Shown: one piece after another, positions 1 to 64,000 of the stretch
Position numbering within the stretch: the stretch's first letter is position 1
Layout: the number at the start of each line of letters is the position of its first letter
Assembly: GCA_011049545.1 (NCBI GenBank)
Contig: DRHQ01000091.1
Coordinates: 1 to 64,000 of the forward strand
From: Candidatus Aminicenantota bacterium
Lineage (GTDB): Bacteria; Acidobacteriota; Aminicenantia; Aminicenantales; Aminicenantaceae
Reading direction: 5' to 3'
Length of the DNA: 64,000 nucleotides
Position numbers and translations under genes: made by a program
Notes under the pieces: model-generated
Told to the model about the DNA's origin: nothing
The model's database searches: none
What the model saw: only the letters and a program-made list of their open reading frames with translations

Positions 1-856
1 AAAATTTGATTTTAGCGCCCTTGAGGATTGGTTTCAGTTGCTTCATATAGGTGACGAGTTTTTCCTTCTGGATTTTCTCCCAGAACCTTATATCCAGAAT
101 AGCCCATGCTTTTTCAGCCACTATATTTGGTTTTTCTCCTCCTCCTATCATAGCGGTGTTGATCGTTGTGTCTTTAATTTCGAGCTTATGGATTCGGTCA
201 AGTTGCTGCATTAGCTCATCTATGGCATTGATTCCTTTCTCAGGAGTTCCCGCATGAGCCGCTTTACCTTTGGCTTCCAAACGGATAACAATACGACCTT
301 TCCTTTGAATCTTTAACGCCCCTCCTGGAAGAGCAGGCTCGAGGCAGAGCACATAATCTGCTTTTCTGGAAAGGTCTCGAATGGTATCGTTAGATATATC
401 ACTGCCTATCTCTTCGGCTGAATTGATGAAAACGGCAATCTTCTTTTTCGGCTGGATATTTAGCTCTTTTAGTGCTTTGAAAGAATATATAGCCATAACA
501 AGGCTAGCCTTCATATCTAAGACCCCAGGGCCAAACACCTTGTTTTCAGAAACATAAAAGGGCATTTTGTAAATCTTGCCCACAGGCCAGACCGTATCAA
601 TATGAGTAAGGATTAGAATTTGTTCCTTTTTTTCTTTAAGGTCAGAAGAAGGATACTCGGCAAGATGAAAGGCCCCCAACTCTTTTTGCGGAAAACGAGT
701 TATTTTGGCACCTGTTTTTTTTAGCTCATCGATGACATAAGAGGAACAAGCATCTACAGCCTTTTTTTCTCCAGAGGGAGATTCATGCCCAACTATATCT
801 TTTAGAAGGCGAATCATCTCTCCCTGGCGAGATTTAAAGTAATAAAAGAAATCCAT
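1..856 (-). CDS. M20 family metallopeptidase (carboxypeptidase G2-like), C-terminus beyond window
   Basis: The reading frame starts at an ATG (854-856) preceded by GGAGG and runs off the left edge after 285 residues. It shows the M20 di-zinc ligand set: His85 in THIDT, Asp114 in GVLDMK, the pair Glu148/Glu149, Glu173 in CLEP and the lid-domain His201 in AHAG. Family knowledge: such enzymes hydrolyse the C-terminal residue of peptides, folyl-glutamates or N-acyl amino acids using two Zn ions. There is no signal peptide, so it is probably cytoplasmic. The CPG2-like sublineage is favoured by the short spacing and the AEK(A/P)-type dimerisation segment; the substrate is not predictable. It fits the peptide and N-acyl-amino-acid degrading content of the window. 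Confidence 0.85.
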   Translation of the reverse strand, partial: MDFFYYFKSRQGEMIRLLKDIVGHESPSGEKKAVDACSSYVIDELKKTGAKITRFPQKELGAFHLAEYPSSDLKEKKEQILILTHIDTVWPVGKIYKMPFYVSENKVFGPGVLDMKASLVMAIYSFKALKELNIQPKKKIAVFINSAEEIGSDISNDTIRDLSRKADYVLCLEPALPGGALKIQRKGRIVIRLEAKGKAAHAGTPEKGINAIDELMQQLDRIHKLEIKDTTINTAMIGGGEKPNIVAEKAWAILDIRFWEKIQKEKLVTYMKQLKPILKGAKIKF

Positions 857-936
857 GAGTCCTCCTTCTCTGTGCGATTATAAATGTATCATATAAAAAA
901 GAGACAGGCTACTTTTTTTCCTGTTTTACCTGCTTG

Positions 937-1124
937 GCGAAGGCTGTATGGTGAAAAAACCGTGAGAAAGGCTGGAGCCGGGCATGCGGGGTCAGACTTT
1001 ATCATGCGGTAGTGTTCAAAAACAAAATGAAGTCCAACTCTTAACATGATGACAAAGTCTGACCCCAGAGGAGAGCGAAGCCTTGGGGCAAAAGCAACGT
1101 GTTTTTGAACCAGATTGCCTGAGC
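937..1124 (+). repeat. Dispersed intergenic repeat, copy 1, carrying a GGGGTCAGACTTT hairpin
   Basis: The 38-bp block 937-974 matches 38311-38348 with two mismatches. A second block around 1067-1124 (an AGAGGAGAGCGAAGCC block, a CAACGTGTTTTTGA block, then GCCTGAGC) matches 38374-38540. Between the blocks this copy carries a private hairpin with 13-bp perfect arms (988-1000 and 1054-1066). The other copy carries a different hairpin at another place. No convincing ORF covers the element. The 279-bp gap between the two flanking genes is almost filled by it. Confidence 0.75.
988..1066. repeat. REP-like inverted repeat GGGGTCAGACTTT / AAAGTCTGACCCC
   Basis: The arms at 988-1000 and 1054-1066 are perfectly complementary over 13 bp, with a 53-nt loop region. 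The arm belongs to the GGGGTCAG-type hairpins also seen near 11447, 40201 and 52682. Arms of this type are known near RAYT (REP-associated tyrosine transposase) genes; no transposase is present in this window, so mobility is inferred. Confidence 0.7.
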
Positions 1125-1135
1125 CTTTTCCTTTC

Positions 1136-2314
1136 TCAGCTAAACAAATATTTAGCCTTTCTAAAAAACTCGTTTACTTCTCTAGAAATTCTTCCTAAAG
1201 GTCGCTGTCTGAGCTTAATCGCCTGGAAACGACAAACCTCATGGCAGCACATGCAGTGGATACAGAGACTTCTATCTATCCAAACTAAATCCCCGTCTAA
1301 TTTTGCAGCTCCTTTGGGGCATATGTCTACACATTCCATACATAAAGTACACTTATTTATGGTAATCTTTGGAGTGAGTGTCAGCTGACCTTGGATGAAA
1401 CCATGAAGAAACCAGGGAATTTTTCTCTTAATAAAACCTATAGCAACGGCTGAATGTTTAAAATTCCTGACCTCAACAGCGCTAATGTCTTCTCCTAAAA
1501 TGTCTATCTTATCGATTTCGCCCGTTCCTAAGCCTCTTTCGTGGGCGTTCTGAGTCGTGAAGATATTCATAGGATTAAAATCCACAATTTTTGATGCAAC
1601 AGCATCCACAGCCACGCTGTCTTGTGAGGCAAGAATGAGGCCAACTCTTTTTGGACTTCCTCCAGATGGACCCTCGCCTTCCATGGCGACAATCGCATCC
1701 ATGATTGTCAGGTGCGGCCGAGCATAGGAAAAAATATCCACGAGCATCTGACTGAACACATCGCTCTGTTTATACAGGCGATGATAATCAAGACGTAATC
1801 CGTGAGGAATTATGCCGAACATGTTTTTCACTGCCCCTGTGAACATAGTAAGAGAATGGGTCTTTAATTTGGGGAGATTCAGGATATAATCTGCTTCATG
1901 AAGCAAAGGAGAAATAAGGACCTTTTTTAAAATTTGCCCGTTACAGATTACTTCTCGAAATCCTCTTTGTTTCAGGTTAATAAGGCGGACACCCAAATCA
2001 TTGCAAACCTTGCGGTAACCGGATAGGAGAAAGCCATCTTTTTCCTTTGATTGGACATCATCTCCGACTGTTATTTCAAGATTAAGTTCTAACAAAAGGC
2101 GCAGGACTTCTTTAGTAAAGTAAGGATGGGTAACAATAACATCATCTGGAGATGAAGGGGGGGAGAGATGATTTATTTTAACAAAAACTTTGCTTCGAGG
2201 CTTAATGATATTCTCTAAACCGCCCAGGAGGGATAGGTTCCTCTTCAAGGCTGTATAAATCTCTTCACTATTATAGTCCTCAACTTTTACAATTGAGACT
2301 TTTGCCTTTTTCAT
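1136..2314 (-). CDS. DUF362 domain protein with C-terminal 2x[4Fe-4S] ferredoxin domain
   Basis: A 392-residue protein. Residues 1-300 match the DUF362 fold, seen in segments such as LNLPKLKTHSLTMFTGAVKN, which is also typical of stand-alone iron-sulfur DUF362 proteins. The C-terminal 80 residues hold two CxxCxxCxxxC motifs, Cys322/325/328/332 and Cys351/354/357/361, which should bind two 4Fe-4S clusters. No signal peptide is visible. The physiological role of the family is not established; a redox or electron-transfer role is inferred. It is divergent from the iron-sulfur gene at 2420, about 105 bp away, suggesting a shared regulatory region. Confidence 0.88.
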   Translation of the reverse strand: MKKAKVSIVKVEDYNSEEIYTALKRNLSLLGGLENIIKPRSKVFVKINHLSPPSSPDDVIVTHPYFTKEVLRLLLELNLEITVGDDVQSKEKDGFLLSGYRKVCNDLGVRLINLKQRGFREVICNGQILKKVLISPLLHEADYILNLPKLKTHSLTMFTGAVKNMFGIIPHGLRLDYHRLYKQSDVFSQMLVDIFSYARPHLTIMDAIVAMEGEGPSGGSPKRVGLILASQDSVAVDAVASKIVDFNPMNIFTTQNAHERGLGTGEIDKIDILGEDISAVEVRNFKHSAVAIGFIKRKIPWFLHGFIQGQLTLTPKITINKCTLCMECVDICPKGAAKLDGDLVWIDRSLCIHCMCCHEVCRFQAIKLRQRPLGRISREVNEFFRKAKYLFS

Positions 2315-2419
2315 TTATTTTATTATATCCAAGAAAAGCTAGAAAGGCGAAGTTATATGATGCTTGCGGCACGATGGAGAGGATTGACAAGGAAGATTAA
2401 GTTTATTACTTTCTAGGCT

Positions 2420-3766
2420 ATGAACATCCTCATCATCGCCGGCGCAGTTTCATTAATCATCTTGATCTGTTTTTTCTTTCTATTTGCTCTTTACAGTCTT
2501 CTGGAGAAAGAAAAGAGAGCGTTCTGGCGCAGCAGTATTGTTTTCCTTTTTTTAATCATCATAAGTATTATTTTTTTTCTTGCTGAATCCCCGTTAAAAA
2601 AATGGTTGTTTGGCACCGTCTTTATTTTACTAATCCTTGATCTTGCAATCCTGCTACTTTTTCCCTTGAAAAGAAAATCAACAGAAATTGTAGGAGGACA
2701 GAATAAAGTTGATGAAAGAGACGTTATCTTTGCTCGATTTGAATACGATGAAGGAACTGAGACATATGAGGAGTATTATGGGAGAAGACCTGAATACAAG
2801 AAGATAGATGATGAAATAAGAAAGTTTCCCGACATTCTTTCTCATTCTCATTCGAAAAAAAATCCCATTCTTTCCGCTCTGGCTTCTGCAGAGTTTGACT
2901 TTCTTGAACACCAATTAACCCAGGTAAGTGGAAGGGAAAGTAGAGAAAAATCTCAATTGCCACCTTCTGAAAACACTCGAATAATAAAGAAAATTATGAA
3001 ATATTTGGGCTCTGATCACAGCGGTATCTGTCTTTTAAATCAAGCTTATGTTTACTCTCATGTAGGAAGAGGGCCAGAACATTATAGTGAGGAAATAAAG
3101 CTTGAACACAAATACGCTATTGCCTTTGCTTTAGAGATGGATTTAGGCATGGTTGCATCCGCTCCTAAAGAACCTGTTATTGTTGAAACTGGCAAGAAAT
3201 ATGTTGAAGCAGCAAAAATATCTATCATAGTTGCTAATTTCATCCGCCGCCTGGGCTATCCAGCCAGAGCTCATATTGCCGGGAGCAATTATCAAGCTAT
3301 GCTGCCCCCACTCGCCTGGCTGGCTGGATTGGGAGAATTGGGGAGGCTGGGGATTCTCATGACCTCCAAATACGGCCCCCGAGCGAGGTTAGGACTTATA
3401 ACAACTGATCTTCCTCTGGTTGCGGATAAACCAAGGAAACTGGGTATACAGAATTTTTGTCAGAAATGTAAGAAATGTGCCAGAAATTGCCCAGCCCAGG
3501 CCATTCCTTACGAAGAGAAAGTAGAGGAAAACGGGGTGATGAGATGGGTGCTCAATCGAGAGGAATGCTATAAATTCTGGCGAAAAGCAGGAACTGATTG
3601 CGCTGTTTGTATTTATGTCTGTCCCTACAGCAAATCGGACAATGCCTTCCACAACTTCATCAGGATAATGTCGCAAAACTCTTCTGCTGCCCAATCCTTT
3701 TCAATCTGGGCAGATGACTTCTTTTACGGTCGCATTCCCTTTCGTAGAAAATCTCCTTTAAGGTAG
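2420..3766 (+). CDS. Membrane-anchored reductive-dehalogenase-like / QueG-like 4Fe-4S protein
   Basis: A 448-residue protein. Three hydrophobic helices (about 3-27, 37-54, 62-82) anchor it to the membrane; no Tat signal is seen. The body carries the segment WLAGLGELGRLGILMTSKYGPR, shared by reductive dehalogenases (RdhA) and epoxyqueuosine reductase (QueG), which bind a corrinoid there. Two cluster motifs follow: Cys347-x2-x2-x3-CysPro (QKCKKCARNCP) and a second around 383-402 ending CAVCIYVCPY. In the RdhA/QueG superfamily the pair of 4Fe-4S clusters feeds electrons to cobalamin. The three-helix anchor in place of a Tat signal plus a separate RdhB anchor is unusual for classical RdhA. The substrate cannot be predicted; organohalide use is only one possibility. 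Confidence 0.8.
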   Translation: MNILIIAGAVSLIILICFFFLFALYSLLEKEKRAFWRSSIVFLFLIIISIIFFLAESPLKKWLFGTVFILLILDLAILLLFPLKRKSTEIVGGQNKVDERDVIFARFEYDEGTETYEEYYGRRPEYKKIDDEIRKFPDILSHSHSKKNPILSALASAEFDFLEHQLTQVSGRESREKSQLPPSENTRIIKKIMKYLGSDHSGICLLNQAYVYSHVGRGPEHYSEEIKLEHKYAIAFALEMDLGMVASAPKEPVIVETGKKYVEAAKISIIVANFIRRLGYPARAHIAGSNYQAMLPPLAWLAGLGELGRLGILMTSKYGPRARLGLITTDLPLVADKPRKLGIQNFCQKCKKCARNCPAQAIPYEEKVEENGVMRWVLNREECYKFWRKAGTDCAVCIYVCPYSKSDNAFHNFIRIMSQNSSAAQSFSIWADDFFYGRIPFRRKSPLR

Positions 3767-4035
3767 GATTTGATTTATATTGTTCAGGGGTTTGATTTAT
3801 CAAACCCACATTTTTGTTCTTCAGGGGCTTGGTTTTTCCTGAGAAGGGATTTGATTTATCAAACCCACATTTTTGTTCTTCAGGGGCTTGATTTTTCTTG
3901 TGTAGGGGTTTGATTTATCAAACCCACATTTTTGATTATAAAAATAAACTATATCTCTGATAAATTAAATCCTGCATGAAGAAAAATTTATTCACCATTT
4001 AAAAGTTCGGGCTTGATAAATCAAGCCCCTACAAG
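3767..4035. repeat. Cluster of palindromic GGGYTTGAT-TT/AA-ATCAARCCC repeats
   Basis: Three copies of GGGTTTGATTTATCAAACCC or a one-base variant begin at about 3788, 3846 and 3906, in near-identical tandem units of about 59 bp that also repeat CACATTTTTGTTCTTCAGGGGCTTG. A fourth, opposite-facing version (GGGCTTGATAAATCAAGCCC) is at 4009-4028. Each copy has 9-bp arms with a 2-bp centre. The 313-bp gap between the genes holds little else. Confidence 0.9.
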
Positions 4036-4079
4036 ATAAAATGGTAAAAAAAATCAAACCAATAAGAAAGGAGAAGGGA

Positions 4080-5405
4080 ATGGATACAAGTCGTAGGGAT
4101 TTTCTAAAAAACATTGGCTTGGGCATCGGAAGTTTAAGTGCTTTTGGTTTAACCGCAAAGAACGCCCAAGCTGAGCTTAAGAAAAAATTAAACAAGATAA
4201 AAGGTTTACCCTCAACCGAGATTGCTCAAGATGAAGATTTCTGGTTCTACGTTCAGCAGGCTTTTAATTGTGACAGGAGCATCATCAACCTCAACAACGG
4301 AGGTGTTCATCCAGCCCCAACAATTGTCATGGATGCTGTTCACCGCTACCTGGATTTCGCTAACGGGGCCCCTGTTTATAACTCCTGGGAAGTCCTCCGG
4401 CCCAGAAAAGAACTCATAAGAAAAAAACTGGCTGATACTTTCGGCTGTTCGCCTGAGGAGATTGCCATAACCAGGAATGTAACTGAAGCCATGCAGATCG
4501 CTCTTCTTGGGCTTGAGCTTAAGCCGGGCGATGAGCTGCTGACAACCACCCATGACTATCCTTCCATGAAAAACGCCCTTTTGCAGAGAGAAAAAAAGGA
4601 AGGGGTAAAAGTCAAAATGTTCCCATTTCGCTATCCCCCAAAAAATATAAAAGAGCTGGCTGATGTTTTTGAAGAAAATATTACATCCAGGACAAAGCTC
4701 ATTGAAGTCTGTCACATCACCAATCTCACTGGACAGATCTTTCCAATTAGAGAAATCTGTCAGATGGCAAGAAAGCGAGGAATAGAAGTAGTGATAGATG
4801 GAGCTCATGCTTTTGGACATTTCGATTTCAAGCAGAAAGACCTCGGCTGCGACATCTACGGTGCTAACCTCCACAAATGGATGATGGCTCCTATAGGCAC
4901 AGGTTTTCTTTATGTGAAAAAAGAAAAGATCAAGAAGATATGGCCTCTTTTTCCTGCCTCTGATCCTTTGAGTGATGATATCAGGAAATTTGAAAACATC
5001 GGAACCCATCCTGATCCTTTAGAACTCGCAATAGGAGAGGCCTTGGCCTTCCATCATGGGATTGGCGCCAAGAGGAAAGAAGAGAGAATGCGCTATCTGA
5101 GGAATTACTGGGCAAAAACTCTTGATAAGCTCCCTGGCGTAAAAATTCTGACTTCTTATGACCCGGAACAGTCGTGCGGGATTGGGACTTTTAAAGTTGA
5201 AAACATGGATCTGCGTAAATTGGTTCAGGTTCTGTTCGAGAAACATAAAATCTACATCATCACAGTCGGAATTCCTTCTTTTGAATTGGATGGTGAAAAG
5301 ATAACTGGAATACGTGTAACACCAAGCATCTACACAACCCTTCGGGAATTGGATGTCTTTATCGAGGCGGTCTCTTATTATCTAAAACACGGACTTCCCA
5401 GCTGA
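4080..5405 (+). CDS. Tat-exported aminotransferase class V-fold PLP enzyme
   Basis: The start at 4080 is preferred over an in-frame ATG at 4041 because it follows AAGGAGAAGGGA and places the twin-arginine motif SRRDFLK at residues 4-10. The mature part is a fold-type I PLP enzyme: IDGAHAFGH carries the PLP-binding Asp (about residue 240) and ANLHKWMMAP the Schiff-base lysine, Lys266. Similarity is to the isopenicillin-N epimerase / cysteine desulfurase-like branch. 441 residues is a normal length. Export of a PLP enzyme by Tat makes sense because the cofactor must be loaded in the cytoplasm. The reaction is unknown; epimerase, lyase or desulfurase are all possible. It precedes a second class V enzyme at 5533. 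Confidence 0.85.
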   Translation: MDTSRRDFLKNIGLGIGSLSAFGLTAKNAQAELKKKLNKIKGLPSTEIAQDEDFWFYVQQAFNCDRSIINLNNGGVHPAPTIVMDAVHRYLDFANGAPVYNSWEVLRPRKELIRKKLADTFGCSPEEIAITRNVTEAMQIALLGLELKPGDELLTTTHDYPSMKNALLQREKKEGVKVKMFPFRYPPKNIKELADVFEENITSRTKLIEVCHITNLTGQIFPIREICQMARKRGIEVVIDGAHAFGHFDFKQKDLGCDIYGANLHKWMMAPIGTGFLYVKKEKIKKIWPLFPASDPLSDDIRKFENIGTHPDPLELAIGEALAFHHGIGAKRKEERMRYLRNYWAKTLDKLPGVKILTSYDPEQSCGIGTFKVENMDLRKLVQVLFEKHKIYIITVGIPSFELDGEKITGIRVTPSIYTTLRELDVFIEAVSYYLKHGLPS

Positions 5406-5532
5406 AGAAGAGTATGTCTGCCTTGGAATAAAGATAGTAGGCAAAAACAAGGATTATTACCTGAGATAAAGTTATTTTGCAGGGGTGAACATAATTACCT
5501 GTGATAAATATATTTAAGGGGAAAACCTGGAG

Positions 5533-6756
5533 ATGAGATTGGATTTAAAAAAGGATCTGGCTTTGATACGGAAGAAATTTCCTATCCTGGAACGCTGTGT
5601 ATATCTCATCAGCAATTCATTGGGAGCCGTTCCCCAGAAAGCGCTGGAGAATCTACAGGAATTTTATCAGATGTGGGCAGAGGAAGGAGTGAGTGCCTGG
5701 CAGAAGGAATGGTGGGACCTTTCGCGAGAAGTGGGAAACAACGTGGCTTACTTTTTGGGGGCAAAGGAAGATGAAGTGACAATGGCACCAAATGCAACCC
5801 ACTGCCATTGGGTGGTTCTATCGACTAAATTTCTTGCCCAAGACGAGAGAAGAAAGAAGGTTATCATGACAGATCATGATTTTCCTTCTATGTTATATGC
5901 CGTTTCAAAAATCTCAGATTTTAAGGGGTGGAAGCTTGAGATTGTGAAAAGCAACGGCAACCCAGCAATTAATGTCGAGGATATTTTAAAACGAATAGAT
6001 GAAGAGACCCTATTCGTTGCCACTTCCCATGTCTATTTTAAATCAGCTTTCATCCAGAACATAAAACAGATTTCTGCCAGGGCACGAGAGGTGGGCGCCC
6101 TGACCCTTATCGATGGCTACCACGCACCAGGCATCATTCCCGTGGATGTCAAACAGCTAGATGTAGACTTTTATATCGGAGGCTGCCTGAAGTGGCTTTG
6201 CGGAGGCCCGGGAAATGCCTTCCTGTATGTCAAACCAGAGCTCTCAGAGAACCTTCAACCTCAGTTAACTGGCTGGTTTGCTCACAGAGAACCTTTCCTC
6301 TTCGCCCAGGAGATGGAATATGCCAGAGGAGGACAAAAGTTCCTGTCAGGAACCCCGCCCATACCGTGCCTTTACACAGCAAGGGCCGGCTTGGACATAA
6401 TAAAAAAGATAGGAATCCCTGGTATACGGGAGAAATCACTCTCCCTTACTGAATTGATTATAAACAAAGCCAAAAAAAGAGGATATCTCCTTTTCACACC
6501 CGAAGAGAATAATCTCAGGGGAGGATCAGTATCAATCAGTTTGCCCCATGCTTTTCCAGTCAAGCAGGCCTTAGAGAAACGAAACGTTAAAGTTGATTAC
6601 AGGAAAGGGCAAGATAAAGAGCCAGATGTTATAAGAGTGGGCCCCCATTTTTACACTAAAGATGAAGAAATCGATATTTTGTTCAGAGAAATCGATGCTA
6701 TTTACGCTTCAGGGGAATTCAAGAAATATCCAAAGGAAATTAAACATGTAACTTAA
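5533..6756 (+). CDS. Aminotransferase class V / kynureninase-like PLP enzyme
   Basis: A cytoplasmic 407-residue fold-type I PLP protein starting at an ATG eight bases after a GGAG. The segment LISNSLGAVP near the N-terminus and GGCLKWLCGGPG, with Lys220 as the likely Schiff-base residue, are the two regions that most resemble kynureninase. LIDGYHAPG near residue 195 supplies the PLP-binding Asp. The segment WAEEGVSAW resembles the kynureninase substrate region. True kynureninase would hydrolyse L-kynurenine to anthranilate and alanine, but no other tryptophan-degradation gene is nearby, so the family name is secure and the substrate is not. It lies about 130 bp after the Tat-exported paralogue, perhaps co-transcribed. 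Confidence 0.82.
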   Translation: MRLDLKKDLALIRKKFPILERCVYLISNSLGAVPQKALENLQEFYQMWAEEGVSAWQKEWWDLSREVGNNVAYFLGAKEDEVTMAPNATHCHWVVLSTKFLAQDERRKKVIMTDHDFPSMLYAVSKISDFKGWKLEIVKSNGNPAINVEDILKRIDEETLFVATSHVYFKSAFIQNIKQISARAREVGALTLIDGYHAPGIIPVDVKQLDVDFYIGGCLKWLCGGPGNAFLYVKPELSENLQPQLTGWFAHREPFLFAQEMEYARGGQKFLSGTPPIPCLYTARAGLDIIKKIGIPGIREKSLSLTELIINKAKKRGYLLFTPEENNLRGGSVSISLPHAFPVKQALEKRNVKVDYRKGQDKEPDVIRVGPHFYTKDEEIDILFREIDAIYASGEFKKYPKEIKHVT

Positions 6757-6785
6757 TCCAATCCAAAACCTTCTATATCAAGATT

Positions 6786-6914
6786 ATGAATCAGGATCAG
6801 CCTGAGTACAAAGCATTAGAGTATCCTGAAATTGCCCGGCGTATTAAGAAAAGCGAGTATGCTGAAGCCCTAAAATTGGCCAAAAAATATGGCCTTACTC
6901 GTCTGGCAAGATAG
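6786..6914 (+). pseudogene. C-terminal fragment of a PflX-like radical SAM protein
   Basis: This short frame encodes 42 residues ending in a segment that contains EYPEIARRIKKSEYAEALKL. That is the usual C-terminal tail of PflX-type radical SAM (pyruvate formate-lyase activating enzyme-like) proteins. The radical SAM core with its CxxxCxxC motif is absent upstream, where the complete class V gene ends at 6756. It is most simply a remnant of a deleted gene. The rest of the 386-bp gap (6915-7142) shows no other gene; an AAAAGGAGG at about 7010 is not followed by a usable start. Confidence 0.55.
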
Positions 6915-7142
6915 GTTAAGAGATAACAGAGAAAACCTGAAATTTACCCAAGGATTTGCGTTTGGGGGGGGTGTCTAAAATATATGGTCCAACATATTCC
7001 TTTAATATAAAAAAGGAGGCAGATCCCTTTTTTTCTTCTTTTTTTTATTGAGAAAAAAAGATACTTACAAACATGTTGATTTAGTTTGAGATTTGCCTTA
7101 AATTAATTATTGGAAGATATTTTTACTTAGAAGATTATTTTA

Positions 7143-9503
7143 ATGAAAATCCTTAGAATTTTTCTCCTTTCTCTCATCTCATTTTGCCTCTTGATTCAAG
7201 GAATTCATGCTGAAATCGAGTATAGATGGAAAGATGTCTACATAGGCGCTTTGGAGGCTAAGAACTGGGGTGGCGTTGTCCTTGCTCCAAATCAAGAGAG
7301 TGTATTCGCTTTTCGAATCCAGATTGAAAAAGAGAACGAAGTTGCCGATGAAAATGATATTTTTTATCTCATCTCCGAAGTTGGTCCGCACTCTCCCGAT
7401 TGTACGTATGCAAGGATAAAACTGGATTTGAGCCTTCCTTTTAAAAGAGGAAGTGAAACTCCCATTCTTATAAAGCCTCCCTCAAAAAAAGATACATTAA
7501 CTTTGGAGTGGTCGCGTCAGGATGAAAAAACAGTCGTAGGACGGATAAAAGCTCCCTCAAACATAAAGATTAACCTTGTGCATTATTTCCCCTGGAATAT
7601 TGAAGGGACATATCTCATTCTTCCAGACGGGCAGATAAAAGGAGAGAGCTCAGGTTTAAGTAAATATCATTATTTGCTTTGGACAGACACCAAAGGAGAA
7701 CTAACCGCAGATTCTCCAGATGATGAGTTGGTTTTTTCTTACTCTATGGAAGGCAAAAGAGCCCTCTATTTTGTGGCCGGAGTAGGGGAGGAAGAAAAGA
7801 TTTTGCGCTACCGCACATATCGCTATAAAAACAAAGGGGCAATCGATTCTATGCTGGAGGAGGAAAAAAACAGATACAGCAGTAAAAGAGTGAGAATAAA
7901 GGGACTCTACGAAGGTACAGCAAGGGCCATCACAAATAATCTATTCTGGACAATGCTCTATCAACCTGGCAACCACAGACTTTATACACCTGGAGGACGA
8001 GGATGGATCTTCTCCACTCCTGACGGAAATCCTGGTCATTGGAAGATATTCGAATGGGATTCATTCTTCAACGCCTTAGGGGCCGCTGTGGAAAGTTCTA
8101 AGCATGCGAAAGACATTTTAAAGGCTGTCCTGGAAACCCAGTACCCTAACGGCAATATCCCCAACTGGAGAAGCCGCTTTGGCGGGACACCTGACAGGTC
8201 CCAGCCGCCAATAGGTTCTTATGTTGTTTTGAAATTATTCCAGAGGTTTGGAGATTTAGAATTGCTGAGATATGCCTATCCTTATCTTGTAAAGTGGCAT
8301 TCTTTCTGGAAAGAGGAGAAAGATAACGGACAACTGCGCCGGGACGGAAACAGAGATGGTCTCCTTGAATGGGGAACAGATACAGAATTCTTGGCTAAAA
8401 GTGTCCCTCCTTGGGAAGAAAATACAGAAGGGAAAAAACGAGCTACGCTCGAGTCAGGACAGGATGATTTACCTAATTGGGACGATGCTCCCTTTAGTCA
8501 GGACACTGGAACATTAATTATGAACTGCATCGACTTAAACAGCCTCTTTGCTCTCGATGCTTGGAGCCTGGCTGAAATTGCCAATATCCTTAATAAAAGG
8601 GATGATTATATAAACTACTTTGCTGAATATGAGACAATAAAAGAGCTTATAAACGAGCATCTTTGGGATGAAAGAGAAGGGTTCTATTTTGATCGCTACT
8701 GGGATGGCAGATTCTCGACAAGAAAAGCAGCCTCGAATTTTTATCCTTTGCTTGCCGGTATTCCAGATAAAACAAGGGCCTTGCGAATGATAAGGCACCT
8801 CCTCAATCCTGAAGAGTTCTGGGGAGAATTCGTAATACCTACTATCTCCCGGGATGATCCTGCTTATAAAGACCAGCAGCGCTGGAGAGGCTCAATCTGG
8901 CCACCGACCAATTACTTAATTTATCAAGGTTTAAAGGCCTATCATTTTGATGCCATAGCTTCTGAACTTGCCAAAAAAAGTGCTGACTTGTTCCTCCGGA
9001 CCTGGGATAATTTTCAGCTTTGTCCAGAATATTTTGATTCAAGAACGGGAGAAGCGGGAGGACAAAGGTATCAGAGCTGGGGTTCTCTTTTTGCTTTAGT
9101 TGCCCTGGAAGAGTACTTAGATTTTACTCCCTGGGAGGGATTCAGATTTGGAATGATTGATCCTGATAAGAAAGGAAAGCTTTCCAGAATTTCCATCCAG
9201 GATCGCCACTATGATGTGGAAGTTTCATCCTCTGCAGTCAGGCTCAAAGAAGAAGGCAAAGAGATTTTAAGGGCGAAGGGAAGCGCTGTTTTTCGCCGCT
9301 TTCTTTATTCTGAAAATGAAATCTCGTTTGAAGTGATAACGTTAGAGAAGAGAGAGATAAAGGTACAATTTTTGATCAAGGGAAAATATGAACTTTTAGT
9401 GGATGACGAGACAAAAAAGGTGTTTAAAGGGAAATCAGTGAAGTTTAAAATTCCTGAAGGCGAACATTCTGTTTTGATTCTTCTTTTAGAAAAACAGGAT
9501 TAA
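7143..9503 (+). CDS. Secreted GH63-like glycoside hydrolase (glucosidase/trehalase-type (alpha/alpha)6 barrel)
   Basis: A 786-residue protein with a signal peptide (about residues 1-23, cleaved after IHA). Residues about 30-250 form a beta-rich N-terminal domain. The (alpha/alpha)6 barrel begins near residue 270 with GNHRLYTPGGRGW and EWDSFFNALGA (Trp305-Asp306, likely the acid region). It continues with NGNIPNW, RDGNRDGLLEWG, RWRGSIWPPTNYLIYQG and CPEYF around residue 628 (likely base region). These are hallmarks of GH63 and related GH37-like enzymes, which cleave alpha-glucosidic or alpha-mannosyl-glycerate-type linkages with inversion. The C-terminal 110 residues are a beta domain. It appears monocistronic and acts in the periplasm or outside. 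The exact sugar is not predictable. Confidence 0.82.
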   Translation: MKILRIFLLSLISFCLLIQGIHAEIEYRWKDVYIGALEAKNWGGVVLAPNQESVFAFRIQIEKENEVADENDIFYLISEVGPHSPDCTYARIKLDLSLPFKRGSETPILIKPPSKKDTLTLEWSRQDEKTVVGRIKAPSNIKINLVHYFPWNIEGTYLILPDGQIKGESSGLSKYHYLLWTDTKGELTADSPDDELVFSYSMEGKRALYFVAGVGEEEKILRYRTYRYKNKGAIDSMLEEEKNRYSSKRVRIKGLYEGTARAITNNLFWTMLYQPGNHRLYTPGGRGWIFSTPDGNPGHWKIFEWDSFFNALGAAVESSKHAKDILKAVLETQYPNGNIPNWRSRFGGTPDRSQPPIGSYVVLKLFQRFGDLELLRYAYPYLVKWHSFWKEEKDNGQLRRDGNRDGLLEWGTDTEFLAKSVPPWEENTEGKKRATLESGQDDLPNWDDAPFSQDTGTLIMNCIDLNSLFALDAWSLAEIANILNKRDDYINYFAEYETIKELINEHLWDEREGFYFDRYWDGRFSTRKAASNFYPLLAGIPDKTRALRMIRHLLNPEEFWGEFVIPTISRDDPAYKDQQRWRGSIWPPTNYLIYQGLKAYHFDAIASELAKKSADLFLRTWDNFQLCPEYFDSRTGEAGGQRYQSWGSLFALVALEEYLDFTPWEGFRFGMIDPDKKGKLSRISIQDRHYDVEVSSSAVRLKEEGKEILRAKGSAVFRRFLYSENEISFEVITLEKREIKVQFLIKGKYELLVDDETKKVFKGKSVKFKIPEGEHSVLILLLEKQD

Positions 9504-9525
9504 TATAAACCACTTCTTATTCTTT

Positions 9526-10326
9526 CTATTTTTTCCCTTCTAAATAGGCTCTTTTCAGCGTATCACCCCTGACTCCCTGTCTTAGAGCCTCTAGAGCTAA
9601 AATCTCGTCTGGAGGGATATTGCCAAGGTTAACGTTGATTCCCTGACGAAAGATTAAAGCCTGCTGCTGATTTTTCAGGGGAGCTTCCCACATTAAACAA
9701 TTCGTGTCTTTGACTCCAGCAATGATGTTATCAACTTCATCGTGTTTAATCTCTCCTTCCTTATCAAATATTCCAACGGCTTTCCCAGCCTCCCGGGCTT
9801 CGATAATAACCTTCAAAGCCCCGTTTTCCATATCTTCTCCTATCAGCTGGTGAACAAGGGCAATAGGCAGAACTTCTTTCGGGTCTTTTTTTCCCACTTC
9901 AGTAATGACTTTGAAACCTTTATCCAAAGATTTTTTTACGGCATCCTGTCTGGTTTTTCTACTTATCTCGATCGTTCCATCAGAGACTTCAATTGCAGAG
10001 AATCCAAGCTCTTTGGCTTGTTCCAAATATTTGTCAAAGACCTCCTGCCAGATAGCTATCTCCAGAAAAGTACCTCCTGGCATGACATCTATATTGCATG
10101 AGGTGATCATCTCGTTCTTTTTCCTCAAAAGGTCCTTATCATAGAAGGCAGAAGTCCCAAAGGTTAGCTTGATGATATCAATGTAGTCGCCCGCAACCCG
10201 GATCAAATCTTCGAGGCGATGAAGGCCCATTCCTTTATCAATAACCATAGTTACGCCCGCCTCTCTGGGCTTGGCTGTTCTCCCTTCAAGGGGCATCCTA
10301 ATAATATTTTCCCAGGCTTTGCTCAT
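9526..10326 (-). CDS. comA: Phosphosulfolactate synthase (ComA-like)
   Basis: The start at 10326 follows AAAAGGAGAAAAGG. It gives 266 residues, the normal length for PF02679; a longer frame to 10386 would overlap the upstream gene. Recognisable segments are GVTMVIDKGMGL, DIIKLTFGTS, VMPGGTFLEIA, GFSAIEVSDGTIEI, KVITEVGKKD and LMWEAPLKNQQQ, all typical of ComA. The family adds sulfite to phosphoenolpyruvate to give (2R)-phospho-3-sulfolactate, the first step of coenzyme M synthesis in methanogens and of sulfolactate formation in Bacillus. No comB, comC or comDE homologue is visible here, so the end product is open. It lies directly downstream of the HprK-like gene and is probably co-transcribed with it. 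Confidence 0.88.
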   Translation of the reverse strand: MSKAWENIIRMPLEGRTAKPREAGVTMVIDKGMGLHRLEDLIRVAGDYIDIIKLTFGTSAFYDKDLLRKKNEMITSCNIDVMPGGTFLEIAIWQEVFDKYLEQAKELGFSAIEVSDGTIEISRKTRQDAVKKSLDKGFKVITEVGKKDPKEVLPIALVHQLIGEDMENGALKVIIEAREAGKAVGIFDKEGEIKHDEVDNIIAGVKDTNCLMWEAPLKNQQQALIFRQGINVNLGNIPPDEILALEALRQGVRGDTLKRAYLEGKK

Positions 10327-10358
10327 CCTTTTCTCCTTTTTTTTAGAGTTAGACTTTT

Positions 10359-11366
10359 TCAGCCGCTCAAAAGATCTCCCCAGCAATCATCTGGGTTTGA
10401 GAGAACAGAAGCGATCTTAGTGATTGTCTTGTGATGGACGAGCTGGCTTGCATATTTTAGCCTCGCCAGAGCCATCTGGTTCTCATCCAATCCCAAAACT
10501 GGTATTTTATCGTATAGAATCACGTTCTCAGCTATTTTATGGGAGATGTTGTCAAACAGGGCTTTTGCAGCTTTTCTTCTATCCTCTATGAGATCCAGAA
10601 GAAAACCTTGGCGCCCTTCTTCAATCCGAGGAAACAATATCACGACAGACCTGGGGGTTTTGAGTTCTTCAAAGTCAGTTTTGTAAGGTGAGAGATCAAG
10701 GGCAATCTTTTTCTGCCACTCCTCACCAGCTTCTTGAGTTTCAATTTTAGGTAAGAACTGAGGAAAATTATACATCAATGTACCCAGTCTCACGTTATCA
10801 ACAAGTGAACCCATAAACCATGATACGGCATCCTTTTCAATCCGGAAATGGACGGTTTCTGTTGAAAAGAGTTTGAGCCCTTTAGCCAGGCCACTGAGAA
10901 GATAGACGGTTTTTCCGCTTCCAGCTCCTCCTATAACAACAAACATTTGATCTTTTTTTTCTTGGTAGAGCGCGCAAGCGTGGAAGTTATAAATCCTGTG
11001 CTTTCTTTCCAGTAAATAGAGAGCATATCTATAAAGAAACCCCTGGTTTCCCCACAGACTAAACCTTAAGTCCGAAGCTTCTCGAGTGAGCTTGAGAAAT
11101 GGCCCTCTAAATCTGGCTTTTTCCCCCGAAAACTCAAAAGAGGGATCCTCCATAGATTCTTCAACCGAGATATAGCCATCAAGGTCTGCTGAATAGGGGA
11201 TGCTCTCAACATCTTTAAAATCTGTAAGTAGCGACTTGACTTCTGTTTTGAGTGGAAAGTGAAAAAGAAGCTCTTCTCTATTAGATTCGATCCCTATTTT
11301 TACCTCTAGTATCTTTAACCCTGCTTTGTACACAATTGTTTCCTCGTTTATCTTTGATAACTTCAT
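10359..11366 (-). CDS. HprK-like P-loop protein of unknown function
   Basis: A 335-residue cytoplasmic protein with a Walker A motif GGAGSGKT at 146-153, preceded by a hydrophobic strand (MFVVI). This arrangement, with a beta-rich N-terminal half and KTVYLLSGLAKG after the P-loop, resembles the C-terminal kinase domain of HPr kinase and related PEP-carboxykinase-like ATPases. Such proteins often sit in biosynthetic clusters without an HPr partner. The gene ends only 32 bp before the comA-like start, suggesting co-expression and a possible role in phosphosulfolactate metabolism. The HprK signature outside the P-loop is weak, so a generic P-loop kinase remains possible. Confidence 0.6.
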   Translation of the reverse strand: MKLSKINEETIVYKAGLKILEVKIGIESNREELLFHFPLKTEVKSLLTDFKDVESIPYSADLDGYISVEESMEDPSFEFSGEKARFRGPFLKLTREASDLRFSLWGNQGFLYRYALYLLERKHRIYNFHACALYQEKKDQMFVVIGGAGSGKTVYLLSGLAKGLKLFSTETVHFRIEKDAVSWFMGSLVDNVRLGTLMYNFPQFLPKIETQEAGEEWQKKIALDLSPYKTDFEELKTPRSVVILFPRIEEGRQGFLLDLIEDRRKAAKALFDNISHKIAENVILYDKIPVLGLDENQMALARLKYASQLVHHKTITKIASVLSNPDDCWGDLLSG

Positions 11367-11439
11367 GATAAAAAAATAAAATTTAACTCTACAATAACTT
11401 GATGCGAAATGCGAGACATAATAGCCCGAGATAAGGCAA

Positions 11440-11500
11440 ATTGGGAGTCAGGTCTTATCATCGGGATAATTAGCCTGATTTATGAATAATCCAGGCTAGA
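11440..11500 (+). repeat. Composite intergenic repeat (GGGAGTCAGGTCTT ... ATGAATAATCCAGGCTAG)
   Basis: TTGGGAGTCAGGTCTTATC at about 11446 is followed by ATGAATAATCCAGGCTAG at 11482-11499. The same two modules, in the same relative order, occur on the minus strand at 40215-40175. The second module alone occurs at 39992-40008. It lies between the HprK-like gene and menG. Confidence 0.65.
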
Positions 11501-11532
11501 TAAATCTAGAGAAAAAAAGGGAAAAACAATTC

Positions 11533-12225
11533 TTATTTGATGGCAGTGTGAATGGCGGAAACACCAAGGAAAAGAGAACGATGAGTAATACGGGCGAACC
11601 CTGCCTCACGGAGTATCGAAGAGAATTCCTCAGGAGGAAAAAAACGCGGGATTGTATAAGCAAGATATCTGTAAGCGGATTTAGAGCCCGAGAGAAGAAA
11701 TCCCAATTGTTTTACAGTCAGTTTTATATAGAGATGAAAAAACTTCTGGATAATTCTAATAGAAGGCTGACTTGTTTCAAGATTCACAAAATGCCCTCCA
11801 GGTTTGAGAACACGATGAAATTCCTTTAGATGAGCAACCAGCTCGCGTTTGTTAGGGTATATGTTCCGGGTAGCAAAAGATATGGTCACTAGATTGAATG
11901 TCCTATCAGCAAAGGGAAGCTGGCCTGACTCGGCAAGAATAAAAGAGAGGTTTGGAATTATTCTCTTTTCTCGAGCTTTAGCTATCATCTGATGACAGAA
12001 ATCAGCAGAAACAACCTTGACTTTTTCACCTGCCAGGCGTGAAAGATAAAGAGCCATTTCTCCAGTACCACTGCAAACATCCAACCATAGAAAACCCTTG
12101 GCTCTGACCGCTTCCCGAGCTGCTTTCTTCCGCCAAAGAATGTCAAACCCAAGTGTCAGGACATGATTAATAAGCTCATAAGTTTCTGCAGCCTCAGAAA
12201 ATATTTTTTGAATGCCTTTTCTCAT
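11533..12225 (-). CDS. menG: Demethylmenaquinone methyltransferase (UbiE/MenG family)
   Basis: A 230-residue class I SAM-dependent methyltransferase. IFSEAAETYELINHVLTLG and DILWRKKA at the N-terminus, DVCSGTGEMALYL (49-61) as the SAM glycine loop, FADRTFNLVTISFATRNI and EFHRVLKPGGHFVNLETSQP are the UbiE/MenG signatures. The family C-methylates demethylmenaquinol, the last step of menaquinone synthesis, at the membrane surface. The length is normal. Presence of this gene implies a menaquinone-based electron-transfer chain. UbiE-like enzymes also include unrelated methyltransferases, but the two signature blocks make the assignment firm. No other men gene is in the window. Confidence 0.9.
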   Translation of the reverse strand: MRKGIQKIFSEAAETYELINHVLTLGFDILWRKKAAREAVRAKGFLWLDVCSGTGEMALYLSRLAGEKVKVVSADFCHQMIAKAREKRIIPNLSFILAESGQLPFADRTFNLVTISFATRNIYPNKRELVAHLKEFHRVLKPGGHFVNLETSQPSIRIIQKFFHLYIKLTVKQLGFLLSGSKSAYRYLAYTIPRFFPPEEFSSILREAGFARITHRSLFLGVSAIHTAIK

Positions 12226-12290
12226 TCATTACTCTCTAAACGTTCTTTAAAGATTCAATTAGAAATCTATCCAATAGAGAATATAATTAA

Positions 12291-12800
12291 GGTAGGTTTG
12301 ATAAATCAAGCCCGTACAAGATATAACCCAGATCCCTGCCTAAGATAAATCAAATACATACACTAGACAAGTTAAGCCCACATAAATAATACTTTTCGTC
12401 TTTTTCTTTATTGTGGATTTATAAATCAAACGTCACAAATATTAATAAGGTGGGCTTGATAAATCAAGCCCCTACATAAGATAACCCAAACGCATATAAG
12501 AGAAAAATCAAAACCGTTTAGTTCATTTATATATTCAAAAAGGTGGGCTTGATAAATCAAGCCCCTACATAAGAAAAACCAAACCTGTACAATTTAAATA
12601 GGTGGGCTTGATAAATCAAGCCCCTACATAAGATAATCCAAACGCATATAAGAGAAAAATCAAAACCGTTTAGTTCATTTATATATTCAAAAAGGTGGGC
12701 TTGATAAATCAAGCCCCTACATAAGAAAAACCAAACCTGTACAATTTAGATAGGTGGGCTTGATAAATCAAGCCCCTACATAAGAAAAATTAGACCTCTG
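12291..12800. repeat. Palindromic repeat cluster with a 152-bp tandem duplication
   Basis: Perfect or near-perfect GGGCTTGATAAATCAAGCCC palindromes start near 12294, 12451, 12544, 12603, 12696 and 12755, each followed by CCTACATAAGA; a decayed copy is near 12415. The spacing alternates 93 and 59 bp, because 12449-12600 and 12601-12752 are a 152-bp tandem duplication differing at two positions. No protein-coding gene lies in the 672-bp gap 12226-12897. A likely -10 (TAGAAT, 12833-12838) for the downstream amidohydrolase operon sits at its end. Confidence 0.92.
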
Positions 12801-12897
12801 CAATATTTATAGACCGGTATGTTTTTTTTTGTTAGAATACGTGGCTTGTTGAGACGGGGAAGATCTTTATTAATAATTTTTTATTGAAAGGAGGAAC

Positions 12898-14529
12898 ATG
12901 AAGATCAAAAAAAATCTTTTATTCATTTGTTTGTTTGTGGTCATTCTCCTTTTCACAGCCACCTCATCAGCCCGGGTTACCCCTACCTATGCCATTGTTA
13001 ACTGCAAGATTATTCCTGTTACTGGTTCACCTATCGAGAAAGGAATCATCATCATCCGCGATGGACTTATCGAATCCTTAGGGCCTCAAGGAAAAATTTC
13101 AATTCCAGAAGATGCTGAAATAATCAAAGCTGAAGGCCTGTTCGCCTATCCAGGCTTGATTGATGCCCATACAAATCTCTTTCTCGAGCTTCCTAAAGAA
13201 GAGCCAAGAAGACCAGGGACTAGGAGAACATCGGCCGCTGAACCCCGGCAAAAGGAGAAAGCCCAGCATCCTGATTTAATGGCTATTAAGTTTTTAAAAC
13301 CCAAAAAAACTGCCGTAGCAGACCTGCACAAAATCGGAATCACAACTGTCCTGGTTGTACCTGGAAGAGGAATCTATTCCGGCCAAAGCGTTCTCTTGAA
13401 TGTCAACGGAAACAAAGCAGCACCGATGGTTATAAAAACTCCTGTTGCTCTTCATGTGAATTTTACAACCGCGCGCGGAACTTACCCTTCCAGCTTGATG
13501 GGAACAATGGCCTTTCTCAGACAATCTTTTCTGGATACTGAACATTACTCGTCCTACAAATCTCAATTTGCAAAATCATCTCGAGGCCTTAAACGACCGG
13601 AATATAATCCTTTCTTAGAAGCTCTTTCACCCTATGTAGTTAAAAAAAACCCCGTCTTTTTTAATTGTGCCAACTTGGAAGACATCAAGCGTGCTCTTGG
13701 ACTTATCAAGGAATTCAAGCTCAACGGCTTTCTCACCGGATCAAATGAAGCCTGGAGAGTAGCCGACCTTCTCATCAAGAATGCTAAAGTTCCACTTCTT
13801 GTTTCTCTCAATTTCAAGCCTCCAATGACAAGCATTTATGTCAATCAAGGTGAAGAACTAAAGAAAAAAGCAGAGGAAGAAATTTATCCTGCTAATGCTG
13901 CGAATCTCCATAAAAAGAGATTAATGTTTGCGCTTACCTCCCAGGGACTTAAAAAACCATCAGACATTCCAAAAAACGTCCAAAAGGCGATTAAAGCAGG
14001 TTTACCTAAGGAAGAAGCTCTCAAGGCTATGACCATTATCCCCGCCAAATTCCTGGGAGTGAGCAGTTTTCTGGGAAGCCTTGAACCGGGAAAAATCGCC
14101 AATATTATTCTTACTTCTGGTGAAATCTTCGATGAAAAAACCAGGGTGGAAAGAGTTTTTGTCGACGGTATATCCTTTGAAATCAAAAAGCCTCCCAAGG
14201 GAGAGAAGCCTACAAAAGTGAATATTGCTGGAAAATGGAGCGCCACAGTCTCCAGTCCCATGGGCGAGTTGGAAACGATCCTCGAACTCGAACAAGATGG
14301 AAACGAAATCAGCGGAAGCATCTCATCGAACATGGGTAAATGGGAAATAATAGAAGGGATTTTAAGCGGAAATGAACTCGCCTTAAGCATAGAAGCTACA
14401 ATAATGGGAGAGACGATGGATATGACTTTCAGCGGGACAGCAGAAAACGACTCTATAGAAGGAACAATGGCTGTCATGGAATGGAGTATGGAGCTGAAGG
14501 CAAAAAGAATCCCTGAAGGGGAATTTTAA
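12898..14529 (+). CDS. Secreted amidohydrolase-fold protein lacking metal ligands, with C-terminal beta domain
   Basis: A 543-residue protein with a signal peptide (about 1-25) and an amidohydrolase (imidazolonepropionase/dihydroorotase-like) body. The usual HxH metal motif after the first strand is changed to His91-Thr-Asn93 (DAHTN). The late Asp region reads ALTSQG instead of the usual SD, so the binuclear metal site appears lost. Residues about 445-543 add a beta-sheet domain (IAGKWSATVSSPMGELET onward) common as a C-terminal appendix in such proteins. It has a strong AAGGAGG ribosome site and is followed 13 bp later by an active-looking paralogue. A scaffolding or regulatory partner role is inferred; altered catalysis is not excluded. 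Confidence 0.8.
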   Translation: MKIKKNLLFICLFVVILLFTATSSARVTPTYAIVNCKIIPVTGSPIEKGIIIIRDGLIESLGPQGKISIPEDAEIIKAEGLFAYPGLIDAHTNLFLELPKEEPRRPGTRRTSAAEPRQKEKAQHPDLMAIKFLKPKKTAVADLHKIGITTVLVVPGRGIYSGQSVLLNVNGNKAAPMVIKTPVALHVNFTTARGTYPSSLMGTMAFLRQSFLDTEHYSSYKSQFAKSSRGLKRPEYNPFLEALSPYVVKKNPVFFNCANLEDIKRALGLIKEFKLNGFLTGSNEAWRVADLLIKNAKVPLLVSLNFKPPMTSIYVNQGEELKKKAEEEIYPANAANLHKKRLMFALTSQGLKKPSDIPKNVQKAIKAGLPKEEALKAMTIIPAKFLGVSSFLGSLEPGKIANIILTSGEIFDEKTRVERVFVDGISFEIKKPPKGEKPTKVNIAGKWSATVSSPMGELETILELEQDGNEISGSISSNMGKWEIIEGILSGNELALSIEATIMGETMDMTFSGTAENDSIEGTMAVMEWSMELKAKRIPEGEF

Positions 14530-14542
14530 AGGAGAAAGAGCC

Positions 14543-15868
14543 ATGAAGAAAAAAACTATTGGTTTCATTTTAGTTGTGAGTCTGGTGATTTTTTCAAGTT
14601 TTTCCTTCGGACAGGATCTCCTGATAAAGAACGGTACCATACTGACGGTTACCAAAGGAAAAATACTAAAAGGAGACATTCTAATAATCAAAGGCATCAT
14701 AAAGCAGATTGAAGAGAACATCAAAGGACCTAAAGGAATAAAAATCATAGATGCATCAGGAAAATTTGTTATTCCAGGTATAATCGATTCTCACACGCAT
14801 ATAGCCCTCTCAGGAACAAATGAAAATGCGGAAGCAATAACCGCCGAAGTCAAGATGCGGGATGTTCTCAATGCTGAAGACCGTTCCATCTATACGGCAA
14901 TATCAGGTGGAGTTACGATGGTTCATACCATGCACGGCAGCAGCAACCCGATAGGAGGCGAGAACATAGTCATCAAGACGAAATGGGGAAAGACTTCGGA
15001 AGAGATGATCGTTCATGATGCTTACAGGACCTTAAAATTTGCCCTGGGTGAAAATCCCAAGAGGTCTAATTCTCCTACCTTGGGAACTCCTCGCTATCCA
15101 CAATCCCGCATGGGAGTGAATGCCATTATCCGCCGTGAGTTTCTAAAAGCAAAAAACTATATGGAACAGTGGGACCGGTATCTAAAAGCGAAAAATTCCA
15201 AAAAACCTGCAAAGAATTTGATCGCGCCTAGAAAGGACTTAAGGATGGAGCAACTGGCAGATGTGCTTCGCGGGAAAATGGTGGCCCGTTGTCACACCTA
15301 TAGAGCTGATGAAACCCTGGAATTCATTAAACTTTCCAAAGAATTTGGGTTCAAGATTGCCTGTTTCGAACATGCATCTGAAGCATTCAAAATAGCCAGG
15401 GAGCTAGCTGAAGAAAAAATTGGTATCTCCGTTTTTCTTGATAGCTGGGCCTATAAGGTCGAAGCTTCTGAAGGGATTGCTTACAGTGCTGGCTACTGTA
15501 CCAAAAAAGGAGTTCTTGTTTCCATAAATTCTGACAGCGGGGAGAGAATCCGGCGGTTGTTCAACGATGCGGCAAAAGCCATGAAGTATGGCGGCCTCTC
15601 TGAAGAGGAAGCCCTGAATCTCGTAACCATCAATCCAGCCATCCAGCTTGGTGTGGAAAAGATTGCCGGGAGCCTTGAAGTCGGAAAACATGGAGATATT
15701 GCCATCTTTAACGAGCATCCTCTTAGCGCCTATACCCTTTGTGAAATGACAATTATCGAGGGGGAGGTCTATTTTGATCGAGCTCAGTATCTAAAAGAGA
15801 GAGAAGAAATGGAGAAGAAAAAGAAAAAAGAAGAGAAAAAGAAAGAGAAAAAGGGAGGGACAAAATGA
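14543..15868 (+). CDS. Secreted metal-dependent amidohydrolase
   Basis: A 441-residue protein with a signal peptide (about 1-23). It retains the amidohydrolase ligand set: His84-x-His86 (DSHTH), a His in ARCHTYRADE, a His in CFEHASEA and the late Asp in SINSDSGER. These would bind one or two divalent metals in a TIM barrel flanked by a composite beta domain. Substrates of this subfamily include imidazolonepropionate-like rings and N-acyl or cyclic dipeptides, so only hydrolase can be stated. The C-terminus is a lysine/glutamate-rich tail. The stop overlaps the next start (ATGA at 15865), so the two are translationally coupled. It is the only member of the trio with an intact active site. Confidence 0.85.
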   Translation: MKKKTIGFILVVSLVIFSSFSFGQDLLIKNGTILTVTKGKILKGDILIIKGIIKQIEENIKGPKGIKIIDASGKFVIPGIIDSHTHIALSGTNENAEAITAEVKMRDVLNAEDRSIYTAISGGVTMVHTMHGSSNPIGGENIVIKTKWGKTSEEMIVHDAYRTLKFALGENPKRSNSPTLGTPRYPQSRMGVNAIIRREFLKAKNYMEQWDRYLKAKNSKKPAKNLIAPRKDLRMEQLADVLRGKMVARCHTYRADETLEFIKLSKEFGFKIACFEHASEAFKIARELAEEKIGISVFLDSWAYKVEASEGIAYSAGYCTKKGVLVSINSDSGERIRRLFNDAAKAMKYGGLSEEEALNLVTINPAIQLGVEKIAGSLEVGKHGDIAIFNEHPLSAYTLCEMTIIEGEVYFDRAQYLKEREEMEKKKKKEEKKKEKKGGTK

Positions 15869-17139
15869 CCAAGAGAACCTTCGTCTTTGCTGTAATTCTC
15901 ATCATCTGTGCTTCCTTCTGTTTGACTCAAGAAAAAAGCCCGAGCGTTATTGCTATAAAAGGCGCAAGCATTATCCCTGTTGTAGGTGAGGATATTACTG
16001 AAGGGATCATTCTTATTAAAGACGGATTAATAGAAGCTGTGGGAAAGAACATTGATATCCCTGCAGGTGCAAAAATCATAGAAGCAGAGGGCCTTTTTGC
16101 CTATCCAGGCATGATCGACGGCTCATGTTATCTAGGCCTCCAAGAGATAAGCTCTATAAGAGCAACCGTGGATTACAAAGAAACAGGCAGAATCAATCCT
16201 CAGGTACGAACAGTGGAAGCTCTGCGACCTGACTCCATGCATATTCCTATCTCACGGTCAAACGGGATAACAGCCGCCCTTGTAGCTCCTTCTGCCGGGC
16301 TCATTTCAGGCCAGAGTGGTTTGATCAGGTTGGTCGGCTGGACTCCTGAAGAGATGATAATAAAAAGTCCAATAGCCATGCATATCCAATTTCCTTCCTT
16401 GCCTCGGTTAAGGAGGAGAAGAGAAACACAACCTCCAGAGCAGGCTTCTAAACAGGTTAAAGAATTAAAGGAAATCCTGAAACAGGCTCGCTATTATCAG
16501 AAAAGAAAAGATGCAGCCAAAAAAAACTTGAGACTTCATTTGCCTGAGTTTGATGAAAAATTAGAATTTCTTCTTCCTGTGGTTAACGGCGAACTTCCTG
16601 TCATGATTTCTGTTCACGCCGATAAAGATATCAAGGCAGCCATCAAATTCGTCAAAGATGAAAAGCTCAAAGCGATATTCTTGGGTGTCACTGATGGATG
16701 GAAGGTTGCTGAGGATATAAAAAAATCAGGCATTCCGGTTATTTTCAGCTCTCTTAATTCAGTACCTCCCAAATGGGAAGACGGCTATGATGCTTTTTAC
16801 AGGAATCCTGGTGTACTGGCAAAAGCTGGCGTCAAATTTGCTTTTTCCTCAGGGAGTGCAAGCTTAGCCAAGGATTTACCCTATCATGCAGCAAAAGCTG
16901 CTGCCTTTGGCCTGGATAAAAAAGAAGCACTTAAGGGAGTAACGATTTACCCTGCCCAGATATTTGGTGTGGACAAAATGATGGGGAGCCTGGAAAAGGG
17001 AAAGGTAGCCAACATTGTCCTCGCCGATGGAGACATACTGGAATTAAGAACCAACATCAAGCATGTTTTTATTGATGGAAAAGAAGTCGATACATCCAGC
17101 ATATACACCGAACTTCTCGAAAAGTTCAAGAAAAGATAG
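15865..17139 (+). CDS. Secreted amidohydrolase-fold protein with degenerate metal site
   Basis: A 424-residue protein with a signal peptide (about 1-21). It aligns with its upstream neighbours in the conserved amidohydrolase N- and C-terminal segments (LIKDGLIEAVG, GSLEKGKVANIVLADG). The HxH motif has become Ser87-Cys88-Tyr89 (MIDGSCYLG), and the late metal Asp position reads AFSSGSA. It should not bind the usual metals. It overlaps the active paralogue by 4 bp, which suggests a fixed stoichiometry, perhaps as the non-catalytic subunit of a heteromer. It ends the three-gene operon; the next gene has its own promoter. Confidence 0.82.
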   Translation: MTKRTFVFAVILIICASFCLTQEKSPSVIAIKGASIIPVVGEDITEGIILIKDGLIEAVGKNIDIPAGAKIIEAEGLFAYPGMIDGSCYLGLQEISSIRATVDYKETGRINPQVRTVEALRPDSMHIPISRSNGITAALVAPSAGLISGQSGLIRLVGWTPEEMIIKSPIAMHIQFPSLPRLRRRRETQPPEQASKQVKELKEILKQARYYQKRKDAAKKNLRLHLPEFDEKLEFLLPVVNGELPVMISVHADKDIKAAIKFVKDEKLKAIFLGVTDGWKVAEDIKKSGIPVIFSSLNSVPPKWEDGYDAFYRNPGVLAKAGVKFAFSSGSASLAKDLPYHAAKAAAFGLDKKEALKGVTIYPAQIFGVDKMMGSLEKGKVANIVLADGDILELRTNIKHVFIDGKEVDTSSIYTELLEKFKKR

Positions 17140-17203
17140 GAGGAAAGAGTAGGATCGCGCCTCAACTTCTAAAAAGCGTGTCTATCTCTATATAATATTT
17201 TTC

Positions 17204-17232
17204 TTGACAGCATATTTTCTATTAACTATTAG
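17204..17232 (+). promoter_or_regulatory. Sigma-70-type promoter for the D-aminoacylase gene
   Basis: TTGACA (17204-17209), a 17-bp spacer and TATTAG (17227-17232), about 28 bp before the start codon at 17260. Confidence 0.7.
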
Positions 17233-17259
17233 ATATAGTTAAAAGGAGAAGGAGATACC

Positions 17260-19104
17260 ATGAAAAACAAAACTTTCCGTTTTAGCATTCTCTTAATTGT
17301 AGTCGTATTCTTTTTGGCCGGGCTAAATTTTTCGGCTCAAAAGAGCAAACTTTTCAACTATGACGTATTAATAAAAAACGCAAGAGTGTTTGATGGATCT
17401 TTGAAACCTGCGTTTAGGGCAGATGTGGCTGTTAAAGACGGCATGATCGTAAAGGTAGAAAGGTCGATCAAAGGATCAGCAGCTAAAGTGATAAACGGCA
17501 AAGGACTTTATGTGACTCCTGGTTTCATCGATCTTCATACGCATGTCGATAGGGGAATGTATTTTGCGGAAAACAGGGCATGTCTCAATTACTTAAAGCA
17601 AGGGGTGACAACAGTTATAGTCGGGCAATGCGGTTCCAGCGCCTGGCCAATTTTCGAGAAAGCAGAAGACGTTATGAAGGTTTGGTCAAGAGAAGGAATC
17701 GGGCCCCACGCGGCTTTGCTTGTCGGACATGGAACAGTGCGGCAAATTGTGATGGGGATGGAAGAAAGAGAGCCAACGGCAGAGGAACTTGAAAAAATGA
17801 AGGCTCTCGTAAAGGAAGCCATGGAACAGGGAGCCTATGGTCTTTCTACTGGGTTGATTTATCAACCTGGTTCTTTCGGAAAAACAGATGAAGTCATAGA
17901 ATTGGTAAAGGTCATCGCTCCCTATGGCGGAATATACCACTCCCATATCCGGAATGAGAGTGATAAACTCCTTGAAGCAGTAAAAGAGGCTATAGAAATA
18001 TCAGATAAATCAGGTGCTCCAGTCCATATTTCGCATTTTAAGGTTATGGGCAAGAAGAACTGGGGTCTTGTCAGAGAAGCCTGCGCCATCATAGAAGAGG
18101 CCCGTGCTAAGGGGATTAAAGTCACTGCTGACCAGTATCCTTATCAATTCTCAAACGGTTATCCATACTCAAGTCTAATTCCGAGATCAGCCTGGCTGGG
18201 AATTGAAGAAACAGAAGGCACTGAAAGAGTAGAAACCGAAAGGTTGACATCAGAGGATGCAGAAGCGATTTTTAACCATCTCAGAGATTCTCAATTGATT
18301 GAGCTCTATAAAAAAGTTACCCCTTACTATCCTGTCTCTGAACGCCATCTACAGTTTCTCAACGAAATTCCCAGAGATAGGCTTGTAAGGCTTGTTTCCA
18401 GGAGTTTAATCAGGCCCGGAAATTTCAGGGGGCCAGGCAATACAAAAGAAAGGGGGATGTTTTTAGCGAGGATGGCAAATCCAGAAGAGGCACAGAAGAT
18501 CCGGGAGCAGATCAGAGAGTACATAGTTGACGGTAGGGGCCCGGAAAATATCATTGTTGGCATTTGTGTGGAGAAAAATCTTGAAGGAAAGTCTTTAAAA
18601 CAAGTTGCGGCTATGAAAAGAAAATCCGTAGAAGATACAGCCATAGAACTGGAACTTATGGGAGCAAGGTGCGTCCCTCTCCGCATTGGCGAAGAGGATA
18701 TCGAGTATATCATGAAAAAAGACTATGTGGGCACAGGAAGTGATGGAACTGCTCCCCCTTATGGCATAGGACTCACCCATATCCGTTCTTATTCTACGTT
18801 TCTTCATAAAATTAAAAAATATGCCCTTAAGCGAAAGTCCGTCTCCGTTTCCCATGTCATTCGATCTCAAACATCGCTCGCGGCAAAAATCATGAACTGG
18901 GATGATAGAGGTTGGATAAAGAATGGATACAAAGCTGATATAGTAGTCCTTGATCTGAATAACATAAAAACCAGGACTTCTATTTCTAATCCCCAAGCTT
19001 ACAGCGAAGGAGTCAAATACCTGCTGGTCAATGGTGAAGTTGTTCTGGACGGAGGAAAGTGGACAGGAAAGCTCCCCGGGAAAGTCATCAAGCTTAAAAA
19101 GTGA
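17260..19104 (+). CDS. Secreted N-acyl-D-amino-acid deacylase (D-aminoacylase family)
   Basis: A 614-residue protein with a signal peptide (about 1-26). Family landmarks are PGFIDLHTHVD (His93, His95), VTTVIVGQCGSS with the bridging cysteine, GLSTGLIYQPG, IYHSHIRNES and VHISHFKVMG (metal histidines) and GTGSDG with the catalytic Asp. The usual HPR(x)YGTFPRV segment is altered to THIRSYSTF, so substrate specificity may differ. It is about 60-120 residues longer than typical D-aminoacylases owing to an insert around residues 315-400. The family removes the acyl group from N-acyl-D-amino acids or cleaves D-amino-acid-containing dipeptides, in line with salvage of wall-derived or racemised peptides. 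It has its own promoter at 17204. Confidence 0.87.
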   Translation: MKNKTFRFSILLIVVVFFLAGLNFSAQKSKLFNYDVLIKNARVFDGSLKPAFRADVAVKDGMIVKVERSIKGSAAKVINGKGLYVTPGFIDLHTHVDRGMYFAENRACLNYLKQGVTTVIVGQCGSSAWPIFEKAEDVMKVWSREGIGPHAALLVGHGTVRQIVMGMEEREPTAEELEKMKALVKEAMEQGAYGLSTGLIYQPGSFGKTDEVIELVKVIAPYGGIYHSHIRNESDKLLEAVKEAIEISDKSGAPVHISHFKVMGKKNWGLVREACAIIEEARAKGIKVTADQYPYQFSNGYPYSSLIPRSAWLGIEETEGTERVETERLTSEDAEAIFNHLRDSQLIELYKKVTPYYPVSERHLQFLNEIPRDRLVRLVSRSLIRPGNFRGPGNTKERGMFLARMANPEEAQKIREQIREYIVDGRGPENIIVGICVEKNLEGKSLKQVAAMKRKSVEDTAIELELMGARCVPLRIGEEDIEYIMKKDYVGTGSDGTAPPYGIGLTHIRSYSTFLHKIKKYALKRKSVSVSHVIRSQTSLAAKIMNWDDRGWIKNGYKADIVVLDLNNIKTRTSISNPQAYSEGVKYLLVNGEVVLDGGKWTGKLPGKVIKLKK

Positions 19105-19195
19105 TAAGGCAGGAGACAGAACAGTCAATTTTAGGAAGGTTTGATTTATCTGGGTAGCACTTCCAAATCTGTGATTGTAGAAGGTTACATTCTGT

Positions 19196-19222
19196 AGGGG
19201 CTTGATTCATCAAGCCCACCGC
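19196..19222. repeat. Palindromic repeat copy (GGGGCTTGATTCATCAAGCCCAC)
   Basis: A single copy of the GGGCTTGAT-NN-ATCAAGCCC family, 32 bp upstream of the asparaginase start, preceded by the half-copy GGTTTGATTTATC near 19137. Confidence 0.85.
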
Positions 19223-19254
19223 TTTTATAGATAGACAAATCATAAGGAGGCATG

Positions 19255-20310
19255 ATGAGAGATAAGTTTTCGAGAAGGGATTTTCTTAAAACGGGAATTG
19301 GCATCGGAGCAGCCTCGATGCTCGGAGCAGGAAAAAATCTAGCTGGAGAAGAGAAAAAAGTAGGAAAGATGTGTGTAGTATCCAGTAGAAATGGTCTAAG
19401 AACCGCAGAAAAAGCTATGGAACTTCTCAGGCAAGGGAAAGATCCATTGGATGCGGTTATTGCTGGGGTTAACATTGTTGAAAATGATCCCAAAGACACG
19501 TCTGTAGGCTATGGAGGACTTCCTAATGAGGAAGGTGTTGTCGAGCTTGATTCTTGCGTCATGCATGGCCCCACCCATAATGGCGGAGCAGTGGCCAGCA
19601 TTAGAAACATAAAGAATCCATCCAAGGTGGCCAAACTTGTCATGGAAAGAACTGACCATGCGCTTCTTGTCGGAAAAGGTGCCCTGAGATTCGCTAAAGC
19701 TCATGGTTTCAAGGAAGAAAACCTCCTGACAGACAGAGCAAGAGAGATCTGGCTTCAGCGTAAGGAAATGCTCTCAGACAAGGATTTTTGGTTTGCGCCT
19801 AAACCTGAGAAGCTCGAGAAAGAATTGGAATCCTATCTTAGTTCCTATGGAACTATCAACTGTTGTGCCCTAGATGCTTCAGGCAATCTTGCAGGTGTGA
19901 CAACCACCAGCGGGTTCTTCTTTAAGATACCGGGAAGGGTAGGGGATTCACCGATTATAGGAGCAGGCCTTTACGTTGATAATGATGTCGGAGCAGCAGG
20001 CTCGACAGGAAGAGGAGAAGCAAATATCCTTAACTGCGGAAGTTTCCAGGTGGTTAATTTCATGAGCAGAGGTTTTTCTCCAGAAGAAGCATGCCTCAAA
20101 TCATTAGAACAAATTTCCGACAAGTCAAAGCTTCTTCCTCACCTTTTAAACGAAAAAGGCCTTCCTCGATTTGGCCTAAACTTTTATGCCGTCAATAAAA
20201 AGGGTGAATATGGGGGAGGTTCCATGTGGAGCGGCCGAAACTTTGTTGTCCACGACGGGAAGGAAAATAAATTAATACCTACCGCTTATCTTTATAAAAG
20301 AAAGAGCTAA
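19255..20310 (+). CDS. Tat-exported glycosylasparaginase / N4-(beta-N-acetylglucosaminyl)-L-asparaginase
   Basis: There are two adjacent ATGs (19252 and 19255) after AAGGAGGC; the second gives better Shine-Dalgarno spacing. The N-terminus has the twin-arginine signal SRRDFLKTGIG and a hydrophobic stretch. The body is an Ntn hydrolase: the autoprocessing site precedes the nucleophile Thr in YGTINCCALDASGNLAG, followed by TTTSGFFFKIPGRVGDSPI and GAAGSTGRGE, nearly diagnostic of aspartylglucosaminidase. It should self-cleave into alpha and beta chains and hydrolyse the GlcNAc-Asn bond of N-glycoasparagine, or beta-aspartyl peptides in related members. 351 residues is normal. It lies just outside the left end of the mobile element. 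Confidence 0.9.
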   Translation: MRDKFSRRDFLKTGIGIGAASMLGAGKNLAGEEKKVGKMCVVSSRNGLRTAEKAMELLRQGKDPLDAVIAGVNIVENDPKDTSVGYGGLPNEEGVVELDSCVMHGPTHNGGAVASIRNIKNPSKVAKLVMERTDHALLVGKGALRFAKAHGFKEENLLTDRAREIWLQRKEMLSDKDFWFAPKPEKLEKELESYLSSYGTINCCALDASGNLAGVTTTSGFFFKIPGRVGDSPIIGAGLYVDNDVGAAGSTGRGEANILNCGSFQVVNFMSRGFSPEEACLKSLEQISDKSKLLPHLLNEKGLPRFGLNFYAVNKKGEYGGGSMWSGRNFVVHDGKENKLIPTAYLYKRKS

Positions 20311-20377
20311 AGCTTAATTAGAAGATATTATTTCCTCTTTTGCCCCGCATATTAAACAGCTTCAACAAGGGAATTAT

Positions 20378-20403
20378 TTATTTCGTCAATGTTCCTCTAA
20401 AAC
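20378..20403. other. attL: left 26-bp direct repeat of the integrated element
   Basis: The 26-bp sequence beginning TTATTTCGTCAATGTTCC is identical at 33465-33490 and diverges immediately on both sides. The right copy contains the last codons and stop of rlpA (minus strand), so the left copy is the displaced end of the target. The two copies bracket a block with an integrase at its inner right edge. Confidence 0.92.
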
Positions 20404-20533
20404 AATTTTGGGGGTATTTGCTATTCTTTTATTATCAGCTATTTACTTTGGATATCAATAACTTACATAAATTTTTAATTAACACTGTTTAACATGATTT
20501 CGCATGTTTTTCTATGCTTTTGGTCATAATTTG

Positions 20534-20555
20534 GTCATAAAAAGATTACTTAAAA
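20534..20555 (+). promoter_or_regulatory. Direct repeat TTTGGTCAT, possible integrase arm-type sites
   Basis: TTTGGTCATAATTTGGTCATAA at about 20519-20541 contains two tandem TTTGGTCAT copies about 11 bp apart inside the left end; a related GGTCAC follows near 20570. Tyrosine integrases of this class usually bind short arm repeats about 100-150 bp from the core site. The assignment rests on position and repetition only, and the coordinates are approximate. Confidence 0.35.
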
Positions 20556-20581
20556 GTCGTCATTTTTAGGTCACTTTCTAG

Positions 20582-20610
20582 TTGACAAAACTAAATTGAA
20601 TTAATATTCT
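20582..20610 (+). promoter_or_regulatory. Sigma-70-type promoter for the left-arm coiled-coil gene
   Basis: TTGACA (20582-20587), 17-bp spacer, TATTCT (20605-20610). The gene's best start is at 20688, leaving a leader of about 70 nt. Confidence 0.7.
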
Positions 20611-20687
20611 TGAAGTATAAAAATCAGAAAAGTTGGGGAAAATTAAAATTTGATATTTTCCTCAAAAATAAAAAAGGAGAAATGATA

Positions 20688-22013
20688 ATGTCTAGGTGGG
20701 ATGATGATTTTAAAAACCATCAAATTCACAATAATCTTCAATCTGTCAGTAATTTATTAAAAGAAATAAAAAATTTTGATGATCAAGATCCTGAAATTTT
20801 TGAAGAAATAGATAGATTAAACCAAATTATAAGATATGTTCCAATTGTCTTTGGTAAGGTGGATCCCGTTATGATTCCTCTAAAGATAATCGATGAATTA
20901 AATCAAATTATAATAAATATTACTGGTGATTTAAATAATTATAAAAATACGAAAGATAGGGCCCAATTGATAAACGCAAATGGGAGGGCTGAAAATTTGC
21001 TAGTGAAAATTTCGAATTTAATCATTCCATCAGATTATGCGGACATTAAAGGTGTTCGCGAGGCGACTTCATCTCTCCGAAAATCAGTTGGCCAATATAT
21101 TAGAAATATAAAAAATGAGGAAAATAATTTTAAAAAAGGAATAAAAGGATTTGAAGGTAAAACTAATGAATTAAGCGCTACTATTGATAATCAGAAAACA
21201 AGGCTCGATGAAGCAATAACTCAATTCCAACAGCAGTTTTCACAGGCTGAAGAACAACGAAGAGGACAATTTACGCAATCTCAAGAAAAGTGGACTCAAG
21301 AATTTACTGTGGCAGTTGAAAAAAGAAAAACTGAATTTACACAAGAGCAAGAAGATCTTAAACGGGCCCAGGGAGAATTTATAAACGAAATAAACAATAA
21401 GAAAGATAGCTTTGAGAATGAATTGAAAACCAAAAATGAACAGTTTATCAAGGAATTATCTGCAAAAGTAGAGAGTTATATTAAAAAATTTGAGGACTAT
21501 AAAAAACGTGCCCAAGAATTAGTTCATGTAATCGCTGATACAGGAATGGTTGGGGGATATCAAGAATTTGCAAATAAAGAAAGAAAGGCTGCCCTATTGT
21601 GGAAAATCGTTGCAGTTTTGTCTTTTATGGGATTAATTGGTTTTGCTATAGTCGCTTTTTATATTGTTCTACAAGGCGAAATTAAATGGCCTTTAGTTGC
21701 CGGAAGAGTATTTGTTGCCTCCACGTTTGGCGTATTGGGTGCATATGCGGCAAGATTGGCTGATAGGCACGAAGAAAAAGAAAAAATAAATAGGAGAATG
21801 GAACTAGAATTAGCATCTATAGATCCGTATTTAGTCGGCCTTCCCGAAGAAGTTATACATAAATTAAAGGCGTCATTGGCAGAGAGGCTTTTTGGGGGTA
21901 AAGAACCTATCAAAATTAAGAAAAAAGAAGAGATTTCTGGAACTTCTTTTGATTTAGTAAAGCAGCTTGTAGAAACGTTGAGAGATTTAATCAAAAAGGG
22001 TGAGCCCAGCTAA
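20688..22013 (+). CDS. Coiled-coil protein with two C-terminal membrane helices (unknown; candidate cargo)
   Basis: The start at 20688 is chosen because it lies 8 bases after AAGGAG; an upstream TTG (20610) and ATG (20682) are poorer. The 441-residue product is highly charged. A helical N-terminal region (1-165) leads into a long coiled coil (about 165-300) with repeated FTQ(S/E)QE-like segments. Two close hydrophobic helices (about 304-330 and 338-360) follow, then a 75-residue cytoplasmic-type tail. I do not recognise the family. AT-rich codon use and position next to attL behind its own promoter are typical of lysogenic-conversion or defence cargo. A membrane-associated sensor or effector is a guess. 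Confidence 0.75.
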   Translation: MSRWDDDFKNHQIHNNLQSVSNLLKEIKNFDDQDPEIFEEIDRLNQIIRYVPIVFGKVDPVMIPLKIIDELNQIIINITGDLNNYKNTKDRAQLINANGRAENLLVKISNLIIPSDYADIKGVREATSSLRKSVGQYIRNIKNEENNFKKGIKGFEGKTNELSATIDNQKTRLDEAITQFQQQFSQAEEQRRGQFTQSQEKWTQEFTVAVEKRKTEFTQEQEDLKRAQGEFINEINNKKDSFENELKTKNEQFIKELSAKVESYIKKFEDYKKRAQELVHVIADTGMVGGYQEFANKERKAALLWKIVAVLSFMGLIGFAIVAFYIVLQGEIKWPLVAGRVFVASTFGVLGAYAARLADRHEEKEKINRRMELELASIDPYLVGLPEEVIHKLKASLAERLFGGKEPIKIKKKEEISGTSFDLVKQLVETLRDLIKKGEPS

Positions 22014-22030
22014 AGTTGGGATTTTATTTA
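22005..22030 (+). terminator. Rho-independent terminator at the end of the coiled-coil gene
   Basis: CCCAGC-TAAA-GTTGGG (stem 22005-22010 with 22015-22020) is followed by ATTTTATTTATT. The stop codon TAA lies in the loop, so the hairpin overlaps the end of the reading frame. Confidence 0.65.
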
Positions 22031-22317
22031 TTATATTTTGGTTTTTCTTTCTTAATAATTTTCTTTTCTTCTCTGCGAGCTTGATCAATTGATTTAAACT
22101 GTTTTGTTTGAAATTGTCGGGCTCCTTTAATAGGATCTTTTCCTCCTAGCAAGTGCTCTTTTAGACGATCATCAACTCTGCCAAGTTTTGCTATGCCCGT
22201 GTAAAGATTTGTTTCCCCTGCATTCTTCAGTTTATAGACAATTGGCTTGTTTTTGAGAATTTTCTCAATGTTTTTCTTACTAAAGTTTCGTTTTGGCGAG
22301 AATTTTTTAGTTCCCAT
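22024..22317 (-). CDS. Small GIY-YIG nuclease-like protein
   Basis: A 97-residue basic protein converging on the coiled-coil gene. Core features of a minimal GIY-YIG fold are present: VYKL as the first half-motif, NLYTGIAK as the second, Arg and His in DDRLKEHL, Glu in QARREEKKII and a terminal Asn in KPKYN. Family members nick or cleave DNA as homing endonucleases, repair enzymes or restriction modules. The gene is preceded by GGAG and lies 33 bp after the 305-residue gene on the same strand, so the two are probably one operon. A role in mobile-element defence or DNA processing is inferred. Confidence 0.7.
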   Translation of the reverse strand: MGTKKFSPKRNFSKKNIEKILKNKPIVYKLKNAGETNLYTGIAKLGRVDDRLKEHLLGGKDPIKGARQFQTKQFKSIDQARREEKKIIKKEKPKYNK

Positions 22318-22350
22318 AGATCACATCTCCTTTTGTAATTGAATGATTTA

Positions 22351-23268
22351 TTATTTTGTTAAAATTGAATTTCTAATAACAGAAGATGCACTTTCTATAA
22401 AAGCTTTTTGAGCATCTTTAATAGAAAATGGGGATAAATCTCTTATTTCTTCATGGATATTATCAAGCCAATAAAGATATATTTCCATTGAGTTTTCCCA
22501 ATCTGGGTGTAATGATATCTCTTTATTCTCCTTATTCCATATAATCAAATTTTTCCTTTTTAAATAATCAAATAGTATCAATAAATCCTCTTGATCAAGA
22601 TGAAAGTGTCTTGAAATAACACTATATTTGATTTTTTTGTCTTTTCCTGAATCAACTAAAAATTTAACGATCCTTATAGATATTTTGAATATACCGGAGA
22701 GCTCCACTAGATCTTTGGCTGGAAGAAAATTAGCGGGGGGGACATAAATATCTTCAGCATATTTTTTCACGCTTTCTAAGACCCTTTCAGCCTCTAAAAG
22801 AAAACCGCTTATTTTCATGGGCAAGAAATAAATATCTCCTTCTTTAGAATGTGATGTTTTCGGGATATTAAATTTTTTGTCATATCTTGAAACTATTTGA
22901 TATTGTTCGGGCCTATTAGGATGATTTCTCTCAAAATAAATCCTTCTTCCTTTTTGACCTGTTATCTCATAATATGATTTTAAGGTTTCCTTCCAATTTC
23001 GATTTAAGTGCTTATTAAGAGGAAAAAGTCTATAGTTACTGTTTTTTTTGATATTTGAATTATGGAAGGCCAACCAAGAAAGGAAAAAGTTGTCTTTATC
23101 TATACGCGCTTTTTTATCCTTTCCCTTTATAAAATGATAGAGACACGAAGCACAATGACATTTATACGAATGAGTCTTCCCTTCTTTTAAATCGCGATAA
23201 ATCTTCTTCAAAGTTTCAAGTGTCACAATTTTCTTCTTTGAATTGAGCACTATATTTTGTTGTCTCAT
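22351..23268 (-). CDS. Unrecognised 305-residue protein with a Cys cluster and a winged-helix-like C-terminal half
   Basis: I do not recognise this protein. It is basic and AT-rich, with CHCASCLYHF near residue 40 (three closely spaced Cys and a His), suggesting a small metal site. A segment around 205-260 (IKYSVISRHFHLDQEDLLIL, then a beta-hairpin-like IIWNKENKEISLH) looks like a winged helix. It starts 52 bp from the divergently transcribed XRE regulator, so the two share an operator region, and it runs into the GIY-YIG gene. It may be accessory cargo or part of the lysogeny control region. Confidence 0.7.
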   Translation of the reverse strand: MRQQNIVLNSKKKIVTLETLKKIYRDLKEGKTHSYKCHCASCLYHFIKGKDKKARIDKDNFFLSWLAFHNSNIKKNSNYRLFPLNKHLNRNWKETLKSYYEITGQKGRRIYFERNHPNRPEQYQIVSRYDKKFNIPKTSHSKEGDIYFLPMKISGFLLEAERVLESVKKYAEDIYVPPANFLPAKDLVELSGIFKISIRIVKFLVDSGKDKKIKYSVISRHFHLDQEDLLILFDYLKRKNLIIWNKENKEISLHPDWENSMEIYLYWLDNIHEEIRDLSPFSIKDAQKAFIESASSVIRNSILTK

Positions 23269-23320
23269 TTATGATACATCCAAAATATGGGAAAATCAAG
23301 ATTAATAACGGAGGCGAATA

Positions 23321-23512
23321 TTGTTTAATCGAATCAAAGCTTATCGGTTTTTAAAGAATAAAACCCAGGATGATTTGATGACTCAAACCAGAATTGACCA
23401 ATCAAGAATATCAAGAATTGAAAGGGGTATTCTTAAACCTACGGATGAAGAGAAGCAAAAATTAGCTAAAGCCCTTAAAACAACGGAAGGGGAACTCTTC
23501 AGAAAAAATTAA
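23321..23512 (+). CDS. XRE-family HTH regulator (TTG start)
   Basis: The 63-residue product starts at TTG 23321, six bases after GGAGG. It is almost entirely a Cro/C1-type helix-turn-helix: NKTQDDLMTQTRIDQSRISRIERGILKPTDEEKQKLAKAL. It is divergent from the 305-residue gene and leads the rightward excision/replication/packaging genes, the usual place for an early repressor or activator. The short length lacks a C1 oligomerisation or cleavage domain, so it is more like Cro. Confidence 0.85.
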   Translation: MFNRIKAYRFLKNKTQDDLMTQTRIDQSRISRIERGILKPTDEEKQKLAKALKTTEGELFRKN

Positions 23513-23516
23513 GAAA

Positions 23517-23729
23517 TTGGAAAAAAGGTTTTTGACGCTTACGGAAACTTCTGAATATATGAATCTGTCTGCAAGTCTTTTATATAAGCTGGTTGAGGCT
23601 AAGCAGATTCCTCATACCAGGATTGGCCGGAAGATTCTTTTTGATCGTCAAAAACTTGAGAAATACATCGATGAGAATAGTTTTGGGGTCGAAGATTGGG
23701 ATGAAAAAGCTAAGGAGATGTTGGAATGA
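23517..23729 (+). CDS. Excisionase-like HTH_17 protein
   Basis: A 70-residue MerR-like winged helix: LTLTETSEYMNLSASLLYKLVEAKQIPHTRIGRKILFDRQKLEKYI, the standard excisionase/DNA-binding domain. It begins at a TTG five bases after the XRE stop with no clear ribosome site, so it is probably coupled. In this context it most likely acts as a recombination directionality factor for the integrase at 32390 or as a regulator. Confidence 0.82.
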   Translation: MEKRFLTLTETSEYMNLSASLLYKLVEAKQIPHTRIGRKILFDRQKLEKYIDENSFGVEDWDEKAKEMLE

Positions 23730-23845
23730 AAAGTAAAACATTTGGGCGGCGGGGTTGTGGTGGTTTGGTAGTCCCTTCCATTATGATCTTTGCTGCCCTT
23801 CTTATAAAAAGGGACGGAATCATTGGAAAGCAAAACTCGCAATGA
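23726..23845 (+). CDS. Small hydrophobic protein, 39 residues (tentative)
   Basis: This frame starts in an ATGA overlap with the excisionase-like gene and encodes a 39-residue peptide with a hydrophobic core (GGLVVPSIMIFAALLI), so possibly one membrane helix. It overlaps the start of the next gene. The overlap geometry favours translation; no homologue is recognised. Confidence 0.35.
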   Translation: MKSKTFGRRGCGGLVVPSIMIFAALLIKRDGIIGKQNSQ

Positions 23846-24305
23846 GAAAGCATATAAGCCGAAGAAGCCATTTCAGGCGGTCGAAGGAATTGGGACTCCG
23901 CCCTGGAGAAAATTAGATATGGGTGCAATTGGAATCTTTATGGAATTTTATAACAAATTTAATGGGTTTAATCGATATAATCTTTCGCTCACCTATCGAG
24001 AGGTTAATAAAAAGATGTCCTCTTTAATCTTTACGCGGTTTCTTTGGCAGCTCATAGGCTTTGGATTCCTTGATATAAGAAGGACAGGCCGATTGATGAG
24101 AAATTGTTCCCTGTACGGGATCAGCAACCGTTGGAGAGAACTCAACACAGAGCCAGAAAAATTAATCAAAATCGAACAACTTCTCAAACAAATTAAGCTT
24201 TTAATGAGGAAACCCGGAAGCCAAAAGAAAAGGATGGAAATATGGAAACTGCGGAATAAGATTTTGAAATTAGGGAAGCATCCGCAGATTAAGCATGTCC
24301 AGTAG
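23823..24305 (+). CDS. Putative replication-associated winged-helix protein
   Basis: A 160-residue basic protein from a TTG start (alternatives are poor). The segments PPWRKLDMGAIGIFMEFYNKF, LSLTYREVNKKMSSLIFTRFLWQLIGFGFLDI and CSLYGISNRWRELN look like the winged-helix proteins that open the replication module of many small phages and integrated elements, where the C-terminal part reads roughly SYxLSxRW. A four-fold inverted-repeat array follows immediately, in the arrangement of an initiator gene and its origin or operator. Function is inferred from fold impression and context. Confidence 0.5.
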   Translation: MESKTRNEKAYKPKKPFQAVEGIGTPPWRKLDMGAIGIFMEFYNKFNGFNRYNLSLTYREVNKKMSSLIFTRFLWQLIGFGFLDIRRTGRLMRNCSLYGISNRWRELNTEPEKLIKIEQLLKQIKLLMRKPGSQKKRMEIWKLRNKILKLGKHPQIKHVQ

Positions 24306-24327
24306 ATGGTAAATATATATAAAGGTT

Positions 24328-24426
24328 ATCACGTGGTGATATTAAGAATAAGGAAGTTTTGTCACGTGGTAACGCTGTTAAGGGAATATTTTATCACGTG
24401 GTGACAAAATTTTATCACAGTGTGAT
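24328..24426. promoter_or_regulatory. Four phased ATCAC-N3-GTGAT inverted repeats
   Basis: Sites at 24328-24340 (perfect), 24361-24373 (one mismatch per arm pair), 24393-24405 (one mismatch) and 24414-24426 (perfect arms, AGT centre). The first three share the centre GTG. Start-to-start spacing is 33, 32 and 21 bp, close to three, three and two helical turns, so a protein bound to all four would sit on one DNA face. Confidence 0.8.
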
Positions 24427-24623
24427 GCTGAAAATATTGTTTGGTGAAATGATGATAAATCAAAAACGCACTCATGCCTCTTCGATGCTTAAAGTGGGAT
24501 TCTCTGGCCTCCAGGGGAAGGTAGTTGACATAATAGATATTCTGCGACACAAAGTTATTGCAAATAAACAGGTTATACCAGTGGGATATTATTCTCGGGA
24601 AAGCAGGGAAAAGCTGAGATTTT

Positions 24624-24734
24624 GTCCCATTATGGGTCATATACGGGCATTATTTCCCATTTCGAGGTCAATTTCAGGCAATTTTAGACTGCTTTGTCCT
24701 ATTAATAAAAGGACACTGATGGGACATTTGTCCC
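24624..24734. promoter_or_regulatory. Second set of inverted repeats upstream of the PC4-like gene
   Basis: GTCCCATTATGGGTC (about 24624-24638), GTCCT-N9-AGGAC (24696-24714) and GGGACATTTGTCCC (24721-24734, perfect 6-bp arms). The common half-site is roughly GTCC(C/T). The last copy ends 18 bp before the PC4-like start codon, a position suited to an autoregulatory operator. Confidence 0.55.
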
Positions 24735-24752
24735 GTCATGGTGAGGTGAATC

Positions 24753-25034
24753 ATGGACATTTATGAGATTGATAAGAACAGCATGGAGAAGATCAGGATA
24801 GCCCTGACTGAATTTAAAGGCCATAGACTCCTGGATATCAGAGTTTATTACGATGCATCAGAGACAAGAACTCCTGACTTCAAGCCTACAAAGAAAGGCA
24901 TAACAATCCCTATTGACTTGGTGAGAGAGGTGAAAGAGGGCATTGACAAGGCGCTGGCTGAAATAGAGTCCGAGACAGGGCCGGAATCAGGCGAGAATGG
25001 TCTAGAGAGGCCCCAGGGGGCAAGATCAGGATAG
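24753..25034 (+). CDS. PC4/Sub1-like ssDNA-binding transcription coactivator protein
   Basis: A 93-residue protein whose first 70 residues match the bacterial/phage PC4 family: MEKIRIALTEFKGHRLLDIRVYY, a short loop, FKPTKKGITIPIDLVREVKEGI. The fold binds single-stranded DNA as a dimer and affects transcription or replication. The C-terminal 25 residues are a loose, Gly/Glu-rich tail. It lies after the inverted-repeat region and before the probable terminase genes. PC4-like genes are found in phage genomes, so the location fits the element. Confidence 0.8.
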   Translation: MDIYEIDKNSMEKIRIALTEFKGHRLLDIRVYYDASETRTPDFKPTKKGITIPIDLVREVKEGIDKALAEIESETGPESGENGLERPQGARSG

Positions 25035-25051
25035 GGGTAAGGCAAGGTGTT

Positions 25052-25492
25052 ATGGACAAGCTAAAAAAGACAGATAAAAGACGGATACGACACAGGCATG
25101 GAGGTTACACATATTTGACCACTGGAGAGTTACCAGAGTATCGGCAATATATCAAAAAATACCTGACTGACGTCCGAGAAGGCATGATTAAAGACATAGG
25201 CCCAGAAGAGAAGGACTTGACGACTGCGCAGATCATTCTCGTTGATAGGCTGATATCGCTTCTGGGTGTGATTAGGCTGATTGAGGAGAAGGCAAAGGAA
25301 GACGGAGTTTTCAGAGGGCGAGACTTAATTCCAAGTCTCAAGGCTTCTTATATTGCATATAACAACACAGTGAGGTTGACGCTTGAGAAGCTGGGGATAG
25401 ACAAGAGAATGGGAGATCGAGTCCTTACACCATTGGAGATAGCGACTGAATTTGATAAGGAGAAGAAGGCAAGGGAGAAGAAAAATGAATGA
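25052..25492 (+). CDS. Putative small terminase subunit
   Basis: A 146-residue, mostly helical protein with a basic N-terminus (MDKLKKTDKRRIRHRHGG). A C-terminal segment, SLKASYIAYNNTVRLTLEKLGI, resembles the oligomerisation helix region of some P27-type small terminases. It stands two genes ahead of the large terminase, the usual place for terS, and overlaps the next gene by 8 bp. No DNA-binding motif is obvious, so the call is positional. Alternatives are a generic packaging-associated or recombination protein. Confidence 0.5.
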   Translation: MDKLKKTDKRRIRHRHGGYTYLTTGELPEYRQYIKKYLTDVREGMIKDIGPEEKDLTTAQIILVDRLISLLGVIRLIEEKAKEDGVFRGRDLIPSLKASYIAYNNTVRLTLEKLGIDKRMGDRVLTPLEIATEFDKEKKAREKKNE

Positions 25493-26030
25493 GACACTAA
25501 AAACTTTCGATTATATCTATGAGGAAAGCAAGGAAGGAAACACTATCAAAGTGTTCCGATTCATAATCCAGAAAGATGAAGGTCAGGTTTTTATCCGCAT
25601 AGAGGAATATGGGTCACCAGGAGGCAAGCCGGGTCCTTTTATGTGCAAAGGTTTGCGTGGACTCAATCTAAAGCCTGAGATTTTGCCAGATATGATCTCG
25701 GCTCTTAGGAAAATAATCTCCAGGATATCAAAAAAAGAGTCCAATATAATAGAGAAAAGCAAGCGCATCCTGATTTTCGATGCAGGTGCTTACGGATCAG
25801 CAGCGGTTCGGCCGTTTACGATTAGGTTCCAAGACTACCCTTCAAGAGGACCCTCTGTCATAATAAAACGGCAACAAAAGGACTCGAATTTACCCGCTTG
25901 CCAGCAAGAATGGCATAGTCTGCAGTCCGATCGTAGTACCGGGAGAGCCAGAATACCTATCAATGTATTGCCTAAATTTATCGACGCTCTGCAGCAGGCC
26001 CAGGAAATCTTAGAGGAGATAGAAAAATGA
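25485..26030 (+). CDS. Unknown protein with two PC4-like beta-strand/helix repeats
   Basis: The start at 25485 follows AAGGGAGAAG and gives 181 residues. The protein appears to be an internal duplication: residues about 18-75 (VFRFIIQKDEGQVFIRIEEYG ending LPDMISALRKI) and about 110-180 (FTIRFQDYPSRGPSVIIKRQQ ending LPKFIDALQQAQEIL). Each half has antiparallel strands followed by a helix, the pattern of a PC4-type ssDNA-binding unit. It overlaps the large terminase by ATGA and the gene before by 8 bp, so it belongs to the packaging operon. Function is inferred; a fused-dimer ssDNA-binding protein is one idea. Confidence 0.5.
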   Translation: MNETLKTFDYIYEESKEGNTIKVFRFIIQKDEGQVFIRIEEYGSPGGKPGPFMCKGLRGLNLKPEILPDMISALRKIISRISKKESNIIEKSKRILIFDAGAYGSAAVRPFTIRFQDYPSRGPSVIIKRQQKDSNLPACQQEWHSLQSDRSTGRARIPINVLPKFIDALQQAQEILEEIEK

Positions 26031-27481
26031 ATATCATCGAAGCGCTGCATGGCGATAATTGCTTCAAGCCTCTATTCAAGGATATAGAGACCTGGCACTC
26101 ATGGGAGGTCTATCTTCAAGCGCTGTTCGGTCTGCCGATTGAGGACAAGAAGGACAGGAAGTTATTCAAGAGCTGCACAGGACTAAAGTCTCACGCAGGC
26201 AAACAGGTGAAGGAGTCATTTGTCATCTGCGGCCGGCGATCAGGCAAGAGTTTTGTCTCTTCAATCATCGCTGTTTACATAGCGACGTTTAAGGACTGGT
26301 CTAGGTTCCTGAGTCCCGGAGAGCGGGGATACATCTTCATAATAGCCAATGATAAGAGCCAGGCGCGGATTGTCAAAAATTATGTGTCAGGCATTCTCAA
26401 AAGTCAGGCGAGTTTTCAACGGCTGGTCTCAAAGGACTTGACATGGGAAGTAGAGCTAAAAAATCAGGTCTCGATCATGGTCAAGACCGCATCTTTCAGG
26501 ACTCTTAGAGGCTATACTTTACTGGCAGCTATCCTTGAAGAGATCGCCTTCTGGCGCAGTGAGGAGTCGGCAAATCCTGACAAAGAGATCTTGGCTGCCG
26601 TGAGGCCGTCGTTGGCCACGATTCCCGACTCGCTTTTGATTGGCATAAGTACGCCTTATTCGAGAGCTGGTGTTCTCTTTGAGATGTGGAAGAAGCACTA
26701 CGGAAAGTCTGGAGGGCCTTTAATTTGGAAGGCAAAAACAACTAGCATGAACCCTACGATTGACACTCAGATTATCCAAGATGCGTTGAAAGACGATCCG
26801 AGCGCTGCCCGGGCTGAATGGGAAGCTGAATTTAGAACAGACATTGAGGCTTTTTTGCCTCCTGAGGTTATCGAAGTTGTTGTCATTCCTGGACGCTATG
26901 AGTTGCCTAAAATTAAGGATTGCAAATACTCTGCCTTTGCCGATCCCAGTGGCGGAAGGCAGGACTCTTTCACTTTGGGAATTGCGCACAAGGATAAAGA
27001 CGGCAAGATTGTCCTGGACGTTCTTAGAGAGCGACGGCCGCCATTTCAGCCTAAAGTCGTTGTCTCGGAATTCTCAGAGACTTTAAAAGCCTATGGAATC
27101 ACTCAGATTGAGTCGGATCGATATGCCGGCGAGTGGGTTACTGAGGCTTTTCGTGATCATGGCATTCGGGTTAAAAATAGCGAGTTATCAGCATCAGAAA
27201 TTTATCTCTCTTTCCTTCCTTTAATTGCAAACGGGACTATTGAGCTACTGGATAACAAGAGGCTCAAGGCGCAGCTGGCGGGCTTGGAGAGAAAGACAAG
27301 GTCTGGCGGTAAGGACTCAATCACTCATTATCCCGGCGGTCATGATGACCTGGCAAACGCGGCGGCCGGTGCTTGTGTTATGACTTCCAAGCCAAAAATT
27401 AGTCCCAGGATATGGCGGGTGGATGATTCAAGGCGAGGCTTTGGAGGCTTTAAGGAGACGCCCAAACCTGGATTTAGATAA
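26027..27481 (+). CDS. Phage terminase large subunit
   Basis: A 484-residue protein with a two-domain TerL architecture. The ATPase has Walker A GRRSGKS at 69-75, Walker B with the catalytic acids AAILEEIAFW near residue 170, and coupling motif LLIGISTPYS near 205. The RNase-H-like nuclease begins with Asp306 (AFADPSGG), continues with IESDRYAG and ends with His439-Asp440-Asp441 (GGHDDLANAAAG). TerL translocates DNA into a prohead and cuts it. All motifs are intact and the length is normal. It overlaps the upstream gene by 4 bp and is followed 12 bp later by a prohead protease, with no portal gene between. Confidence 0.95.
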   Translation: MNIIEALHGDNCFKPLFKDIETWHSWEVYLQALFGLPIEDKKDRKLFKSCTGLKSHAGKQVKESFVICGRRSGKSFVSSIIAVYIATFKDWSRFLSPGERGYIFIIANDKSQARIVKNYVSGILKSQASFQRLVSKDLTWEVELKNQVSIMVKTASFRTLRGYTLLAAILEEIAFWRSEESANPDKEILAAVRPSLATIPDSLLIGISTPYSRAGVLFEMWKKHYGKSGGPLIWKAKTTSMNPTIDTQIIQDALKDDPSAARAEWEAEFRTDIEAFLPPEVIEVVVIPGRYELPKIKDCKYSAFADPSGGRQDSFTLGIAHKDKDGKIVLDVLRERRPPFQPKVVVSEFSETLKAYGITQIESDRYAGEWVTEAFRDHGIRVKNSELSASEIYLSFLPLIANGTIELLDNKRLKAQLAGLERKTRSGGKDSITHYPGGHDDLANAAAGACVMTSKPKISPRIWRVDDSRRGFGGFKETPKPGFR

Positions 27482-27493
27482 GGAGGTAAAGAA

Positions 27494-28090
27494 ATGGAGA
27501 AGAAAGAATTTTTATTCGATATCAAAAAGCTGTCGGACGATGGCGAGCTTTCGGGCTACGCAGCTGTGTTCGGAATTGTCGACTTAGGTGGTGACATAAT
27601 CGAGCGTGGCGCATTTAAACAAACGATCAAGGAGCATGATGGCGTTTTTCCGATGACCTGGTATCACGATGTGCGAGATCCGATCGGCGCGGTTAAAGTG
27701 CGCGAAGATGAACATGGATTATTTATAAAAGGGCGATTAAATCTTGCTGTGCAGTCGGCTAAAGAGAAGCATGCGCTTATGAAACAAGGTGTCATAAAGG
27801 CCCTCTCCTTTGGGTTTGATACCGTGAAACATGAATGGGATGAGATAGGCAAGCAAACGATAAGACATTTGAAAGAAGTTAAACTCTATGAGGTGGCGCC
27901 CGTTCTTTTTCCGATGCAGCTACAGGCGCAGATCACAGATGTTAAATCGTTCGAGGATGGCTCGGTTGGTGCGACGTTCAATACATCCGGACCTTATGCG
28001 GCGATCATAAAAACGCTCAGCGAGATGAATGCGGCATTGAAGAAAGACGAGAAGAGCGATAAGAAAGAGCCGCTCAGGCTCGTCTATTGA
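27494..28090 (+). CDS. HK97-family prohead protease
   Basis: A 198-residue protein matching the U35/HK97 prohead protease family: GELSGYAAVFGIVDLGGDIIERGAF at the start, WYHDVRDPIG with the likely catalytic His58, and IKALSFGF with the likely nucleophile Ser105. The family cleaves scaffold and major capsid protein during head maturation. The gene has AAGGAGG and directly follows TerL. Its normal substrate, an HK97-fold major capsid protein, is not recognisable in the element, so it may act on a helper phage's capsid or be a relic. Confidence 0.9.
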   Translation: MEKKEFLFDIKKLSDDGELSGYAAVFGIVDLGGDIIERGAFKQTIKEHDGVFPMTWYHDVRDPIGAVKVREDEHGLFIKGRLNLAVQSAKEKHALMKQGVIKALSFGFDTVKHEWDEIGKQTIRHLKEVKLYEVAPVLFPMQLQAQITDVKSFEDGSVGATFNTSGPYAAIIKTLSEMNAALKKDEKSDKKEPLRLVY

Positions 28091-28105
28091 ACGAGAACGG
28101 AGGCA

Positions 28106-28486
28106 ATGAAAATGGTTAAAGTTAAAAGAAAATCTAAGGCCGAACGCGCAGGCTGGGAGGCATTGAAGCGCAAATTAGCAGATGAACGGCCACGCGAGGG
28201 TCGCGGGCTATGTGCCGCTTTGGGCATAAACCCGTTTAAGACGACTTTGTTAGGGCGCTGGGGGCGGCCAATGCGCCCTGTTGTGTTAAAAAGAAAAGGC
28301 GCAAAAGACAAGGAGATGATCTCGCTCACGGTCATGAAAAGCTGCTATGTGCCGGACGGGACAGAAAAATTCCCCGACCTCAGAGTAAGCCTGAATGCGG
28401 GAACTACTTATAGTATCCCCGTTTCCGTGGCTGAAGTGTTACTTAAAAAGAGATTGGCCGTGAGACGCAAGACGACCAGAATATAA
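28106..28486 (+). CDS. Small basic protein of unknown function in the head-gene position
   Basis: 126 residues with GGAGG before two candidate starts (28106, 28112). The first 75 residues are strongly basic (KVKRKSKAERAGWEALKRKL). The last 45 have a beta pattern ending GTTYSIPVSVAEVLLKKRLA, which resembles small phage head or connector-type proteins with an AG-x-x-(Y/V)-x-(V/I)P motif followed by a helix (DUF7302-like). It lies between the protease and a coiled-coil gene. I cannot assign a function. Confidence 0.55.
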   Translation: MKMVKVKRKSKAERAGWEALKRKLADERPREGRGLCAALGINPFKTTLLGRWGRPMRPVVLKRKGAKDKEMISLTVMKSCYVPDGTEKFPDLRVSLNAGTTYSIPVSVAEVLLKKRLAVRRKTTRI

Positions 28487-28501
28487 AAGGAGGTAAAACA
28501 A

Positions 28502-29080
28502 ATGAAAAACGTTGAAGCCTACAGGCGCTTGGCTAAAAAAGTCGCCGATTATAATCTCAGAGAGCTTAGCGGAGAGCTAAAGGAGGCGCAGAGAAAACAA
28601 AACACGCTTGAAGAGGAAGCTTTAAAGGCTGAAATTTTGGAAGATAAGAATTGGGAAGCAAAGAGGGATGAGGCGAGGCAAAACCGCGAGAAAGTCGATG
28701 CGATTAAAAAGAAAATCGATGTAAGCAAAGAGGCTGCTGGAATTCTACAGGAGCAACAGCAAAAGATTAGCAGGGCGGCAAAGAAAGAGGTGGAGGCGGA
28801 GTATCGGCCTGCCTTCGAGGCAAAAGCCAGGGAGCTGTTGAAGAAGGCGCGAGAGACGGAGAAAGTGGAATTGGAGCTCGAGCAGATCATAGGAGAAGCA
28901 AATAGTTTATGCAAAGAGCTTGATTCTCATTCGCCACATGCAATTGCGCTTGAGTCTATCATTTTTCATTCTCTCCGTCTCATCGCACACGGAGGTTATG
29001 GTCAGCGCGGCGAACTCTGCGATAGCCCTTTAATGAAATTTATAGAGGATTGCAAAGAGGCAGGCATCAAGATTGACTGA
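28502..29080 (+). CDS. Coiled-coil protein, possible scaffold-like
   Basis: A 192-residue, strongly charged protein. Residues about 15-145 are almost continuous heptad-type helix (LSGELKEAQRKQNTLEEEAL and on), followed by a small C-terminal region with CKELDSHSPHAIALESIIFH. It has a perfect AAAGGAGG. Location directly after a prohead protease and the charged helical composition are those of a scaffolding protein, the natural substrate of such a protease, but nothing more specific supports it. Confidence 0.55.
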   Translation: MKNVEAYRRLAKKVADYNLRELSGELKEAQRKQNTLEEEALKAEILEDKNWEAKRDEARQNREKVDAIKKKIDVSKEAAGILQEQQQKISRAAKKEVEAEYRPAFEAKARELLKKARETEKVELELEQIIGEANSLCKELDSHSPHAIALESIIFHSLRLIAHGGYGQRGELCDSPLMKFIEDCKEAGIKID

Positions 29081-29501
29081 GTTTTATTACAAAGAGATCA
29101 CCGACGACGAGGTCGATGCGCCGAAACTCGCGCGTGCGAAGTATGTGCTGGCGTATTGCCAAAAGGTCCTTTCGCTTTCTATGATCATTATCAAGTGGTG
29201 CGTTGAGATCGACAAAGCGACCTACGATAGCTGCGGTAAAAGTCCATTCGGCGAGGTGGTTAAAACGCTTAAGGGAATGAACGTGTGGCGAGAGGAGTTT
29301 GACGGCATGACGAAGTTGGTGAGCCAAAGAAACGTTATTTGGATTCGGGCCGATATCCCGGTTGATATGATCACTGAGACTGTAGCGCATGAGTGCAAAC
29401 ATGTTAGTGATTTTGCCCGTTATGGGATATTCAATAAGCAAGAAGAGGAAAGAAGGGCGGATAACTTTGGCCGGAAAGTAATGAGAGAGATCTGGGAATG
29501 A
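29073..29501 (+). CDS. HExxH zinc-peptidase-like protein (ImmA/IrrE-like possibility)
   Basis: 142 residues, starting at TTG 29073 and overlapping the previous gene by 8 bp. His106-Glu-Cys-Lys-His110 (VAHECKHVSD) is an HExxH zinc motif, and the acidic segment EEERRADNFGRKVM 14 residues later could give the third ligand as in ImmA/IrrE-type and other gluzincins. ImmA-type peptidases cleave phage repressors. The upstream half is mixed alpha/beta with no HTH. It ends the rightward packaging operon before a convergent terminator. Confidence 0.65.
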   Translation: MTEFYYKEITDDEVDAPKLARAKYVLAYCQKVLSLSMIIIKWCVEIDKATYDSCGKSPFGEVVKTLKGMNVWREEFDGMTKLVSQRNVIWIRADIPVDMITETVAHECKHVSDFARYGIFNKQEEERRADNFGRKVMREIWE

Positions 29502-29566
29502 ATAAAATTTTGGAGGTTTAAATGACAATCCTACCGCTAAAAGTCAATCTCTCCCCAGAGAGAAAG

Positions 29567-29584
29567 AAGGGAAAATTTTCCCCT
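29567..29584. terminator. Palindrome GGGAAAATTTTCCC between convergent genes
   Basis: Perfect 14-bp palindrome (29569-29582) ending 6 bp before the stop of the leftward HTH gene and 67 bp after the rightward peptidase gene. The centre is A4T4. It could act as a bidirectional terminator or as a protein-binding site. Confidence 0.35.
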
Positions 29585-29588
29585 TTTA

Positions 29589-29783
29589 TCAATCAATTCT
29601 CCCGTTTCCGTAAATGTTGTTATTTTCAATGAACTCTTCGACATCGCTTTCAGGAATCAAAAACTGTTTCCCGACCCATATGCATTTTTTGAATTTCCCT
29701 TTTTTTATATACATGCGGATTGTCGGGATGCCGCATCTCAGAATCTCGGCCACCTCCGCGGTTGTCAGTAGTTTATCCTTCAT
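29589..29783 (-). CDS. HTH_17 (excisionase-type) DNA-binding protein
   Basis: The start at 29783 follows GGAG at 8-base spacing and yields 64 residues; the longer frame to 29897 crosses a palindromic repeat and lacks a ribosome site. The product is a winged helix: KLLTTAEVAEILRCGIPTIRMYIKKGKFKKCIWVGKQFLIPESDVEEFI. It is a second excisionase-like protein in the element, on the opposite strand, so one may be the directionality factor and the other a regulator. Confidence 0.82.
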   Translation of the reverse strand: MKDKLLTTAEVAEILRCGIPTIRMYIKKGKFKKCIWVGKQFLIPESDVEEFIENNNIYGNGRID

Positions 29784-29845
29784 TTCCATCGCTCCAAAAA
29801 TGCACATGATACAGGAATCCACCATGGTCGTGTCAAGCAGAAATT

Positions 29846-29875
29846 TGGATGGGTAGGGGTTTGATAAATCAAACC
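29846..29875. repeat. Chromosomal palindromic repeat inside the mobile element
   Basis: TAGGGGTTTGATAAATCAAACCCACAG is a full copy of the palindromic family found across the chromosome, here upstream of the leftward HTH gene inside the element. Confidence 0.88.
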
Positions 29876-30074
29876 CACAGATGGCAAAGGTTCTCAAATT
29901 GAGAAGCTGATAAAAAGCCAGCGAGTCAAAAGAATATCAAAAGCGTGAAATCACGCCTTTGAAAAAAGACTGGGGCGACTAAGGAGGTATGATTCATAAA
30001 CCTGTAAATAAAATTTTACGGATTCTCCTTCTTCAAGAAAAAGTAGCCTGTCCCCATTTTTTGAAAACAAAGAC

Positions 30075-30103
30075 TTGACAATAGTCATCATTTTTTCTAT
30101 ATT
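30075..30103 (+). promoter_or_regulatory. Sigma-70-type promoter of the right-arm gene cluster
   Basis: TTGACA (30075-30080), 17-bp spacer, TATATT (30098-30103), 17 bp before the ATG at 30121. It is one of the best promoters in the element. Confidence 0.78.
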
Positions 30104-30120
30104 AACTTAGAGAGGCGAAC

Positions 30121-30312
30121 ATGGAAGATAAGTTAATCGAAGATTTAAAACAGGTCCTGGAAGAGAAAAAGTTATCAGCGATCACTGCTGCTATGTTTAT
30201 CGAGGCTACCCCGAGGCAAGTCTATCGCTGGCTGAAATATGAGAATAGGCCGACTTTAATCTTCAGGAAAGCGATCAAACGAGGCATCGAGAGGATGAAA
30301 AAGCTGCCATAG
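30121..30312 (+). CDS. Small HTH regulator
   Basis: 63 residues: LKQVLEEKKLSAITAAMFIEATPRQVYRWLKYENRPT is a helix-turn-helix of the kind found in small phage regulators, followed by a basic helix (FRKAIKRGIERMKKLP). It is first behind a strong promoter, so it probably controls the following small genes or is a constitutive lysogeny factor. Confidence 0.72.
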   Translation: MEDKLIEDLKQVLEEKKLSAITAAMFIEATPRQVYRWLKYENRPTLIFRKAIKRGIERMKKLP

Positions 30313-30319
30313 GGGGAAG

Positions 30320-30400
30320 ATGACACATACAAATACCATTAGTGGCATTGAGGTCGTCGCTCTATGGCGGTCTGAGAGGCTTGTTTATCAGGGGAGGTGA
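30320..30400 (+). CDS. Possible 26-residue peptide (tentative)
   Basis: A short frame after AGGGGGAAG, ending 3 bp before the next start so the two could be coupled. No similarity is recognised. It is reported only because spacing and ribosome site fit. Confidence 0.2.
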   Translation: MTHTNTISGIEVVALWRSERLVYQGR

Positions 30401-30403
30401 GAA

Positions 30404-30697
30404 ATGACCAGAATTAAGTCCCCGCTTCATCCAAATATCGTAGTTCCGAAAGGTAAGTTCTGCGATTTGGGAATAGAGGCACAGGAAATAATAACCGCAC
30501 ACGCAGAAATCATCGTTAAAAAGATGGGAACGGGCAGTGAAGAGTTAGAAGGAGACCCCGTCAAGGCCACCATCGAACTGTTGGAGAAGGGGCTTCTGCG
30601 TATCGTTCATGTCGAGGAGTCTGGAGGAATTATCTTCGAACTTTTTAATTTTGAGACTGGGCAGTATGTTCAGCTTCGTCCCCAAACAGAACATTGA
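30404..30697 (+). CDS. Unrecognised small protein, 97 residues
   Basis: GGGGAGG precedes the start. The central part (QEIITAHAEIIVKKMGTGSE) is helical; the end (GLLRIVHVEESGGIIFELFN, then FETGQYVQL) is a beta meander. No family is recognised. It belongs to the run of small right-arm genes 30121-31720, all with strong ribosome sites and short gaps. Confidence 0.6.
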   Translation: MTRIKSPLHPNIVVPKGKFCDLGIEAQEIITAHAEIIVKKMGTGSEELEGDPVKATIELLEKGLLRIVHVEESGGIIFELFNFETGQYVQLRPQTEH

Positions 30698-30710
30698 GAG
30701 GAGATGAGAA

Positions 30711-30935
30711 ATGATCAAAAAAACCATAAAAACTGAGATGTATTTCCCGGTCAAAATTAAATACGATAGAAAGACTAATTGTTATGCTTCAATCTGCCCT
30801 TCTCTGGGTGTGGCGTCTCAAGGCAAAACCGAAAAAGAGGCAGAGACCAATATAAAAGAAGCCCTTGAATTATTCATCGTCGCTTATTTGGAGATAAATT
30901 TAAAAGTTAAAATTCCTTCGCCTTTTTTAAGGTGA
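30711..30935 (+). CDS. HicB-like (RNase H-fold) antitoxin-type protein, no HicA partner
   Basis: 74 residues. FPVKIKYDRKTNCYASICPSLGVASQGKTEKEAETNIKEALELFI is the HicB N-terminal domain, which in type II toxin-antitoxin pairs neutralises the HicA RNase. The C-terminal DNA-binding part is missing, and neither neighbour looks like HicA (a short basic dsRBD-like protein with a catalytic His). It may be a solitary regulator or an anti-toxin decoy. Confidence 0.75.
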   Translation: MIKKTIKTEMYFPVKIKYDRKTNCYASICPSLGVASQGKTEKEAETNIKEALELFIVAYLEINLKVKIPSPFLR

Positions 30936-30953
30936 AAAAGGAGGCAATAAATA

Positions 30954-31154
30954 ATGAAAGAAAAAAACCAGACCAGCATGGAGGCCAAAGACCTAACCGA
31001 AAAACTCGTATTCGACATGGGAATGGAGCTTCTCAAACCAGTGATCAACAACCATCAGGACGAGTTGGATGAACTCCTAAAAAAGCGGATCGACGATTCG
31101 ATAACAAACAAAGAGATTTTTGACCGGCTCATCGAATTGAAAAAAGAGACATGA
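30954..31154 (+). CDS. Unrecognised acidic helical protein, 66 residues
   Basis: AAAAGGAGG before the start. Entirely helical and charged (MEAKDLTEKLVFDMGMELLKPV, LDELLKKRIDDSITNKEI). The stop is immediately followed by the next ATG. No homologue recognised. Confidence 0.55.
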   Translation: MKEKNQTSMEAKDLTEKLVFDMGMELLKPVINNHQDELDELLKKRIDDSITNKEIFDRLIELKKET

Positions 31155-31409
31155 ATGTTAAAGAAAAAAGGGCCGATGACTCGGAAGCCAGTCGACCCGA
31201 AGCGCAAAGCCAAAGCCAAGCGCCTTTTGGATTCTAAACAACTTCTAAGCGAAAATCAAGAAATCCTATTGAAATTCGACAAGAACCATCCAGGCATGAC
31301 GTTAGATGAGACCGATGCGGTCCTGACTTTTGTTCGCTGGCTGGAGGATAAAGATTATATCATTTTTGATGCGAAAAGGATGGTCAGAATGAGGCTTGAG
31401 GTCGGCTAA
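31155..31409 (+). CDS. Unrecognised small basic protein, 84 residues
   Basis: Begins directly after the previous stop. A basic N-terminus (KKKGPMTRKPVDPKRKAKAK) is followed by a compact helical part with LTFVRWLEDKDYIIFDAKRM. No family recognised. It is probably translated by coupling. Confidence 0.55.
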   Translation: MLKKKGPMTRKPVDPKRKAKAKRLLDSKQLLSENQEILLKFDKNHPGMTLDETDAVLTFVRWLEDKDYIIFDAKRMVRMRLEVG

Positions 31410-31426
31410 GAAAAATGGAGGTTAAG

Positions 31427-31720
31427 ATGAAAAAATCATCAGAACTTAAAATGAGAGGCGAATCAATAACGTCTCTTTTCTTTACTGAAAAAAAGCCTCT
31501 GTTCATTGTCGCTGGAAAAAGTTGGCGAGGTGATCTGGATGATGAGATCGGAATCAAAACGAGCGAACTTCAATTTCGGCTTGAGATCCATTTGTCCAGG
31601 GAGAACCTGAAAAGGCTTTCTATTGTGATTCAAGAGCGATTAAAGGACAACGTTGAATCGGCGGTTTTTTCGCAGAACAGAAAACTTCATTTGAATCTAA
31701 AAAAAGCTGAATCTGCTTGA
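31427..31720 (+). CDS. Unrecognised small protein, 97 residues
   Basis: The start at 31427 follows GGAGGTTAAG; an ATG at 31415 lies on the ribosome site itself. The sequence alternates strands and helices (KPLFIVAGKSWRGDLDDEI, LQFRLEIHLSRENLKRLSIV). The last gene of the small-gene run, followed by a GC-rich hairpin. Confidence 0.55.
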   Translation: MKKSSELKMRGESITSLFFTEKKPLFIVAGKSWRGDLDDEIGIKTSELQFRLEIHLSRENLKRLSIVIQERLKDNVESAVFSQNRKLHLNLKKAESA

Positions 31721-31732
31721 TTCTTCCACCAG

Positions 31733-31752
31733 GGCCAGGCGAGATCCTGGCC
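31733..31752 (+). terminator. GC-rich hairpin GGCCAGG-N6-CCTGGCC
   Basis: Perfect 7-bp stem (31733-31739 with 31746-31752), no T-tract after it, between the small-gene run and the membrane-protein gene. It may be a weak terminator or a processing/attenuation element. Confidence 0.4.
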
Positions 31753-31799
31753 TGAAATAGAGGGATTAAACAATAATAAAAAATAAAAGGAGGTAGATT

Positions 31800-32357
31800 A
31801 TGAAAGGGTGGATATTGGCAAATATAATGTCGCTGTTGAACCTTTTAGCTTTAATTGCAATTTCTATCTTTGGAAGGAATTGGGTAAATAAAAAAAATGA
31901 GGAAATAAAATCTCTTTATTCTAAGGAACAATTCATTCATAAGCTTCAATTTGAAAAAGAATTCAAGATATATTTAAACTTATGGGAAAAATTAATTAGT
32001 TTAAAAAATTCGGCTGAATTAGTTACTCTCCATGATGCCCTTAAAACGAAGGGAGAGCATAAAAAAGAAATTGAAGGCCAAATAATTATAAAGTTAATAG
32101 ACGATATTAATAATGTTAAAAGAACGACTGAGAACAATAGACCTTTTTATGATGAAGAGATTTATAATAATGCTTTAAAAATTATAGAATCAACAAAAAC
32201 TTTTGTTGGCCGTTCTGAAGATCTTGGAAAAGAAAAAATTGAACATCTTTTAAAATTAGTTAAAAGTGAAAGTCAAATTTATAAAATAATTGACTCTATA
32301 GAAAAAGCTATTCGCAAACGAATTCGTAATATTGGGGAAGCAAAACTGATTGGATAA
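31800..32357 (+). CDS. Membrane-anchored helical protein, 185 residues (unknown)
   Basis: One N-terminal membrane helix (about 4-26, ILANIMSLLNLLALIAISIF) and a long charged helical cytoplasmic part. Strongly AT-rich codon use, unlike the packaging block. It has AAAGGAGG and sits just before the integrase, the second usual place for cargo genes. No family recognised; an exclusion or defence role is a guess. Confidence 0.65.
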   Translation: MKGWILANIMSLLNLLALIAISIFGRNWVNKKNEEIKSLYSKEQFIHKLQFEKEFKIYLNLWEKLISLKNSAELVTLHDALKTKGEHKKEIEGQIIIKLIDDINNVKRTTENNRPFYDEEIYNNALKIIESTKTFVGRSEDLGKEKIEHLLKLVKSESQIYKIIDSIEKAIRKRIRNIGEAKLIG

Positions 32358-32389
32358 TCTACCAACTTATGAATAAATAGAGGTGAATC

Positions 32390-33463
32390 ATGGGAGTTTA
32401 TAAAGTCAAAGATAAATATTACATCGATTTTTATACCGATGGCAGGCGGATCCGGAAGCCCGTTGGCAGCAAAAGGGATGCTGAAAATGCTCTGGCCGCT
32501 GTAAAGGCCGATATTCTGAGGGGAGAGTATAGATTCAAGGGCAGAGTTAGGATCAGATTTGATGATTTTGCTGAAGAATATCTTGAATATCTCAAGGTCA
32601 ATAAAAAATCGTGGCATAGAAACAAGGCAAGCCTAAAGAGTCTCATACCTCATTTTAAGGAAATGCTACTCTCGAAAATAACACCAGCACATATTGAAGA
32701 GTATAAGAGAAAAAGATTATATGAAGATAAGGTGCAACCTAGCACAATTAACCGTGACCTAGCCTGTTTAAGGCATATGTTTAATATTGCAAAAAAGCTC
32801 AAGGATTATGATGGCGAGAATCCAGTCAAAGATGTTGATTTTTTCCAAGAAAGACAGTATGTGATGAAAATTCTTGATAAAGAAGAGTCAGACCGATTAA
32901 TCAACGAAGCAAAAGATTATCTGAAACCGATGATTATTGTGGCCTTAAATACAGGCATGAGAAGGGGAGAGCTCTTTAACTTGCGCTGGAATGATGTCGA
33001 TTTTGCAGAGCATTATATTTTTGTAAAAAAGACAAAATCCGGATTTATGAGAAAAATCCCGATGAATGATTTAGTGGCCGAGACCTTAAAGAACATTAAG
33101 CGAGAAAATGAATTTGTTTTCTGTAATCCAAAAACAAAAGACCGCCTTGCGTGTATTCAAAGGCCATTTAAGGCTGCGTGTAGGAAGGCCGCCGTTCCTG
33201 ATCTCAGGTTCCACGATTTGCGGCATACATCAGCAACATACATGGTAACTGGAGGAGTAGATCTGGCAACAGTATCGCAGATTTTAGGACACAGCGATAT
33301 TAAAATGACAATGAAATATGCTCACCCGACACCTGAGAATAAAAGGAATGCTGTCAATGTTTTGGCATCGGTTTTCGGCCCTGGGGAGAAAAAAGAAGTA
33401 GCCACAATCCGGTCACAAGAGCCAAAGAAGAAAGAGGTAAGCCCTTTATTATCAAATAATTAG
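32390..33463 (+). CDS. int: Tyrosine recombinase (phage integrase)
   Basis: 357 residues. The N-terminal part (KDKYYIDFYTDGRRIRKPVG) is a three-stranded arm-binding-like domain. Residues about 60-150 are the SAM-like core-binding domain. The catalytic domain carries Arg191 (NTGMRRGELF), His275-x2-Arg278-His279 (HDLRHTSATY), LGHSDIKMTMKYAHP with the nucleophile Tyr310, all intact. The C-terminal 35 residues are a loose tail. The gene ends at 33463, one base before the 26-bp attR, the classic arrangement in which the integrase abuts its own attachment site. Its target is the 3' end of rlpA. Confidence 0.97.
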   Translation: MGVYKVKDKYYIDFYTDGRRIRKPVGSKRDAENALAAVKADILRGEYRFKGRVRIRFDDFAEEYLEYLKVNKKSWHRNKASLKSLIPHFKEMLLSKITPAHIEEYKRKRLYEDKVQPSTINRDLACLRHMFNIAKKLKDYDGENPVKDVDFFQERQYVMKILDKEESDRLINEAKDYLKPMIIVALNTGMRRGELFNLRWNDVDFAEHYIFVKKTKSGFMRKIPMNDLVAETLKNIKRENEFVFCNPKTKDRLACIQRPFKAACRKAAVPDLRFHDLRHTSATYMVTGGVDLATVSQILGHSDIKMTMKYAHPTPENKRNAVNVLASVFGPGEKKEVATIRSQEPKKKEVSPLLSNN

Positions 33464-33464
33464 A

Positions 33465-33490
33465 TTATTTCGTCAATGTTCCTCTAAAAC
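33465..33490. other. attR: right 26-bp direct repeat, inside the rlpA 3' end
   Basis: Identical to 20378-20403. The complement of 33473-33490 encodes the last five residues of rlpA and its stop codon, so integration leaves the gene intact. Confidence 0.92.
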
Positions 33491-34111
33491 GTTAGTTCTA
33501 TAACCCTGTTTCATGAGTTTTTTGGCGATTTTTTCTGCTGATTTCACGCTGCGCGCCTTGATTCTTACCCTGTAATAAGTATTAGAAGAAATTTTTATCT
33601 TCGAGATGTAGACATTCCTGTAGTTTTTCTGGAGTTTCCGTTTGAGGATTTTGGCGTTTTTTTTGATGCTAAATGATCCAACCTGAATAGAAAATTTCTG
33701 TGAAGATTTTTTGGGAGAGTATTTTTTCAGCACCTTAATCTTAACAGGTGCAACTCCTGAAATATCCAAGCCCAGCTTCTTTGCGCCGGCATAAGAAAGG
33801 TCGATGATTCGTCCCTTTATAAAAGGACCGCGATCGTTTATGCGCACTACAACTGATTTTCCGTTATTTAGATTTGTAACCCTGACATAAACTCCGAAGG
33901 GCAGAGTCTTATGCGCCGCTGTCAAAGCGTGCATATTATAAATCTCTCTATTTGAAGTGAGCTTTCCATGAAAGTCAGATCCATACCAGGAAGCAATACC
34001 TTTTTGGACATTCCCAGAACGGAAATAAGTTTGCCCTGCGCAGGATGTCAGAAGGATGACTGAACAAAGAATGAACAACAACCTCAACTTTTTAGATAGG
34101 ATATCGGACAT
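33473..34111 (-). CDS. rlpA: RlpA-like lipoprotein (septal lytic transglycosylase family) with SPOR domain
   Basis: 212 residues. A lipoprotein signal ends at LLTSC (Cys24). A double-psi beta-barrel covers about 36-130, with [42 protein letters not shown] and [14 protein letters not shown] as family signatures, including the catalytic-type Asp. A C-terminal SPOR domain (about 138-210, [17 protein letters not shown]) binds denuded septal glycan. RlpA-type proteins cut naked glycan strands during cell separation. The last codons overlap attR; without the element the gene would converge on the asparaginase gene at 19255. Confidence 0.93.
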
Positions 34112-34387
34112 GATGAGTTCGTCCTTAAAGCAGACAGGCCTTGTTTTTCAATCCTCCAAACACTGGCAGAACATCAAAATTCTTTTTATCTTCTTTGAAA
34201 ATGATTTAAAGTTTTACTCTTATTTAATTCCCTCGCCTTAAAATTAACCACATTCCTACATATTATGTCAAATCATACAGCGGACTTCTGGATATATCTT
34301 TTATTTTCTAATAGAATAAATTCTCGTGAAGAAGACAATTCATCTCATAAGGAAATTTAGCTTCTCAGCCATGTTTTCTGGAATTAG

Positions 34388-34774
34388 ATGAAAAAAATTA
34401 TCTTTTTTGCTCCCGCTTCCTTATATTACGCCTTTATATTCTATTTATCTTCAAGAAGCCATGATATCAAAATTGACATCCTCTTCTTCGATAAAGTAAT
34501 TCATATTGTAGAATTTGCCATTCTGGGACTCCTCCTGTCCTTTGGCTATTTTATGAGTTTGAAATCTCCCCTTATGGTAAAGGCTGTGTTAACTATTTGC
34601 AGCGGTATTCTTCTCGGAGGCTTGGATGAATTCCATCAATATTTCATCCCTCGCCGTTCTGTTGAATTCTTCGATGTAATCGCAGATACAACCGGAATAC
34701 TCATCGGCCTGTTGTTATATTATTATTTTTCGCGGTCTGCGAAAGGAAAGATTTTCGCTGAAAAATTATCATAA
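34388..34774 (+). CDS. VanZ-family membrane protein
   Basis: 128 residues with four predicted membrane helices. VanZ-like hallmarks: YLSSRSHD in the first loop, FFDKVIHIVEFAILGLLLSFGY, LLGGLDEFHQYFIPRRSVEFFDVIADTTGILIG. The family is found in glycopeptide-resistance clusters and more widely as a small integral membrane protein of uncertain role. It is preceded by a 276-bp divergent gap with AT-rich promoter-like sequence shared with rlpA. Confidence 0.88.
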   Translation: MKKIIFFAPASLYYAFIFYLSSRSHDIKIDILFFDKVIHIVEFAILGLLLSFGYFMSLKSPLMVKAVLTICSGILLGGLDEFHQYFIPRRSVEFFDVIADTTGILIGLLLYYYFSRSAKGKIFAEKLS

Positions 34775-34839
34775 TTATGACCATAAACTAGATCATGACA
34801 ATAAGGAACCAAAATAGGGGATAGTAAAGAAAAAGTCTT

Positions 34840-35358
34840 TTATTCTCCCTCTGCTGCTGCGGGAGAAGTGAATATTCTCTTTCCAAGCTCCTGGTCAAGA
34901 GTAAATAAGCGGTTGCGATCCTCACCTAACAATCTAAGTTTTTGAACTATCTCATCAGCCGAGGATTCCTCCTCAACTTGTTCAGCCACAAACCACTGTA
35001 AAAAATTGTTAGTGGCCTGGTCAGCTTCGGATACTGCAAGAGTAACCAGGTCGTTTATCAGACCTGTTACCTTTTGCTCGTGCTCGTAAACTTGTTCGAA
35101 AGCTGCCAACGGCGAATCCCATTGTGCCGATGGTGCTGCAATAGAAGTCAGATTTACTCTGGCGGCTCTTTCATGGATGTAATCATAAAACTTCATTGCA
35201 TGCACCAATTCCTCCCGAGTTTGCGCTAGCATCCATTTGGCAAATCCCTTGAGGTTTACTGATTCAAAATAAGCAGCCATCGAAAGATAAAGATATGAAG
35301 AATAAAGTTCTGCATTTAACTGTTTGTTTAAAGCATCTTGGATTTTTGTTTTTATCAT
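34840..35358 (-). CDS. ftnA: Bacterial non-heme ferritin
   Basis: 172 residues. Ferroxidase ligands are visible: Glu17 ([12 protein letters not shown]), Glu50 and His53 ([11 protein letters not shown]), Glu94 (YEHEQ) and Gln/Glu in [13 protein letters not shown]. Such proteins assemble into 24-mers that oxidise Fe(II) and store Fe(III), limiting Fenton chemistry. It is the last gene of a leftward cluster with DUF1858, DUF438, rubrerythrin and a Fur-type regulator, all linked to iron or oxygen stress. Confidence 0.95.
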
Positions 35359-35375
35359 ATTAATTACTCCTCTTT

Positions 35376-35603
35376 TTATGGTTTAACCTTAAATCCCAGT
35401 TCTTCCAACTTTTTTATGACTTCATCCAAATCTTTCCCTTGTTTCTTACAGCCCTGAGGTATCGTTGTTACTTTACCCAGAATTTTCCTCGCTATTGGAT
35501 TTGCAACACCAAAGAATCCCATCTCCTTTAAAACTCCTATAAGCTCAGGATAAGATTCTGTTAACTCATAAACATTTTTCTTTAAATCAATAAGTTTCAG
35601 CAT
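35376..35603 (-). CDS. DUF1858 domain protein
   Basis: 75 residues covering a single DUF1858 unit: [27 protein letters not shown], then the loop and [26 protein letters not shown]. The family is a small helical domain common in anaerobes, often fused to or next to DUF438 proteins, as here where it overlaps the DUF438 gene by 17 bp. Biochemical role unknown; the overlap implies a joint function. Confidence 0.88.
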
Positions 35604-36807
35604 CCAGTCTCTTTTCTCCTTCGAGCTTTTTAATTTCAGTTAAGTCCTGGCTAACTTCAAGAGTTCCTAGATAAGATCCTCCCTCATCTCTCACGGCAAA
35701 ATATCTGATATACACAAATTTTCCCTCTTGATTAATCCAGAAATCAACGGTATCCCTCTTTCCCTCCTTAAAGGAGTTTAATATTTCCTCCACAGTTTCC
35801 AAACTTTGAGGAGGGTGGCAATTTTGTACCTTTATCCCGATAACGGATTTTGTTCGCAAGAAAATCCTTTCTTTATTATCGGAAAAATATCTGACTTTAT
35901 CCTCATTATCCACAAACGTAATATCTACTGGCAGTGTATTTAAGATAGACATTAATTCTTTTAACCGGAGCTTCCCTGTCGGGAGACTAATTTCATTGTC
36001 TTCGAAAACTGGTTCTTCAATCAGAGCGCTTTTCAAATCCTTTACAAGAGCCTCGGTTTCCTTGGGTTTTTCCACAAACACATAACCTACTTCTTCACTT
36101 TCCCTCAGGATTTCAACCCAGTCGTTTGCACTCAATTTTTCAAGACAAGTCGGGAAAAGAATGTTCTCTTCTTTAAAAATCATCCCGGTTACTTCTTCTA
36201 TCAATGGATCCAGGGAGTTTTTTGAGTATGGTTCCAGATCTTTGATATCTTTTATTTCTTCGACCGATGAAATTGCCTTTTTTAATAAATCTCTAACCTC
36301 ATTATCCTTTCCCCACATAACCTTTGAAGGACCAGTAAATCCCTGTTTCTCCAAAAAAGGAAAAAGAACCAGCTCTTTTCTTGCATAGTGTATCTCTATA
36401 CCTTTTAATTCATTCAGCAAATCATTTAGTTTCCTTTTTGTTCTGGAGAGTTCTTCCTTTCTCTCCTCTTTCAGTTTTTTAAGGGAATCAGCAATTTTTT
36501 CTATCTCTCGATTTTCTAACTTAAAGAGATAAACAGGATGAGATGGAGATGTTTCTTTAATAATGGACTTTTCCAGGGCTGATTGGAAAAGCAAGGCATG
36601 GACATTACAAAACTTTTTTATTTCTTCAGGAGAAAGCCCTTCATCAATAAGAGACTGCTCTATTTCAGCAATTTCTGTCGAGCTTGCAGTACCTATTTCC
36701 TTTTCAAACCTCTCTTTTGCTTTCTCAATTGTTAAACCTTCATGAAGTTTACGGATGATATCCTTCATTATTTCTTTCTTTTTCTGTTTATTCGGTATTT
36801 CAGTCAT
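35587..36807 (-). CDS. DUF438 / hemerythrin-like / PAS domain protein
   Basis: 406 residues. Residues 1-85 form the DUF438 helical domain (IIRKLHEGLTIEKAKERFEKEI). Residues about 90-235 are a hemerythrin-type HHE bundle with His/Glu positions in HPVYLFKLENREIE, GIEIHYARKELVLFPFLEKQG and MIFKEENILFPTCLEKL. Residues about 280-395 are a PAS domain (NTLPVDITFVDNEDKVRYFS ... VIGIKVQNCHPPQSLETVEEIL). Proteins of this build are thought to sense oxygen, NO or redox state through the di-iron site and PAS pocket; there is no output domain. It overlaps the DUF1858 gene. Confidence 0.9.
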   Translation of the reverse strand: MTEIPNKQKKKEIMKDIIRKLHEGLTIEKAKERFEKEIGTASSTEIAEIEQSLIDEGLSPEEIKKFCNVHALLFQSALEKSIIKETSPSHPVYLFKLENREIEKIADSLKKLKEERKEELSRTKRKLNDLLNELKGIEIHYARKELVLFPFLEKQGFTGPSKVMWGKDNEVRDLLKKAISSVEEIKDIKDLEPYSKNSLDPLIEEVTGMIFKEENILFPTCLEKLSANDWVEILRESEEVGYVFVEKPKETEALVKDLKSALIEEPVFEDNEISLPTGKLRLKELMSILNTLPVDITFVDNEDKVRYFSDNKERIFLRTKSVIGIKVQNCHPPQSLETVEEILNSFKEGKRDTVDFWINQEGKFVYIRYFAVRDEGGSYLGTLEVSQDLTEIKKLEGEKRLDAETY

Positions 36808-37017
36808 AGATCCTCCTTACTCAGTAAAAGATATGCCTAATTCTATGTTTAGGTTAAAGCTAATGTTTAAGTTTTGCTCTATTTGTGGTCCCTTTCCCTT
36901 TTTTTGGGTTTTAATTAAGAACCAAAAGACCCATGTTCATCACCTTGCGTTCAGGAATCAAATGCCCGTATTTATCATCATATCTTCATGGATTAAAAAA
37001 ACAACATTTATTGCCGA

Positions 37018-37593
37018 TCACCAATTCTCAGCAAGCAGTTCAAAGTATGCTTTGGCATGGGCACAAGCAGGACATTCATCAGGGGGTTCGTTGTCTTCAG
37101 CAATATACCCACAATTCGCGCATTTCCATTTTACAACCTCATCTCGCTTGAAAACCAGGCCATTATTAATATTGTTAAGAAGCCCCAAGTATCTTTTCTC
37201 ATGCTGCATCTCTGCAACTGCGATAGATCTCATTGCCTCAGCAATCTCTGAAAATCCCTCCTCATCAGCTGTTTTTGCAAATTCTGGATACATGGTCGTA
37301 TGTTCGTAATTCTCTCCTGCCGCAGATTCTTTAAGATTATCCGTAGTAGCTCCGATTAAACCCGCCGGGTAAGAAGCCTGAATCTCTGCCGCACCACCCT
37401 CCAAGAATTTAAAGAGCCTCTCTGCATGTTCCTTCTCGTTATCCGCAGTCTCTAAGAATATTCCACGAATCTGTTCATAGCCTTCCTTCTTTGCCTTTGA
37501 AGCAAAATACGTGTAGCGGTTTCTTGCCTGCGATTCTCCAGCAAATGCGGTTAAAACGTTCTTTTCTGTCATTGTTCCTTTTAGACTTTCCAT
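37018..37593 (-). CDS. rbr: Rubrerythrin
   Basis: 191 residues. The di-iron four-helix bundle shows [34 protein letters not shown] and [11 protein letters not shown]-terminal rubredoxin domain carries CANCGY and CPACAHAK (two CxxC pairs around an Fe(SCys)4 site). Rubrerythrin reduces hydrogen peroxide in anaerobes using electrons from rubredoxin or NAD(P)H. It has its own ribosome site and is transcribed toward the DUF438 gene, with a 210-bp gap, so it may be a separate transcript of the same stress regulon. Confidence 0.96.
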
Positions 37594-37689
37594 TTATTTC
37601 TCCTTCTTTATTAATTTATTTACTTTATTCTTAATCTTTGCTTCCGATCCCCATTCTTAATTTATATTTTATCTATTCTTATTCAGACA

Positions 37690-38148
37690 TCAAGAAGAAC
37701 TTCGGCCTCTGGATTTTTTTCCTACATTTTTAGAGCAATCTTTACATATGCCTTTGAAGTATCCGTGGATTTCATCGATTCTGTGTCCTGATATGATACC
37801 TTTCTCTCCCTCTGCGTAGGCACATTTAAGATCGATATCTATAATCTGGCCACATTTTTTACAGAGGAAATGGTGATGGTAATCTGTATTAAAGTCATAC
37901 CTGACTTCGGTTCCTGTAATAGTGACTCCAAAGACAAGTCTTTTTTCTAAAAAATTATTAAGGGTGTTGTAAACAGTTGTTAAAGAAAGGGTAGGAATAT
38001 CATTGAGCAGCTTTTCGTAGACCATTTCGACAGTGGGGTGGTTATTCAAATTATTACTCAAGTATTCAAGAATTTTTAACCGCTGGAATGTGGGCTTTAT
38101 GCCTTTTTCTTCAAGCAAAGTTTTTATCTTTTCCATATTTGTAATCAT
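37690..38148 (-). CDS. Fur-family regulator, PerR-like
   Basis: 152 residues. Winged helix KGIKPTFQRLKILEYLSNNL ... LSLTTVYNTLNNFLEKRLV. Metal site YHHHFLCKKCG and the C-terminal KGICKDC give two CxxC pairs for structural zinc, with regulatory His/Asp ligands in NTDYHHHF. Sequence and the neighbouring rubrerythrin and ferritin genes favour PerR (peroxide sensing by His oxidation) over Fur. A second ATG at codon 5 is possible. A Per-box-like site lies just upstream. Confidence 0.88.
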   Translation of the reverse strand: MITNMEKIKTLLEEKGIKPTFQRLKILEYLSNNLNNHPTVEMVYEKLLNDIPTLSLTTVYNTLNNFLEKRLVFGVTITGTEVRYDFNTDYHHHFLCKKCGQIIDIDLKCAYAEGEKGIISGHRIDEIHGYFKGICKDCSKNVGKKSRGRSSS

Positions 38149-38155
38149 TTCAAGC

Positions 38156-38170
38156 TTGTAATGATTGTAA
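38156..38170. promoter_or_regulatory. Per-box-like 7-1-7 element upstream of the PerR-like gene
   Basis: TTGTAATGATTGTAA has 7-1-7 geometry with two arm mismatches and lies 8 bp upstream of the coding start, suggesting autoregulation. Confidence 0.4.
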
Positions 38171-38310
38171 TGTTAGGCAATAGCCTTGTCAAGCAAAAAA
38201 TTATCTTAAAAAAATACCCCCCACTGTTATCCTTAAAGACTTTTGAACCATATAGCTTGACCCCTTTAAAGACATAATTGCCGCCCGAGTCTGTATGGTT
38301 CTTTTGCCTA

Positions 38311-38540
38311 GCGAAGGCTGTATAGTGAAAAAGCCGTGAGAAAGGCTGAGCGGGCATGGTTCCTCTCCGATGGAGAGGAGAGCGAAGCCAGGAGAATAAA
38401 TGGGGCCGAGAATAAATGGAGCCAGGCTCCATTTTCTGTATGAGAATGTCTCCTTTCTTGCAAAATGGAGCCTGGCCCCATTTATTCTGCATTTATTCTG
38501 GGGACAAAAACAACGTGTTTTTGAGCTATATAGCCTGAGC
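38311..38540 (+). repeat. Dispersed intergenic repeat, copy 2, with an AATAAATGGRGCC hairpin
   Basis: Shares the 38-bp block (38311-38348), the GAGAGGAGAGCGAAGCC block (38373-38389) and CAACGTGTTTTTGA...GCCTGAGC (38511-38540) with 937-1124. Here the inserted structure is a 26-bp-arm inverted repeat placed between the second and third blocks. The 396-bp gap holds no supported gene. Confidence 0.75.
38410..38487. repeat. Long REP-like hairpin with GGAGCCAGGCTCC / GGAGCCTGGCCCC arms
   Basis: Arms 38410-38435 and 38462-38487 are complementary over 26 bp with one mismatch around a 26-nt loop. A partial direct duplicate of the outer arm (GAGAATAAATGGGGCC) precedes it at 38392. The arm resembles other GGGG(N)CAG-type arms in the window. 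Confidence 0.8.
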
Positions 38541-38544
38541 TTCT

Positions 38545-39276
38545 TTAGAGAAACTTTATTAATTTTTCTTTTAAAATTGAGAAGGCCTCTTTTGGAGTAG
38601 AGCAGTAAAAGAAAAGTTTGAGATCCTCTGCAGAAATTGTTTTATGTTTTAAAAGTTCCTCAAAGTTTATGATTTTTCTCCAATATTCTTCCCCATAAAG
38701 CAGTATGACCACATCTTCGCGAGAAATCTTATTTGTCTGAACCAGGGTAAGCGTTTCAAAAACCTCATCCAGAGTGCCATAACCCCCGGGGAATGCAACC
38801 ACAGCTCTTGCCTTATTCAGCATCCAAAATTTTCTCATGAAAAAATAATTGAACATAAAAGAGAGCTCAGGAGATATGTAGAGATTAGGTAATTGATCCT
38901 CAGGAAGAGAAATATTCATGCCTATAGATTTTCCTTCTGCTCGCGATGCCCCCCGGTTCGCAGCTTCCATTATGCCAGGCCCTCCTCCTGTGCAGACAAC
39001 AAAATTTTTGCCCTTTTGCTTTAACTTTATAGCCCATTTGGCCAGGTTGTATGCAAGTTCTTCAGCTTCCCAATAGTACCTTGTCAAAGGAGAATCTTTC
39101 TCCTCAACCTTTGCCTTTGAAGAACCAAGAAAAAGAATTGTATTGTTGACCTTCAATTCATTCAACCTCTTCAAAGGCTCTAAATACTCACTTAAAATTC
39201 TCAAAGTGCGGGCTTCATCAGATTCTAAAAATTGCGAATTTTCATAAGCTTTTATTGTGGATTCACTTTTTTTCAT
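38545..39276 (-). CDS. LOG family protein (TIGR00730-type nucleotide phosphoribohydrolase)
   Basis: 243 residues with the two signatures of the family: CTGGGPGIMEAANRGA (nucleotide loop) and FPGGYGTLDEVFETLTLVQT (PGGxGTxxE catalytic motif). Members cleave ribose 5-phosphate from nucleotide monophosphates; plant-associated ones make cytokinins, whereas most bacterial ones have housekeeping roles. The older name lysine decarboxylase is a mis-annotation. The N-terminal 50 residues are an acidic helical extension. Its 3' end abuts the dispersed repeat. Confidence 0.9.
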   Translation of the reverse strand: MKKSESTIKAYENSQFLESDEARTLRILSEYLEPLKRLNELKVNNTILFLGSSKAKVEEKDSPLTRYYWEAEELAYNLAKWAIKLKQKGKNFVVCTGGGPGIMEAANRGASRAEGKSIGMNISLPEDQLPNLYISPELSFMFNYFFMRKFWMLNKARAVVAFPGGYGTLDEVFETLTLVQTNKISREDVVILLYGEEYWRKIINFEELLKHKTISAEDLKLFFYCSTPKEAFSILKEKLIKFL

Positions 39277-39573
39277 ATTATCCTCTTTCTAAAATTGGAA
39301 CAAAAAGTCTATCTGAATTGTAAGATTAAAACAAGGATTTTCGGAGCCAGATTACCCTTGCTCGTTGTAATAAAAGCGGCAATCTAGTCTAGTTTCTTAT
39401 TATTAACTTGATTCGTTCCATTCGCTCTAAGCTGGGTATTAATTCAATTCTTGCGGTTCTTGCTCTCATCAGATATTCTAGTTGACGTTAGGTAAGGTAT
39501 AATATCAAGAATTTTCAGGCAAGGATGGAATAAAGATAAAAAATGAGGGCTGAGATTAAGCGAGGTGAAAACA

Positions 39574-40008
39574 ATGCTTGAGTTTTGGAAAGCGATGAAA
39601 AAACAAAGATTTGAAGAAGAAGTCAAAAAAATCGAACATGAAATAAGCCGATCAAAAAGGTTCAATTATAGTTTTGGCATTTTTGTGGTAGATATAAGCA
39701 ACAACGCTCCAAAGGGAATAAGCGCACTAATGCCCGGTAAAACTCTTTCCTTTCATTTAATGAAAAAATATATTCGTGGTTATGACAAGCTGTTTGGTCC
39801 TTTTTTCAGGAGATATTATATAATCCTTCCTCAATCAGATAGAAACGGAATCAATGCATTCAAACAAAGAATTCATAGGCTCGCCAAAGAATATAAATGG
39901 GGAGATTTGAGTATAGGTGAAGCGCTCTATGATGAAGATGGTGAAAATCCCCAAGCTTTATTAGACGCAGCCATAAGCCGATTATCAAGCCTGAATAATC
40001 CAGGCTAG
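39574..40008 (+). CDS. Degenerate GGDEF-like domain protein
   Basis: The start at 39574 follows GAGG with 8-base spacing and gives 144 residues. The fold impression is a shortened GGDEF: EISRSKRFNYSFGIFVVDIS aligns with the first conserved strand region, but the signature loop reads RRYYIILPQSD in place of GGDEF, so no cyclase activity is expected. It might bind or sense nucleotides, or be a relic. The stop codon lies within a repeat module (TGAATAATCCAGGCTAG), so the native C-terminus may have been altered by repeat insertion. Confidence 0.55.
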   Translation: MLEFWKAMKKQRFEEEVKKIEHEISRSKRFNYSFGIFVVDISNNAPKGISALMPGKTLSFHLMKKYIRGYDKLFGPFFRRYYIILPQSDRNGINAFKQRIHRLAKEYKWGDLSIGEALYDEDGENPQALLDAAISRLSSLNNPG

Positions 40009-40215
40009 TTAAAACCATTCTAAAAAAGATTATTGTCGGCAAACAAATTCAAAAGTTACGAGAACTATTTCAAATAAGTCAAAAAAAAACAAGGAGAAAA
40101 GGGGGCAAGCCCTTTTTATACAGGTTACTTTTTAGAAGAAAATTGCCAATCCACTTTCTTTTCTGCTTAGCAGTCTAACCTGGATTATTCATGAATTATA
40201 AAAGCTTTAAAGGTC
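39992..40215. repeat. Inverted pair of the AATAATCCAGG(C/T)TAG repeat with a GGTCTGATCCC module
   Basis: TGAATAATCCAGGCTAG (39992-40008) and its inverted partner CTAACCTGGATTATTCAT (40175-40192) flank about 165 bp. The outer module AAAGGTCTGATCCCAA (about 40201-40216) completes on the minus strand the same composite seen at 11440-11500. The gap 40009-40280 has no other gene. Confidence 0.7.
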
Positions 40216-40280
40216 TGATCCCAATATTTTGACTTCATATATATCCTGTGCTATCTATACAGAAGTTCAAAGGAAACGAA

Positions 40281-41030
40281 ATGACGAAATGCCTGGAGAG
40301 TTTATCGGCCAAGGAATACCCTGGGCGGATCATAATCATAGGAAGAGATATTACAGGTAAAAATGAGATAGTAATCTATGCTATCACAGGAAGGTCTCTT
40401 TCCAGCCAGGCGAGAAAAATGCAGCTGAAGGATGACGCCATTTGGGTAAATCCCACAGATGAGGAAACGCTAAAAAAGGGAAACACAGACTTGCTGATCT
40501 ATCCCGCCCTTTTATTCTCTAACGGAATTGCTGTAAGCAACGGTAAGCAGACTGCGGATATAAAAACCTGCCTTGGTCAAAGCCAGAATCCTGCAGAAGT
40601 TTTAAAATTAGCTCTCCATGAATGGGATTATGAACCTGATGCGCCCACCTTTACTCCAAGAATAAGCGGCTGCGTTCTCCCTCAGAAAAAGGCAGCTCTC
40701 AGCATAATAAAAAGAGCTTCTAACGGATCCTCGACAAGAAATATCTTTGAGATACCATTGATACCTGGAAAAGGAAAAATGATCTCAACCTATGAGGGAG
40801 ATGACAAGGACCCTCTACCCGCTTTCACAGGAGAGCCGATTGACGTCGAGATCAAAGAAAACAAGGCCTATGATATGGCCGCGGCAGTTTATGACGCTCT
40901 AGAGCCAGCACCTGGTAAAAAAGACCATAGGGTATCTGTGGTCAGTATCTTCTCCAGTGATTTGAGCTCAAATGAGCATGAAATACACATCATAAACAAA
41001 CATGAAAGGATAGGGAGTCAGGATGGATAA
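40281..41030 (+). CDS. purO: IMP cyclohydrolase, archaeal PurO-like
   Basis: The start at 40281 follows AAAGGAAAC; a longer frame to 40248 lacks a ribosome site. The 249 residues fit PF07826: YPGRIIIIGRDITGKNEIVIYAITGRSLSSQARKM, LIYPALL, PTFTPRISGC, FTGEPIDVEIKENKAYDMAAAVYDALEP. PurO closes FAICAR to IMP, the last step of purine synthesis, and is best known in archaea, whereas most bacteria use the N-terminal domain of PurH. It overlaps the next gene, a stand-alone AICAR transformylase, by 8 bp, so together they replace PurH. Confidence 0.87.
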   Translation: MTKCLESLSAKEYPGRIIIIGRDITGKNEIVIYAITGRSLSSQARKMQLKDDAIWVNPTDEETLKKGNTDLLIYPALLFSNGIAVSNGKQTADIKTCLGQSQNPAEVLKLALHEWDYEPDAPTFTPRISGCVLPQKKAALSIIKRASNGSSTRNIFEIPLIPGKGKMISTYEGDDKDPLPAFTGEPIDVEIKENKAYDMAAAVYDALEPAPGKKDHRVSVVSIFSSDLSSNEHEIHIINKHERIGSQDG

Positions 41031-42102
41031 AACGAGCAAAGAAGACCGAAAACAGTACAGGACTTCAGTCAAAGAAGAGTTCCCTGACACTCTTCGTTTC
41101 GGAAAACGGAAGTTCAAGAAAAAACTGCCGTTGAGGTATGGAGAAAACCCTGGCTACTCAGCTGCCTTTTACTCTGAAAAAGAGGCCTCCGGTCCAAACA
41201 TGGCGACCATGGAAGTGCTGCAGGAAGGAACCAAGGGGCTAAGTTATATAAATATAGGAGATATGGACCTGGGCCAAAGACTGATTAAAAAATTAACAGA
41301 TATTTATAAAAATAATCTAATCTGTGTCCTGATTAAACATGAGATACCCAGCGGAGTCGCTAGGGGAGAGTCGCCAGGAAAGACTTTTGAAAAAGCATGG
41401 AATTGCGACTCCCTTTCTAACTTCGGAAGCGTCGATGTTTTCAATTACCAGATAACTGAGCAAGTGGCAGAACTCCTTGTGGAAAAAGGAAAAAATATCG
41501 AGGTCGTCTATGCTCCTGATTTCACATCCGAAGCTCTTGAAGTTTTATCTTCAAGAAAACCCTTACGACTAGTAAAAATGGGGACCACTCCTGAGATGAA
41601 AGCTTCTGATAATGGTTTGGAATTTAAAAGAGTAGCTGGTGGTCTTTTGATTCAAAAGAGGTTTGATTCAAAGATCACATCTTTAGAATCTATCGATGTA
41701 GTATCAGAAAGAAAAGCAACTCAAGAAGAGATTGAGGCAGCCATTTTTAACTGGAATATAGCTTGTTTTACCCGATCTAATGCCATTGTCATCGGCAAAG
41801 AAGATAAGGTTCATGGAATTGGTTCAGGACAGAGAAGCCGAATCGATGCCGCAGAGACGGCCATAAGATACTCAAAACGAGGCTATGGGCCTGAAGGATG
41901 TGTAATGGCCTCAGATGCCTTTATTCCCTTTACAGATGTCGTCGAACTGGCAGCACGCAACGGAATAAAGGCCATAATTTACCCTCTGGGATCAATTAGA
42001 GACCAGGATGTTATCGACAAGGCTAATGAGCATAATATAGCCATGATCATAACCAGAAGACCTGGAGAAAAGGATAGTGAGCGCTGTTTCCTGCACAGAT
42101 AA
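41023..42102 (+). CDS. Stand-alone AICAR transformylase (PurH C-terminal domain-like)
   Basis: 359 residues matching the AICARFT part of PurH without the cyclohydrolase domain: LRYGENPGYSAAFY, LSYINIGDMDLGQ, IKHEIPSGVARGE (catalytic Lys-His retained), GGLLIQKRFDSK, NAIVIGKEDKVHGIGSGQRSRIDAAETA, ASDAFIPFTD and AIIYPLGSIRDQDVI. The KHxNPCG motif is relaxed to KHEIPSG, marking a divergent subfamily. It transfers a formyl group from 10-formyl-THF to AICAR. An 8-bp overlap with the purO-like gene implies co-translation. Confidence 0.88.
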   Translation: MDKTSKEDRKQYRTSVKEEFPDTLRFGKRKFKKKLPLRYGENPGYSAAFYSEKEASGPNMATMEVLQEGTKGLSYINIGDMDLGQRLIKKLTDIYKNNLICVLIKHEIPSGVARGESPGKTFEKAWNCDSLSNFGSVDVFNYQITEQVAELLVEKGKNIEVVYAPDFTSEALEVLSSRKPLRLVKMGTTPEMKASDNGLEFKRVAGGLLIQKRFDSKITSLESIDVVSERKATQEEIEAAIFNWNIACFTRSNAIVIGKEDKVHGIGSGQRSRIDAAETAIRYSKRGYGPEGCVMASDAFIPFTDVVELAARNGIKAIIYPLGSIRDQDVIDKANEHNIAMIITRRPGEKDSERCFLHR

Positions 42103-42158
42103 CAATTTGACTGTCTCCCCCTGTAAACTGTCTCGTAAACACTCGTGAACATGAATTT

Positions 42159-42341
42159 TTGGAGCAAACACTGCAACAATTCGCTTCTGGCGGTCGTGGA
42201 CGTCGTCGTGGCGAAGTTAGTCAGGCTCAAGGATTTGATGCAGAACCAGGTGAATATATTGTGAAAATGACCGTAAATAGCCAGACATACACGAGCACAA
42301 TCACAATCCGCCCAGACCATATACTGAAAGAGGGCAAATAA
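42159..42341 (+). pseudogene. C-terminal fragment of a VPS10/sortilin-like secreted protein
   Basis: About 60 residues: ASGGRGRRRGEVSQAQGF, then DAEPGEYIVKMTVNSQTYTS ending in PDHILKEGK. This Gly/Arg-rich linker plus GEY-type beta-sandwich is the usual end of large secreted VPS10-like (BNR/WD40-like) glycosyl-hydrolase-family proteins. The rest of the gene (about 1,000 residues) is absent; the purine gene ends at 42102. Remnant of a deletion. Confidence 0.5.
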
Positions 42342-42389
42342 TAAATTAACGATAACTAGGGAAGGATTAATTAACTTATTGGCTTTGTG

Positions 42390-42406
42390 CCGAAGGAAGA
42401 CTTCGG
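42390..42406 (+). promoter_or_regulatory. Leader hairpin CCGAAG-N5-CTTCGG upstream of the S41 gene
   Basis: Perfect 6-bp stem, followed by a GATATC-N12-GATATC pair. It lies 75 bp before the S41 start, so it may be the terminator of the upstream fragment or a 5' leader structure. Confidence 0.35.
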
Positions 42407-42481
42407 TGATATCTGTTGCCATGGGGATATCGAGAAAAATCATAAGATAAGGAAACCTTAACACTCGTAAGGAGGTATCTC

Positions 42482-44053
42482 ATGAAAAAAACAACTTTAT
42501 TCCTTGTTTTTGTATTTCTGTTAATCAACTTCACTTTAAGCTCCAGCCTGGTTGCTCAGGAGCTGAGTGATCCGGAGCTGAACTTTGAGGCTGCGTGGAA
42601 ATCATACGACCTCAACTATGGAGCCTTCATACCCAAGAAGGTTGATTGGGATCTGCTCTACAGAGTTTACCGTCCCAAAGTAACTCCCCAGACAACCGAT
42701 GACGAGTTGTTTGACATCATCTCGGCCATGCTGAAGCAGCTGAATGACAATCATGTCAGTCTCAGAACGGAGACCCGCCGCTTTGGTGCCGGGATCACAA
42801 GTGATCTCGAGAGGGGGGATTTCTCTCTAGACCTTGTCAAGGAGAAATACCTGAAAGGCAAGCTCAAACAAAGGGTAAAAAGTCGTCGAGGCAACCTTAT
42901 TTTTACATTTGGCTGGATAACAGACGAAATAGGCTATTTTTACTTTAGGAATTTTAGCAGTCGCAAAGAGAGCACTGCTGCTGTTGATGAGATAGTTAAC
43001 GAATTCAAAAACGCTAAGGGTATCATCATGGACATCCGTAACAACGGAGGTGGAAGTGACCTTGTGGCCAAAGCAATCGGTGACCGTTTCGCCGATACGA
43101 AGAGGCTGTACATGTATTCGCACATACGCAATGGCCCTAATCATGATGATTTTACACCCCCAAGGTATTGGCACTTCGAACCCGACGGACCCATGCAATT
43201 CCTCAAACCAGTCATTTTTCTGACTAATCGTTTTTCGATCAGTGCTGCCGATTGCTTCGCGTTAGGGATGCGGGCCCTGCCTCATGTCACGAACTTGGGC
43301 GATGCAACCTCAGGGGCTTATTCCGACTCCATGGGTGAAACGCTTCCCAATGGATGGAGTGTTAGGATGGGCAACAAACTTTACTTTGATAATGAGGGAC
43401 GAGGCTGGGAGGGTATCGGTACGCCTCCAGACCTCCGCGTGGTCAATACTAAAGAGGACATCGCTCGAGGTGTTGATAAGGTATTGGAATTGGCGATCGA
43501 AATACTTAACTCTGGCCCAATAGCACTGCAGGATGAGCCTAGTAGTGTACTAAACGCCCAGGAGTCCCTGGCAGATAACTTGGAGAAAGCGATCAATACA
43601 GTAGGTATTGATTCTACAGTTAAGTTATTTGATAGCGAAATAAAACCCCGGCCGAGTACCATTCGTCCTATAGAATTTGACTGGACTCCTTCACTGACTC
43701 CTTATTCATCAGCGTTCGCTTCGGAAGCAACACTGCGCCAGTCTCGGTTTCAAGCAGAAAAGCGTCCTGCTTATTATATCGATATAGAAGAAATGGATAT
43801 GTTAGCAAATCGGCTTAAGCAGCAAGATAAAATGCGAGAAGCGATTGAAGTTTTGAAGATAAGTGTCAAGGTATACCCATTGGAATATAGGGCTTACGCG
43901 GGCCTAGCAGAAACTTACGAGAAAAACGGCGACACGGAGCTTGCCAAAATGAATTATTTTAAGGTCATGGAGCTGAATCCAAGAAGATCTCAACGGGAAA
44001 AACAGGCATACGAAAGGGCGAAAGAGTTTATTAAAAAGAAAGACGATAAATAG
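42482..44053 (+). CDS. Secreted S41-family peptidase with C-terminal TPR region
   Basis: 523 residues with a signal peptide (about 1-26, cleaved after VAQ). The tail-specific protease/tricorn-core-like domain spans about 30-330: IIMDIRNNGGGSD (substrate-binding strand) and FLTNRFSISAADCFALGM with the nucleophile in the FSIS segment (Ser252/254), then GDATSGAYSDSMGETLPNG with further catalytic-region residues. No PDZ domain is apparent. Residues about 420-523 contain TPR-like helical repeats (AIEVLKISVKVYPLEYRAYA, then LAETYEKNGDTELAKMNYFKV). The TPR end suggests recruitment by or of a protein partner in the periplasm. AAGGAGG precedes the start. Confidence 0.88.
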   Translation: MKKTTLFLVFVFLLINFTLSSSLVAQELSDPELNFEAAWKSYDLNYGAFIPKKVDWDLLYRVYRPKVTPQTTDDELFDIISAMLKQLNDNHVSLRTETRRFGAGITSDLERGDFSLDLVKEKYLKGKLKQRVKSRRGNLIFTFGWITDEIGYFYFRNFSSRKESTAAVDEIVNEFKNAKGIIMDIRNNGGGSDLVAKAIGDRFADTKRLYMYSHIRNGPNHDDFTPPRYWHFEPDGPMQFLKPVIFLTNRFSISAADCFALGMRALPHVTNLGDATSGAYSDSMGETLPNGWSVRMGNKLYFDNEGRGWEGIGTPPDLRVVNTKEDIARGVDKVLELAIEILNSGPIALQDEPSSVLNAQESLADNLEKAINTVGIDSTVKLFDSEIKPRPSTIRPIEFDWTPSLTPYSSAFASEATLRQSRFQAEKRPAYYIDIEEMDMLANRLKQQDKMREAIEVLKISVKVYPLEYRAYAGLAETYEKNGDTELAKMNYFKVMELNPRRSQREKQAYERAKEFIKKKDDK

Positions 44054-44234
44054 ATTCCGACTAACAGTCGCACATGGTACTCGCGTGTCAGATAGCTTTT
44101 GAAGAAGAGACTAAATATTCTTAGCTTTGAGCTATTCAATGCCATATACCAAAGTTTTGTCGCCTGCGAATAAATATTGGTCCTTCCTCTCTTTACTCTA
44201 GCTCCTTTCACCGTTGAGAATTGGGGAGCATTCT

Positions 44235-46889
44235 CTACCGAGCAGAGCCGTAGTACAAGGAATTGAATAGGAGCTTAAAAGTCCCGTGGGGCTGAGCCCT
44301 GCTCTGGACCCCGAATCCTAACAGTATAACTCTTCCCTTGCCTAAAGGGACCTCCATCGCTGAGGCTTTGTTTTGAAGATATTTTTCCCCTCTTAGATAA
44401 CCGCTCATAAGGAGGCTTCCTTTTGGATACTTGGAAATGACCACAGGGGCCTTTTCCTTCTCAAAAGAGGGAAGGATATCAAAAGCGAGGGGGCGAGCAA
44501 AAACAGCTGGAGCTTCCTCGGGCATCCCGAAGGCAACCGGATGCTTAGCGTTGAACTCCATCCGAAGGATGGATTTAGGACACGCAAACTTGGGTGGTCC
44601 GGGCTCCGCCGGGACGTTGCCGCGACCGGCGGCTGGCCTCAGGTCTTTCAGAACATCCCTCACGGGTAAGCCGAGCTCGTCAACGGCAAAGAGGCAGCCA
44701 GAATTCAGTGTCACCAGGGTGCCACCCTCCTCAACGAACCTCTTTATGTTCCTGACACCTGCTCTTGTTATCCCTCCAACATACTGTGGAGGCATGGTGC
44801 CCGGTTTATGTCCATTAACGATGTCATCGGTAGACATGGAAGGAATGACGAGAACGTCGAAGCGCTTACCGAGCTCCCGCGCTCTCACATCGTCATCGTA
44901 GATGTTGACAAAAGGGAACTCGAACTGTTCAAAGAGCCAGCGCGTCCAGCCCTCATCCACACTGGCGGTCCAGGATTTGTAAAGGGCCACCCTCGGAGTA
45001 TTTATCTTTAGAGTATCCACCGGAACACGCCCCCTAGTACCTTCTATGGTGAGGAAGAGCTCCTTAGCCAGTGCATCCATGAAGGAACGGGAGATGCTCC
45101 CGGCAAGGACAATCCAGGTTCCGGGTAGGTAGGACTTTCCCTCAACACTAAAGGACTCACGAGCGCGAAGAACCTCTCCTCCTGCCTGGAGTATCCGGTT
45201 AACGGCAATGAAGCTGTTATTCGTCTTGGGCGTTATAAGGTAAGCGTATCCCGCACTACCTTCTACCTTCCCAGCTGGAGGCACCGCCTTCTCAACGGGA
45301 GTCAGGGAAACCTCCAAAGGGGTATCGACGGCTGAAACCGTTACCCCCATCTGGTAGGGAAGCGTCCATCCCGCAATATCGTAAGGACGAATGTACGCAT
45401 CTGCGAACTTCTGGGGTTGGACCAAACCCTGCCACAAGGTGGGATACTTCGTTAGATCAGGAAGGAGTTGTTCTTCAAAGATAGATTTGACAAAAAGGGA
45501 GAAAGGCTGGTTCATGGGAATGATCCATGTCCCTGCCGGATAGGAGATTCCACTGGATGCAAAATTCTTCTCCGCCTGGTAGACCTCGATTCCCATAAAT
45601 ATCATCTTGTTGAGCAGAATTGCAGCTGTCGGCGCATCCCATTGCGTCTTCGGAATGATCCACGCAAAAGGGAGCTCCTTCTGGAAGCGGGCGATAACAT
45701 CCTTCCCCATCTGGTATCTATCATAGAGTAGCTTTTCACGGTACAGGGCGGCTGTATGCAAGGTCGCTTTGGAGCACGTGAGAACATATTCCACCGCATC
45801 CCTTAGCCTCCACCAGCCTCCTTTCCAAGGATTGGGGTAGAAAACAGAAGGAGTCAGATCCCGAAAATCCTCCGGGAAATCATTAATCTTGTAGTAATGG
45901 GGCGTGGCATAGTGGTAAAGCTGGGTCTCGGGGCATATGGATACCGTGTGAAAGAGATCACCAACAGTGTCCACCATGTCGGGAGACCAGAGATCATATC
46001 GAGCCCTGGAGATCGCTCCGGACTGCCCATTCCGGTCAAAAGCCGCTCCAATAGCGGTGCCGATGAGGTTTTTCCACCGGATAATCATGGGATGGTAGTT
46101 GGGATTGACCGGCTCCACATTTGGGGGGATAAAGATTCTTGCCGGGAAGGGCCCCGTTTGGTGATGACTACAGAGTATCTGAGGAAACCATTCACGATTT
46201 GCTTGACCGTGAATGTTCTGAGTCTCCACCAGGTTGAGCATAAAGGAGTCGCGGTTGTTATCGTGGCCCGCATATACGTGGTACAGCCACGGCATAGGAC
46301 TTGTCTCATAGGGGGTACCCAGATTCTGGTGGTACCACTCAGCCACCATGTCCATACCATCGGGATTGGCAAAAACAAGAAGTAGGATGGTGTTTTCACG
46401 AATCAGACGGGTGTCCGTGTCTTCAGATGATATCAGGTCATAAGCCAACTGTAAGTTATGCTGTGCCGGAGCAACCTCGGTCCCGTGGAGGCCGCCGTCA
46501 ATATGAACCACTGCTCTCCCCTCGGCCACAAGACCGCGAGCTTCCTCATCTGTGAGCCCCGTCACCAGTGCCAACCTTCTTGAAATCTCCTTCAAGCGGT
46601 CCAGCTTCGCCATATTCTCTGCCGAAGTGATGACAGCGTACATCATCGGCTTCCCCATGGAGGTCTTCCCCATTTCAAAGAGCTTTATCCTTGGGGAAGC
46701 TTGCTCTAGCGCTTTTAGATACTGAATAGCTTGTTGATAAGATGCCAAGTGATAATCGGCTCCTACCTTGAATCCAAGCACCTCTTCAGGAGTGGGGACT
46801 CTTTGCGCAAAGGAGATACTCCCGGCGATTAAAAAAATAAAAGTGCCCGCTATAATAGCTATCAAAGAATGGAAACTCTTTTTTAGCAT
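44235..46889 (-). CDS. Secreted M14 zinc carboxypeptidase, 884 residues
   Basis: A signal peptide covers about 1-29. The M14 domain (about 30-420) has the zinc pair His135-x2-Glu138 (GGLHGTEVAP), FANPDGMD, a typical NNRD segment (about 211-214) and His242/243 (LCSHHQTGPF) as the third ligand. Later parts form a beta-rich region (450-650) and a glutamine-amidotransferase-like Rossmann domain from about 650 (VLVIPSMSTDDI, GGTLVTLNSGCLF). This composite is typical of large secreted M14 proteins in protein-degrading soil and sediment bacteria. Base composition is about half G+C by eye, higher than neighbours, suggesting recent transfer or strong codon selection. It has its own promoter at 47016-47045. 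Confidence 0.9.
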   Translation of the reverse strand: MLKKSFHSLIAIIAGTFIFLIAGSISFAQRVPTPEEVLGFKVGADYHLASYQQAIQYLKALEQASPRIKLFEMGKTSMGKPMMYAVITSAENMAKLDRLKEISRRLALVTGLTDEEARGLVAEGRAVVHIDGGLHGTEVAPAQHNLQLAYDLISSEDTDTRLIRENTILLLVFANPDGMDMVAEWYHQNLGTPYETSPMPWLYHVYAGHDNNRDSFMLNLVETQNIHGQANREWFPQILCSHHQTGPFPARIFIPPNVEPVNPNYHPMIIRWKNLIGTAIGAAFDRNGQSGAISRARYDLWSPDMVDTVGDLFHTVSICPETQLYHYATPHYYKINDFPEDFRDLTPSVFYPNPWKGGWWRLRDAVEYVLTCSKATLHTAALYREKLLYDRYQMGKDVIARFQKELPFAWIIPKTQWDAPTAAILLNKMIFMGIEVYQAEKNFASSGISYPAGTWIIPMNQPFSLFVKSIFEEQLLPDLTKYPTLWQGLVQPQKFADAYIRPYDIAGWTLPYQMGVTVSAVDTPLEVSLTPVEKAVPPAGKVEGSAGYAYLITPKTNNSFIAVNRILQAGGEVLRARESFSVEGKSYLPGTWIVLAGSISRSFMDALAKELFLTIEGTRGRVPVDTLKINTPRVALYKSWTASVDEGWTRWLFEQFEFPFVNIYDDDVRARELGKRFDVLVIPSMSTDDIVNGHKPGTMPPQYVGGITRAGVRNIKRFVEEGGTLVTLNSGCLFAVDELGLPVRDVLKDLRPAAGRGNVPAEPGPPKFACPKSILRMEFNAKHPVAFGMPEEAPAVFARPLAFDILPSFEKEKAPVVISKYPKGSLLMSGYLRGEKYLQNKASAMEVPLGKGRVILLGFGVQSRAQPHGTFKLLFNSLYYGSAR

Positions 46890-47501
46890 GAAATCCCTCC
46901 TTTTATAAATGAAAATTTTTTCTCAAAAAGAATAAATAGGAAATTGGTTTTTGGGACTGCATTGAGTTCGGCTCATTTTTATTCAATTTCCATTTCCTGA
47001 ACTGATCTGTAGATAATAATAGATAGAAGAAACATACCCTGTCAACGAAAAATTCGCGATTATTAGAAAAAATCAGCGGAAATGCTAGAATAAGGTAGAT
47101 ACAGAATAGACTTTGCCATCTAAGTCACAGTGTTTCGACTTTTATAGATATTCCGCCCTTTCCTCAGCAGCCATAACCAAATGAGGCCAGGCCTGTGGTG
47201 GAGGCGGGCGTTCTGCAGCAAAAGTCAGCTTAAGACGCCGGATAATCCTGTCTATAGCATTATGGTCTTAAATAAAGGCTATGATGCACATCTGGCCTCC
47301 GCTCTGTTTTCTGCACAGATAAAAAGAAGAAGCACGTTTTTTTGTCGGAATTCGATTCATCAATCCCACATGATTGAAGCAAGATATTGCAGGGGATAAA
47401 TCCACCTCAAAAAAAACAATTGTAAATTTGACCAGAAATCGTCCCCTTTTTAGTCTACGCTATAATATTTTCTCCACGTAAATAAATAAATAAAAAATAT
47501 A
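46890..47501. other. Long intergenic region between the divergent M14 gene and dnaK
   Basis: No supported gene. It contains the minus-strand M14 promoter, a GC-richer segment around 47170-47300 with a GAGGCCAGGCCTGTGG palindrome and no ORF, a decayed palindromic-repeat copy (GATTCATCAATCCCAC near 47350), and the dnaK promoter at the right end. Confidence 0.6.
47016..47045 (-). promoter_or_regulatory. Sigma-70-type promoter of the M14 gene
   Basis: On the minus strand TTGACA (47045-47040), an 18-bp spacer, TATTAT (47021-47016), giving a leader of about 120 nt. Confidence 0.62.
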
Positions 47502-47531
47502 CTTGACAAACACGCACTCATGTTTTATATT
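47502..47531 (+). promoter_or_regulatory. dnaK promoter with overlapping HAIR-like operator
   Basis: TTGACA (47503-47508), 17-bp spacer, TATATT (47526-47531). Overlapping the -35 box, CTTGACA-N7-ACTCATG (47502-47522) matches the HspR operator HAIR (CTTGAGT-N7-ACTCAAG) at 11 of 14 arm positions. No CIRCE element is present. An HspR gene lies in the same operon, so feedback repression is expected. Confidence 0.72.
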
Positions 47532-47559
47532 ATAAAGAGACTAATATAGGAGACAATAA

Positions 47560-49500
47560 ATGGCAAAAACAATAGGTATTGATTTAGGAACAACAAATTC
47601 TGTTGTTGCTGTACTAGAAGGCGATAAGCCTATTATTATCGAAAACGAAGAAGGAGGTCGAACAACTCCTTCTGTCGTTGCTTTTACAGAAAAAGGCGAA
47701 CGGTTGGTCGGACAGGTTGCCAAAAGGCAGCGGATCACCAACCCTGAAAACACCATCTACTCCATAAAAAGATTTATGGGGCGGCGATACAAAGAAGTTC
47801 CTGAAGAAATCAAGCAGGTACCCTTTAAAGTAACACAAATATCGAACGGAGATGTGAGAATAGAGGCGCTTGGTAAGAAATATTCCCCCCCCGAGCTCTC
47901 AGCTATAATTCTTCAAAAATTAAAGAAAGCGGCTGAAAATCATTTAGGAGAAAAAGTAGAAAAAGCAGTCATAACTGTTCCGGCTTATTTTAATGATAGC
48001 CAGCGAAAAGCAACAAAGGATGCAGGAGTGATCGCTGGACTGAAAGTTGAGCGCATCATCAACGAACCTACTGCTGCGGCCTTAGCCTATGGATTGGAGA
48101 AAAAGAAGGATCAGACTATCGCTGTCTATGATTTCGGAGGCGGAACTTTTGATATTTCTATTCTGGAAGTTGGAGAAGGTATTGTTGAAGTCAAATCAAC
48201 AAACGGGGATACTCATTTGGGCGGGGATGACATTGACCAGAAAGTGCAGAACTGGCTGGTGAAAGAATTCAAAAAAGAGTCAGGAATAGACCTCACTAAA
48301 GACAAAATGGCTCTTCAGAGGTTAAAAGAAGCTGCTGAAAAGGCAAAAATGGAACTTTCGACCACAATGGAAACCGAGATAAACCTTCCTTTTGTTACCG
48401 CTGATTCTTCAGGCCCGAAACACCTTCTGATGAAACTCACCAGGTCTAAATTAGATCAGCTCATGGATGACATTATTCAAAGAACTGAAGGTCCGTGCAA
48501 ACAAGCTCTTGCAGATGCAAATTTGAAGCCAGGTGATATAAATGAGGTAATTCTTGTAGGAGGGTCCACCCGAATTCCAAAAGTTCAGAAATTGGTTACA
48601 GGCCTTTTTGGAAAAGAGCCTCATAAAGGAGTTAATCCTGATGAAGTAGTGGCAGCCGGAGCTGCTATCCAGGGAGCTGTTTTGACAGGAGATGTAAAAG
48701 ATATTCTCCTTCTGGATGTGACTCCATTGACACTCGGCATAGAAACTCTCGGAGCCGTATTCACCAAGATGATTCCTCGCAACACAACAATTCCTACTAA
48801 AAAGATAGAAACATTCTCTACAGCCGCAGATAACCAGCCAAGCGTAGAAATTCATGTCCTCCAGGGAGAAAGAGAGATGGCTGCCGCTAACAGGTCATTA
48901 GGTAGATTTCATCTGGATGGAATTCCTCCTGCTCCACGAGGCATCCCGAAGATCGAAGTAACTTTTGATATCGATGCCAACGGAATCCTTCATGTCAATG
49001 CTAAGGACATAGGAACGGGAAAAGAACAAGCTATCACCATCACCGGTCATAGTGGATTAGAGGATAATGAAATAGAAAATATGGTTAAGGATGCAGAATC
49101 GCACTCTGAAGAAGATAAGAAGAAAAGAGAAGTTATAGATGCCAAGAACCAGGCAGATCAGCTGGTTTATAGCTTAGAAAAGCTATTAAAGGAAAATAAG
49201 GATAAAATCCCTGAAGATGAGGCAACTCGAATTCAGACTGAGATCGAAAATACCAAGAAAGCTATCGAGAGCGATAACCTGGAGCAAATAAAACAGGCAG
49301 CTGAAGCGCTTTCCCAGGCCTCGCATAAGTTGACAGAGATGATGTACCAGCAAGCCACTCAGCAACAACAGGATCAACAAGGTCCTGCCCATCAGGAAGC
49401 AGACAGCAACCAAACAGCAGAACAAGCATCATCCGAAGGTCCAGCAGAAGAAGAAGTTATTGATGCAGAAGTTGTTGACGATGATAAGAATAAGAAGTAA
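47560..49500 (+). CDS. dnaK: Molecular chaperone DnaK (Hsp70)
   Basis: 646 residues, normal length. ATPase: [16 protein letters not shown] at 6-21, [46 protein letters not shown]. Linker [14 protein letters not shown] begins near residue 386; the substrate-binding domain and helical lid follow, ending in a Gln-rich tail and the [13 protein letters not shown]-type terminus usual for DnaK. It binds and releases unfolded peptides under control of DnaJ and GrpE. It is first in the operon dnaK-dnaJ-hspR-sigma-dnaC; grpE is not in the window. Confidence 0.98.
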
Positions 49501-49563
49501 GCTTATTAAATTCTAATCTAAAACTAAGATATCTTCACTCCTCTGTTAACAATAAGGCCAGGG

Positions 49564-50670
49564 ATGGATAAGGACTACTATAAGACACTTGGAGTTGATC
49601 GCAAGGCGACTCTATCCGATATAAAAAAATCATACCGGAAGCTTGCGCGAAAATACCATCCAGATCTCAATCCGGGAGATAAAACATCTGAAACAAAGTT
49701 TAAAGAAATCCAGGAGGCTTATTCAGTCTTAAGCGATCCTAAGAAAAAAGGTCAGTACGACCAGTTCGGATTCGCCGGGGACGCACCTCCCAGAGGCCCA
49801 CAATACCGGACAAACACATCTGGTTTCGAAGGTTTCGATTTCTCTGGTTTTGGCACATCCTCATTCAGTAACGTCTTTGAAAATATCTTTGGCTCAACCG
49901 CTCAGAGGACTTATCAAAGAGCAGAGAGGGGGGAAGATCTCCGTTATAAGATGAAAGTAGGTTTTATGGATGCTATCCATGGTTTAAAGACAAGGATAAA
50001 ACTGACCCGAATGGTAGCCTGTCCTACCTGCAGTGGAGCAGGCTACATGCAGAAAAGTGGACAACAGGCATGTCCAGTATGCGGTGGGAGTGGACGTTCG
50101 ACTATCCAGAGAGGCTCAATGAAATTTTCGGGGACTTGCCCTTCGTGTGGAGGAACAGGCAGAACTCCGGGGCAGGAATGCTCAATGTGCCATGGACATG
50201 GCCTTATTCAAAAGATTGAGCTTATAAGTGTCAGGATACCTGGTGGAGTCAACACCGGCTCAACAGTTCGCATCCCTGGAAAAGGGAATGCAGGAAGAAT
50301 GGGAGGCCCCTCAGGCGATCTGTTTATCACCATTGAATCCGCTTCACATCCTTTCTTTAGCCGGAAGGGATCGAATATCTATGTAAAGATACCCATAACA
50401 GTACCTGAGGCTACTCTGGGAGCAAAGATTGAAGTTCCTACTCTTTCCGGCAATACAACCATCAAAGTTCCTCCTGGTACAAAATCTGGTCAAAAATTCA
50501 GGATAAGGGCGAAAGGCGCCCCCCTGTGTGGGAAAAAAGCACGAGGAGATCAATTTGTAGAGGTATCTATTGTTCCGCCTCCCTTTAATGATGAGAGAAC
50601 GAGAGAACTGATGAGAGAACTTGAGAAAATCTCTCCTCAAAACCCAAGGGAAAAAATGGTAATTCATTAA
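49564..50670 (+). CDS. dnaJ: Co-chaperone DnaJ
   Basis: 368 residues: J-domain with the HPD motif (YHPDLNPGD), a G/F-rich linker (about 75-115), four CxxCxGxG-type zinc-finger repeats (CPTCSGAG, CPVCGGSG, CPSCGGTG, CSMCHGHG) and a C-terminal substrate-binding domain with GDLFITIE. It stimulates DnaK ATP hydrolysis and delivers clients. The stop is one base from the hspR start. Confidence 0.97.
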   Translation: MDKDYYKTLGVDRKATLSDIKKSYRKLARKYHPDLNPGDKTSETKFKEIQEAYSVLSDPKKKGQYDQFGFAGDAPPRGPQYRTNTSGFEGFDFSGFGTSSFSNVFENIFGSTAQRTYQRAERGEDLRYKMKVGFMDAIHGLKTRIKLTRMVACPTCSGAGYMQKSGQQACPVCGGSGRSTIQRGSMKFSGTCPSCGGTGRTPGQECSMCHGHGLIQKIELISVRIPGGVNTGSTVRIPGKGNAGRMGGPSGDLFITIESASHPFFSRKGSNIYVKIPITVPEATLGAKIEVPTLSGNTTIKVPPGTKSGQKFRIRAKGAPLCGKKARGDQFVEVSIVPPPFNDERTRELMRELEKISPQNPREKMVIH

Positions 50671-50671
50671 A

Positions 50672-51070
50672 ATGAAAGAGAAAAAAGAACCAAAAAATTA
50701 CTATCATATAAGCAGTGTTTCAAAAATGTTCAATATTCACCCCCAAACTCTTAGAATGTATGAGAGGGAAGGATTGTTAAGACCTTCTCGAAGTGAGGGA
50801 AACACGCGATGTTATACAGACGATAACTTGAGGCAGCTAGAAGTTATTCTGAACCTGACTCGGGATTTGGGTATCAATCTTGCTGGAGTGGATGTTATCT
50901 TGAATATGAAAAAAAAGATAGAACAGATTGAATCAGAGGTAAATATGTTTCTGGAGTACCTAAGAAAAGAATTTTTTGAAGGCAGGGAAGATGAATTTGA
51001 ATTAAGAAAAAAAAGTTTAGTGCACATAAGCCACACGAAAATTATAAAAATTGAAAAAGAGAAGGAATGA
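50672..51070 (+). CDS. hspR: MerR-family heat-shock regulator HspR
   Basis: 132 residues. The MerR-type winged helix YYHISSVSKMFNIHPQTLRMYEREGLLRPSRSEGNTRCYTDDNLRQL is followed by a coiled-coil dimerisation region. Gene order dnaK-dnaJ-hspR is characteristic of HspR, which represses heat-shock operons by binding HAIR sites with DnaK as co-repressor. A HAIR-like site overlaps the operon promoter. The stop overlaps the sigma-factor start by ATGA. Confidence 0.9.
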   Translation: MKEKKEPKNYYHISSVSKMFNIHPQTLRMYEREGLLRPSRSEGNTRCYTDDNLRQLEVILNLTRDLGINLAGVDVILNMKKKIEQIESEVNMFLEYLRKEFFEGREDEFELRKKSLVHISHTKIIKIEKEKE

Positions 51071-51915
51071 AGGGCAAATACAAGGAGTTCATCGATTTTA
51101 AAAATTTAAGGCTATATATGAATCAGATATCCAAATTTCCTGTCCTCACTCAAGAAGATGAAAAAAGAATAGGGAATCGCATCCAGAAAGGCGATAACAA
51201 TGCGGTTAGAGAATTGATTGAGTCAAACCTAAAATTTGTCGTTTCCTACGTGAAAAAGTACAGAGGAATGGGAATAGGCATGTTTGACCTTATCAACGAA
51301 GGAAACCTGGGTCTCATTGAAGCAGCAAAGAGGTTTGATCCCGACCGAAACGTCAAGTTCATATCCTACGCTGTGTGGTGGATTAGGCAGGCTATTATCC
51401 ATGCTTTAACGCGCTATTCTCGAGCTTATCATCTCCCTCAAAAGCTTTCTGCTAAAATATCAGATATGAAAAGAAAGATTGCTGTGCTTAAAACAGAACT
51501 TAGCAGGGAGCCGACAAGGGAAGAAATAGCAAAAAAAATGGGCATCCACAAAGACGAGGTTGAGGATTTGCAGATATTAAACGGGAAGGATGTTTCCCTT
51601 AGCGATAAATACTACGAGGAAGGCGTGGAAATTGAAGATAGGATACAAGACGATCTGACGCCCTCTGTTGAATACCAGATCATTAAAAACTCTATCCAGC
51701 AGCAAATAAGAGAAATGTTAGGCGAACTGGATGATAAAGAGGCAAATGTGATAAACTTAAGATTTGGATTGGATGATGATAAGGCTCGAACCCTTCAGGA
51801 GATAGGAGATATGCTGAATTTATCAAGGGAAAGAATAAGACAAATTGAGCAAAAAGCCATAAGAAAGCTGGCCCGCTCTCGAAGGCTCCAACAACTCAGA
51901 GGATATTTAAACTGA
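51067..51915 (+). CDS. Sigma-70 family RNA polymerase sigma factor (group 2, RpoD-like)
   Basis: 282 residues, lacking region 1.1. Region 1.2 begins LRLYMNQISKFPVLTQEDE; region 2 ESNLKFVVSYVKKYRGMGIGMFDLINEGNLGLIEAAKRFDPDRNVKFISYAVWWIRQAI (2.1-2.4); region 3 near 130-200; region 4 ends LSRERIRQIEQKAIRKLARS. This is the build of RpoS/SigA-like group 2 factors. It is translated by overlap from hspR, so its supply should rise with heat shock, and it overlaps the DnaC-like gene by one base. Which promoters it reads is unknown; the region 2.4 sequence allows a sigma-70-like -10. Confidence 0.93.
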   Translation: MKGKYKEFIDFKNLRLYMNQISKFPVLTQEDEKRIGNRIQKGDNNAVRELIESNLKFVVSYVKKYRGMGIGMFDLINEGNLGLIEAAKRFDPDRNVKFISYAVWWIRQAIIHALTRYSRAYHLPQKLSAKISDMKRKIAVLKTELSREPTREEIAKKMGIHKDEVEDLQILNGKDVSLSDKYYEEGVEIEDRIQDDLTPSVEYQIIKNSIQQQIREMLGELDDKEANVINLRFGLDDDKARTLQEIGDMLNLSRERIRQIEQKAIRKLARSRRLQQLRGYLN

Positions 51916-52661
51916 TGCCAGAAACTACATGCTCCCTGTGCCAGGGAACTGAATGGATTCTAGAGGAATCCGATTCCGGGATCGTGGCTAAACGGTGCAA
52001 ATGCTTCCGTGAGCGGGAGAACGAGATCCTTTTTAATCAAGCCCAGATCCCAAAAAGATACAAACACTGTTCTTTTAAAAACTTTGAAGAACATAACGAT
52101 TCACACCGTGATGCGTTAAAGATAGCCAAAAAACTAGTCAAAAATTACCCTGTGCAGGATATCGGCCTTCTTTTCCAGGGCCCCTGTGGAGTAGGGAAGA
52201 CGCATATGGCGGTTGCTATCATTAATGAGCTGATCAAAAAGAAGAACATTCCTTGCTATTTCTGTGATTTCAGGAACTTGATAAGAAATATCCAGAGCAC
52301 TTACACGCCTGACTCTCCTTTAACCGAATCTCAATTATTAGAACCTGTTTTTCAAAAAGAAGTTCTTGTTCTTGATGAATTAGGAGCAAAAAGGACTACC
52401 GCATGGGTTGAAGATACGGTTTTCTACATTATTAATCGTCGATATAACAATAAAAAAGTTACTGTTTTCACTTCAAACTACATAGATAGCGGAGAAGCAG
52501 AAGAAGATTCCCGGGACCAACGCTTCAAAAAAGCCGATGATTCTCTGGTAGATAGGATCGGAGTTCGTCTAAGATCGAGGATTTATGAGATGTGCAAAAT
52601 TGTGGAGATGTGGGGCAAGGACTACCGTAAAGAAATTAAACAAGCCGGCTATCGCTTTTAA
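51915..52661 (+). CDS. DnaC/IstB-like AAA+ ATPase with N-terminal zinc ribbon
   Basis: 248 residues. Cys6-x2-Cys9 and Cys28-x-Cys30 form a small zinc ribbon. The AAA+ core has Walker A GPCGVGKT (89-96), Walker B VLVLDELGA near 150, and sensor regions FTSNY and DRIGVRLRSRIYEM. This is the build of helicase loaders of the DnaC/DnaI type, which load the replicative helicase. No transposase gene is next to it, so an IstB role is unlikely. Placing a helicase loader under the heat-shock operon is unusual. The start overlaps the sigma stop. Confidence 0.87.
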   Translation: MPETTCSLCQGTEWILEESDSGIVAKRCKCFRERENEILFNQAQIPKRYKHCSFKNFEEHNDSHRDALKIAKKLVKNYPVQDIGLLFQGPCGVGKTHMAVAIINELIKKKNIPCYFCDFRNLIRNIQSTYTPDSPLTESQLLEPVFQKEVLVLDELGAKRTTAWVEDTVFYIINRRYNNKKVTVFTSNYIDSGEAEEDSRDQRFKKADDSLVDRIGVRLRSRIYEMCKIVEMWGKDYRKEIKQAGYRF

Positions 52662-52681
52662 TTCACCAATTACCAATTAGA

Positions 52682-52749
52682 GGGATCAGGTCTTGCTTTT
52701 TTCCTTTGTATAAGATTTTTGAGATAGGCAAAAAGCAAGACCTGACCCC
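52682..52749. repeat. REP-like hairpin GGGATCAGGTCTTGCTTTTT / inverse
   Basis: Arms 52682-52701 and 52730-52749 are complementary over 20 bp with one mismatch; loop 28 nt. It lies 21 bp after the DnaC stop and may double as the operon terminator. Confidence 0.8.
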
Positions 52750-52826
52750 ATTTACATTTATAATCAAAACTTATGGGCAACGCGTTGATATTCTCCATGA
52801 ATTCTGCTAAATTAATGACAACTTGC

Positions 52827-52902
52827 TCCTCGGTAGCTCAATCGGTAGAGCGGGCGGCTGTTAACCGCCATGTTGTAGGTTCGAGTCCTACCCGAGGAGC
52901 CA
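52827..52902 (+). tRNA. tRNA-Asn (anticodon GTT), CCA encoded
   Basis: 76 nt. The acceptor stem TCCTCGG/CCGAGGA has 7 perfect pairs, then G-CCA. The D-arm contains AGCTCAATCGGTAGAGC. The anticodon stem GGCGG/CCGCC encloses the loop CTGTTAA with anticodon GTT (52860-52862). The T-arm is GTAGG-TTCGAGT-CCTAC. All standard identity features for asparagine are present. It is single, not an integration target here. Confidence 0.97.
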
Positions 52903-53210
52903 CTATTTACAATAGATAACCTTTTCCTTGCTTTAAGAATCATTACCCATTAAGAAGCGAACTTAAACAAAATTTGCTTAAACATTTGAGATGGAAAAAG
53001 GTAACCATTTTTTTTAATGACCACATCATTCTTAATTTACAAAATTCTTCACTCTCAATTGACAACTATTGTTCTCTATGCTAAGAATTATGAGAAATTC
53101 AGATGAAGAAGATCAAGAATAAAAGGCAAGATATCTCTTCAGTCAAAAAGACAAGTTTCCATTCTAGCAATTACCGACTGATATCATTATCAACTCTTAT
53201 ATGGTGAACC

Positions 53211-54140
53211 ATGGTGGCTGACAAGAAAAAAGACAAGCTAAAAGGGATTGATGAAACAATTACAAAACCTATATTTAAAATAGTCGAACAGCAATCCAAA
53301 AATGCCTACGTCCTTTTTTTGAAGGGACACCTCTTGGGCAAGCTCTGCACCTTGCATAAGGGAACAACAATAATCGGTCGAAGCGTCCAGGCTGACATCC
53401 CACTCAAGGATTCCGGGGTCTCCCGAGAACACTCGGAAATCGAAGTAGACGGTGAAACTGCGACTATTAAGGATTTGGGAAGTACAAACGGTACTTTTGT
53501 CAACAACAAACGTATTACCAGACATGTTCTCAAAGATGGCGACAAGATCCAGATAAGCTCTGCGACTGTCTTTAAATTCATACTATCTGATGAAAGTGAA
53601 AAGGTATTTCATGATGAGCTATACCGCATGGGAGTCATGGATCCAGTAACCAATATCTATAATAAAAGATATTTCACAGAACGTTTGAAACAAGAATTCA
53701 GCCTTGCCAAGCGTAACAAAACCGGACTTTCTTTAATGATGCTTGACTTAGATTTTTTCAAGAAGATTAACGATACTTATGGTCATCTGGCTGGAGATTT
53801 TATCCTCGGGAAGCTCTCAGAGGTTTTTTCCAGCATGACCAGGGACGAAGACATTGTCGCTCGCTATGGAGGGGAAGAATTTGTTGCGATTCTCCCTGGA
53901 AGCAGCGAAGAAGGCGCGGTCATATGTGCAGAAAGGATAAGGGAGAAAATTGCTCAAAAGCCTTTTATATTCGAACGTGAGAAAATAAATATTACTGTAA
54001 GTATTGGCATTGCCACTTTAGATGAGGATAACTTCTTCGAAAGCTATGAAGATTTTATCGAAGCTGCAGATAACTGTCTCTACCGTTCCAAGAAAGACGG
54101 CAGGAACTGTACTACTTGCTCATCCGAAGCAGAAACTTAA
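53211..54140 (+). CDS. FHA-GGDEF diguanylate cyclase
   Basis: 309 residues. An FHA domain covers about 42-123 (GTTIIGRSVQADIPLKDSGVSREHSEI, GSTNGTFVNN), reading phosphothreonine marks. A GGDEF domain (about 138-300) has DPVTNIYNKRYF, LDLDFFKKINDTYGHLAGD, the active GGEEF at 220-224 and the inhibitory I-site RDED at 211-214 exactly five residues before it. It should make c-di-GMP with product inhibition, gated by a Ser/Thr kinase partner not seen in the window. No membrane segment, so it is cytoplasmic. The gene stands alone after a 308-bp gap from tRNA-Asn. Confidence 0.94.
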   Translation: MVADKKKDKLKGIDETITKPIFKIVEQQSKNAYVLFLKGHLLGKLCTLHKGTTIIGRSVQADIPLKDSGVSREHSEIEVDGETATIKDLGSTNGTFVNNKRITRHVLKDGDKIQISSATVFKFILSDESEKVFHDELYRMGVMDPVTNIYNKRYFTERLKQEFSLAKRNKTGLSLMMLDLDFFKKINDTYGHLAGDFILGKLSEVFSSMTRDEDIVARYGGEEFVAILPGSSEEGAVICAERIREKIAQKPFIFEREKINITVSIGIATLDEDNFFESYEDFIEAADNCLYRSKKDGRNCTTCSSEAET

Positions 54141-54391
54141 GAAATAAAATTTTGATAAATTACAACTGCTCATTTTTCCAATTTCATTTTTTTATTAGCT
54201 TTAAGGGGTGATGAAAAATCACCTCACAAACCACCCCACAAGGTTATTTACTTTCTTATCTAATATTGTTTATTCTCCTTATTTACTTTAGTAAATACAT
54301 GAAGACATTGCTTTTTATTAATGAAGCATTGAAGATTAAAAAATGCCTTCTTATTTTCATGGCGTTAAGCCCTATATATAACAAGAAGTGT
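54141..54391. other. Intergenic region after the GGDEF gene
   Basis: AT-rich, no gene seen. GGTGAT-N5-ATCACC (54207-54223) is a small hairpin that could end the GGDEF transcript. The downstream promoter begins at 54392. Confidence 0.5.
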
Positions 54392-54420
54392 TTGACAAAA
54401 AATAAAATATCTTCTATATA
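54392..54420 (+). promoter_or_regulatory. Sigma-70-type promoter of the DUF6588-like gene
   Basis: TTGACA (54392-54397), 17-bp spacer, TATATA (54415-54420); the start codon is at 54467. Confidence 0.75.
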
Positions 54421-54466
54421 TTTTATAAATTAAGTGGAAACAAAAAAACAAAGTGGAGGAATTAAA

Positions 54467-55612
54467 ATGAAACGAATTTTAACTTCATTTCCAAGATGGA
54501 TGGCCATATTTACACTGGCAGCGTTTCTTGGCGCCGTTGCTGCACCAGCATCTGCACAAGACCATGAGGGTGAGGACGGTGAGGACCTACAAGAATTCTT
54601 AGCAGGCCTTTCGATGGATGCTGCATCTAAGTATGTTGCTCCAATTGTTTCGGCGTTTGGCATGAATTTAAACGGAGGTTGGTTTCACAAGGCGCCCAGC
54701 GCAAAAAAATTTGGTTTTAATGTAGAGGTCGGTCTGGTGGGCATGGCAACTTTTTACCCCAAAGGTGTAGAACACTTGAGTTTCGACACAAGTGGAGATT
54801 TCCGTTTCAGCACAGCGCAAGCAGAACAACTAATACAAAGTTCAGGTCTAGTTTTACCACTTGACGTAGAAAATGCTTTAATTGCTCAAATTACCCAACA
54901 GAACTTCACTGTTAATATATCTGGGGCAACTGTCATTGGAGATCCAACAGATTATATCGAAATTGATTTCAGTGGAGCGGATATTACTTTTACTGATCCC
55001 GGCACCGGACTTCCTCGAACAGAAACATTAGGCATAGATGTGATAACCCTTCCTATTGGTGGCTTTGCAGCCATTTCTGACCTTTCTTTTCTTCCCCTTG
55101 CAGCACCTCAATTAAGTTTGGGCACAGTTCTTGGAACACGAGTTACATTCCGTTATTTACCAAGTATTACACTCGATGAGGAGCTCGGGAAGTTTAAATA
55201 TTTTGGTTTTGGCATCCAGCATAATCCAGGAGTATTACTCCCAACTCCTCTTCCATTCGATGTTGGAGTAGGATATTTTACTCAAACCTTAGAAATAGGA
55301 ACTCTCTTTAAGGCTAAAACAACTGCATTCGGGATAAATGCGAGCAAAAGATTGGGCGTAGGAGCCATAAATATTACTCCCTATGCAGGATTTATGCTTG
55401 AGACATCCAACATAGATATTACATATGATTTTATTTTGGATGAGGGAACCATAGATGAGCAGGTCATACCCATAGCCTTTGAATTAGAAGGAGAAAACAG
55501 GAGCCGCATAACTCTCGGTCTCAGTATACGATTGCTCATGTTGAACTTTAATGCTGATTACAATATTGGAAAGTATAATTCTGTAACAGTAGGAGTTATG
55601 TTTACAATATAA
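54467..55612 (+). CDS. DUF6588-like outer-membrane beta-barrel protein
   Basis: The start at 54467 follows GTGGAGG, not the in-frame ATG upstream. 381 residues; signal peptide about 1-31 (ending ASAQ). The mature part is a long run of amphipathic strands (NVEVGLVGMATFYPKGVEHL, FKYFGFGIQHNPG, FDVGVGYFTQTLEIGTLFKA, LNFNADYNIGKYNSVTVGVMFTI), a barrel of the DUF6588 type. The role is unknown, perhaps a porin or transport protein. It has a strong promoter and is followed by another barrel gene, so both are outer-membrane components. Confidence 0.8.
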   Translation: MKRILTSFPRWMAIFTLAAFLGAVAAPASAQDHEGEDGEDLQEFLAGLSMDAASKYVAPIVSAFGMNLNGGWFHKAPSAKKFGFNVEVGLVGMATFYPKGVEHLSFDTSGDFRFSTAQAEQLIQSSGLVLPLDVENALIAQITQQNFTVNISGATVIGDPTDYIEIDFSGADITFTDPGTGLPRTETLGIDVITLPIGGFAAISDLSFLPLAAPQLSLGTVLGTRVTFRYLPSITLDEELGKFKYFGFGIQHNPGVLLPTPLPFDVGVGYFTQTLEIGTLFKAKTTAFGINASKRLGVGAINITPYAGFMLETSNIDITYDFILDEGTIDEQVIPIAFELEGENRSRITLGLSIRLLMLNFNADYNIGKYNSVTVGVMFTI

Positions 55613-55674
55613 TGGTCAAGCCAATCAGGGATTAAGAAAACCTATTCCCGGATAGAAACAGGTTGGAGGTAACG

Positions 55675-56253
55675 ATGAAAAAATACTTGCTAATCTTTCT
55701 GACTATTATTCTAGTCTCTACTACCCACGCCTATGGAGTTAAATTAATAGTAGGAGGACATCTGGCAAAGTATGCTGTGGAGCCCGAAGTAGTTGGGGAT
55801 GAATGGAAAAATAAAACGGGAGTTCTTGTGGGCGGAGGAATTGAACTTTTTTCAGTTCCACATATATCTCTTGATATTGACGGATTTTATTTCCGAAAGG
55901 GCAGCAAGTTTAAATCTGCAACTGAGGAACTGGATTATACTTTGGATGTAATTAGTATTACACCAGTGGTCAGAGTTAAGTTTTTGCCAGGTCCCTCGCC
56001 TTACGTTCTTGGAGGCGGTGAATTTTCATATATCCTCACTCATAAAAGAGACGATGTTGATATAAAAGCGACTTATAAAAGTTTTGATTATGGACTTGTT
56101 TTTGGCGCAGGTTTCCGGATGTCAATGCCAGGTGCCTCGCTTTTCTTTGAAGGAAGGTACCATCTCGGGGTTGCTAACATACTAAAAGACCCGCTTCCAG
56201 GTGTATCACTAAAAACCAAGGCACTTGTAGTAGTTGTAGGAATTAAAATTTAG
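55675..56253 (+). CDS. Small outer-membrane beta-barrel protein
   Basis: 192 residues; signal peptide about 1-22 (ending HAYG). About eight amphipathic strands with Gly/Asp-rich turns (VLVGGGIELF, PHISLDIDGFYFRKG, PYVLGGGEFSY, FEGRYHLGV, LVVVVGIKI). OmpW/OmpX-like size, no closer family recognised. RBS GGAGG. 62 bp after the DUF6588-like gene, probably the same transcript. Confidence 0.72.
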   Translation: MKKYLLIFLTIILVSTTHAYGVKLIVGGHLAKYAVEPEVVGDEWKNKTGVLVGGGIELFSVPHISLDIDGFYFRKGSKFKSATEELDYTLDVISITPVVRVKFLPGPSPYVLGGGEFSYILTHKRDDVDIKATYKSFDYGLVFGAGFRMSMPGASLFFEGRYHLGVANILKDPLPGVSLKTKALVVVVGIKI

Positions 56254-56292
56254 CTAATAAGAAAATACTCCTTTTAGACCAGAAAAGATCCC

Positions 56293-56424
56293 TCAGAAGG
56301 AGTACACAAACCCAATCTTCACCCCGCCATAAGGCATAATGCCTAAACGGAATTCCAACTTATTCTGGAACTCTTTCTCCTTCTGGTAGTTTTGAAACGC
56401 TCTTTCCGCTCGACTCTTCCTCAT
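56293..56424 (-). pseudogene. C-terminal fragment of an outer-membrane protein (minus strand)
   Basis: A short minus-strand frame ends NKLEFRLGIMPYGGVKIGFV plus YSF, i.e. in the C-terminal phenylalanine expected by the outer-membrane assembly machinery, and has strand-like amphipathicity. Its upstream part is missing; the open frame reaches back only to a stop near 56490. It overlaps the beginning of the longest NamZ frame. Probably a relic of a barrel gene. Confidence 0.4.
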
Positions 56425-56503
56425 GAAATTCTTATTGTATAGTTTCTTAAGTTTAATTATGTTATCAAATAGAGGGGATAAATTTTATAGCGATGGAAGG
56501 AAA

Positions 56504-57859
56504 ATGAGAGAAATGAGGAATGAAAAATTTATCGTAAGAATCCCAAAATCCCTAGCAGCCATTTTCATTCTGGCTTCAATAATCATAACCTTTACGCCTT
56601 CCTGTACGAATAAAAACGATTTTGTTCTTTCCTCTAAACAAAAAAATGTTAAACCCGGGATTGAGGTTTTCATTGAAAGCCACCTAGATTTAGTAAAAGG
56701 GAAAAGAGTGGGTTTAATAACAAATCCGACCGGTGCAGATAGCAATTTAGAGAGCATAATTGATCTTTTCTATATTAACCAGGAAATTAACCTTGTCGCT
56801 TTGTATGGACCTGAGCATGGGGTGAGAGGAAATGCTCAGGCCGGTGAATATGTTTCTTTTTATATTGATGATAAATATAACATCCCTGTCTTCAGCCTTT
56901 ATGGGCAATCGAGGAAACCCGAAGCAGGAATGCTGAAAAACATCGATGAGTACATGCGTTCTTTTGATACTATCGAAGCTGGGAAAATTCCTGAAGCCTC
57001 GATGGTTGAGAGCTTAGATGTATTGATATTTGATATTCAGGATGTGGGAACAAGAATTTATACTTACCTTGCGACAATGGCTTACTGTATGCAAGCAAGC
57101 GCTGAGAACGGCGTTGATTTTATAGTATTAGATAGACCAAATCCAATAAACGGAGAAGATTTGGAGGGTCCACTTCTGGAGTATCCGGAGTACAGCTCCT
57201 TTGTTGGCCTTTATCCCATACCTGTAAGACATGGGATGACCGCAGGGGAACTCGCAGAGCTTTTTAATGAGAAATTCTTGGAGAAAAAGGTCAATTTAAC
57301 AGTTATTCCCATGCAAGGCTGGGAAAGGGAGATGTGGTATGATGAGACATCTCTTCCCTGGGTTATTCCCTCGCCAAACATGCCTACTCTTGATACAGCA
57401 ACTGTATATCCTGGACAGGTCTTTTTAGAAGGAACGAACATATCTGAGGGGAGAGGGACCACAAAGCCATTCGAGTTTTTTGGAGCACCCTGGATCGATG
57501 GCTACGAACTAACAAAAAAACTCAATGAACTCAATCTTGATGGAATAAAGTTCAGAGAAGCCTGGTTTTCGCCTACATTTTCAAAGTACAAGGGAGAGCT
57601 CTGCGGCGGCGCTCAAATACATGTCATCGACAGAAATCAGTACAGATCATTTGAATCCTCGCTGCACATAATAAAAACAGTAATGGATATGTACCCCGGT
57701 CATTTTAAATTCCACGATGAATACATCGATAAAATAATGGGAACGTCAAAAGTAAGACAAGCACTTGAAAAGGGGATTGATGTCAAAGATATAATAATAA
57801 GCTATCAACAGGAGTTAAATAGCTTTGCGGAGTTGAGGAAACCTTATTTGCTTTATTAA
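56504..57859 (+). CDS. DUF1343 / NamZ-type exo-beta-N-acetylmuramidase lipoprotein
   Basis: The start at 56504 follows GGAAGGAAA; 451 residues. N-terminal signal with a lipobox-like TPSC (about Cys37). Family segments: GKRVGLITNPTGAD, LVALYGPEHGVRG, SLYGQSRKPE, LIFDIQDVGTRIYTYLATMAY, LDRPNPI, MTAGELAELFNEKF, and WVIPSPNMPTLDTATVYPGQ ... EGTNISEGRGTTKPFE. NamZ (GH171) removes MurNAc from the non-reducing end of peptidoglycan fragments. Periplasmic or surface lipoprotein. It fits the theme of wall and D-amino-acid salvage. Confidence 0.88.
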   Translation: MREMRNEKFIVRIPKSLAAIFILASIIITFTPSCTNKNDFVLSSKQKNVKPGIEVFIESHLDLVKGKRVGLITNPTGADSNLESIIDLFYINQEINLVALYGPEHGVRGNAQAGEYVSFYIDDKYNIPVFSLYGQSRKPEAGMLKNIDEYMRSFDTIEAGKIPEASMVESLDVLIFDIQDVGTRIYTYLATMAYCMQASAENGVDFIVLDRPNPINGEDLEGPLLEYPEYSSFVGLYPIPVRHGMTAGELAELFNEKFLEKKVNLTVIPMQGWEREMWYDETSLPWVIPSPNMPTLDTATVYPGQVFLEGTNISEGRGTTKPFEFFGAPWIDGYELTKKLNELNLDGIKFREAWFSPTFSKYKGELCGGAQIHVIDRNQYRSFESSLHIIKTVMDMYPGHFKFHDEYIDKIMGTSKVRQALEKGIDVKDIIISYQQELNSFAELRKPYLLY

Positions 57860-58098
57860 ATCGTAATGTTTGTCTGCTCTGTTTACGCAGATAAAACTTT
57901 ATGGGCATGAACGAGCTTGCTTTTTACTTTAAGACCGAATGAACAGGCTTTTTCGTAGTATCCAGAGCAGTTACTGCAGTTAAAGGGCTTGGCCAAACCA
58001 TCCTTCTCTTATAATTTCTATCGAATAATTGTAAAAGATACTTTCCTTTTCTTCAAGGACAAAAAATTCGAGGTTTGATCAACCAAATTCCTGCGTTA

Positions 58099-58845
58099 TC
58101 AGCTAACTACTGGAGAAGCTTGAGGATTCATCGGATTGACTCTAGCAGCAAGAGAATATAGGAAAGGATAGCTCTCTTTTAAATGGGCGATGTAAGATAG
58201 CCATGCAACTGCCAACTGCGAATACGCACGCTGAAGGTCTATGTTTAAATGTTCATAATCAGTATCTGGAAGGTCTTCCAACTGATCTCCTCTAAATACC
58301 AGCTCTTCTGTCAAATGAAAAACTGCCCATAGTAGATCAGTAAAACGTTCGTGTTCAAGCAGGTTAGGATTTTCAAGGAGACGCATCAAAAAAGAACGTT
58401 TGCTGACAAGGAACTGTCGAATTTCAGTGAGACTAGTTTTATCGATTTTAATTTCATAGGGGAAATCCTGGACTGCAGCCATTGCTTTTTTAAAATCCTT
58501 TTTCTCCCAATCAGGGCTGATCTCTAACTGTCGTTCTAAGCTTTGGGAGTTTATGACGAAATTGGAAAATTTTCTGAGCAGCTCCAGCCCGACTTCACTT
58601 AAGAAAGTCCCGATAACCATATTTAGCTTGTTCATGATAGATCGCTTATCTCTTCTGGAAAGCAACCTCTCGATGAGCAAGATTACAAGAAGTACATCAA
58701 GAAATAGAAATCCAAAATCTCCTATCATGTAAATGAAAATGTGATGCAGGTCGTGAAAAATGAAATAATGAATAGTGTACGTTAGAGCAGAAGCAATTAT
58801 AAGAAGCAAACTAACGGATAACATCCAGTTAATATGTTTTTTCAT
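58099..58845 (-). CDS. Unrecognised membrane protein with two N-terminal helices, 248 residues
   Basis: The start at 58845 follows GGAGG with 9-base spacing (a nearer ATG overlaps the ribosome site). Two membrane helices (about 7-30 and 38-58) are followed by a helical cytoplasmic domain containing LSRRDKRSIMNKLNMVIGTFLSEVG and an HLTEELVFRGDQL segment. I do not know the family beyond conserved hypothetical membrane protein. It stands alone; the 239-bp gap before it contains a decayed GGTTTGATCAACC repeat. Confidence 0.7.
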   Translation of the reverse strand: MKKHINWMLSVSLLLIIASALTYTIHYFIFHDLHHIFIYMIGDFGFLFLDVLLVILLIERLLSRRDKRSIMNKLNMVIGTFLSEVGLELLRKFSNFVINSQSLERQLEISPDWEKKDFKKAMAAVQDFPYEIKIDKTSLTEIRQFLVSKRSFLMRLLENPNLLEHERFTDLLWAVFHLTEELVFRGDQLEDLPDTDYEHLNIDLQRAYSQLAVAWLSYIAHLKESYPFLYSLAARVNPMNPQASPVVS

Positions 58846-59026
58846 AGGTAGCATCCTCCTTTCTTAAATTCGATGTATTTTCACTGCATTCATAATAACG
58901 ATTTTTATCTCTTTTTTGTCAAATACTTTATTCATGCTTTTTTTGACCTACACACAAATGCAAATGGTAACCTAGGTTTATCGTTTTGTCTGAAGATAAA
59001 AATCAGAGTTTATTTTTTAAAAACAG

Positions 59027-59056
59027 TTGAATTAAGAGACATACAATTTTTATAAT
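59027..59056 (+). promoter_or_regulatory. Sigma-70-type promoter of cysK
   Basis: TTGAAT (59027-59032), 18-bp spacer, consensus TATAAT (59051-59056), about 50 bp before the GTG start. Confidence 0.68.
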
Positions 59057-59105
59057 AGTCTCAGTAATAAAAATAATCTTCAGAGAATATAAAGGAGCAT
59101 TAACC

Positions 59106-60155
59106 GTGAAAATATACGATAGCGTCTTGGATTTAATCGGACATACACCTTTAGTCCGTCTTAACCGAATAAAAAAGGATATAAAAGCGACTATATTAGC
59201 AAAACTGGAGTATTACAACCCGAGCGGGAGTGTTAAAGACAGGATTGCTCTCTACATGATTGAGGAGGCAGAGCGACAAGGAATTATAAAAAAAGGGGAT
59301 TGCATCGTGGAGCCCACAAGTGGGAACACGGGAACAAGCCTTGCCTTGGTCTGCGCATTGAAAGGATATCGCATGATTGCTGTTATGCCTGAGCAGATGA
59401 GCCAGGAGCGGAAAGATATGATGGCTGCGTTTGGAGCTGAAATCGTCCTTGTTCCCAGCCATGGTAAAGCTGAACCAGAAACTTTTACAAAGGAAGATGT
59501 GGAAGCCACTTTGGGAAGAGCAGAGGAGTTGGCCTCAAAACCGGGCCATTTCATGCCCAATCAATTTTCTAATCCTGCTAATACCCTCGCTCACCAGATG
59601 ACAACTTCTAGCGAGATCTGGGAAGCAACAAACGGCCAGATAGATGTTTTTATTGCAGGAGTTGGGACTTCAGGGACAGCTATGGGAGTAAGCAAAGGTT
59701 TAAAGGAGAAAAATCAAAGCACAAAAATTTATGTAGTTGAACCTGCCAATTCGGCTGTTATTTCTGGAGAATGCCATGGCTATCACAGAATCCAGGGGAT
59801 AGGCGAAGGATTTATCCCTGATCTTTTCCAGCATGAAGATTGCGACGGAATAATAAAAGTATCTGATATCGAGGCTAAAGCAACTGCCTGCCGCCTTGCA
59901 CGCCTCGAAGGCATTTTTGCTGGATACTCTGCAGGAGCTAACACCTTTGCCAGCCTTAAAGTAGCCAAAGAGTTGGGGGAGGAAAAAACTGTGGTAACAA
60001 TCATTCCTGACTCAGGAATGAAGTATTTAAGCACCGAGCTTTTCCATCACAACCCTGAAGTCTGCACCATCCACTGCTGCACTTTAGAGAGACCAGATAG
60101 GCATGAGGAATGTGAAGAAGGTGCTGTTCGGTGCTGCGTTCTCGAACCGTGTTAG
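59106..60155 (+). CDS. cysK: Cysteine synthase (O-acetylserine sulfhydrylase) with Cys-rich C-terminal tail
   Basis: GTG start after AAAGGAGC; 349 residues. Fold-type II PLP enzyme: IGHTPLVRLN, YNPSGSVKDR with Schiff-base Lys44, PTSGNTG (70-76), GVGTSGTAMGVSKGL and GEGFIPD. It makes L-cysteine from O-acetylserine (or O-phosphoserine) and sulfide. Residues 320-349 are an added tail with seven cysteines (320, 324, 325, 336, 343, 344, 349) and two histidines, which could bind a metal or Fe-S cluster or act as a persulfide relay. No serine acetyltransferase is nearby. A cysteine-desulfurase fragment lies on the other strand 12 bp away. Confidence 0.92.
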   Translation: MKIYDSVLDLIGHTPLVRLNRIKKDIKATILAKLEYYNPSGSVKDRIALYMIEEAERQGIIKKGDCIVEPTSGNTGTSLALVCALKGYRMIAVMPEQMSQERKDMMAAFGAEIVLVPSHGKAEPETFTKEDVEATLGRAEELASKPGHFMPNQFSNPANTLAHQMTTSSEIWEATNGQIDVFIAGVGTSGTAMGVSKGLKEKNQSTKIYVVEPANSAVISGECHGYHRIQGIGEGFIPDLFQHEDCDGIIKVSDIEAKATACRLARLEGIFAGYSAGANTFASLKVAKELGEEKTVVTIIPDSGMKYLSTELFHHNPEVCTIHCCTLERPDRHEECEEGAVRCCVLEPC

Positions 60156-60166
60156 GATGAAAATAT

Positions 60167-60418
60167 TTAAAGAACGAGATTTAAGGCATCCGTAGAGTTA
60201 TAAGAAAAACAGAGTCTATTCGGATCTTTTCCGTTAAAAATTTCTGTCAGCATTTCTCGGGTTTTTTCCACTAATTCTTCAGTTTCCATGCACAAGTCAT
60301 ACCCAGAACGTCCAGGATTAACTCCAAAATTCCGATAGAAATTATCCATAAAAACATAGACTTCTTCTGGCTTGGGAAAAGAGGTTGCTCCATTATCCAG
60401 GAAGATAAGCTTGTCCAT
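60167..60418 (-). pseudogene. N-terminal fragment of a cysteine desulfurase-like (class V) gene
   Basis: 83 residues: IFLDNGATSFPKPEEVYVFMDNFYRNFGVNPGRSGYDL is the NifS/Csd-type N-terminus, then ALNLVL and a stop. The full enzyme is about 380 residues; the PLP-lysine and active-site Cys parts are gone, and the sequence beyond the stop is the cysK end. A start with GGAGG remains, so a short peptide may still be made. Deletion remnant. Confidence 0.7.
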
Positions 60419-60521
60419 TCAATTCCTCCAAAATTGTAAAAAACCAGTTATTTGGGAAAACTGTCTAAAATAAAATTTATACTAAATTCCAGGGTAAAAT
60501 CAAATTATTTTTCATAAAAAA

Positions 60522-60551
60522 TTGACAGGGATTTTCAACTTAGACTAAAAT
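60522..60551 (+). promoter_or_regulatory. Sigma-70-type promoter of the D-aminoacylase lipoprotein gene
   Basis: TTGACA (60522-60527), 18-bp spacer, TAAAAT (60546-60551), 43 bp before the ATG at 60594. Confidence 0.68.
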
Positions 60552-60593
60552 TTATATTTATTCCTTGAAATAATGTTATCTAAGGAGTCATGG

Positions 60594-62213
60594 ATGAGAA
60601 GGAATTATAAACAATTATTCTTTTTTTTCGGGCTGGTTTTTCTCGTTTGCCTTTCGAACTGCACCTTCCTGGAAAAACCTTATGACCTTGTGATAAAAAA
60701 CGGCTTCATAATAGATGGCACGGGAAATCCCTGGTTTAAAAGCGATATAGGCCTGAAAAAACAAAAGATTATCAGAATTGGCTTTATAGATGAAAGCCAA
60801 GCAAAGAAAAGCATTGATGCACAGAACTTAATTGTCAGCCCAGGATTTATCGATATCCATACCCATTGTGACCGCAAAATTGCAGAGGTCCCTACCGTTG
60901 ATAACTACATTTATCAGGGGGTAACGACTGTTATTGGTGGAAACTGCGGAGGTCATCGCTTTCCCTTGAAGGAGCATTTTAAAAAAATCGAGGATCGAGG
61001 AGCATCTGTAAATTTTGGCTGCCTCGTCGGGCATAACACAATCAGACGAAAGGTTATGGGTTTTAAGATGGAGGCACCTACAGAAGAAGAGATGGAAAAG
61101 ATGAAGGCTCTGGTCGATGAAGAGATGAAAGCAGGCGCCCTCGGATTTTCAACAGGACTTTCCTATCTTCCTGGAATTTATTCCAAGACAGAGGAAATAG
61201 TCCAGCTTGCCTCTGTTGTTTCCCGCTACGGAGGCATCTATGCTACCCATATTAGAGATCAGGGACACCATATAACTGAAGCAATTGAAGAAGCTATCGA
61301 AATAGGCGAGAGAAACAATATCCCTGTCCAAATTGCTCATATAAAATTGGCCGACGATGCTGTCTGGCATCAACTGGAAAGGATAACCGGACCAGTAGAA
61401 GATGCCCGCAAAAGAGGCGTTGAAGTCACCCTTGACCAATATCCTTATACAGCAACGAGCTCTGGCTTTACCAGCAGTTTTCCCTCCTGGGCTTTTGAAG
61501 GTGGGAAAGAAAAATTTCTGGAGAGATTAGAGGATAAAGAAGCCTTTCAAAAAATAAAATCTTTCATCATCAAAAGAAGACTTACTTCAACAAAGGGAAT
61601 TAACAAGCCAGAAACCATTTATATTGCCCACGCAGAGAAATTTCCGGAGTATGAAGGAAAAAACCTTCAGGAAATACTTGTCGCTCAAGGCAAAAAATCA
61701 ACTACAGATAATGCTGCGGATTTAATCATTGATATCGAGAAAAACGGAGGAGCTTCAGGAGTTTTTTTTCAGATGGATGAGAAAGATGTAGAGGATTTAA
61801 TGCGCCTTCCCTACAATATGCATGCTTCTGATGGCGCAGTTCGAGTTAAAGGAGAGGGAATTCCCCATCCTAGGAACTATGGAACTTTTCCCAGAGTCAT
61901 CGGCCACTTTGTAAGAGAACGTGGAGTTATTCCCTTGGAAGAAGCCGTGAGAAAGATGACATCTTTACCGGCTCAGACATTAAGGCTTAACAATAGAGGA
62001 ATAATTAGAGAAGGGCTGTATGCAGATTTGACTATTTTTGACAGAAATACGTTTACAGATAAGGCCACCTTTCCCAACCCTCATCAATACAGTCAGGGGC
62101 TTATGTATGTCATTGTTAACGGAGAGCTGGTTGTAGAAAAAGGAAAGCACACCGGCGGACTCCCGGGAATGGTCCTTTATGGATATGGCAAAGATTCAGG
62201 AGAGAGAAAATGA
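60594..62213 (+). CDS. Lipoprotein N-acyl-D-amino-acid deacylase
   Basis: Start at 60594 with AAGGAG at six-base spacing; 539 residues. Signal with lipobox LSNC (Cys about 22). The D-aminoacylase family set is complete: PGFIDIHTHCD, VIGGNCGG, GFSTGLSYLPG, IYATHIRDQG, VQIAHIKLA, NMHASDGAVR and the signature HPRNYGTFPRVIG. Closer to textbook D-aminoacylase than the paralogue at 17260. It releases D-amino acids from N-acyl or dipeptide forms at the cell surface. Overlaps the cupin gene by 4 bp. Confidence 0.9.
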   Translation: MRRNYKQLFFFFGLVFLVCLSNCTFLEKPYDLVIKNGFIIDGTGNPWFKSDIGLKKQKIIRIGFIDESQAKKSIDAQNLIVSPGFIDIHTHCDRKIAEVPTVDNYIYQGVTTVIGGNCGGHRFPLKEHFKKIEDRGASVNFGCLVGHNTIRRKVMGFKMEAPTEEEMEKMKALVDEEMKAGALGFSTGLSYLPGIYSKTEEIVQLASVVSRYGGIYATHIRDQGHHITEAIEEAIEIGERNNIPVQIAHIKLADDAVWHQLERITGPVEDARKRGVEVTLDQYPYTATSSGFTSSFPSWAFEGGKEKFLERLEDKEAFQKIKSFIIKRRLTSTKGINKPETIYIAHAEKFPEYEGKNLQEILVAQGKKSTTDNAADLIIDIEKNGGASGVFFQMDEKDVEDLMRLPYNMHASDGAVRVKGEGIPHPRNYGTFPRVIGHFVRERGVIPLEEAVRKMTSLPAQTLRLNNRGIIREGLYADLTIFDRNTFTDKATFPNPHQYSQGLMYVIVNGELVVEKGKHTGGLPGMVLYGYGKDSGERK

Positions 62214-62563
62214 TCATTAAAAAAAACGATGACGTACCTGAAGGCATAGTTGAGGAAGAGGGAATTAAAAACGTCACAAGGAAAATCCTCATCGGACCTG
62301 ACGACGGCTCCTCTAAAATCGTAATGAGGCATTTCAAAATCCTGCCGGAAGGTCACACTCCTTTCCATAGTCATGACCATGAGCATGTTGTCAAAATAGA
62401 GAAAGGCAGGGGAGTGGTTGTCGATGAAAATGGAGAGGATATCACTGTTTCCCAGGGACAAAGCCTATTAATAGAACAAAATAAAAATCACCAGTTCAAA
62501 AATCCTTTTCAAGAGCCTTTTGAATTTTTATGTATCATCATTAATCCTGAAAAGGTAAACTGA
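62210..62563 (+). CDS. Small cupin-domain protein
   Basis: 117 residues, one cupin barrel: motif 1 GHTPFHSHDHEHVVKIEKGRG (metal His/Glu set) and motif 2 SQGQSLLIEQNKNHQFKN. Probably binds one divalent metal. Such stand-alone cupins act as sugar isomerases, dioxygenases or sensors; no substrate is evident. Coupled by ATGA to the D-aminoacylase gene, so it may handle its products. Confidence 0.85.
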   Translation: MIIKKNDDVPEGIVEEEGIKNVTRKILIGPDDGSSKIVMRHFKILPEGHTPFHSHDHEHVVKIEKGRGVVVDENGEDITVSQGQSLLIEQNKNHQFKNPFQEPFEFLCIIINPEKVN

Positions 62564-62590
62564 GATAAGATTAGTTTGTTAAGATCCCAG

Positions 62591-63574
62591 ATGAAAGTTA
62601 ATCCAAACAAAGCCATCGAGTTTCTTCTGGCAAGAGGGAACCTGCCTATCCTTTACTGGCTGAAAAAGGATATTCTTGAAGTTCCAATAGATAGGGAATT
62701 CAAAAACCTACAAAAATTCGCTTCCCGCATCAGGATTTTGAAAAGTCAAAAACCCAACGGTGGGTGGTGTAAAAGAAAGTACGAAGGTCATCCTCGCTGG
62801 GAAAAGTCCTATTACATAGTCGATACATTAAAAAATATGTTCAAATTATATAACTTCGGTTGCACTCTGAAAGATGAAGGAATTAAAAAGGCGATAAAAT
62901 TCGTATTCTCTACGCAATCTAAAGCAGGAGATTTTCGCGGGGCTTATCTTAATGAATATGCACCCACATATCATGCATTGTCTCTTGAAATCTTGTGTCT
63001 TTTTGGTCACGATAAAGATGAAAAGATCCAGAAAGCATTCCGCTGGATTTCCAATAACAGACAGAATGATGGAGGCTGGGTCATTCCGTACCGAACTATA
63101 GATCAAGAACAGCTCAAAAATCGCTATAATTATGAAGCCCAATTAAAACTTGATCCTATAAAACCTGATACATCTCGACCTTTTTCCCATCTTGTTACGG
63201 GCATGGTGCTGCGCGCCTTAGCGGCTTCTCCAACATGGAGCAAGAGTAAGGAGGCCAGGAAAGCAGGGAAGCTACTGCTGAGCCGTTTTTTTAAGGCAGA
63301 TAAGTATAATGACAGATGGCTTCCTTCTTTCTGGGAAGAACTCACGTATCCTTTTTGGGCCACTGATATTTTAGGCAGTCTTGATTCTCTCTCCAAGATT
63401 GGGTTTTCTGTGGAAAACGAAAATCTCCAAAAGGGATTAAACTGGATTCTGAAACAACAGAATAAGCAGGGCTATTGGGAGACTGGAAATCCAAAATCTT
63501 CCATAGAAGACCACCTCTGGGTGACCTTTGCGGTTCTGAGAGTTTTGAAAAGATTCGGATTGCTTGAGCTTTAA
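62591..63574 (+). CDS. Alpha/alpha-toroid (squalene-cyclase/prenyltransferase-like) protein
   Basis: 327 residues from ATG 62591 (a TTG at 62576 is possible). Repeated QW-type motifs: SQKPNGGWCKRKY, NRQNDGGWVIPY and KQQNKQGYWETG, each followed by a helical pair, as in terpene-cyclase-like (alpha/alpha)6 toroids. No DxDD or other cyclase acid motif is visible and the length is about half that of squalene cyclase, so it is probably not a cyclase. Cytoplasmic; function unknown. 27 bp after the cupin gene. Confidence 0.72.
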   Translation: MKVNPNKAIEFLLARGNLPILYWLKKDILEVPIDREFKNLQKFASRIRILKSQKPNGGWCKRKYEGHPRWEKSYYIVDTLKNMFKLYNFGCTLKDEGIKKAIKFVFSTQSKAGDFRGAYLNEYAPTYHALSLEILCLFGHDKDEKIQKAFRWISNNRQNDGGWVIPYRTIDQEQLKNRYNYEAQLKLDPIKPDTSRPFSHLVTGMVLRALAASPTWSKSKEARKAGKLLLSRFFKADKYNDRWLPSFWEELTYPFWATDILGSLDSLSKIGFSVENENLQKGLNWILKQQNKQGYWETGNPKSSIEDHLWVTFAVLRVLKRFGLLEL

Positions 63575-63619
63575 CCTTTCATGAAATTTCCGACACAATT
63601 CTAAACTCTTATTTCTTAT

Positions 63620-64000
63620 ATGCGATATTTTCTAAGTCTCGGCAGTAACCTTGGAGACAAGGAAAAAAACTTAATCCTTGCTCTCTTTTCATTGGAAAAG
63701 GAAGGAGTTGAAATACTTAAAATGTCCTCCATTTATGAGACTCAACCCGTTGATTTTCCCTCTCAACCATGGTTTTATAACCAGCTTGTAGAGGTCAGGA
63801 CAAAGGCTATCCCCGAGGCTCTTTTGGACTTGGTAAAAAAAATCGAACAAAAAATGGGAAGAAAGTGCGGACAAAAAAAAGGACCTCGAATAATAGATAT
63901 AGACATTATTCTGGCTGAGGATTCTGTTATCCGGAAAAAAGAGCTCAAGATTCCCCACCCCAGGATGGAAAAAAGAAATTTTGTGCTTCTTCCCTTTGTG
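63620..64000 (+). CDS. folK: HPPK, 6-hydroxymethyl-dihydropterin pyrophosphokinase (cut by the window edge)
   Basis: 127 residues are present: MRYFLSLGSNLGDKEKNL, SSIYETQPVDFPSQPWFYNQ, then KMGRKCGQKKGPRIIDIDII and IPHPRMEKRNFVLLPF. These are the HPPK signatures, including the DxDxx metal/ATP loop (DIDII) and the R-P-R-like (GPRIIDID) strand. It passes diphosphate from ATP to the pterin in folate synthesis. The end lies beyond the window; the missing part should be about 25-35 residues. Confidence 0.93.
   Translation, partial: MRYFLSLGSNLGDKEKNLILALFSLEKEGVEILKMSSIYETQPVDFPSQPWFYNQLVEVRTKAIPEALLDLVKKIEQKMGRKCGQKKGPRIIDIDIILAEDSVIRKKELKIPHPRMEKRNFVLLPFV

Follow-up and report, generated by a model that had tools for sequence, protein, structure and literature searches.

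A conserved trio of amidohydrolase paralogues in Acidobacteriota with a single metal-competent member, and a candidate exported complex

Three consecutive amidohydrolase genes on the forward strand of the window (the whole stretch of DNA that was analysed, 64,000 nt), here called A, B and C (543, 441 and 424 aa), form a unit that recurs across the Acidobacteriota. B keeps a complete metal site and both A and C have lost theirs; within the phylum, the active gene as a rule has one or more dead partners next to it. We consider it fairly probable that the three products form an exported hetero-oligomer in which B would be the sole metal catalyst and A and C would have structural or regulatory roles.

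The gene trio and its surroundings

Gene A (12898-14529, + strand; 543 aa) encodes a dead amidohydrolase paralogue with a signal-like N-terminal segment, a TIM-barrel domain and a C-terminal beta domain. It is followed by B (14543-15868, +; 441 aa), the metal-competent amidohydrolase and presumed catalytic subunit, and by C (15865-17139, +; 424 aa), another dead paralogue. The preliminary description had called the genes partly overlapping, which is right for B and C, where 4 bp are shared (15865-15868), but not for A and B, which are separated by a gap of 13 bp. Judged by eye, a hydrophobic signal-like segment stands at the N-terminus of A, B and C and of most homologues inspected. The source genome is a draft in 161 contigs. 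Upstream of A, no Rfam element was found, and there are promoter-like matches to which we give no weight as evidence. The window also encodes another Amidohydro_3 protein of 546 aa (60573-62213).

Repeat units are present upstream of A (12282-12812) and at 3788-4028, 19198-19217 and 29857-29876, each with the palindrome GGGCTTGATAAATCAAGCCC; the repeats around this palindrome are a REP-like family. A 27-base form occurs in the source genome 137 times in forward and 119 times in reverse orientation with up to two mismatches, and a reversed control gave 0 matches. The same genome has three matches to the Y1 transposase (PF01797) over cut-off.

The metal site is intact in B and degenerate in A and C

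The binuclear-type metal set is complete in B, with all of its residues encoded on the + strand: the metal ligands H84 and H86 of the HTH motif (14792-14800), which are invariant in B homologues and present in 3ooq, a Thermotoga maritima structure; K165 (15035-15037), the presumed beta-4 bridging lysine, found in 95 of 95 B homologues and in 3ooq and, by analogy with the superfamily, probably carboxylated; the invariant metal ligands H251 (15293-15295) and H277 (15371-15373); and D331 (15533-15535), an invariant catalytic or metal-binding Asp at beta-8. The preliminary description had read the HxH motif as HTN in A (residues 91-93; 13168-13176, +), HTH in B and SCY in C (residues 87-89; 16123-16131, +), with the late Asp kept only in the middle gene. 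Both readings hold, the Asp position being occupied by Q in A and by S in C, and the loss goes further than had been seen: A and C also lack the Lys of beta-4 and both of the later His residues.

This pattern extends to an alignment of 262 homologous domains (82 A, 95 B and 85 C). All six ligands are present in 94 of the 95 B domains, in 0 of 82 A domains and in 0 of 85 C domains; the sole exception in B is a dead gene from a tandem array in locus L109, which the similarity search had put with B. Even with one residue of alignment slack, A domains keep at most two of the six ligands and C domains at most three, and the second His of HxH is gone in all but two or three A homologues. Relatives whose flanking genes keep the metal ligands had been named in advance as evidence against the preliminary reading, and the full site occurs in no A or C domain. 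The pattern of ligand loss in A and C versus B is not chance.

All six columns are invariant in B. Five of the six former ligand columns are above the median core-column variability in A, and likewise five of six in C (entropy percentiles 56th-98th in A and 69th-99th in C); the SCY column is among the most variable of the C homologues, and Gly predominates at column 277 in A and C alike. No conserved polar set was found in place of the metal ligands in A or C, and no class-wide catalytic triad was seen in either. Because the former ligand columns are mostly variable, the old site does not seem to have been replaced by another conserved set, which points to a structural role rather than to a new active site.

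Family, fold and selection

All three proteins score above the Pfam Amidohydro_1 cut-off of 25 bits (A, 47; B, 64.3; C, 42.2), and all three are far under every cut-off listed for the named NCBIfam enzymes (dihydroorotase, hydantoinase, prolidase, etc.). The top PDB sequence match of each is 3ooq (E = 5e-32 for A, 9e-65 for B and 7e-39 for C), with the next match far behind, which makes the three proteins paralogues in a single narrow subfamily of amidohydrolases. The AlphaFold2 (AF2) models of A and C are barrels (mean pLDDT 83.8 and 83.5), and 3ooq is also the top PDB match of both models in Foldseek (for C, TM-score 0.79 by query and 0.87 by target). Altogether, A and C belong to the metallo TIM-barrel proteins by predicted fold, and B by its sequence similarity to 3ooq.

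The C-terminal domain of A (residues 437-543; 14206-14526, +) had been described as a beta-sandwich. The AF2 model predicts eight consecutive antiparallel strands (residues 445-537), in agreement with a beta-stranded domain; however, their arrangement looks like a barrel-like meander, and a sandwich is not proven. No Pfam family reaches its cut-off in this domain, which is missing from the A proteins of about 445 residues in some relatives.

Both A and C are under purifying selection. Against the nearest relatives, L038 and L040, dN/dS is 0.19-0.21 for A, 0.11-0.14 for B and 0.08-0.13 for C, estimates limited to these two loci because silent sites are saturated in more distant pairs. With fold, export signals and purifying selection retained and the former ligand columns variable, A and C appear to be neither decaying genes nor obviously re-used metal enzymes.

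Conservation of the trio within the phylum

In a sample of 297 genomes from across the Acidobacteriota, B (E up to 1e-30) is present in 144. The A profile, which also picks up C, matches 129 of the 297, and a comparison of the two lists by hand gave 127 genomes with both, 17 with B only and two with the A profile only. We fetched 60 regions from relatives, of which 51 were uncut and had a single B. In 41 of these 51 loci, A, B and C follow in this order within 3 kb; the regions were chosen among the better-scoring B matches, so this is not an unbiased fraction. The expectation that the trio and its gene order would be conserved in relatives is thus borne out phylum-wide. Among the remaining ten loci, A is slightly further off in one (L100), a B-C fusion precedes A in one (L123), B and C occur without A in seven and A and B without C in one (L092). 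Missing flanking genes, which had likewise been put forward as evidence against the preliminary reading, are therefore seen in a minority of loci (7/51 without A, 1/51 without C), and also as single full-site genes outside the phylum. A is thus dispensable in some lineages.

One-frame fusions join A to B in 13 loci (L074 is a natural fusion of this kind), B to C in five and all three in L114. The distances of A, B and C correlate (r 0.80-0.91), which marks co-inheritance rather than contact. At L109 (genome G006; 4673-12370), live and dead copies alternate along the array, which runs active, dead, active, dead and ends in a fusion whose first half is active and whose second half is dead.

Relatives outside the phylum

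Bacteroidota, Pseudomonadota, Bacillota and Actinomycetota are represented by homologues in plasmid records only, and the annotated ones bear the plain name "amidohydrolase," even where they are dead. A Hymenobacter volaticus plasmid (NZ_CP095062.1; L136) carries A, B and C; there the A-B fusion is split over several ORFs (4164-7214), which reflects frameshift errors in the record or else a gene that is broken, and we joined the pieces before building the tree. In alphaproteobacterial plasmids (Qipengyuania, Novosphingobium), B is followed by a dead partner, and in Qipengyuania a POT peptide transporter lies immediately upstream of the pair. In the roughly 9 kb read from each of Acetoanaerobium, Monoglobus and Nonomuraea there is one homologous gene, with the full metal set. 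Single genes with a full site are what Bacillota, Actinomycetota and Thermotoga have, which indicates that the subfamily can do without partners. Viral contigs were searched and yielded no relatives.

In a quick tree with several long branches, A forms one group (support 100), the C proteins of the trio another (99) and B together with the alphaproteobacterial first genes a third (100), and the three groups branch alike. The 3ooq sequence, included as the part shown in the sequence-search alignment, groups with the single genes. The first tree gave a hint of independent origins of the dead partners, which we do not claim, since a single dead clade was not rejected (p-AU 0.787) and had an even higher likelihood.

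A proposed complex and its alternatives

We infer a complex, its geometry and periplasmic location, the assembly or regulatory role of A and C and the kind of substrate as follows. A, B and C would be exported and would assemble into one hetero-oligomer. Only B would be a metal catalyst in it, namely a 3ooq-like hydrolase of binuclear type that cuts peptide-like or cyclic amide bonds. A homo-oligomeric ancestor may have given rise by duplication to the hetero-oligomer, B keeping catalysis and A and C keeping structure, so that A and C would fill the places held by identical mates in the homo-oligomer. They would have lost the metal site because only a structural role was selected, and they may assemble or stabilise B or shape or gate the way to its pocket. 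The conserved A-B-C order, together with the fusions A-B, B-C and A-B-C, is strong indirect evidence for a physical complex, and the fusions add to the grounds given in the preliminary description. The suggestion made there, of a periplasmic complex with regulatory or scaffold subunits, is supported. Linkage and mirrored distances would also be expected from a shared pathway without contact.

S9, tricorn-like S41 and M20 peptidases adjoin some loci, and these and the peptide transporter weakly suggest peptide-like substrates. The first gene after the trio (17260-19104) encodes a deacylase-like amidohydrolase (PRK09061 subfamily) whose HTH motif is intact, and the second (19252-20310) an Ntn asparaginase/isoaspartyl peptidase that carries a TAT signal; this deacylase-like and isoaspartyl-peptidase-like pair, present there in near relatives only, is likewise a weak hint of peptide-like substrates. 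A functional link between the trio and these two genes was considered and set aside, the adjacency being confined to near relatives. A more tentative reading goes further: the complex would be widespread and secreted, its one catalytic amidohydrolase would be active only in the company of two dedicated dead paralogues, which would form or gate the active site, and the complex would degrade a class of peptide-like compounds that no enzyme has yet been assigned to.

Another explanation, which we regard as unlikely, is that A and C serve in binding or delivery, their metal-free barrel holding peptide fragments and passing them to B or to a transporter and their pocket varying with the ligand. The TIM-barrel pocket of both is probably kept, as predicted, its columns vary as those of a specificity site might, and a POT peptide transporter adjoins a pair of B and a dead partner; however, this would not by itself explain the recurring fusions with B, and in known amidohydrolases the metals help to hold the substrate. 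It is less probable still that the three are independent proteins of one peptide-catabolic pathway, in an operon for co-expression only. Tight gene spacing and the peptidase genes near some loci would fit such an arrangement, but fusions occur in all adjacent combinations, and two of the three proteins are without a metal site and hence have no evident step of their own. We find it very unlikely that A and C are enzymes that have re-used the active site without the usual metals: both have conserved motifs of their own off the old site (in A, for instance, GQS; in C, the Glu within KETG), but the variable ligand columns speak against it, as do the lack of a conserved polar replacement set and the absence of a visible class-wide triad. 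Decaying duplicates would explain the lost ligands but can be regarded as already refuted, with frames open in dozens of genomes of many families, dN/dS of about 0.1-0.2 and deep conserved groups.

The proposed hetero-oligomer would make the trio a natural system for the passage from homo-oligomer to hetero-oligomer with pseudoenzyme subunits, in which single gene, pair, trio and fusions coexist today. Recognising that one live paralogue comes in a fixed set with two dead ones is also a warning not to assign activity to two-thirds of these genes, and the analysis names a testable, predicted secreted hydrolase of the Acidobacteriota, a group of poorly known physiology.

Comparison with known systems

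In the literature we found no published description of the trio and no paper on the function of 3ooq, which is a structural-genomics entry. 3ooq resembles the trio as the top match of A, B and C and shares all six ligands with B, but it is a single full-site gene with no dead partners among its closest tree relatives. The next structural neighbours, amidohydrolases of the prolidase type and arginine carboxypeptidases (3mtw, 2qs8, 3be7, 3n2c), are much weaker matches (fold E about 1e-10 to 1e-16 versus 1e-29 to 1e-35 for 3ooq) and are single active enzymes. Among the weak PDB matches are the CRMP/DRP proteins (dihydropyrimidinase-related proteins of animals), dead amidohydrolase paralogues with the fold retained; unlike the trio, they are found in the eukaryotic cytosol and belong to the hydantoinase branch, not to that of 3ooq.

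In the Pseudomonas ATCase complex, ATCase activity requires a pseudo-dihydroorotase chain that is itself inactive (PMC7053772), which sets a precedent for a partner's activity depending on an inactive chain of the amidohydrolase type. The likeness lies in an inactive chain of the amidohydrolase fold, which is an obligatory subunit there and is only proposed to be one here. In Pseudomonas the complex is found in the cytoplasm and its active partner, a transcarbamoylase, is not a paralogue, whereas in the trio the active partner is a paralogue and is accompanied by two dead ones.
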